Shown here one piece after another: positions 1-21,317 of a DNA stretch of 21,317 nucleotides. A program made the translations under genes and the position numbers. Position 1 is the first letter of the stretch. Every line of letters begins with the position of its first letter. The notes beneath the pieces were generated by a model. The model was not told where the DNA came from and ran no database searches. It worked only from the letters and a program-made list of their open reading frames with translations. The DNA comes from a virus, in the IMG/VR virus record IMGVR_UViG_3300035070_003043, positions 1 through 21,317 of that record, one strand, 5' to 3'.

Positions 1-1141
1 TGTCAATGTTCATAAGCATTAAGAACAAGTTGACAAAGAAGAACTGGTTGATTTCTTCCTTCTCTTCTTCCAAGAGCTGAACAAACGAATCAAGCGCCGG
101 GTTGATTTGGTATGCCGGGCGGACTCCTGTGTTTGGAAGGTTAGATGAGGACGACGTGACACCGCCGGGCAATAGGTTTGCGTGACCGTCAACACTGGCA
201 TCCTGAATCATTGGCGGGTTGTGGAGCTTTTCTTGGGCCAATAGTTTGTCCTGCCGGGTCTTCTGCATTTCCTTAATGGCCCCGATTGCGTGCCAGCCCG
301 GCCCATAACCATAAACCATGTCAGTCGTGATTGTGTCCCAGCGCGGCGCGACAACACGAAAGCTCTTAAATCCACGCGTTGCCAAGAATTTGCCTGTTGC
401 GTTCCCGGCTTCCCAATACACCGAGCGAAAAGGCATGTTCTTAAAGTCGCTCATCATCGGGTCGCGGGTCGCGTTAGCTTCAATGAGGTGACGAATCTTA
501 ATTTTTACGTCAACCTGATTCTGCTTAAACTGCCCGGCGACTTGGTCAGAGCAATTCTCAATGCCGAACTCTTTGACAATCTGGCCAACGGTCATCTCAA
601 ATTCACGCGCAAAGGCGTTTGGCTTGCCCTTCTGGTCAATACCTAAGAAATACTCCCCTGCTGTGAATGAACGCCCACGGATAACGTCGTCAAAGTCTTC
701 TAAGACCAAGAAACAGGCCGTCCCGAACTGGCCAAGCTCCTCGTAAGCTGAATAATAAACGTCATAAAGGTTTGATTTGTTGATGACGCCATACATCGTG
801 TTTTGCACAACTTCAAGCCACTCTTTAACACCGGGCTCATCAAGGATGTCAATGTCGTCAAAAGTGATACGAAACCACGCGCTAGATTTATTGGTCATGC
901 CACTGTTCATCCCAGAGGCAAAGATGCGAAGAGCATGGGTCGCATGGCCGCTAAGAAGCGTCTTATGGTCAATCATCTTGCCAATGCGTGTCCGGTCATT
1001 GTTAAAGATGCCTCTCGTCGGGTTGATATACGTCGAAAGGTCTTTATAGGCCGGAACCCATTGCTGATGCTCGTTCTTTAGCGCGTTAAATCTCTTTTCA
1101 AACTCAGTGAGTTTAAGCGCCTGCTCTGCGACTGTAACCAT
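1..1141 (-). CDS. Portal / head-tail connector protein, T7-like, C-terminus beyond window
   Basis: An open frame of 380 codons starts at the ATG complementary to 1139-1141 and has no stop before the left edge. The N-terminal half follows the layout of the phage head-to-tail connecting family (Pfam Head-tail_con): a Trp and Pro-rich 'YINPTRG' segment near residue 40, a helical stretch with 'ALRIFASGMNSGM', then 'SAWFRITFDD', the usual 'W-F-x-L' of podovirus portals. Portals form a dodecameric ring at the capsid vertex through which DNA is packaged. The ATG overlaps the TAA of the upstream gene (TAATG), and the Gly-Gly codons ending that gene supply the G-rich ribosome binding site. Family placement is from remembered motifs; roughly the last quarter of the protein is missing. 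Confidence 0.9.
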   Translation of the reverse strand, partial: MVTVAEQALKLTEFEKRFNALKNEHQQWVPAYKDLSTYINPTRGIFNNDRTRIGKMIDHKTLLSGHATHALRIFASGMNSGMTNKSSAWFRITFDDIDILDEPGVKEWLEVVQNTMYGVINKSNLYDVYYSAYEELGQFGTACFLVLEDFDDVIRGRSFTAGEYFLGIDQKGKPNAFAREFEMTVGQIVKEFGIENCSDQVAGQFKQNQVDVKIKIRHLIEANATRDPMMSDFKNMPFRSVYWEAGNATGKFLATRGFKSFRVVAPRWDTITTDMVYGYGPGWHAIGAIKEMQKTRQDKLLAQEKLHNPPMIQDASVDGHANLLPGGVTSSSSNLPNTGVRPAYQINPALDSFVQLLEEEKEEINQFFFVNLFLMLMNID

Positions 1142-1380
1142 TAACCCCCCAATTTATTCTTTTTGCCTTCAAGTCCGGCTGATGTTAAGTCCGCGCCTGC
1201 TCCCGTAATCCCGCGAGCACTGGTCTTAATCGTGCTGGCAAGGCCATAACGCATAGATTCAACGCGCTTTCTGCGCGTGTCCTCAGCCCCAAGAGGTGAC
1301 GTTTCTGTCGGTGTTGGAATCGGGGCCGGAGCCGGGGGCGGGGTAGCGGCTGGGGCTTTAGGAGCTTTACCCATACACAT
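1141..1380 (-). CDS. Small Pro/Ala-rich phage protein with C-terminal LGG, next to portal
   Basis: This 79-aa protein starts MCMGKAPKAP, has a Pro/Ala-rich linker around residues 5-30, and ends with 'LTSAGLEGKKNKLGG'. The ATG at 1380 was chosen over GTG 1407 and ATG 1401 because AGGGGGG lies about 5 bases upstream and the start MC- matches its paralogue at 1447-1758. Small Pro-rich proteins ending in L-L-G or similar are common beside podovirus portals and are generally unassigned virion or assembly proteins; that is family knowledge, not proof. The two proteins share MRxGLAxT, then GA, then LTSAxL and KNxLGG, so they look like an ancient tandem duplication. Function unknown. Confidence 0.75.
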   Translation of the reverse strand: MCMGKAPKAPAATPPPAPAPIPTPTETSPLGAEDTRRKRVESMRYGLASTIKTSARGITGAGADLTSAGLEGKKNKLGG

Positions 1381-1442
1381 TAGGCACCCCCCTTTGAACA
1401 TCCACACTTCTTAATCTTTGAAGGTTTCGCTTTCTTTCCCAT
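1380..1442 (-). CDS. Putative 20-aa Lys/Cys mini-protein
   Basis: This 20-codon frame (MGKKAKPSKIKKCGCSKGGA) sits exactly between the two LGG paralogues. It has a strong site GGGAGG about 8 bases before the ATG, made from the Gly-Gly-stop codons of the upstream gene, and its TAA overlaps the next ATG as TAATG. This tight coupling suggests it is translated, even if only to carry ribosomes through. It is very basic with a C-G-C motif. A purely coupling role is possible. Confidence 0.5.
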   Translation of the reverse strand: MGKKAKPSKIKKCGCSKGGA

Positions 1443-1446
1443 CGCT

Positions 1447-1758
1447 TTATCCTCCCAACGTGTTTTTGACTGCCGACAATTTTGCTGAAGTTAAGAATCC
1501 CGGAGCGCCGGGAAGTGGATTGCCTGTCTTTCTTGTCATCGTTGTCGCCAATCCTGTTCGCATTACCTTGTTCGCCTTGTTCGGGTCAAAAGCAATTTGA
1601 TTTTGAGTAGGAGAAATATTTTGTGGATGATACTTATCCCAATTTTTTGCTATTCCTGACGAAATAAATGCAAGAAGACTACGGTCTTGGCCGCTATTAT
1701 AATTAGAGGCCCTTGCTCTAATCCCTTCATTTGGCGCTGGCGTTTGAGCTGTGCACAT
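1447..1758 (-). CDS. Small phage protein, paralogue of the portal-adjacent LGG protein
   Basis: This 103-aa protein starts at ATG 1758 (MCTAQTPAPNEG). GGAG lies 6 bases upstream, whereas the longer frame to 1803 would begin inside a terminator hairpin. The C-terminal third (MRTGLATT, then GAPGFLTSAKL, then KNTLGG) matches the end of the protein at 1141-1380. The middle (residues 12-65) is unique and polar, with 'DRSLLAFISSGIAKNWDKYHP'. It is probably a minor structural or assembly protein by position between terminase and portal; no biochemical role can be read from it. The final GGA-GGA-TAA codons double as the ribosome binding site for the next mini-gene. Confidence 0.72.
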   Translation of the reverse strand: MCTAQTPAPNEGIRARASNYNSGQDRSLLAFISSGIAKNWDKYHPQNISPTQNQIAFDPNKANKVMRTGLATTMTRKTGNPLPGAPGFLTSAKLSAVKNTLGG

Positions 1759-1765
1759 ATATCTC

Positions 1766-1810
1766 CAAAATAAAAAAGCCCGCAACAACTGATTGACAGT
1801 CATCGCGGGC
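1766..1810 (-). terminator. Intrinsic terminator inside the late operon
   Basis: Read on the minus strand, a 14-bp stem (1797-1810 with 1778-1791, three G-U pairs) has the 5-base loop at 1792-1796 and is followed by a T-rich run at about 1769-1777. It lies 26 bases past the stop of the gene at 1836-1997 and directly before the ribosome site of the gene at 1447-1758, leaving no room for a separate promoter. Portal-side genes must therefore be reached by read-through. Confidence 0.85.
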
Positions 1811-1835
1811 GTCGATGTTCTCGATTATCCCTAAA

Positions 1836-1997
1836 TTATTTTGCTTCTACTGCTTCTTGCGGAACTTTGATGCTCTCAAATTTATTGATGTTGCTGATTC
1901 CGCCTTTAAAGAAATTTATCTCAATCTTTCCGGTGTAACCGTCATTAACGAGCCGCGTTAAAACATCCAGTATCCACACAAGAGCTGATTTAGACAT
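1836..1997 (-). CDS. DUF2292-like small protein
   Basis: This 53-aa frame (MSKSALVWILDVL...) is too short for many gene callers but is bracketed by real genes: its ATG follows the upstream TAA by one base. The layout is an N-terminal helix, then 'GYTGKIEINFFKGGI', then 'KFESIKVPQE'. This is the pattern of DUF2292-type proteins (helix, G-x-I-x-I-x-F beta hairpin, ending in 'x-x-S-I-K'). Such proteins are frequent in phages near terminase genes and have no known function. The assignment rests on pattern memory only. Confidence 0.7.
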   Translation of the reverse strand: MSKSALVWILDVLTRLVNDGYTGKIEINFFKGGISNINKFESIKVPQEAVEAK

Positions 1998-1998
1998 A

Positions 1999-2187
1999 TT
2001 ATTGCTTTGGTTGTGGAGGCCGAATTACTGGCTCAAGTTTATTTGCAACACGATAATCAATGACAGACAAATCAAAAATACGGTCGGTTGAGACAAGATG
2101 GTTGCCGTCTAAAATATATAAATCCTCGGTGTTGGGTGTTGCGATTTGAAATATCTTTATTCCGATTCTCCGTCGAGGTTGGCTCAT
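1999..2187 (-). CDS. Small hypothetical protein downstream of terminase
   Basis: This is a 62-aa protein (MSQPRRRIGIKIF...). The start at 2187 was chosen because it overlaps the terminase stop as ATGA and has GAGGA 5-6 bases upstream; the longer frame to 2211 would run inside the terminase gene. It has a basic N-terminus, then strands 'LYILDGNHLV' and 'IFDLSVIDYRV', and a Pro-rich tail. It resembles small beta-rich phage proteins of unknown function. Coupling to the terminase suggests co-translation in the packaging module. Confidence 0.75.
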   Translation of the reverse strand: MSQPRRRIGIKIFQIATPNTEDLYILDGNHLVSTDRIFDLSVIDYRVANKLEPVIRPPQPKQ

Positions 2188-3749
2188 TTTTTCCTCATCA
2201 ATTCTTTCCATGAGTTTGTGCCCGGAACAACAGATAATTCGCTCAGGGGATTAAAATGTTCCTGAGTCGTTTTACGATTTAAGTCTAAAGGATTATATTC
2301 TTGTTGTCCATTTTTTAATTTAGAATAAAATTTTTGTGTTTTACTTAGGACGGGCGCGGCAAATGTCAATGCTAAAGCGTCCGCCCTATTCGGTGATGCG
2401 ATGCCGCGCTTCTTCATGTCGTCCTTTGATTCCAAAAAAACTTTCCCTGAATTTGAGCCAGTGGCTACAACATAAGCCTCTGGGCCAATAAGCTCATCAC
2501 AAATAACCGGGTCATCTTCAATAACGCCGCCGCCTGCAAGCCAGTCTTTCATTAACTTCCACATCTCAGCACGCTTGTTCAAATATCCTAAATCATTTGA
2601 GGCCGAACCAAACGAGACCAACTGCCACTTGCGGCCCATTTGCTTTCCAGCAGAGAATATCCCGGTTCCGTATCCCAAATCAATAAAGACCGCGTCCGCG
2701 CCATATTCTTCTTCAAAGCGTGCAACGTGCCCAGCAATAATAAAATCGTCCTTAATGCCGCGATAGGTAAAAAGTTTCTTGCTCATCAAGCCCTGACGCA
2801 AATAAATGACACCCTCATCGTCCCCTGACCACTGTGGGTCAACGCCGATAATGACCGGAGCAAAGCCGTATTGCTCAATTCTTAAGTGCTTGCCTCGCGC
2901 CGCCTGAACAATATCGGAGCCGATAAACTGCCTGTCGCCGGATGACGGGAAGTCGCCGCGCACACGGATTTTGACAAAGTCCGAGTCTTCGCCATAGTCG
3001 TTAATCCACTGGTCAATTTGTTTCTTATTTGTGAGAGTGACGTGGCGGGAGTCAACACGGTGGTTTTTCCATCTATGACGATACTTTGAAAAGCAGTCTT
3101 TAAAGCGTCCAGTGTTGCGCGTTGGGTTCCCGAACACCGCCCAGATGATTTCCGTGTTTTCGTCGGTCAACGCACCTTCTGTGACTTCCCAGATTTTGTC
3201 AGGAATCGCAGAGGACTCGTCGAATATGACCACAATGCGCTTGCCTTTATTGTGGAGCCCGGCAAAACTTTCGGTTTTGTGCTCGCTCCACGGGATTGCG
3301 TCGAACCGCCACGTCTTTTCATGGGCTGGATTGATTGAATAGATTGATGTTGCGGTTAGGGTGAACCAATGCTTTGCAACGAAAAGGTTATACCATTTGG
3401 TGAGCTCCGGCCATGTCTTTGTCTTTAGCTGGGTGTCCGTGTTGGCCGTAACGACCCCGCGAGTGTCTTCAAAGGTTGAAAGCGACCAAAGGATTAACCA
3501 CGCAACAAAAGCGCTCTTCCCGATACCGTGGCCGCTTGCTGTGGCAATCTTAATTGCCTCGTCCATTGATATGAGCCCGCGCTCAATATCAAGCAAGAGC
3601 CTTGTCTGCCAATCCTCTGGGCCTTTGTAGTCAGCAAGGTCGCCAACACCCCACTCAAAAGAATAAAGAAGCCAGTCCAAAGGCTTCTTAGAGAATCCTG
3701 ATATGTCTTGAGCAAGGACAAGCTCCTGCTCTTCGGCGGCTTTATCCAT
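2184..3749 (-). CDS. terL: Terminase large subunit
   Basis: This 521-aa protein is the ATP-driven DNA packaging motor and nuclease. The ATPase half shows Walker A 'GHGIGKS' (residues 73-79) and Walker B 'VVIFDE' (173-178), with 'VFGNPTRNTGRF' as the following coupling region. The nuclease half has the RNase H-like acidic residues in 'IIGVDPQWSG' (D304), 'AVFIDLGYGTG' (D357) and 'SPNRADALAL' (D457). Length is normal for the Terminase_6 type. The ATG at 3749 is preferred over the TTG at 3752: it overlaps the upstream TGA as TGATG, so translation is coupled to the candidate small subunit. All key residues are present. Confidence 0.96.
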   Translation of the reverse strand: MDKAAEEQELVLAQDISGFSKKPLDWLLYSFEWGVGDLADYKGPEDWQTRLLLDIERGLISMDEAIKIATASGHGIGKSAFVAWLILWSLSTFEDTRGVVTANTDTQLKTKTWPELTKWYNLFVAKHWFTLTATSIYSINPAHEKTWRFDAIPWSEHKTESFAGLHNKGKRIVVIFDESSAIPDKIWEVTEGALTDENTEIIWAVFGNPTRNTGRFKDCFSKYRHRWKNHRVDSRHVTLTNKKQIDQWINDYGEDSDFVKIRVRGDFPSSGDRQFIGSDIVQAARGKHLRIEQYGFAPVIIGVDPQWSGDDEGVIYLRQGLMSKKLFTYRGIKDDFIIAGHVARFEEEYGADAVFIDLGYGTGIFSAGKQMGRKWQLVSFGSASNDLGYLNKRAEMWKLMKDWLAGGGVIEDDPVICDELIGPEAYVVATGSNSGKVFLESKDDMKKRGIASPNRADALALTFAAPVLSKTQKFYSKLKNGQQEYNPLDLNRKTTQEHFNPLSELSVVPGTNSWKELMRKK

Positions 3750-4021
3750 CAATTTGCAGTTTGGGTGTGAAATTGAGCCACGCGGTTTCGGCCTTCTTTA
3801 ATGCGCTCAGCCAAAGTCAGATGAATGTCGCCTTTATGCTCGACCTCTTGCGGAACGCGGCGCTTGACCAATTCCAAAGCAATGTGCACCTGAGTCTTTT
3901 GGTCAAACTTATCAAAGTGCTTTTCCAAGAAGTCGAAGCACTTATCCAAAAGATGAAGCATCTTGCGCTCGTCATCAGCGGTCTTGCGTCCAACCCGTCC
4001 CCTTTGCTTTAATTCCGGCAT
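3749..4021 (-). CDS. Candidate terminase small subunit
   Basis: This 90-aa basic, helical protein lies immediately before terL and is translationally coupled to it. It has a basic start (KQRGRVGRKTADDERK), then a helical core with 'LLDKCFDFLEKHFDKFDQ' and 'IALELVKRRVPQEVEHKG', and a polar tail. Position and size suit a terminase small subunit, which recognises phage DNA for packaging, but no helix-turn-helix is evident. The same pattern occurs in uncharacterised pre-terminase proteins. A site GGTGA lies 5 bases before the ATG. The gene is certain; the role is inferred from context. Confidence 0.8.
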   Translation of the reverse strand: MPELKQRGRVGRKTADDERKMLHLLDKCFDFLEKHFDKFDQKTQVHIALELVKRRVPQEVEHKGDIHLTLAERIKEGRNRVAQFHTQTAN

Positions 4022-4062
4022 TAAATCACCTTAAATGATTGCAATAAAATAAGTTATAAAAA

Positions 4063-5574
4063 TCACTTTGCCCCCGTTGGCTTTGGCCGCTTACTTAGTT
4101 GCACTTGTGGAAAGGGCCGCTTCTCAACAACTCCTTCAAGGCAATCAAAGATGTCTTTAAGATTCTTCCTCTGCTCTGCGGGCATCTTTGAAGTCCCTGC
4201 TCTAATCTGACTCATTTCTTCGTCAATGTCAATCCCGAAAATGCCGCGTTGAAATGATTTGATGACATTGTCTTGTCCGATGTAGCGATTCATCCGCGCC
4301 TTACGCAGATAAAACAGGCATGACTCTTTGTCACCCATGATGTGCATACAATTTGACGCAATCAAGTTGAGTTTGAAATCGTCCGGGTTGACCTTAAGCC
4401 CTTCCTTCGCGGTCTCCCACGCGGCAAGAGGGTCGCCCACCTGAATCATGTTCGTTGCCTTAAACTCCCTAATCTTAGGGCCGCCACGGTCAAAAAACTC
4501 ATGGTAAGCCCAGAAAGCAATGATGTCCTTATACATGAGCTGTGTGACTTGCAAATTCGCCCAATAATATCCGGCCAGAAGCGCAAGCACAGGCAGTCCA
4601 TAAGCCCCAAGATAGGTCATAGCAAAATACGCCACAAAGAATGACATGAACACGCTTGGAAGCGCGATATATCGGTCTGCATAGACCTGAGTTATTGTTA
4701 AAAATCCGCTCCACTGAAGAACAGCCAGAATCGTAAATACCCAAAGCCAAAGCATCGAGCTCTTGATGAGGACTACCGCGACCGCCAATGAAGCCACAAA
4801 GCAAGTAAGGCCAAAATAAAAAGAAGCGTTAAACGAATAAGCATCTTTGTTTCCCTTCTCGGTCATGCCCCAATAAAATAAATCAGGGTAAATCATCATC
4901 GTCCGTCCGGGGAATACCATTTTTTTCATGTAAAGGCCAAAGACCTTTGTGATAGGGATGAGCTTTTTAAGCGTGAAATCGCGCATATCGGAGTTGTGCA
5001 AGACATCCATCCGCGCCTTAATCTTTCCTTTAAGGTCAGGCCAGCTCAAATAAAGAATCGGCAAGAGTGCAACGAGCGCTCCCGGCCCATAGATAATTGG
5101 CGACAAAAGCGCTGTCACCTGAAAGATTGCCGTTAGAGGATAAAGGAAAAGACCCCACGGCCCAATTAAGACCATGAGCAAAACGAGGATGATATTGATT
5201 GCATAGCGCCGACCATTGGCCCAGAGACTTACTTGATTGTTGGCCGGGTTTAATGCGCAAAGAACTGCGGCGAGAAGCGAAATCTGATTGTGCCCGAAAG
5301 CCCAATAAACCAAAACACAGATAAGAGCATAAAGGCTCGTTGTCAAAATGCGGTCATGGACATAATTGACAGTCCATTTCCCATCTTTATTTTTATATGC
5401 TAGGGTTCCGAAGCCGTAAAGACGCTTCTCAATTCTGCGCCAAATCTTCCCGGCCTCCAAATCCCCCTTCTTAATCCCTTCATGCCGCCGCATGTCATCA
5501 ACAATGATTCCAAAGTTAAACGTCCGGCAATAAACCAGAAAAACAAGCGCTACAATAAAAAGGGATTCAAGCAT
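4063..5574 (-). CDS. GT-C (TMTC/PMT-like) membrane glycosyltransferase with TPR-like tail
   Basis: This 503-aa multi-pass membrane protein has about ten hydrophobic segments and a soluble C-terminus. Four features match the TMTC/PMT-type GT-C fold: an acidic pair after the first membrane segment ('IIVDDM', D26-D27), 'NP...VSLWANGRR' (109-123, like the family's HP-x-x-E-x-V-x-W-x-x-x-R), 'KKMVFPGRTMMIYP' (about 217-230), and 'ADRYIALPS' (299-307, like E-R-Y-x-Y-L-P-S). Residues 374-427 form helical pairs resembling TPRs ('AKEGLKVNPDDFKLNL'). Such enzymes move a sugar from a lipid-phosphate donor to surface acceptors. The ATG at 5574 was chosen: GAGGAG lies 10 bases upstream, whereas the longer TTG start is itself inside that site. 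A surface-modification role in phage infection is inferred. Confidence 0.75.
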   Translation of the reverse strand: MLESLFIVALVFLVYCRTFNFGIIVDDMRRHEGIKKGDLEAGKIWRRIEKRLYGFGTLAYKNKDGKWTVNYVHDRILTTSLYALICVLVYWAFGHNQISLLAAVLCALNPANNQVSLWANGRRYAINIILVLLMVLIGPWGLFLYPLTAIFQVTALLSPIIYGPGALVALLPILYLSWPDLKGKIKARMDVLHNSDMRDFTLKKLIPITKVFGLYMKKMVFPGRTMMIYPDLFYWGMTEKGNKDAYSFNASFYFGLTCFVASLAVAVVLIKSSMLWLWVFTILAVLQWSGFLTITQVYADRYIALPSVFMSFFVAYFAMTYLGAYGLPVLALLAGYYWANLQVTQLMYKDIIAFWAYHEFFDRGGPKIREFKATNMIQVGDPLAAWETAKEGLKVNPDDFKLNLIASNCMHIMGDKESCLFYLRKARMNRYIGQDNVIKSFQRGIFGIDIDEEMSQIRAGTSKMPAEQRKNLKDIFDCLEGVVEKRPFPQVQLSKRPKPTGAK

Positions 5575-5588
5575 TAAAATAAAACTCC

Positions 5589-5744
5589 TCAATAGGGTTC
5601 ATTAAGCTGGCGCAAATCTTGTGCGCCCTCGGCCTTCTTGAAACGATTCTCCGCCTCTTCAATTCTCCCCTGAGCAAATCCGCATCCGTAACTTGCCCAC
5701 GCTATCAATGCCGTAAAAATGGTATAGAGAATTATTGTTATCAT
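5589..5744 (-). CDS. Small single-pass membrane protein
   Basis: A 51-aa frame with an N-terminal hydrophobic segment (IILYTIFTALIAWASYGCGF) and a charged helical tail (RIEEAENRFKKAEGAQ). The ATG overlaps the upstream stop as ATGA, and its TGA merges with the GAGGAG site of the glycosyltransferase gene, so all three are coupled. It could be a partner of the downstream membrane enzyme; no family is recognised. Confidence 0.7.
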   Translation of the reverse strand: MITIILYTIFTALIAWASYGCGFAQGRIEEAENRFKKAEGAQDLRQLNEPY

Positions 5745-5965
5745 AATCCCGGAACCATGATGTCGTGCGAAGTGTAAAGCTGAAGAAAAATCCGCGAACG
5801 ATATTCTCTTTCCGAAATCAATTCAATAAAAACAGATGTGCCGGGCGCAAGTGTTTCAAGATAATTTGCAAGCGCTTCCTTTTTGCTGAAATATAAACTT
5901 CGTCCTCCGTCGCCGTAAACGGAATAAATGAATTCTTCCGCGCTTTTTTCACAAAGCTCTTGCAT
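5741..5965 (-). CDS. Hypothetical protein, first gene of the leftward operon
   Basis: A 74-aa soluble protein (MQELCEKSAEEFIYSVYG...). It contains 'EFIYSVYGDGGRSLYFSKKEAL' type alternating strands and a helix, then 'GTSVFIELISEREYRS'. No family is recognised. Two starts are possible: GTG 5986 and ATG 5965. The ATG was chosen because a promoter-like pair on the minus strand (CATAAT at 5975-5980) would place the transcription start only a few bases before it. Neither start has a strong ribosome site. A frame overlapping at 5818-6003 is judged a shadow, because only this frame ends in a coupled ATGA with the next gene. Confidence 0.65.
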   Translation of the reverse strand: MQELCEKSAEEFIYSVYGDGGRSLYFSKKEALANYLETLAPGTSVFIELISEREYRSRIFLQLYTSHDIMVPGL

Positions 5966-5974
5966 ACAGCTTTC

Positions 5975-6003
5975 ATTATGGCCCACTTACCCGATTTGTT
6001 CAA
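5975..6003 (-). promoter_or_regulatory. Possible promoter for leftward operon
   Basis: On the minus strand TTGAAC (5998-6003) is 17 bases from CATAAT (5975-5980): 4/6 and 5/6 matches to the sigma70 consensus with ideal spacing. The predicted start of transcription, about 5967, is almost at ATG 5965. It lies next to the operator palindromes at 6021-6045. Moderate evidence only. Confidence 0.35.
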
Positions 6004-6020
6004 TCAAAAAAATACTTTTC

Positions 6021-6045
6021 ACTTGCCTTGACAAGTGTCAACGCA
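6021..6045. promoter_or_regulatory. Operator: overlapping palindromes at the repressor promoter
   Basis: TTGAC-AAGT-GTCAA (6028-6041) is a perfect palindrome with a 4-base centre and overlaps a second inverted repeat, CACTTG...CAAGTG, just to its left. The 14-base stretch CAAGTGTCAACGCA (6032-6045) recurs at 6260-6273. The palindrome covers the -35 box of the HTH gene promoter, the usual arrangement for autorepression by a phage Cro/CI-like protein. Confidence 0.65.
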
Positions 6046-6056
6046 GATGCTATGCT
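6028..6056 (+). promoter_or_regulatory. Strong sigma70-like promoter, leaderless
   Basis: TTGACA (6028-6033), 17 bases, TATGCT (6051-6056) with an extended -10 TG one base upstream. Transcription should start near 6063, and the HTH gene's ATG is 6064-6066, with no ribosome site before it. The mRNA is therefore expected to be leaderless, like lambda cI made from PRM. Confidence 0.75.
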
Positions 6057-6063
6057 TCTTCCC

Positions 6064-6237
6064 ATGACTACCTCACCAAGCAGAATCAGAAATTATTTGA
6101 CACGCAAGAATATGACGCAGTTTGAATTTGCCCGCGCCATTGATTGCCACACCTCAACCGTTAATCGCTGGGTCACTGGCAAAAATAAACCAAGCAAATT
6201 ATGGTCTAAAATTATTGAAGAGCTTATCAGTAAATAA
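6064..6237 (+). CDS. Cro/CI-like HTH transcriptional regulator
   Basis: This 57-aa protein consists of little more than an XRE-type helix-turn-helix: 'IRNYLTRKNMTQFEFARAID' followed by 'HTSTVNRWVTGKNKPS' (recognition helix around residues 29-37). The size is typical of Cro-like or YdaS-like phage repressors without an oligomerisation domain. The ATG at 6064 was chosen because upstream in-frame starts (TTG 6028, ATG 6052) lie inside the -35 and -10 boxes. The divergent position opposite the packaging operon and the palindromes over its own promoter suggest that it sets the direction of transcription. Whether it is the lysogenic repressor or its antagonist cannot be told. Confidence 0.88.
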   Translation: MTTSPSRIRNYLTRKNMTQFEFARAIDCHTSTVNRWVTGKNKPSKLWSKIIEELISK

Positions 6238-6259
6238 AATTTTTTGTCATTAAAATAGG

Positions 6260-6279
6260 CAAGTGTCAACGCACTTATC
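6260..6279. promoter_or_regulatory. Second copy of operator half (CAAGTGTCAACGCA)
   Basis: Bases 6260-6273 repeat exactly 14 bases of the operator at 6032-6045 and also form AAGTG-N6-CACTT (6261-6276). The site lies 16 bases before the SD of the gene at 6296. No convincing -35/-10 pair was found here, so it may act from downstream on the same promoter or loop with the first site. Confidence 0.5.
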
Positions 6280-6295
6280 AACCCCGGAGGAATAA

Positions 6296-6637
6296 ATGGC
6301 TAATTGTCGAAGATGCCACAGAGAATTAAAAAATCCAATTTATATCAAAATGGGAATCGGCCCCGTTTGTTATTATGTTGATACTCTTTCAGGCGCGGCG
6401 TTCATTCCCCCTGAAATGCTTGACTTCATTGACGAGCATCTTGGCGGCGTTGACAGCTTTGTCCGCCACTACAACACCAATGCCGAGTCGCTGGCTGTCT
6501 TAAAGAATACTCGCACAGCTCTTGAGGTTATCCTTGAACAGCGCGACTTTCCTAAAGACGGCGTCTTTGCAGAGCTCTTGAAATCTGTCAAAAACACAAT
6601 CGCAAAAATGGAGGGCACAAATGAAGCACATCAATAA
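6296..6637 (+). CDS. DUF6011-like zinc-binding protein
   Basis: This 113-aa protein opens with 'CRRCHRELKNPIYIKMGIGP' followed by Val-Cys, the pattern of the DUF6011 zinc-knuckle (C-x-x-C, then G-x-G-P-x-C). The rest is helical with a coiled-coil-like tail (about 70-105). Such domains are frequent in phage and plasmid genes and are thought to bind metal or nucleic acid. A clear GGAGG precedes the ATG by 6 bases. It is the second gene of the rightward early operon. The zinc site is visible; the function is not. Confidence 0.85.
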   Translation: MANCRRCHRELKNPIYIKMGIGPVCYYVDTLSGAAFIPPEMLDFIDEHLGGVDSFVRHYNTNAESLAVLKNTRTALEVILEQRDFPKDGVFAELLKSVKNTIAKMEGTNEAHQ

Positions 6638-6776
6638 ACAACATAAAATCCCGATTCTCTTGGGTATTTCTGCCGCCGTAGCTCTTGCGGCTATTGTTGC
6701 CGAATTTATTAAAAAGGATTCTGTCGACTTCCGCGAGGAAACAACCGTTATTCTATCAAACGAGGTGCAGGAATGA
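6621..6776 (+). CDS. Small membrane protein
   Basis: This 51-aa frame has a short basic N-terminus (MKHINKQHK), one hydrophobic helix (about residues 10-30, rich in Ala and Ile) and an acidic C-terminus. It overlaps the end of the previous gene and has GGAGGG 8 bases upstream; its stop overlaps the next ATG as ATGA. It is probably an inner-membrane protein, type and role unknown. Confidence 0.7.
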   Translation: MKHINKQHKIPILLGISAAVALAAIVAEFIKKDSVDFREETTVILSNEVQE

Positions 6777-6910
6777 AACCGCTTCCCGGAAGCGGCAATC
6801 ATTTAGAGGACGCCCTTGACGATGAATTAGACCGTGAGAATAAACGGCGCGGCGAATTGCCTTGCGGATGTTTTGACCAGTGCAAATGCGATGAGGACGA
6901 TGATGCGTAA
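6773..6910 (+). CDS. Small acidic Cys-rich protein
   Basis: A 45-aa frame, strongly acidic at both ends, with 'PCGCFDQCKCD' near the C-terminus, four Cys that could hold one zinc ion. It is coupled by ATGA to the gene before and overlaps the start of the HTH gene after. No family is recognised. Confidence 0.65.
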   Translation: MKPLPGSGNHLEDALDDELDRENKRRGELPCGCFDQCKCDEDDDA

Positions 6911-7217
6911 GTCAAATTATCCTAAAAACCCAATAACATTTGGACAAAAGATAAGAAAGTCTCGAATGGATAAAGGCCTTAAATTGTTCGATGTTTCCCA
7001 GCGATGCGAAATAACGGAAGGGTATTTATCAAGGGTTGAAAATGACAAGCAATTACCTAAGATGAGGGCAATGCTAGACATTATGCGCTGGTCTGGTTTA
7101 AAAACCAATGATTTTGATTACTTTATTTATAAATACATTGAAAAGATTTTCAGAAAAGAAGGCCTCCATATTATGTGGGCCGCGAGAGCAATTAAAAAAT
7201 TCTATAAGGAGGCGTGA
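6903..7217 (+). CDS. XRE-family HTH regulator
   Basis: This 104-aa protein has an HTH at about residues 10-65: 'FGQKIRKSRMDKGLKLFDVS', then 'EITEGYLSRVENDKQLPKM', the usual 'S-R-x-E-x-x-x-x-x-P' of the XRE fold. It continues as a helical tail to residue 104. The ATG at 6903 is placed 6 bases after GAGGA and overlaps the previous stop; longer versions would reach back through the acidic gene. It is a second regulator besides the Cro/CI-like protein, perhaps controlling the recombination or replication genes that follow. Regulatory targets are unknown. Confidence 0.85.
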   Translation: MRKSNYPKNPITFGQKIRKSRMDKGLKLFDVSQRCEITEGYLSRVENDKQLPKMRAMLDIMRWSGLKTNDFDYFIYKYIEKIFRKEGLHIMWAARAIKKFYKEA

Positions 7218-7218
7218 C

Positions 7219-8121
7219 GTGGACAATGAAATGATTGAATCGCAACCGACGGAAATCATCTTGCACCGCGAACCGGAGGCCGTGTTGGCCGAGGCCAAGA
7301 AGGCGGCACAAGCCCTGATGACCGTTGTATCCCAGAAGAAAAAACCCGTCATTATTAACAATGAGCAATATCTCGAATTTGAAGACTGGCAGACTGTCGC
7401 CAGATTCTATGGCCTAACTGTTAAGATAAACCGAACGAACTTTATTGATTTCGGCGGCGTTAAAGGCTATGAGGCCATCGCTGACGTTTTGCGCAATGAC
7501 GGCACAGTCATTTCATCCGCTGAGGCCATGTGCTTAAACGATGAGGAGAAATGGTCAACGCGGGCCAAATATGAGTGGGTCAACGGCAGAAAAGAAAAAA
7601 CCGGGGAAATCCCTGTCCCACTTTTCCAAATCCGCTCTATGGCCCAAACCCGCGCTTGCGCAAAGGCCCTGCGCAATGTCTTGGCTTGGGTTGTTGTGCT
7701 GGCCGGATTTAAGCCTACACCTGCCGAAGAAATGACAGACGGCTTAAGTCAAGGGCAATCAGCCAAGCCGGAGATTAAGCCTCCACAAGAAAAGCCTGCG
7801 GCCACAAATGAACCAAAGCCGCAAATTAAAGCTGTTGATATTGCAACCTTACTTAAGGCCAACGCTGGCGAGCGCATGAATGTTTTTGCCTATGTTCAAA
7901 AGAGCGAGCATAAACAATTCCCGAAGAAAGATAAATCGGGGATGGTTGACATTACGACTTACACCGCTTCTGATGTTGGCGGGCCCGAAGCCCAAATCAA
8001 GGTCTGGGGCGTTCAAGAACCAATGGAAGCCGGACAAGCAATCGTTTTTGAGAATGTCGTTATCGGAACTTATAAAGATAAGCCGGATTATTTGGCAGAA
8101 AGAATTATCAAAAATGCCTGA
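7219..8121 (+). CDS. Single-strand annealing-type recombination protein with OB-like tail
   Basis: This 300-aa protein starts at GTG 7219, 6 bases after AGGAGG. The core (about 45-170) has 'LEFEDWQTVARFYGLTVKI', 'GYEAIADVLRNDG' and 'IRSMAQTRACAKALRNVLAW', a layout seen in phage proteins next to exonucleases and compatible with Erf/Rad52-like annealases ('Q-T-R-A-x-x-x-A-L-R'). A Pro/Lys linker (175-205) leads to a C-terminal region of alternating strands (about 215-300: 'MNVFAYVQKSEHKQFPKK', 'QIKVWGVQEP', 'VIGTYKDKPDYLAERI') that looks like an OB fold. The following gene is a RecB-type nuclease, the standard annealase-exonuclease pairing. The annealase role is inferred; the OB fold is a guess from strand pattern. 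Confidence 0.75.
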   Translation: MDNEMIESQPTEIILHREPEAVLAEAKKAAQALMTVVSQKKKPVIINNEQYLEFEDWQTVARFYGLTVKINRTNFIDFGGVKGYEAIADVLRNDGTVISSAEAMCLNDEEKWSTRAKYEWVNGRKEKTGEIPVPLFQIRSMAQTRACAKALRNVLAWVVVLAGFKPTPAEEMTDGLSQGQSAKPEIKPPQEKPAATNEPKPQIKAVDIATLLKANAGERMNVFAYVQKSEHKQFPKKDKSGMVDITTYTASDVGGPEAQIKVWGVQEPMEAGQAIVFENVVIGTYKDKPDYLAERIIKNA

Positions 8122-8695
8122 GCAACGATTAGTCGCGGTCAGCGAGAATGGTTATGATTTAAACGGCGTGCGCTATGCCAGAGTGACGAATGTGCTTAAA
8201 TCAGTCGGCATCATTGACCCGCGCTGGTTCGACGAATATGCGGCCTTGCGCGGAACCTATGTGCACATGGCCTGTGCTATGCACGACTCAGGAACGCTTG
8301 ACCACGATAGCCTTGACCCCCAGCTTATTGGCTATGTAAATGGCTGGATGTTATTCTTAAAGGAGCATCCGCAAATTGAAATCAAGGACATTGAGAAATT
8401 CGTCTGCGATGATGAGCTTAAAGTAGCCGGGACACTTGACCGAACAGCGATGATTAAATCATCCAAAGGCATCATTGACATTAAAGCCGTGACCTCGATT
8501 GATGCGGCAGTCGAAATTCAAACAGCGGCCTATGCCCGCATGGAAGGCCAAGTTGACTGGCGCATGGCCGTCCAATTATTCCCAGACGGAACCTATCAGG
8601 CCAAGTCATTAACGAAGGCGATTGACCGGAGCATCTGGCTTTCTGCTATAAACATTTGGAATTGGAGAATATCAAGAGGTAAGGAGCGAGCATGA
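8114..8695 (+). CDS. PD-(D/E)XK exonuclease, RecB/Cas4-like
   Basis: This 193-aa nuclease has the full motif set: 'RGTYVH' (H51), 'VAGTLDR' (D109), 'GIIDIKAV' (D122-I-K124) and 'IQTAAYARM' (Q136). The order and spacing are those of RecB-family phage exonucleases. It would resect double-strand ends to give single strands for the upstream annealing protein. The start ATG 8114 lies within the last codons of that gene (8-base overlap), so the two are coupled; the longer frame back to 7880 is a shadow of the upstream gene. All catalytic residues are present. Confidence 0.88.
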   Translation: MPEQRLVAVSENGYDLNGVRYARVTNVLKSVGIIDPRWFDEYAALRGTYVHMACAMHDSGTLDHDSLDPQLIGYVNGWMLFLKEHPQIEIKDIEKFVCDDELKVAGTLDRTAMIKSSKGIIDIKAVTSIDAAVEIQTAAYARMEGQVDWRMAVQLFPDGTYQAKSLTKAIDRSIWLSAINIWNWRISRGKERA

Positions 8696-9363
8696 ACGAA
8701 CAATCTTTAAGCGCCCCAGAAAATATCACGACCCCAGCCGCAGAATTTATCGGCAGAATGCCTGTCGTAAAAACCAGCGCCGATAAGCAAGTTGCCTTCG
8801 ACAACCTTCAGCTCATCAAAGGTGAAATCAAACGCCTTGACGCTGACCGCAAGGCATTCACTGACCCTATCCGCAAAACTATCAACGCAATCATCGAGCG
8901 CTATGACCTTATTCTTAATCCGCTCAAGGCCGCTGAGGTCAATTTTAAGAAAGCGATTGAAACATTTGATAGCGCGGAAGCGGCCCGCATTGCCAAAGAA
9001 AATGAGCGCTTGCGCGTTGAGGCCGAAGAAAAAGCCCGCAAAGAGCAGGAGAAGCTGGCCAGACAGGCTGAGAAGGCCGCAGAAAAAGGCAATGCCGAAA
9101 AAGCCGAGAGCCTCCGCGCCCTCGCGCAAGAAAAGGCCGCGACTCCGGTTGTCGCCCCAGTCATCCAGCAAGAGAAAACAAAGGGACTATCTTACGTTGA
9201 CACTTGGGATGCCGTGGTTGTTGATAAGAAGCTCATCCCAAACGATTACTTAATTCCGAATATCCCAGAAATCGAAGCCTTTGCAAAGAGAACTCAAGGC
9301 TCAGGTGTTCTGCCCGGCGTGCGCTTTGTGCATCGCCGAATTGTGAAAGCGACAAGTCGATGA
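8692..9363 (+). CDS. Coiled-coil recombination-associated phage protein
   Basis: This 223-aa protein has an N-terminal helical part with 'LIKGEIKRLDADRKAFTDPI', a long charged Ala/Glu/Lys-rich coiled coil (about 90-150), and a compact C-terminal domain with 'GLSYVDTWDAVVVDKKLIP' and 'SGVLPGVRFVHRRIV'. The same arrangement is common next to phage annealase or exonuclease genes, where the protein is unassigned; it may bridge or load recombination proteins. It starts by an ATGA overlap with the nuclease gene and has GGAG upstream. Confidence 0.85.
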   Translation: MNEQSLSAPENITTPAAEFIGRMPVVKTSADKQVAFDNLQLIKGEIKRLDADRKAFTDPIRKTINAIIERYDLILNPLKAAEVNFKKAIETFDSAEAARIAKENERLRVEAEEKARKEQEKLARQAEKAAEKGNAEKAESLRALAQEKAATPVVAPVIQQEKTKGLSYVDTWDAVVVDKKLIPNDYLIPNIPEIEAFAKRTQGSGVLPGVRFVHRRIVKATSR

Positions 9364-9539
9364 AGAGAAATGATAAAATTCATTGCTTTAAAACTGCCGA
9401 GGACATTGAGAAAGAAAGAAAATCCTTATGGCGAAAAGAATTGATAAATGTCGTAATTTTCGCCATAGGAATATTCGTGTTTTTTTTATACACCTATTAT
9501 TTGCTTGGGAAAATACTTAGCCATGAAAAGATTCAATGA
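9360..9539 (+). CDS. Small single-pass membrane protein
   Basis: A 59-aa frame with a charged N-terminal helix (about 1-28, 'TAEDIEKERKSLWRKEL') and a strongly hydrophobic segment (29-49, 'NVVIFAIGIFVFFLYTYYLL'). It starts by an ATGA overlap with the gene before. No family is recognised; its position at the end of the recombination operon is typical of small phage membrane proteins. Confidence 0.65.
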   Translation: MKRNDKIHCFKTAEDIEKERKSLWRKELINVVIFAIGIFVFFLYTYYLLGKILSHEKIQ

Positions 9540-9729
9540 CAACAGCTTTTATTGCAAGCACTGGACTTCTGAAAAGCTAATCTCTAGGCTTATAGAGATA
9601 TGTAATTCTATCGATGAGAATGATGGGAAGCGCGTCAATGATTACCGTTTTAGAAGCGTTCTTGAAAGCGAATTAAGACGAAGAAAAGTGCAAAGGGAAG
9701 GAGGGCGCAGTTGCAAAATAATCGTTTAA
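9523..9729 (+). CDS. Small hypothetical protein
   Basis: This 68-aa protein (MKRFNDNSFYCKHWTSEKL...) is basic and helical; 'LISRLIEICNSIDENDGKRV' and 'FRSVLESELRRRKVQ' look like two amphipathic helices. The ATG at 9523 was preferred to TTG 9505. It overlaps the membrane gene by 17 bases and has only a weak ribosome site. Unknown function. Confidence 0.6.
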   Translation: MKRFNDNSFYCKHWTSEKLISRLIEICNSIDENDGKRVNDYRFRSVLESELRRRKVQREGGRSCKIIV

Positions 9730-9775
9730 ACTTGGTCAACTAACATCTAAAAAAATAAGAATAGGAAACCATAAA

Positions 9776-11098
9776 ATGAAAAATGTATTCACCGCTTTAA
9801 TTGCGCTCTTTGCATTAACATCCACAGCTTTTGCCGGACAAACAATCACAATCCCAGACCCGAAAGGAACCATATTCCGGGGCGAGCGTGGCGGGGACTA
9901 CGCCGGAGAAACAACAATATCTATTGGGAACTTCACTGGCGATGTGTTCCCGGAGACACTCATCAACGTCAGAAACTTCGCGACCTCCGTCCATGCCGGA
10001 CGAGTATACATTAAGCGCGGGAGCATCAACGGCCTGCCTCAAGACATGAATCTCGCTACCCAGTCAGACATCACCATTGAAGGCGAAAATTACGGATGGA
10101 CTGGGACAAACATTCGAGTCGTCCCAGATTTAAACGGGGATGGTTATACCGAAATTCTTGTGAGCTCCGGGAGCAATCTATATCTCATTTACGGGGCCCA
10201 GAATTTCCCACCCAGCTTTAAAATCACTGACGTTGGGACAACCATTGCTGGCAAAAGATTCATCACCAATGGCCAATTTCAAGACGCCGAGTTTGGCGAC
10301 TTCGACAAAGACGGCAATGTTGACATGCTCATTGCTGGCTCTGGCCTTCTCGCGGGAGAAGCTGGAATTATATATTTAAGCAAGCTCCCGGCGGGCGCTG
10401 TCACAATAAACGCCGCGCTGTTTGACGGCATAAAAGGCAAGAAAATACCAAACGTCGTCGGATTCATGCAACATTCCGTTGCAGTCCTTGACTTAGACAA
10501 CAATGGCCAAACTGATTATGTGTTCATAAAAGACACCCAAATTCGCGTTTATATAAATGATGTCCTTAAAAGCACAATAAACACGGCTGGAATCGCCAAT
10601 GCCGCAATGGTTTTTAACGCCGGGGACATGAACAATGACGGATTGGCTGATTTCGTCATTCACGGAAATATCTATCCCAGCGGCCCAGCAACAACCCTCA
10701 TATTTAACAGGGTGAATTGGCCTGCATCCATGACGCTTGCCATTGACGGAACAAGCGCAAGCAGATTGTCCGGGATTGGCCAATTCAACACATCTTTAGG
10801 GCACATCATCGCCCCATTCCCGCAGGGGCTTCTGATTGGTGATGACAGCTATTCCTCAGGGGCAGGCCGCGTTATTGTCCTTGACAAGAAGAATGTTTGG
10901 CCAGCAACATACACAATCACAGCCTCGGAGCAATCTGACAACACAAAAATCGTCGGAGGCGTTAGAATAGGAAAATCTGTCAGCTATTCAGAGAATCTTT
11001 ATGGCGGGATTGGGTGTCAGGCCAATGTCGCGATATTGGTTGGCGCGAACGCCCTAAATCAAATAAGCAATTCATACGTTGTGCAGTTTAAAAAGTAG
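9776..11098 (+). CDS. Secreted FG-GAP/VCBS beta-propeller protein
   Basis: This 440-aa protein has a Sec signal peptide (MKNVFTALIALFALTSTAFA, cleavage expected after residue 20). Four calcium-loop repeats of the FG-GAP/VCBS type follow: DLNGDG (118-123), DFDKDG (175-180), DLDNNG (239-244) and DMNNDG (284-289), each followed by a 'x-D-x-x-I' strand. Further Gly-rich blades reach to the end, suggesting a seven-blade integrin-alpha-like propeller. Such proteins are exported and often mediate adhesion or ligand binding. It ends in TAG. AGGA lies about 9 bases before the ATG. This is cargo unrelated to phage assembly or replication; a role in host-surface conversion or phage exclusion is inference. 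Confidence 0.9.
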   Translation: MKNVFTALIALFALTSTAFAGQTITIPDPKGTIFRGERGGDYAGETTISIGNFTGDVFPETLINVRNFATSVHAGRVYIKRGSINGLPQDMNLATQSDITIEGENYGWTGTNIRVVPDLNGDGYTEILVSSGSNLYLIYGAQNFPPSFKITDVGTTIAGKRFITNGQFQDAEFGDFDKDGNVDMLIAGSGLLAGEAGIIYLSKLPAGAVTINAALFDGIKGKKIPNVVGFMQHSVAVLDLDNNGQTDYVFIKDTQIRVYINDVLKSTINTAGIANAAMVFNAGDMNNDGLADFVIHGNIYPSGPATTLIFNRVNWPASMTLAIDGTSASRLSGIGQFNTSLGHIIAPFPQGLLIGDDSYSSGAGRVIVLDKKNVWPATYTITASEQSDNTKIVGGVRIGKSVSYSENLYGGIGCQANVAILVGANALNQISNSYVVQFKK

Positions 11099-11110
11099 CA
11101 GTTATACCTC

Positions 11111-11128
11111 CCTTGACATGGGTCAAGG
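11111..11128. promoter_or_regulatory. Operator-like palindrome CCTTGAC-N4-GTCAAGG
   Basis: Perfect 7-base arms (11111-11117 and 11122-11128) around a 4-base centre. The core TTGAC-N4-GTCAA has the same arms and spacing as the palindrome at 6028-6041 in the repressor promoter. It lies just after the FG-GAP gene and before the fimbrial-like gene. A repressor binding site is plausible but not shown. Confidence 0.5.
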
Positions 11129-11131
11129 AAA

Positions 11132-11167
11132 ACCGGGGCTGGGTTTATAATTTTCCCCAGCTCCGGT
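11132..11167 (+). promoter_or_regulatory. Stable hairpin in leader of fimbrial-like gene
   Basis: A 12-bp stem (11132-11143 with 11156-11167, one G-U) closes an AT-rich 12-base loop. There is no T-tract after it, so it is not a standard intrinsic terminator. An isolated strong AAAGGAGG (11180-11187) follows with no start codon at useful distance. The structure may protect the mRNA end or regulate translation of the gene at 11245. Confidence 0.5.
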
Positions 11168-11244
11168 CTGCTACCAACGAAAGGAGGCATCAGGCGTAGA
11201 TTAGGGGGAATTAAATTATGAAAACAAAAATAAGGAGAAATTCA

Positions 11245-11877
11245 ATGAAGAAAATACTTTTAACAATTGGACTATTATTGTCGTCCAGTATCGCATTTGC
11301 GAGCACTTCTGGGGTGTTCCCAATTCAATTGACACTCCCAGCCGCAACAACCGTTAAATTCGTTGTCTCACAGGTAACGCCGGGCTCTCCGCCCACATTT
11401 GTTGAACACGGTGGAAATTTTCTAAACTTTGATACTGCTGGTTTGGATTTCTCATCCGCGAATGGGACGTATCTTCCCAAGAAATTCTGGGCAATTGATG
11501 TGGCCCCAACAGATGCGGCTGGCGTTCCGGCTCCGGGCAATTATGGTTCAATCTCATTCACATATTCATCCAATGTCGTTCCGTCAGGACAGCCAGCCAC
11601 TGAAGGACTCAATAATCGAGCAACCTTCACGGCAGTCAAGGTTCAGGGAGCAACTGACTCGCAAACCGAAACCACTTTACAAAAAGCGGCATTAGGAGCC
11701 TCACACACCGACTTAACTCAAGCCGATGTTGACGGTGGGTTTTTGCGCGTCTATGTCGGAGGCGCAACAGGTGAAACAGAAGGGCCGAACTTTGTCACCG
11801 GCACAAAGCCTTTTACTCTCGGCGATAAACCGGGCACTTACACTGGCACTTTAACAATAACCGCTACCCTTCTTTAA
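11245..11877 (+). CDS. Secreted beta-rich protein, fimbrial/coat-like
   Basis: This 210-aa protein has a signal peptide (MKKILLTIGLLLSSSIAFA). The mature part is Thr/Gly/Val-rich with strand patterns, contains 'YGSISFTYSSNVVPSG' and 'GGFLRVYVGGATGE', and ends 'KPGTYTGTLTITATLL'. That ending resembles the last strand of fimbrial, spore-coat-U or DUF4402-like surface proteins (A-G-T-Y-x-x-x-L-T-V-T-x). The ATG at 11245 was chosen because AAGGAG precedes it by 7 bases; ATG 11218 in the same frame would add nine polar residues and is possible. Neither cysteine nor a donor strand is visible. Export is well supported; the fold is a guess. Confidence 0.85.
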   Translation: MKKILLTIGLLLSSSIAFASTSGVFPIQLTLPAATTVKFVVSQVTPGSPPTFVEHGGNFLNFDTAGLDFSSANGTYLPKKFWAIDVAPTDAAGVPAPGNYGSISFTYSSNVVPSGQPATEGLNNRATFTAVKVQGATDSQTETTLQKAALGASHTDLTQADVDGGFLRVYVGGATGETEGPNFVTGTKPFTLGDKPGTYTGTLTITATLL

Positions 11878-11905
11878 GTTGCAATTACGATAATTATATT
11901 GCACA

Positions 11906-11999
11906 CTTAAGAAAAGGCTTGAACCCCCGCGACGTTTAAGTGAGGCATCTTCCCACTAAACATTCCCGCGAGGGCCGGGGGCTCAACCCCATTCTTAAG
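11906..11999 (+). promoter_or_regulatory. Nested stem structure that includes a ribosome binding site
   Basis: Three nested helices span this leader: outer CTTAAGAA (11906-11913) with TTCTTAAG (11992-11999), a perfect 8 bp; middle 11919-11929 with 11976-11986 (10 of 11 pairs, mostly C-G); inner 11934-11942 with 11954-11961 (one bulge) closing an 11-base loop. The 3' arm of the outer helix ends on the AAGG of the AAGGAGG ribosome site at 11997-12003 for the gene at 12010, so folding would hide the site. It matches no riboswitch known to me. Confidence 0.6.
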
Positions 12000-12009
12000 G
12001 AGGAATGTT

Positions 12010-12684
12010 ATGAAAGCAATTACTATTTTATTACTAATTTCTACCATTTTAGTAATTGACGCGCACGCCGGGGTTAAAATGAACCCCAGCGGCAAATTGA
12101 CCATTGTCAATTTAGACAAAGTGTCAACACCGCCGCAATTTGATTTGACCCCACTTAGAAACAAAATCAAGAGTGGCCAGCCATTCCAAAAAGAAGTCGA
12201 AGAGCTTATCCACGCCCAACGGCTTTATGCTGAAATGGACAGGATTCTTGACGTTGTTTTTGAAGGCGACAAAATCAACATGATTAAGGGAGCCGCTGAA
12301 ATTGACGGCTTCACATTCGGCGAAATCGAAGCGCAGAAGATGGCCGACAAACTTTATAAGCAGATTGTCTCATCCTCATCTGTCGCCGACATTGACGCAA
12401 TCAATAACATTCTTTATGCAATCATCGACAAGGCCAAGATGAAACAATCATTCCGCGCTGAGGCCAAAGAACTCGAACGCATCAGGGAAATTATTCATCA
12501 AGCCAAGACACGCGCCGAAGAAGTCTTAACCAAAGAAGAATTAGCGAGACTGCTTGAGGCCGCCAAGATGACGCTGGCAAAAGCAAAAGAACAGGTTGAA
12601 GAAGTCATTGAAGCCGCGCATAAAAGACAGACTTTTGGCGCAATGGTTTTCTGTGGAAGCGAAGTCATTGAGGTTATCCAGTGA
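12010..12684 (+). CDS. Secreted helical coiled-coil protein
   Basis: This 224-aa protein has a signal peptide (about residues 1-20, 'ITILLLISTILVIDAHA'). A short strand region and a long helical part follow: 'KEVEELIHAQRLYAEMDRIL', 'AEAKELERIREIIHQAK' and 'LARLLEAAKMTLAKAKEQVE' are heptad-like. It ends with 'FCGSEVIEVIQ', carrying one Cys. It is probably periplasmic or surface-exposed. Strong AAGGAGG lies 6 bases before the ATG, within the structured leader. It is the third exported gene in a row; no family is recognised. Confidence 0.85.
   Translation: MKAITILLLISTILVIDAHAGVKMNPSGKLTIVNLDKVSTPPQFDLTPLRNKIKSGQPFQKEVEELIHAQRLYAEMDRILDVVFEGDKINMIKGAAEIDGFTFGEIEAQKMADKLYKQIVSSSSVADIDAINNILYAIIDKAKMKQSFRAEAKELERIREIIHQAKTRAEEVLTKEELARLLEAAKMTLAKAKEQVEEVIEAAHKRQTFGAMVFCGSEVIEVIQ
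12097..12110. promoter_or_regulatory. Operator-like palindrome TTGAC-N4-GTCAA inside coding region
   Basis: The palindrome has exactly the same arms and spacing as those at 6028 and 11113, here about 90 bases into the coiled-coil gene. A further AAGTGTCAAC follows at about 12119-12128, resembling the operator at 6034. It could be an internal repressor site; chance in a coding region cannot be excluded. Confidence 0.35.
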
Positions 12685-12923
12685 TTGACACCGCCCGTTG
12701 CCACAAATGTAAACGCCAATTCCCTGACCACCTAATCGACAATTTTATTTGGGTCGAACACGGCGAAAAAAAAGAAATGCGTGTCTGCCCAATTTGCGCT
12801 CTCGACTTAAAAAATAAAGTGCACGGCACGAAGCTCGACCATTTCACCGGGCCGATAGCGCAATCAATGTTGAATCAGGCGCGAGCATATTTAGAAGACC
12901 GGAAACGCTGGAATAATGGCTAA
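12681..12923 (+). CDS. Zinc-ribbon protein
   Basis: This 80-aa protein has two Cys pairs, 'CHKCKRQFPDHLIDNF' and 'VCPICALDL', forming a probable zinc ribbon, followed by a helical tail (MLNQARAYLEDRKRW). The GTG start overlaps the preceding stop as GTGA and has GAGG about 8 bases upstream. It probably binds nucleic acid or protein; it is unassigned in phages. Confidence 0.75.
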   Translation: MIDTARCHKCKRQFPDHLIDNFIWVEHGEKKEMRVCPICALDLKNKVHGTKLDHFTGPIAQSMLNQARAYLEDRKRWNNG

Positions 12924-12937
12924 CTAAAAGGAAAGTG

Positions 12938-13129
12938 ATGAGAACTGCTGAAGAAAGAGAATTTGGATTTGAAACGCAATATAAAGAAATGTTTAATAAA
13001 TCTATTGCCCTTCAACAAAAATATGCGACTCTTCTTAAACAAGAGAACATCGACGGGAACATACACACCGCAGAAGTATATCTTCAATTTATTTGCGACC
13101 TTCAAAAAGTGATTGATAGAAATTATTAA
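12938..13129 (+). CDS. Small helical protein
   Basis: A 63-aa protein (MRTAEEREFGFETQY...) made of helices with a probable coiled coil ('FNKSIALQQKYATLLKQENI'). ATG 12938 follows AAAGGAAA by about 5 bases; GTG 12935 is less likely. It is the last gene before the noncoding control region. Unknown. Confidence 0.65.
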   Translation: MRTAEEREFGFETQYKEMFNKSIALQQKYATLLKQENIDGNIHTAEVYLQFICDLQKVIDRNY

Positions 13130-13136
13130 AATCTTC

Positions 13137-13164
13137 TTGCGTTTGTTTTGTTCTTTGATATGAT
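13137..13164 (+). promoter_or_regulatory. Promoter with extended -10, leaderless layout
   Basis: TTGCGT (13137-13142), 16 bases, TATGAT (13159-13164) with TG one base upstream of the -10. An ATG lies 7 bases after the -10 box, exactly as at the repressor promoter; both read TATG-N-TTCTT-YYY-ATG. Transcription should start at about 13171. Confidence 0.65.
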
Positions 13165-13171
13165 TCTTTTT

Positions 13172-13222
13172 ATGGCAAGACGGCGAGACAAAGTAAATAA
13201 ATTTATACCGACGACACAATAG
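13172..13222 (+). CDS. Putative 16-aa leaderless leader peptide
   Basis: ATG at the predicted transcription start opens a frame MARRRDKVNKFIPTTQ ending in TAG within the following terminator stem. It is strongly basic, with no SD. It may be a leader peptide whose translation affects the terminator fold, or chance; the shared promoter-to-ATG layout with the repressor gene favours use. Confidence 0.3.
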   Translation: MARRRDKVNKFIPTTQ

Positions 13223-13240
13223 TCCGTCGGTTTTTATTTT
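13207..13240 (+). terminator. Intrinsic terminator 1
   Basis: A 7-bp stem ACCGACG (13207-13213) with CGTCGGT (13225-13231), an 11-base loop and the T-rich run TTTTTATTTT. It lies about 35 bases after the predicted transcription start and overlaps the end of the 16-codon frame. Confidence 0.8.
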
Positions 13241-13320
13241 GCCCGAAAGGGCCACCCGTTCCCCGAGCCGCTTGCCAGCGTTGAGCCTAAAAACTCCTTG
13301 TCGGGGCGGGTTATTTTTTT
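13241..13320 (+). terminator. Branched RNA ending in intrinsic terminator 2
   Basis: First comes a GNRA hairpin, GCCC-GAAA-GGGC (13241-13252). An 11-bp helix (ACCCG-TT bulge-CCCCGA, 13254-13266, with 13301-13311) then encloses two small hairpins: CGCT-TGCC-AGCG (13269-13280) and GAG...CTC (13283-13296). It ends in TTATTTTTTT. A branched terminator of this kind is unusual and could be a small RNA or an antitermination element. Confidence 0.65.
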
Positions 13321-13332
13321 GAAAGACAATCT

Positions 13333-14049
13333 ATGGCATGGGTAGAATCTCACGAAGAAATCGGCGACCACAGCAAAACTCATAAACTCGCAAAACTTTT
13401 AAATTGCAGTGTCCCAACTGCTGTTGGAACAGTGCATCTACTCTGGCATTACACTGTAAGGGTATCATGGCAATTTGGAGACCTATCAGAGCAACCACTG
13501 GAATCAATTGCTCGCGGATGCTGGTTTAATGGTGACCCAAAGGCATTATTAACAGCTTTTCAACAATCTGGCTTTTTAGATGGCATGAAAGTCCATGATT
13601 GGGAAATTTACGCCAAAGAGTTGATATATCAGAGGTTATATAATTCTAAGCGTAAGGATAAAAAGAAAAATCCTGTAAATACACCTGTTGACACATGTGT
13701 TGTGAAGGGGACTACCCAACCCAACCTAACCAAACCTAACCCTACCATACCTAAAAAGAGAGAGGACAGCGCTTCGCGCTTCGCGCCACCAACCATTGAG
13801 CAAATCCATGAATATTGTCTTGAAAAAGCAATAATGATTGATGTTAATAAATTTCATGCGTATTACAGCTCAAACGGCTGGAAGGTTGGCCGGAACTCAA
13901 TGAAAGATTGGAAAGCGGCGGTTAGGAATTGGTGGGCGCGGGATAATAAGCCAGTGGATATGTTGACCGATACTCAAAAAGGGAATATCGCACGCTTTAA
14001 AGATTGGGAGAAACGACAGGAGTTAAATGATGCAAAAGCAAGTGTTTAA
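13333..14049 (+). CDS. Phage replication initiator / replisome organiser
   Basis: This 238-aa protein has an N-terminal winged-helix-like domain (1-110): 'MAWVESHEEIGDHSKTHKLA', 'AVGTVHLLWHYTV', 'ARGCWFNGDPKALLTAFQQS' and 'GMKVHDWEIYA', a widespread phage replication N-domain. A basic, Pro/Asn/Thr-rich linker (110-145) joins it to a DnaD/DnaT-like C-domain (155-205) with 'EYCLEKAIMIDVNKF' and 'GRNSMKDWKAAVRNWWARD'. Such proteins bind the origin and recruit the host helicase. The gene after it looks like a helicase loader. Only a weak ribosome site (GAAAG) precedes the ATG, and two terminators lie just upstream, suggesting tight control. Confidence 0.85.
   Translation: MAWVESHEEIGDHSKTHKLAKLLNCSVPTAVGTVHLLWHYTVRVSWQFGDLSEQPLESIARGCWFNGDPKALLTAFQQSGFLDGMKVHDWEIYAKELIYQRLYNSKRKDKKKNPVNTPVDTCVVKGTTQPNLTKPNPTIPKKREDSASRFAPPTIEQIHEYCLEKAIMIDVNKFHAYYSSNGWKVGRNSMKDWKAAVRNWWARDNKPVDMLTDTQKGNIARFKDWEKRQELNDAKASV
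13712..13751 (+). repeat. Eight tandem 5-bp repeats (NWACC) in the initiator linker
   Basis: CTACC, CAACC, CAACC, TAACC, AAACC, TAACC, CTACC and ATACC follow one another without gaps. The 5-base period does not match the codon period, so the pattern is held at DNA level. Repeats inside an initiator gene resemble origin iterons such as those in lambda O. A palindrome ACACATGTGT lies about 20 bases before. Confidence 0.6.
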
Positions 14050-14542
14050 GCGTGGCATGGCAATTCTTGCCAAAAATTTTCCTGAGAAATTTATGGACTA
14101 TGACATGCTTTGGAGCTTTCTTTTTGACTTAACTGACGAAGCATTTATGAAAGCCATTGGAAATTTAATCGTGTCTAAATGCGAAATCAATAAGGCGACA
14201 AATATGATTGCCTTAATCCGTGAACTGGCAGAAGAAAAGAAAATGACAGCGGGAGAAGCATGGGCCGAAGTTTTACGTGAAATTGGCCGCGTTGGGAGCT
14301 GGGGAAAACCGAAATTTAGCGACCCATTGATTCAGAATGCAGTTGATTGTGTTGGATGGAATTCGATATGCTCATCCGAGGAAATTATGATTGAACGGGC
14401 CCACTTCTTAAAAATCTATGATTCCATTGCCGCGAGAAGGCGTATTGAGGCAATCGGGAATTCCGCGCCAGTTAAAGGCTTAATTGATATGAGTAAAGAT
14501 ATAAAAAATTTAACTTCGTCTCTTGTGATAGGGACGAAATGA
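14030..14542 (+). CDS. Candidate helicase loader-like replication protein
   Basis: This is a 170-aa all-helical protein (MQKQVFKRGMAILAKNF...). 'FPEKFMDYDMLWSFLFDLTD' and 'ATNMIALIRELAEEKKMTAG' match the N-domain pattern of phage helicase loader/inhibitor proteins of the G39P kind, and 'AGEAWAEVLREIGRVGSWG' then 'FLKIYDSIAARRRIEA' are typical of the following half. It follows the initiator with a 20-base overlap. ATG 14030 has AGGAG 7 bases upstream; ATG 14027 is 4 bases away and possible. The loader role is inferred from order and pattern. Confidence 0.75.
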   Translation: MQKQVFKRGMAILAKNFPEKFMDYDMLWSFLFDLTDEAFMKAIGNLIVSKCEINKATNMIALIRELAEEKKMTAGEAWAEVLREIGRVGSWGKPKFSDPLIQNAVDCVGWNSICSSEEIMIERAHFLKIYDSIAARRRIEAIGNSAPVKGLIDMSKDIKNLTSSLVIGTK

Positions 14543-14877
14543 AACTCAACCAATTCTTAAATTCAAAATACAAATCCAAAAGCTCAAAATGCTTATTTGG
14601 GCATTATCACCCCAGCCGCCTTGAAGCTGGGCATTGCAATAGCTTGATGGCCGATAAGCAATCGGGCCGCGTTTTGCAATATGAGGTGCATTATAAATTT
14701 GAGCTTAGGGTCAATGACGTTTTGGTCACAACGCACTATGTGGATTTTTTTATTCAAGGCAAAGATGGTCAGTGGCGGGTTGAAGAGACAAAAGGCAAAG
14801 AAATGGCCGATTGGGTCATTAAGAAAAAGCTCTTTAACGCACTGCACCCAGAAATCCCCTATATTGTAATAAAATAG
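14539..14877 (+). CDS. DUF1064-like nuclease
   Basis: This 112-aa protein has a PD-(D/E)XK core: E29 in 'HPSRLEAGH', D69 in 'THYVDFF', E83-T-K85 in 'WRVEETKG', then 'VIKKKLFNALHPEI'. This is the DUF1064 family layout, small phage nucleases thought to act on branched DNA or Holliday junctions. It starts by an ATGA overlap with the loader-like gene and ends in TAG. All motif residues are present. Resolvase activity is inferred from family. Confidence 0.85.
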   Translation: MKLNQFLNSKYKSKSSKCLFGHYHPSRLEAGHCNSLMADKQSGRVLQYEVHYKFELRVNDVLVTTHYVDFFIQGKDGQWRVEETKGKEMADWVIKKKLFNALHPEIPYIVIK

Positions 14878-14895
14878 CCGGGGCATGGGGTAAGG

Positions 14896-14976
14896 GTGGA
14901 TTCGGCCAAGAAAACTCAGCCACGGTCATTTTCACTGGGGAAAGTGGACATTTTAGAAGACAATGAGAACCCATAA
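14896..14976 (+). CDS. Possible 26-aa protein or read-through tail
   Basis: GTG 14896 opens a 26-codon frame (VDSAKKTQPRSFSLGKVDIL...) that ends inside the next gene. It is in frame with the nuclease beyond its TAG, so it could be a read-through extension or a decayed gene end. A GGGGTAAG ribosome-like site lies close before the GTG. Weak evidence. Confidence 0.25.
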   Translation: MDSAKKTQPRSFSLGKVDILEDNENP

Positions 14977-15412
14977 ATTCATAGCAACGCCAGAATTGGA
15001 CAAAAATGCCGACATTCCAACGGTTCGGCTGGAATTTGAAGACTGGACTCGATACAACAATTTTATAAGCTGTTTGGAAGTCGGCAAGAAAATCGAAGTT
15101 TCCTACGGCCCGGTCACAAAGATTCGCTCAAATGAAGAAAATCGCTATTATTGGGGCGTTGTGGTTAAGGCTCTTTCAGAATTGACGGGGTTTAACCCCG
15201 ATGAAATGCACGAAATCTTGAAACATAAATTTTTAAAGAAATCAGTTTGGATAACAAACATCGAAAAGGGAACGGTCGAGGAAGTCGTTATAACGCAATC
15301 AACAACAGAATTAACAACCGTTGAGTTTGAGAATTATTTAGCAAAAATACGACAATGGGCAGGAGAAGAATTAAATTGTCCAATTCCACTCCCGAATGAG
15401 GTTACAGAATGA
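14963..15412 (+). CDS. NinB-like phage recombination-associated protein
   Basis: This 149-aa protein has 'RSNEENRYYWGVVVKALSEL', then 'FNPDEMHEILKHKFLKKSV', 'STTELTTVEFENYLAKIRQW' and 'PLPNE'. The same series is frequent in phage proteins placed between nuclease and small accessory genes and loosely resembles NinB (DNA-binding, recombination), whose signature is 'R-S-x-x-Q-N-x-x-x-W'. It probably binds single-stranded DNA. The name is tentative; the gene is secure. Confidence 0.8.
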   Translation: MRTHKFIATPELDKNADIPTVRLEFEDWTRYNNFISCLEVGKKIEVSYGPVTKIRSNEENRYYWGVVVKALSELTGFNPDEMHEILKHKFLKKSVWITNIEKGTVEEVVITQSTTELTTVEFENYLAKIRQWAGEELNCPIPLPNEVTE

Positions 15413-15510
15413 GCTTGCAGACACCTCCGACATGGTTTATTGGTATTTGTTTTTTGGTGGTTGCGATTTGGGCGTATTTTAAAAGCAAGGATAGAGACCC
15501 AAGAATATGA
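15409..15510 (+). CDS. 33-aa membrane peptide
   Basis: A short frame (MSLQTPPTWF...) with one hydrophobic segment 'FIGICFLVVAIWAYF' and a charged end (KSKDRDPRI). Both ends overlap neighbours by ATGA, a strong sign of translation. Unknown function. Confidence 0.65.
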   Translation: MSLQTPPTWFIGICFLVVAIWAYFKSKDRDPRI

Positions 15511-15893
15511 GAGAAATTAAATTTAGGGCGTGGGATAAGAAATTAAAATCAATGCGGTATTCTCCTTGCCCGGACTTACTTTTAACAATGGATGGGAATT
15601 TATATTCCGAACATGAGGACGGCGAACAAAGGGACGTATCAGATATTCATATTCTCATGCAACAAACCGGCCTAAAGGACAAAAAAGGCAAAGAGATTTA
15701 TGAAGGGGATATTATTCAAGCTAAATGGAACCATGCAGAAATAAAAGAATTGGCAGTTATTCAATGGCATGAATTAGAGGCATCTTTTGTCGCTAATTGG
15801 CAAGATGACGGTTCAATGTTGGGAGTGTTGGATTTTTCTAAAAACATTGAAGTCATCGGCAACATCTACGAGAACCCGGAGTTATTAAAATGA
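15507..15893 (+). CDS. YopX-family protein
   Basis: This 128-aa protein shows the YopX signature: 'MREIKFRAWDKKLKSM' at the N-terminus, 'TGLKDKKGKEIYEGDII' in the middle, and 'IEVIGNIYENPELL' at the C-terminus. YopX proteins are common in phages and their function is not known. The length is normal. ATGA overlap before and after. Confidence 0.95.
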   Translation: MREIKFRAWDKKLKSMRYSPCPDLLLTMDGNLYSEHEDGEQRDVSDIHILMQQTGLKDKKGKEIYEGDIIQAKWNHAEIKELAVIQWHELEASFVANWQDDGSMLGVLDFSKNIEVIGNIYENPELLK

Positions 15894-16111
15894 ACGAAGT
15901 CATCGAATACGAAGACCGAAAAAATAATCAAATGGTTTATCAGCTTCGCATTGACATCGGCTTCATCGCGTCAAAAAAGACGCTGAAATGGTGGAAAGTC
16001 GAGGTGACTTGGATGCTCATAAAGATGCTTTGGCATTTAATGCAAGACACGTCGAGGAATCCTTCAATAGTGAAAGTTGAACGTAAACCCGAGGGAGAAG
16101 AATGCAAATAG
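15890..16111 (+). CDS. Small hypothetical protein
   Basis: A 73-aa protein with an N-terminal strand region (VIEYEDRKNNQMVYQLRIDI) and a Trp-rich helix (WWKVEVTWMLIKMLWHLM), which could be membrane-associated. It starts by ATGA overlap with the YopX gene and ends in TAG. Not recognised. Confidence 0.7.
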   Translation: MNEVIEYEDRKNNQMVYQLRIDIGFIASKKTLKWWKVEVTWMLIKMLWHLMQDTSRNPSIVKVERKPEGEECK

Positions 16112-16344
16112 TCGAAGCCGCAAAGATAGTCCGCGAATTTATTGACGACAGCGATTGGGACTCAAGCGAAATGGATGTTGTCGATGCCCTTGAGGCGCTA
16201 GTCCTGCACGTCAAGATTGGCCAGAAAGATTATATTGAAGGCTATTTCGACGGGAAGGCCGGATTCTCGAAAAGATATAGGGGTGAGATTAAGCGCCTTG
16301 AGATTATGAAAGAAAATGAGGAAGGAACCAATGAAGCTAAGTGA
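16102..16344 (+). CDS. Small acidic hypothetical protein
   Basis: An 80-aa helical acidic protein (MQIVEAAKIVREFIDDSDWD...) with 'DVVDALEALVLHV', then 'YIEGYFDGKAGFSKRY' and a charged tail. GAGGGAG lies 4-5 bases before the ATG; it overlaps the previous gene by 10 bases. Not recognised. Confidence 0.75.
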   Translation: MQIVEAAKIVREFIDDSDWDSSEMDVVDALEALVLHVKIGQKDYIEGYFDGKAGFSKRYRGEIKRLEIMKENEEGTNEAK

Positions 16345-16645
16345 GATTCTTAAAGATTGGCCGGAGAAGGAAGAATTAAATTTAGTTTCTCCGAGTGATT
16401 ATGACATGTCACAACTTGCAGATGATACACATAAATATATCCGAGATTTAGAAATATTAACTGAAAAGCAAGACACCGCCCTCACGTCCTGCGACCGGGA
16501 GATTGACAGGGAGGCGTTGGCGGATTTACTCTGGACAATTACCGGAGGCCCTGCGAGTGAATTATCTCATGGAACTTGTGATGCCATAGCCCACCATATT
16601 ATCTCAAACATGCCAACGTGGTTGAAACCAACAGAAAGGAAATGA
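16331..16645 (+). CDS. Small phage protein with shared 'MPTWLK' tail
   Basis: This 104-aa protein (MKLSEILKDWPEKEELN...) starts at ATG 16331, with GGAAGGA 5 bases before it. The last 40 residues ('DREALADLLW' to 'ISNMPTWLKPTERK') align with the end of the interrupted gene at 18016-18288 ('VEALAKALW' to 'ISTMPTWLKRIEK'). This helical C-terminal module is a frequent tail of small phage proteins. The DNA of the tail is the first copy of the boundary repeat. Function unknown. Confidence 0.75.
   Translation: MKLSEILKDWPEKEELNLVSPSDYDMSQLADDTHKYIRDLEILTEKQDTALTSCDREIDREALADLLWTITGGPASELSHGTCDAIAHHIISNMPTWLKPTERK
16611..16645 (+). repeat. Boundary repeat copy 1
   Basis: TGCCAACGTGGTTGAA at 16611-16626, then a diverged purine-rich part. 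It encodes PTWLK at the end of the gene and runs into the ribosome site of the next one (ATG 16647). Confidence 0.75.
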
Positions 16646-16646
16646 A

Positions 16647-16829
16647 ATGAAAAAACATTGTTGGGTTGCTCATAAATATCGTAAAGGTTGGAGATTGGCT
16701 TTCTGCCATGGGGAAGAAAATTTACATTGGCTACCATTCTGGTTTAAAGATAAAAAAGACATTGATACCGCTTTAAAATCAGGGGTTGTATTTGTGTTTT
16801 TAAAAGAAGATGGACTATTGAGCAGGTAA
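16647..16829 (+). CDS. Small Trp-rich hypothetical protein
   Basis: A 60-aa protein (MKKHCWVAHKYRKGW...) with paired strands 'WRLAFCHGEENLHWLPFW' and a helix. AAAGGA lies 6 bases before the ATG. Not recognised; position in the cassette array. Confidence 0.7.
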   Translation: MKKHCWVAHKYRKGWRLAFCHGEENLHWLPFWFKDKKDIDTALKSGVVFVFLKEDGLLSR

Positions 16830-16831
16830 TT

Positions 16832-16993
16832 ATGAACGGACAAAAAGTATTTGTGCAGACAATCGGAAAGAATGGGAAAACTATAAGGGCAAAGAACGCC
16901 CCTAAGTTTATTAAAGAAGAAAGATTTTGCGATGAATGTGGTAAGAAGATTTCAATTTATAACAAAAGAACAAAATGCTTTGCTTGTGGTTAA
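16832..16993 (+). CDS. Small zinc-ribbon protein
   Basis: A 53-aa frame: basic N-terminal half, then 'FCDECGKKI' and 'KCFACG', a C-x-x-C/C-x-x-C zinc ribbon reaching the last residue. The ATG is 2 bases after the previous stop. The short C-terminus suggests either a minimal ribbon or loss of a following domain at the boundary repeat. Confidence 0.65.
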   Translation: MNGQKVFVQTIGKNGKTIRAKNAPKFIKEERFCDECGKKISIYNKRTKCFACG

Positions 16994-16994
16994 C

Positions 16995-17025
16995 TGCCAA
17001 CGTGGTTGAAAAGGAGTGAGAAAGC
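16995..17025 (+). repeat. Boundary repeat copy 2, with gene remnant
   Basis: TGCCAACGTGGTTGAA (16995-17010) then AAGGAGTGAGAA. Here it lies outside any gene, followed by a 5-codon remnant ATGAGATAC... (17026) and then the next real gene at 17062. This suggests a cassette lost between two copies. Confidence 0.75.
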
Positions 17026-17061
17026 ATGAGATACCATAAATAAGAAAAGAGAGGTAACAGA

Positions 17062-17427
17062 ATGACCGCCCCAGACAAGCTGAAGAAGTGCCCACATTGC
17101 AACGGAGAAGCAAGCCGTTCTGTTGGTAAAAAAGCCGATAATACAGACTATCACTACATCGAATGTTTAAATTGCGGTGCTACTGCAGAACCTCTCTATT
17201 GGAACGTGCGAAGTCGTTACGGATGGGCTTCAAATGCCGATGCTTTATCAGGTGAACCAATGGTTAATCTTGGTGATACCCGCACCCCCGAGGTGAGCGC
17301 GGAGAGGATTTTACGCGTGATTTGTAAATTTGGTAAGCCTGACTACAAAGACGGAGGAACCAATATCCACGAATCTGATTATATAAAAATAGCCGAAGCC
17401 ATAGTTAAGGAGCTATCCCATGAGTGA
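17062..17427 (+). CDS. Lar-like zinc-ribbon protein
   Basis: This 121-aa protein opens with 'LKKCPHCNGEASRS', then 'YIECLNCGATAEPLYWN', close to the Lar/restriction-alleviation zinc ribbon (C-P-x-C-x-G ... C-x-x-C-G-A). The C-terminal half is helical ('AERILRVICKFGKPDY', 'YIKIAEAIVKELSHE') like other tails in this array. Some Lar-type proteins protect phage DNA from type I restriction; here that role is only suggested. GAGAGG lies 7 bases before the ATG. Confidence 0.8.
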   Translation: MTAPDKLKKCPHCNGEASRSVGKKADNTDYHYIECLNCGATAEPLYWNVRSRYGWASNADALSGEPMVNLGDTRTPEVSAERILRVICKFGKPDYKDGGTNIHESDYIKIAEAIVKELSHE

Positions 17428-18019
17428 GTGCAAACATAAAAGCAGAGAGCCATTAGGCGATATGAATGAAATAGAATGGTGTAAAGATTGCGGAGCCTAT
17501 CGTTGGTCTGCTACTAAATTCGATAATTGGCAAGAAAATCCTTGGCAACACCCGACTCGTATGGCGAAGAATGTTCTTGGTTCCTGCACTTGCAGAAGAG
17601 ATGGCGCAAGAACTGTTACCCAAGTAATTTCCGGAGTTTTTCAATGCCCTCGCTGTGGTGGATTGATAGCCCAAAAGCCCCCTTTAGTCGAGCTGGATGA
17701 GAAGGCGGTTAAGGAATTAACCCAAACAATTATTCACGCCATTAGAGCCTTTGCTTCTTATGGTATTGGCGCAAGAATTTACGGCGATGGAGTAGATAAT
17801 GTTCATCTTCAGAAAGCAATAGCTGCGGCAAAAGAATTAGAAGAATCCCGCTTCGGCAGTCGAAGGGCGAAGATTAAATGGCCCGATAAGAAATACCATC
17901 ACACTACAGCAAATAACGCAATGTATGAATCATCGGAAGATAAAGAGTGGAACGATGCAATAGATGCCTGTATCGCCGCCTATGCAGGTGATTATTTGGA
18001 AATCGAGGTGATTAAATGA
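17420..18019 (+). CDS. Two-part zinc-ribbon phage protein
   Basis: This 199-aa protein begins 'MSECKHKSREPL' and 'IEWCKDCGAYRW', which also forms the start of the protein at 19021 (paralogue). A second ribbon follows ('SCTCRRDGA', 'FQCPRCGGL'), then a helical region and a typical phage accessory tail 'EWNDAIDACIAAYAGDY'. It is coupled to the Lar-like gene by overlap. The zinc sites are visible; the function is unknown. Confidence 0.8.
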   Translation: MSECKHKSREPLGDMNEIEWCKDCGAYRWSATKFDNWQENPWQHPTRMAKNVLGSCTCRRDGARTVTQVISGVFQCPRCGGLIAQKPPLVELDEKAVKELTQTIIHAIRAFASYGIGARIYGDGVDNVHLQKAIAAAKELEESRFGSRRAKIKWPDKKYHHTTANNAMYESSEDKEWNDAIDACIAAYAGDYLEIEVIK

Positions 18020-18288
18020 AACCAACCGACGCACGCAACGCCAAAGAGTTTCTTCCGGGGAAGGTAAAAAATAAGAGTGTATTTCCGTGGCAATAGGGTT
18101 GGGATGTCGGGTATGCGGAAGCCATCGACGCCTATAACAACGTGCTGATCGAGGGGGATGTGGAGGCATTGGCGAAGGCGTTATGGGATTTTGTATCTGA
18201 GTATCACGAAACAGATAAGCGATTACCACAGCTGGCAGACGAGTTCATCTCCACCATGCCAACGTGGTTGAAGAGGATTGAGAAATGA
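18016..18288 (+). pseudogene. Accessory gene interrupted by in-frame amber codon
   Basis: ATG 18016 opens a 91-codon frame with a TAG at 18094-18096 (codon 27), right inside '...VFPWQ-stop-GWDVGYAEAIDAY', a motif normally continuous in phage tails of this type. The downstream part is clean to its TGA and has the 'MPTWLKRIEK' tail. TAG ends at least three intact genes in this window (11098, 14877, 16111), so it is a genuine stop here. A recent nonsense mutation or suppression-dependent product is most likely. Confidence 0.7.
18257..18288 (+). repeat. Boundary repeat copy 3
   Basis: TGCCAACGTGGTTGAA (18257-18272), then GAGGATTGAGAAATGA. It encodes PTWLK and ends on the ATGA joining the next gene. 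Confidence 0.75.
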
Positions 18289-18437
18289 TACGAGGAGTTT
18301 ACATACTTACTAATTTAAAGCCTGTAGAGGTTTGGGTTGACCTTACTTGCGAAGATGAAATAGGCAACCAGATAGACGCTGAGGATATGGGGCTAACGGA
18401 TTTTAATAAATTATGCCAACGTGGTTGCGGAAAGTGA
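18285..18437 (+). CDS. Small hypothetical protein ending in boundary repeat
   Basis: A 50-aa frame (MIRGVYILTNLKPVEVWVDL...) starting by ATGA overlap. Its last residues 'LCQRGCGK' come from boundary copy 4 read in another frame than PTWLK. An unrelated protein thus ends in the same DNA, which points to junction recombination. Unknown function. Confidence 0.6.
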   Translation: MIRGVYILTNLKPVEVWVDLTCEDEIGNQIDAEDMGLTDFNKLCQRGCGK

Positions 18438-18448
18438 GTGAGAAATGA
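18414..18448 (+). repeat. Boundary repeat copy 4
   Basis: TGCCAACGTGGTTG followed by CGGAAAGTGAGTGAGAAATGA. It contains the stop of the upstream gene and the ribosome site and ATG of the pentapeptide gene; 28 bases are identical to copy 5. Confidence 0.8.
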
Positions 18449-19017
18449 AAATACAAATTAAGAATCGTTTTAACTTATCCGTAATTTTTGAATGTGAAGC
18501 TGACTCTATAAAGTTAGCCGTTGAGTTGGCTATTAAACAAAGGGCTGACCTGTCTAAGGCTAACCTGTCTGAGGTTGACCTGTCTAGGGCTAACCTGTCT
18601 AGGGCTGACCTGTCTAGGGCTGAACTGTCTGGGGCTAACCTGTATGAGGCTAACCTGTCTGGGGCTATCCTGTATGGGGCTAACCTGTATGAGGCTAACC
18701 TGTCTAGGGCTGACCTGTCTAGGGCTGAACTGTCTGAGGCTAACCTGTCTGAGGCTAACCTGTCTGGGGCTATCCTGTATGGGGCTAACCTGTATGGAGA
18801 AAAGATTGACAAAATACCAATACAAATATCTGGGCTTATCTGGTGGATAAACATTACAAAGAAGCATATTCAAATCGGATGTAAAACACACGAAGCTGAA
18901 AAATGGTTTAATTTTACCGACGATGAAATATCAGAAATGCACGAAGACGCATTAACATTCTGGAAAGTAAACAAAGAATTTATTCGGCAGGCGTGGGAAC
19001 ATCATTGCAAGGAGTGA
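18445..19017 (+). CDS. Pentapeptide-repeat protein
   Basis: This 190-aa protein has 17 consecutive A-(D/N/E)-L-x-x repeats (residues 34-118), predicted to form a right-handed quadrilateral beta-helix. A short N-terminal domain precedes them and a C-terminal segment follows ('ISGLIWWINITKKHIQIGC', 'FRQAWEHHCKE'-like end). Some proteins of this family mimic DNA and block gyrase; others have unknown roles. Few acidic residues point outward here, so gyrase mimicry is not evident. It lies between boundary copies 4 and the junction at 19021. Confidence 0.92.
   Translation: MKIQIKNRFNLSVIFECEADSIKLAVELAIKQRADLSKANLSEVDLSRANLSRADLSRAELSGANLYEANLSGAILYGANLYEANLSRADLSRAELSEANLSEANLSGAILYGANLYGEKIDKIPIQISGLIWWINITKKHIQIGCKTHEAEKWFNFTDDEISEMHEDALTFWKVNKEFIRQAWEHHCKE
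18544..18798 (+). repeat. 17 x 15-bp tandem repeat with 105-bp duplication
   Basis: Consensus about GGCTAACCTGTCTGA. Block 18601-18705 is repeated at 18706-18797 with only two differences (positions 32 and 44), so the gene recently grew by seven units. The pattern leaves several frames on both strands open; those are shadows. Confidence 0.9.
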
Positions 19018-19020
19018 GAA

Positions 19021-19317
19021 GTGAGTGAAGTCAAGTGCGAGCATAAGAACTTCTTAAGAGTCATTAAAACAATTTCTTGGTGTAAGGATTGCGGGGCTTT
19101 ATCTGACGGCGACAGGGTTTGTTGGCGACTTCCAGAACTCCCCTCGGCGCGAGTAGCGTTGGATGAATTTGAAATCGCTGACCTGATAGAGTCCGAATTA
19201 AAATCTAGTGGTTACAAGCGCCCTTTAATGAACGGCATTGAGCCTGTAAATGAGTGGGTATCAGAAAGAATAGCACGGAGAATCGTTTCTAAATATGGAC
19301 GTGGTTGCGGAAAGTGA
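19021..19317 (+). CDS. Zinc-ribbon protein, paralogue of 17420 N-terminus
   Basis: This 98-aa protein starts at GTG 19021, 7 bases after AAGGAG. N-terminal 'CEHKNFLRVIKTISWCKDCG' matches the first domain of the protein at 17420. A helical tail follows ('FEIADLIESELKSSGY', 'VSERIARRIVSKYGRGCGK') whose last residues are boundary copy 5. It is a mosaic: one zinc module plus a swapped tail. Function unknown. Confidence 0.75.
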   Translation: MSEVKCEHKNFLRVIKTISWCKDCGALSDGDRVCWRLPELPSARVALDEFEIADLIESELKSSGYKRPLMNGIEPVNEWVSERIARRIVSKYGRGCGK

Positions 19318-19328
19318 GTGAGAAATGA
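19298..19328 (+). repeat. Boundary repeat copy 5
   Basis: ACGTGGTTGCGG then AAAGTGAGTGAGAAATGA, identical to copy 4 over 28 bases. It supplies RGCGK plus stop to the upstream gene and the start region of the gene at 19325. Confidence 0.8.
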
Positions 19329-19561
19329 GAGTTTTAGTTTGTGATAACTGTAAAAGGGATTTCGAGTCTTTCACTGTAGGTGGAATTCCCGAAGAAATTG
19401 GATATGGTTTTGTCGTGCCAGAAGAAAGCCAAGACCCAGAGTATTTAATGAGCGATTTTAGTTCATCATTCCTCTGCTTTACTGACAAGGAACCAGAACG
19501 GGAAAAAGGAAAACTTTACTGGTGCGTTATGTGCATCGAGAGCATTGGAACAGAGGAATGA
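19325..19561 (+). CDS. Small zinc-binding hypothetical protein
   Basis: A 78-aa protein with 'VCDNCKRDFESFTVGGIP' at the N-terminus and 'LYWCVMCIESIG' at the end: two C-x-x-C pairs about 55 residues apart, a probable zinc site joining both ends. The start lies in boundary copy 5. Not recognised. Confidence 0.7.
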   Translation: MRVLVCDNCKRDFESFTVGGIPEEIGYGFVVPEESQDPEYLMSDFSSSFLCFTDKEPEREKGKLYWCVMCIESIGTEE

Positions 19562-19599
19562 GATACGGCATTTGGTTGCGGAAAGTGAGTGAGAAGTGA
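19558..19599 (+). other. 13-codon bridging ORF, likely cassette remnant
   Basis: ATG 19558 (ATGA overlap) opens MRYGIWLRKVSEK, ending in boundary copy 6 and overlapping the GTG of the next gene. A remnant starting with the same ATGAGATAC occurs at 17026. It probably is what remains of a deleted gene, possibly still translated to couple its neighbours. Confidence 0.35.
19573..19599 (+). repeat. Boundary repeat copy 6
   Basis: TGGTTGCGGAAAGTGAGTGA then GAAGTGA; one base differs from copies 4 and 5 in the start codon, giving GTG in place of ATG. Confidence 0.75.
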
Positions 19600-19970
19600 C
19601 AGGCGATTTAAAAAAAAGATATTGGGACGGAAAACAAAACCAGCTCATCCGGTATTATTATTATTCTCAGCGCGGCCTCGCTCTCTTTAATGAATTTCGC
19701 TATGTGTTCATGGTCATCTTCGGCGTCTATCTAGCCATGAAGCTGACAAACCCCGTCTGGCTCGTCGTGATGTTTGCTGTGAGTCTTCCACTTCTCATCG
19801 GCGTCGGCTGGCTTGCCGTTCACAAGGTCTCAAAGGTCGTTGACTGGCTTAATGTCGAGTTTGCGACCCATTGGGGACGATATACCTTCACCCTCCAAGA
19901 GTTGCAAAATAAACTTTTAGAGGACATACTTAAAGAGCTTAAGAAAAATGGAAAAGCCAAAGAATTATGA
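19596..19970 (+). CDS. Two-pass membrane protein
   Basis: A 124-aa protein from GTG 19596. It has two hydrophobic segments (about 35-52 'FMVIFGVYLAMKL' and 53-74 'VWLVVMFAVSLPLLIGVGWL'), a Tyr/Arg-rich N-terminus and an amphipathic C-terminal helix (LEDILKELKKNGK). It resembles no holin closely. The GTG start is set by boundary copy 6; other starts inside would cut the N-terminal domain. Confidence 0.75.
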   Translation: MTGDLKKRYWDGKQNQLIRYYYYSQRGLALFNEFRYVFMVIFGVYLAMKLTNPVWLVVMFAVSLPLLIGVGWLAVHKVSKVVDWLNVEFATHWGRYTFTLQELQNKLLEDILKELKKNGKAKEL

Positions 19971-20163
19971 CGCAATTTCCCGCAAATGGGATGAGCAAGA
20001 AGCGCATCCGGGAATTAAAAAAACGATTTTAACATCACCAAAGAAGAGATGCGGTCACGATTATGGATATAAATGTCTATGCAATGATGTTGATAGGTCA
20101 GAGAAAGTTTTTGATACTTTAGACGAAATGAAATTAAGGCATGGAAGGCGAAAGGTAAAATGA
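19948..20163 (+). CDS. Small hypothetical protein with Cys/His cluster
   Basis: A 71-aa basic protein (MEKPKNYDAISRKWDEQ...) with 'RCGHDYGYKCLC', a possible metal site, and a helical end. It overlaps the membrane gene by 23 bases. Not recognised. Confidence 0.65.
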   Translation: MEKPKNYDAISRKWDEQEAHPGIKKTILTSPKKRCGHDYGYKCLCNDVDRSEKVFDTLDEMKLRHGRRKVK

Positions 20164-20354
20164 ATAGGTCAAAATCTTGGATAGTAGTCTGTCAATATGG
20201 CGGAATGTGGTTTATAAAGAAGCGCTTTGATTCCCAAAAACCCGCGATGGATTTTATGAACGGATTCCTAAACAAAGAAGAAAAGAAAGCTAGTCGTCGA
20301 GGGGCCAAAGCCATTTGCCATATTTACGAACTTTTTGGTTCATACTCAAATTAA
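20160..20354 (+). CDS. Small basic hypothetical protein
   Basis: A 64-aa protein (MNRSKSWIVVCQYGGMWF...) with strand pair 'WIVVCQYGGMWFIKKRF', a helix, and a basic stretch (KKASRRGAK). It starts by ATGA overlap, with AAAGG upstream. Not recognised. Confidence 0.7.
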   Translation: MNRSKSWIVVCQYGGMWFIKKRFDSQKPAMDFMNGFLNKEEKKASRRGAKAICHIYELFGSYSN

Positions 20355-20366
20355 AGGAGAATTAAC

Positions 20367-20558
20367 ATGACAACAAGATTTTGGATGGTCTTAGGTGGCT
20401 ATGGAAGCGAGCCGACGCGGCGACACGCGACATTGCCGGAGACCCAAGAGGAAGCGCGACGATTATGTCAGAAACATGGCAAAGAATTTATCATTTTAGA
20501 AGCAATTGCCATCGTGCGGACAACCATGCCGCCCGTTGAAGTTGTGGAGTTGAAATGA
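20367..20558 (+). CDS. Small conserved phage protein
   Basis: A 63-aa alpha/beta protein, 'FWMVLGGYGSEPTRRHATLP', helix 'EEARRLCQKHGK', strand 'EFIILEAIAIV'. This F-W-x-V-x-x-x-G-x-P-T-x-R-H pattern is frequent in phages of many hosts, always unassigned. AAAGGAG 8 bases before the ATG. Confidence 0.78.
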   Translation: MTTRFWMVLGGYGSEPTRRHATLPETQEEARRLCQKHGKEFIILEAIAIVRTTMPPVEVVELK

Positions 20559-20761
20559 CAGTTATAAAAAACATTCCGTATAGAGGAGTTTATCGGGAAG
20601 CATTTTGGCAAGGCTATAATTATGCCTACGGTGATGACAGCTTTGGATTTGGAGAAAATATCGCCGAGGAAGACTTTAAGCATATTCCGAAAGGAATAAA
20701 GAATAAAGAACTGTGGCTTGAAGCATGGCATTCAGGATGTGCTATCGGGGCTGAGAACTAA
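20555..20761 (+). CDS. Small RMF-like hypothetical protein
   Basis: A 68-aa protein with 'REAFWQGYNYAYGDD', Phe/Gly middle and 'ELWLEAWHSGCAIG'. The spaced G-x-x-x-(A/G) and W-x-x-x-W-x-x-G resemble small phage proteins related to ribosome modulation factor, but the similarity is loose. ATGA overlap with the gene before. Confidence 0.68.
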   Translation: MTVIKNIPYRGVYREAFWQGYNYAYGDDSFGFGENIAEEDFKHIPKGIKNKELWLEAWHSGCAIGAEN

Positions 20762-20762
20762 A

Positions 20763-20981
20763 ATGATTTCCGACGAAGACTTACTAGAATATTGGAAAAA
20801 TCATAAGGATTTAAGAGAGTGGTCGGATGGGATGCTTTACAACGTGAGAGATAAAGTGAAAGAATTTTGCGATAAACATGCACCATTTCCATACTCTATT
20901 GGGAGCAGGGCTGTTGACAACGGAATAAAATGGTATTTCCAAATTGACCATGAAATTAAAAGGAGACAAGAAAATAAATGA
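20763..20981 (+). CDS. Small helical hypothetical protein
   Basis: A 72-aa protein (MISDEDLLEYWKNHKDLREW...) of helices with a basic end. ATG 20763 directly follows the previous stop; the longer frame from 20718 is within the previous gene. Weak ribosome site, so coupling is likely. Not recognised. Confidence 0.68.
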   Translation: MISDEDLLEYWKNHKDLREWSDGMLYNVRDKVKEFCDKHAPFPYSIGSRAVDNGIKWYFQIDHEIKRRQENK

Positions 20982-21220
20982 GTCACAATTGCCGTGTATG
21001 TCTCGGGGAAATGCCAAAAGACCGCGAAGGCTGGGAGCAAGTCTGTCCAAAGTGCACTCGGATAGCCGAGGCTGAATGGTGCTTAAATCGCATTGAAGAA
21101 TGCAAGCTCATTATGAGCATTGACCCGAAAACGCAGAAATATACTTTCAATGACCATGCAGAAATTCACTTAAACGTATTGAATAGAATTAAAGAGCTTC
21201 TTAAGAAAATCAATGAATGA
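20978..21220 (+). CDS. Small zinc-ribbon protein
   Basis: An 80-aa protein with 'CRVCLGEMPKDREGWEQVCP' then K-C, two C-x-x-C pairs at the N-terminus, followed by two helices (AEAEWCLNRIEECKLI, HLNVLNRIKELLKKI). ATGA overlap with the previous gene. Probable metal-binding accessory protein. Confidence 0.75.
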   Translation: MSHNCRVCLGEMPKDREGWEQVCPKCTRIAEAEWCLNRIEECKLIMSIDPKTQKYTFNDHAEIHLNVLNRIKELLKKINE

Positions 21221-21317
21221 CCAGATAGACTTCACGTCTAAATCAATGCAGGTTAAATGTCCAAAGCGCGGGACGATGGCAGAAAGCCAGCCAGCGGTCG
21301 CAAGTAACTATCGAAAA
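21213..21317 (+). CDS. N-terminal part of a gene cut by the window edge
   Basis: ATG 21213 (8-base overlap with the gene before) opens MNDQIDFTSKSMQVKCPKRG and stays open to the last base. 35 residues are visible, with one Cys; no assignment possible. Confidence 0.55.
   Translation, partial: MNDQIDFTSKSMQVKCPKRGTMAESQPAVASNYRK

Follow-up and report, generated by a model that had tools for sequence, protein, structure and literature searches.

A repeat at gene junctions of a phage accessory region, probably formed by the relict 3′ ends of duplicated small genes of one family

There is still debate about how phages gain and lose small genes precisely at gene boundaries, with homology in boundary sequences on one side and illegitimate joining followed by selection on the other. 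The boundary sequences of lambdoid phages are defined by comparison of phages in which different modules adjoin the same boundary. In lambda, mosaic formation mediated by Red is supported by Orf (PMC3945230). Another short repeat found at gene junctions is the Start-Associated Sequence (SAS, with ESAS) of Cluster K mycobacteriophages, where the SAS is a 13-bp sequence, GGGATAGGAGCCC, that is conserved across phages and lies in one orientation within 3–7 bp upstream of start codons, mostly those of genes behind intergenic gaps of >50 bp (PMC3203893).

The window analysed in this study is a 21.3-kb IMG/VR virus record, in the right part of which small plus-strand genes follow one another. Like the lambdoid boundary sequences, the repeat found there is a short stretch of conserved DNA where unrelated small genes meet, in six copies and a short seventh, and recombination functions are encoded by the phage. 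Unlike them, it is repeated internally within one genome, and its copies derive from the end of a gene. SAS/ESAS likewise occur in one orientation directly in front of several start codons of the non-structural region (PMC3203893), but the present repeat overlaps coding ends, is unrelated in sequence and is known from one contig. The SAS consensus showed no match to the repeat beyond chance. All copies have one orientation, but their 3′ edges lie 0–4 nt before a start codon or overlap it, and instead of following a gap of >50 bp they overlap the end of the upstream ORF, except for copy 2. Since the consensus is absent and the location differs, the repeat is not an SAS.

The terminase of this phage is epsilon15-like (phrog_2), with ∼53% identity to Enterobacteria phages. 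The recombination functions, all on the plus strand, comprise a homologue of phage exonuclease (ORF 7880–8695 as listed, phrog_298, E 3e-13, with the match covering residues 119–224), a Holliday junction resolvase homologue (14539–14877, phrog_190, E 2e-12) and a homologue of the recombination mediator NinB/Orf (14963–15412, phrog_72, E 1.5e-16). A family search identified no annealing recombinase; ORF 7108–8121 matched an unknown family only.

Exact scans and self-comparison agree with the earlier note in placing six copies of the repeat, far above chance, within 16.6–19.6 kb, all on one strand and within 3 kb. The ∼30-base composite that was described there is borne out in its halves, each of which occurs exactly at several sites, but as an entire sequence it is present at 18414 only. 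The first half, TGCCAACGTGGTTG, is exact at 16611, 16995, 18257 and 18414, all inside the array, and with up to 3 mismatches it has 5 matches against a chance mean of 1.5; the second, CGGAAAGTGAGTGAGAA, is exact at 18428, 19308 and 19579, against a mean of 0.03 expected from shuffled sequence. Self-comparison separates two variants with TGGTTG in common, an AAA/AAG type at 16611, 16995 and 18257, and a CGG type at 18414, 19299 and 19573. A scan with GAGTGAGAANTGA, allowing at most one mismatch, gave 5 matches, every one at a repeat-bearing junction (chance mean 0.08). A profile of the six copies had significant matches in the window at exactly those six (E 1.7e-9 to 8e-5), although, as it was built from them, this serves as a check of specificity only. 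The seventh, shorter copy, ATTGCAAGGAGTGAGAAGTGA (19004–19024, plus strand), holds GAGTGAGAAGTGA and lies at the junction where a pentapeptide-repeat gene ends and ORF 19021 starts.

The frame of ORF 16316 is open to a TGA in each of the six copies and gives them one C-terminus, of the form (M)PTWL[K/R]...EK-stop, with core-to-stop lengths that differ by multiples of 3 nt; the seventh is too degraded to judge. Copies 1 and 3 end longer ORFs in frame: copy 1 (16610–16645), reading MPTWLKPTERK, is the true 3′ end of ORF 16316–16645, and copy 3 (18256–18288), reading MPTWLKRIEK and overlapping the ATG at 18285, is that of ORF 18016–18288. The remaining copies have ragged 5′ edges, starting at different points inside the tail, and a common 3′ edge. 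Copy 2 (16994–17029, LPTWLKRSEKA) follows directly after the stop of ORF 16832–16993. Copy 4 (18413–18448, MPTWLRKVSEK) overlaps the ATG at 18445 and copy 5 (19296–19328, (W)TWLRKVSEK) the ATG at 19325, both out of frame at the ends of other genes, ORF 18285–18437 and ORF 19021–19317, respectively. Copy 6 (19570–19599, WLRKVSEK), which overlaps the GTG at 19596, lies in the family frame within a stub ORF. Copies 2, 4 and 5 are each preceded in this frame, at a distance of 0–2 codons, by a stop codon, as would be expected of relicts.

The peptides PTWLK, QRGCGK and RGCGK, quoted by the earlier note as readings of the repeat, are correct as written, QRGCGK belonging to the ORF that ends in copy 4 and RGCGK to that ending in copy 5. 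The idea of a neutral linker read in arbitrary frames, however, is not supported in view of the single frame and C-terminus of all six copies. Given the ragged match starts and the in-frame upstream stops, QRGCGK and RGCGK are best taken as the ends of unrelated genes that run out of frame into a relict tail. The two stubs reported to start with ATGAGATAC were located at 17026 and 19558: ATGAGATACCATAAATAA (MRYHK, 17026–17043, plus strand) comprises 5 codons behind copy 2, while MRYGIWLRKVSEK (19558–19599, plus strand) joins the start in frame to the tail WLRKVSEK-stop and so holds copy 6. What survives of the cassette-shuffling interpretation is a repeat at the DNA level, present only where small accessory genes adjoin, together with stubs left by deletion and the recombination functions of the phage.

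The two genes that end in the repeat, here called A (16316–16645, plus strand, 109 aa, intact) and B (18016–18288, plus strand), encode proteins that are paralogous over their last 47 residues, with 38% identity (E 7e-8 in a single comparison). Gene B is interrupted by a TAG at 18094–18096 but apart from this would encode a single protein behind a strong Shine-Dalgarno (SD) sequence, and is probably a pseudogene; recoding of TAG was rejected as an account of it, as TAG ends three other ORFs here. At the DNA level, A and B match at 92% between 16601–16626 and 18247–18272, beginning ∼10 nt earlier than the match among the relict copies, and a 17-nt tail core (16610–16626 and 18256–18272) is identical, against ∼42% identity in the bodies. 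Exchange at the tail, or a constraint on the DNA, could produce such a step in identity as well, the synonymous-site counts for this pair being too small to decide.

Taken together, the repeat probably represents the relict 3′ ends of a small duplicated accessory-gene family, the bodies of which have been deleted or replaced, each copy comprising final codons, a stop and, overlapping these, the ribosome site of the gene that follows. Within the array, an ancestral family would have been duplicated, with gene A and the TAG-broken gene B as its survivors, and later deletion or replacement would have removed the gene bodies upstream of other tails. Tails of varying 5′ extent would then have been left behind, fused in or out of frame to unrelated genes or to start-codon stubs. 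They may have been kept because each carries the stop and the SD and start context of the downstream gene, which could also account for the constant 3′ edge. Recombination between tails may possibly have taken place at a later stage. This reading draws on what is seen directly in the DNA, namely the common frame, the two true gene ends, the ragged 5′ and common 3′ edges, the nonsense mutation and the stubs. Paralogues that were duplicated and then decayed would suffice to explain copies with a 3′ end from one family, a common frame, ragged 5′ edges and lengths stepped by 3 nt, and no dedicated shuffling sequence would be needed. Against it stand the identity of the 17-nt core between paralogues with such dissimilar bodies, the knowledge of the family from two genes on one contig only, and the several independent deletion or replacement events that the copies behind unrelated genes need.

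A similar arrangement was found in a relative of this phage identified by its terminase (L036), where a tandem array of alanine-rich small genes (1638–5614, minus strand) carries a tail, KWQADRIR(EIVENPWG[T/K]K), at eight junctions in a row, overlapping the start of the following gene each time. Seven of the eight tails close intact tandem paralogues, which are conserved at their ends and vary in their alanine-rich middles; the eighth is a relict, with a premature stop and an unrelated N-terminus. The two arrays thus resemble each other in having one 3′ tail at junction after junction, overlapping the start that follows, and in the occurrence of a relict tail behind unrelated sequence. The array of L036–L038, unlike the one studied here, consists mostly of intact recent paralogues with long shared bodies, and its sequence is unrelated to the repeat. 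By analogy, it counts in favor of relict tails, the same geometry having arisen there from an obvious tandem gene array with one relict included. In a screen of contigs for 16-mers and 18-mers present at least 3 times at ≥100 nt, which would miss diverged repeats, L028 and L035 alone had repeats besides L036–L038, at short regular periods.

The observations can also be read as cassette exchange driven by homology, with phage recombination enzymes swapping small genes at the tails as short homologies, in the manner of lambdoid boundary sequences. A crossover in the tail keeps the spacing of stop, ribosome site and start, so that any gene inserted in this way would be expressed. The CGG-type copies, near-identical over 27–30 nt between unrelated flanks, agree with such exchange, as does the conservation of the tail core but not of the paralogue bodies, and exonuclease, Orf/NinB and Holliday junction resolvase homologues are encoded, Orf being the function that assists Red in lambda (PMC3945230). 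We nevertheless regard exchange as a plausible but less likely origin of the repeat, as some copies share 12–17 nt only, the family search yielded no annealing recombinase, and no relative in the searched collections offers a second genome with a different cassette in the same slot. A further reading, in which a gene tail has turned into a reusable joint that provides an ending, a ribosome site and homology for crossover, so that new genes could be dropped in upstream without disturbing downstream expression, seems unlikely. Having the same tail at several junctions beside two related genes that bear it does make a source of short homology visible, and it cautions against taking every junction repeat for a site dedicated to recombination or regulation.

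A regulatory element of DNA or RNA at gene starts, controlling downstream translation in the manner of SAS, would account for the position of every copy at or just before a start codon on one strand, a geometry that has its precedent in Cluster K (PMC3203893). It is, however, very unlikely. Pairing of the copies with the 16S tail (−6.6 to −7.5 kcal/mol) is average for the phage, and the one strong SD, that of copy 2 (−10.4 kcal/mol), precedes a stub of only five codons; neither observation points to a specific regulatory role. RNA structure, promoter activity and membership of an Rfam family were each rejected as explanations, the copies having no stable or conserved fold, no excess of promoters and no Rfam match. 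Moreover, about half of the array junctions lack the repeat, and as a ribosome site the start-distal part (TGCCAACGTGGTTG) would have no reason to be conserved, whereas coding explains it. Joining of a metagenomic contig at short repeats might be suspected, given the IMG/VR source and two copies identical over 30 nt, but such an assembly artefact can hardly be the cause: thirty-nt repeats are shorter than the usual read lengths, both the copies and their flanks differ, and misassembly would not yield tails that are related, yet differ from one another, in a single coding register.

Searches of IMG/VR, phages and plasmids turned up no relative of the array, of its repeat or of the tail family. 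An exact 22-mer of the repeat had no match in IMG/VR, the degenerate pattern MPTWL..EK-stop gave none, and neither protein nor alignment scans retrieved a relative when run with the tail family, Orf, the membrane protein at 19596 and ORF 17420. When terminase relatives were searched whole, neither the repeat nor the tail family was found, the latter in a search without a positive control. A single match in GTDB genomes, in Nocardiopsis, was taken as chance (∼0.5 expected by our own estimate), its surroundings holding no further repeat and no such gene junction. Phage DNA matches were confined to the pentapeptide-repeat gene and a short stretch of ORF 15507, and the plasmid matches were pentapeptide genes. 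The pentapeptide-repeat protein itself (18445–19017), the DNA of which has a period of 15 nt, has many phage relatives with the same C-terminal domain that end near the same point. Also in the array, 17062–17427 encodes a Lar-like restriction alleviation protein, matched by Pfam PF14354 above the cut-off.

Further observations concern the rest of the window. Three ORFs (9776–11098, 11218–11877 and 12010–12684) have N-termini that by eye resemble signal peptides, one of them with FG-GAP repeats, and sit between recombination and replication genes, where they are unusual cargo. A 509-aa ORF (4063–5592, minus strand) that adjoins the terminase genes looks by eye like a membrane protein and has no Pfam or PHROG match. 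Between divergent operons, a small Cro/C1-type HTH gene (6028–6237) is flanked by an imperfect repeat in two copies (6008–6045 and 6236–6273) ending in AAGTGTCAACGCA, the first of which contains TTGAC-AAGT-GTCAA; this pair likely represents operators.
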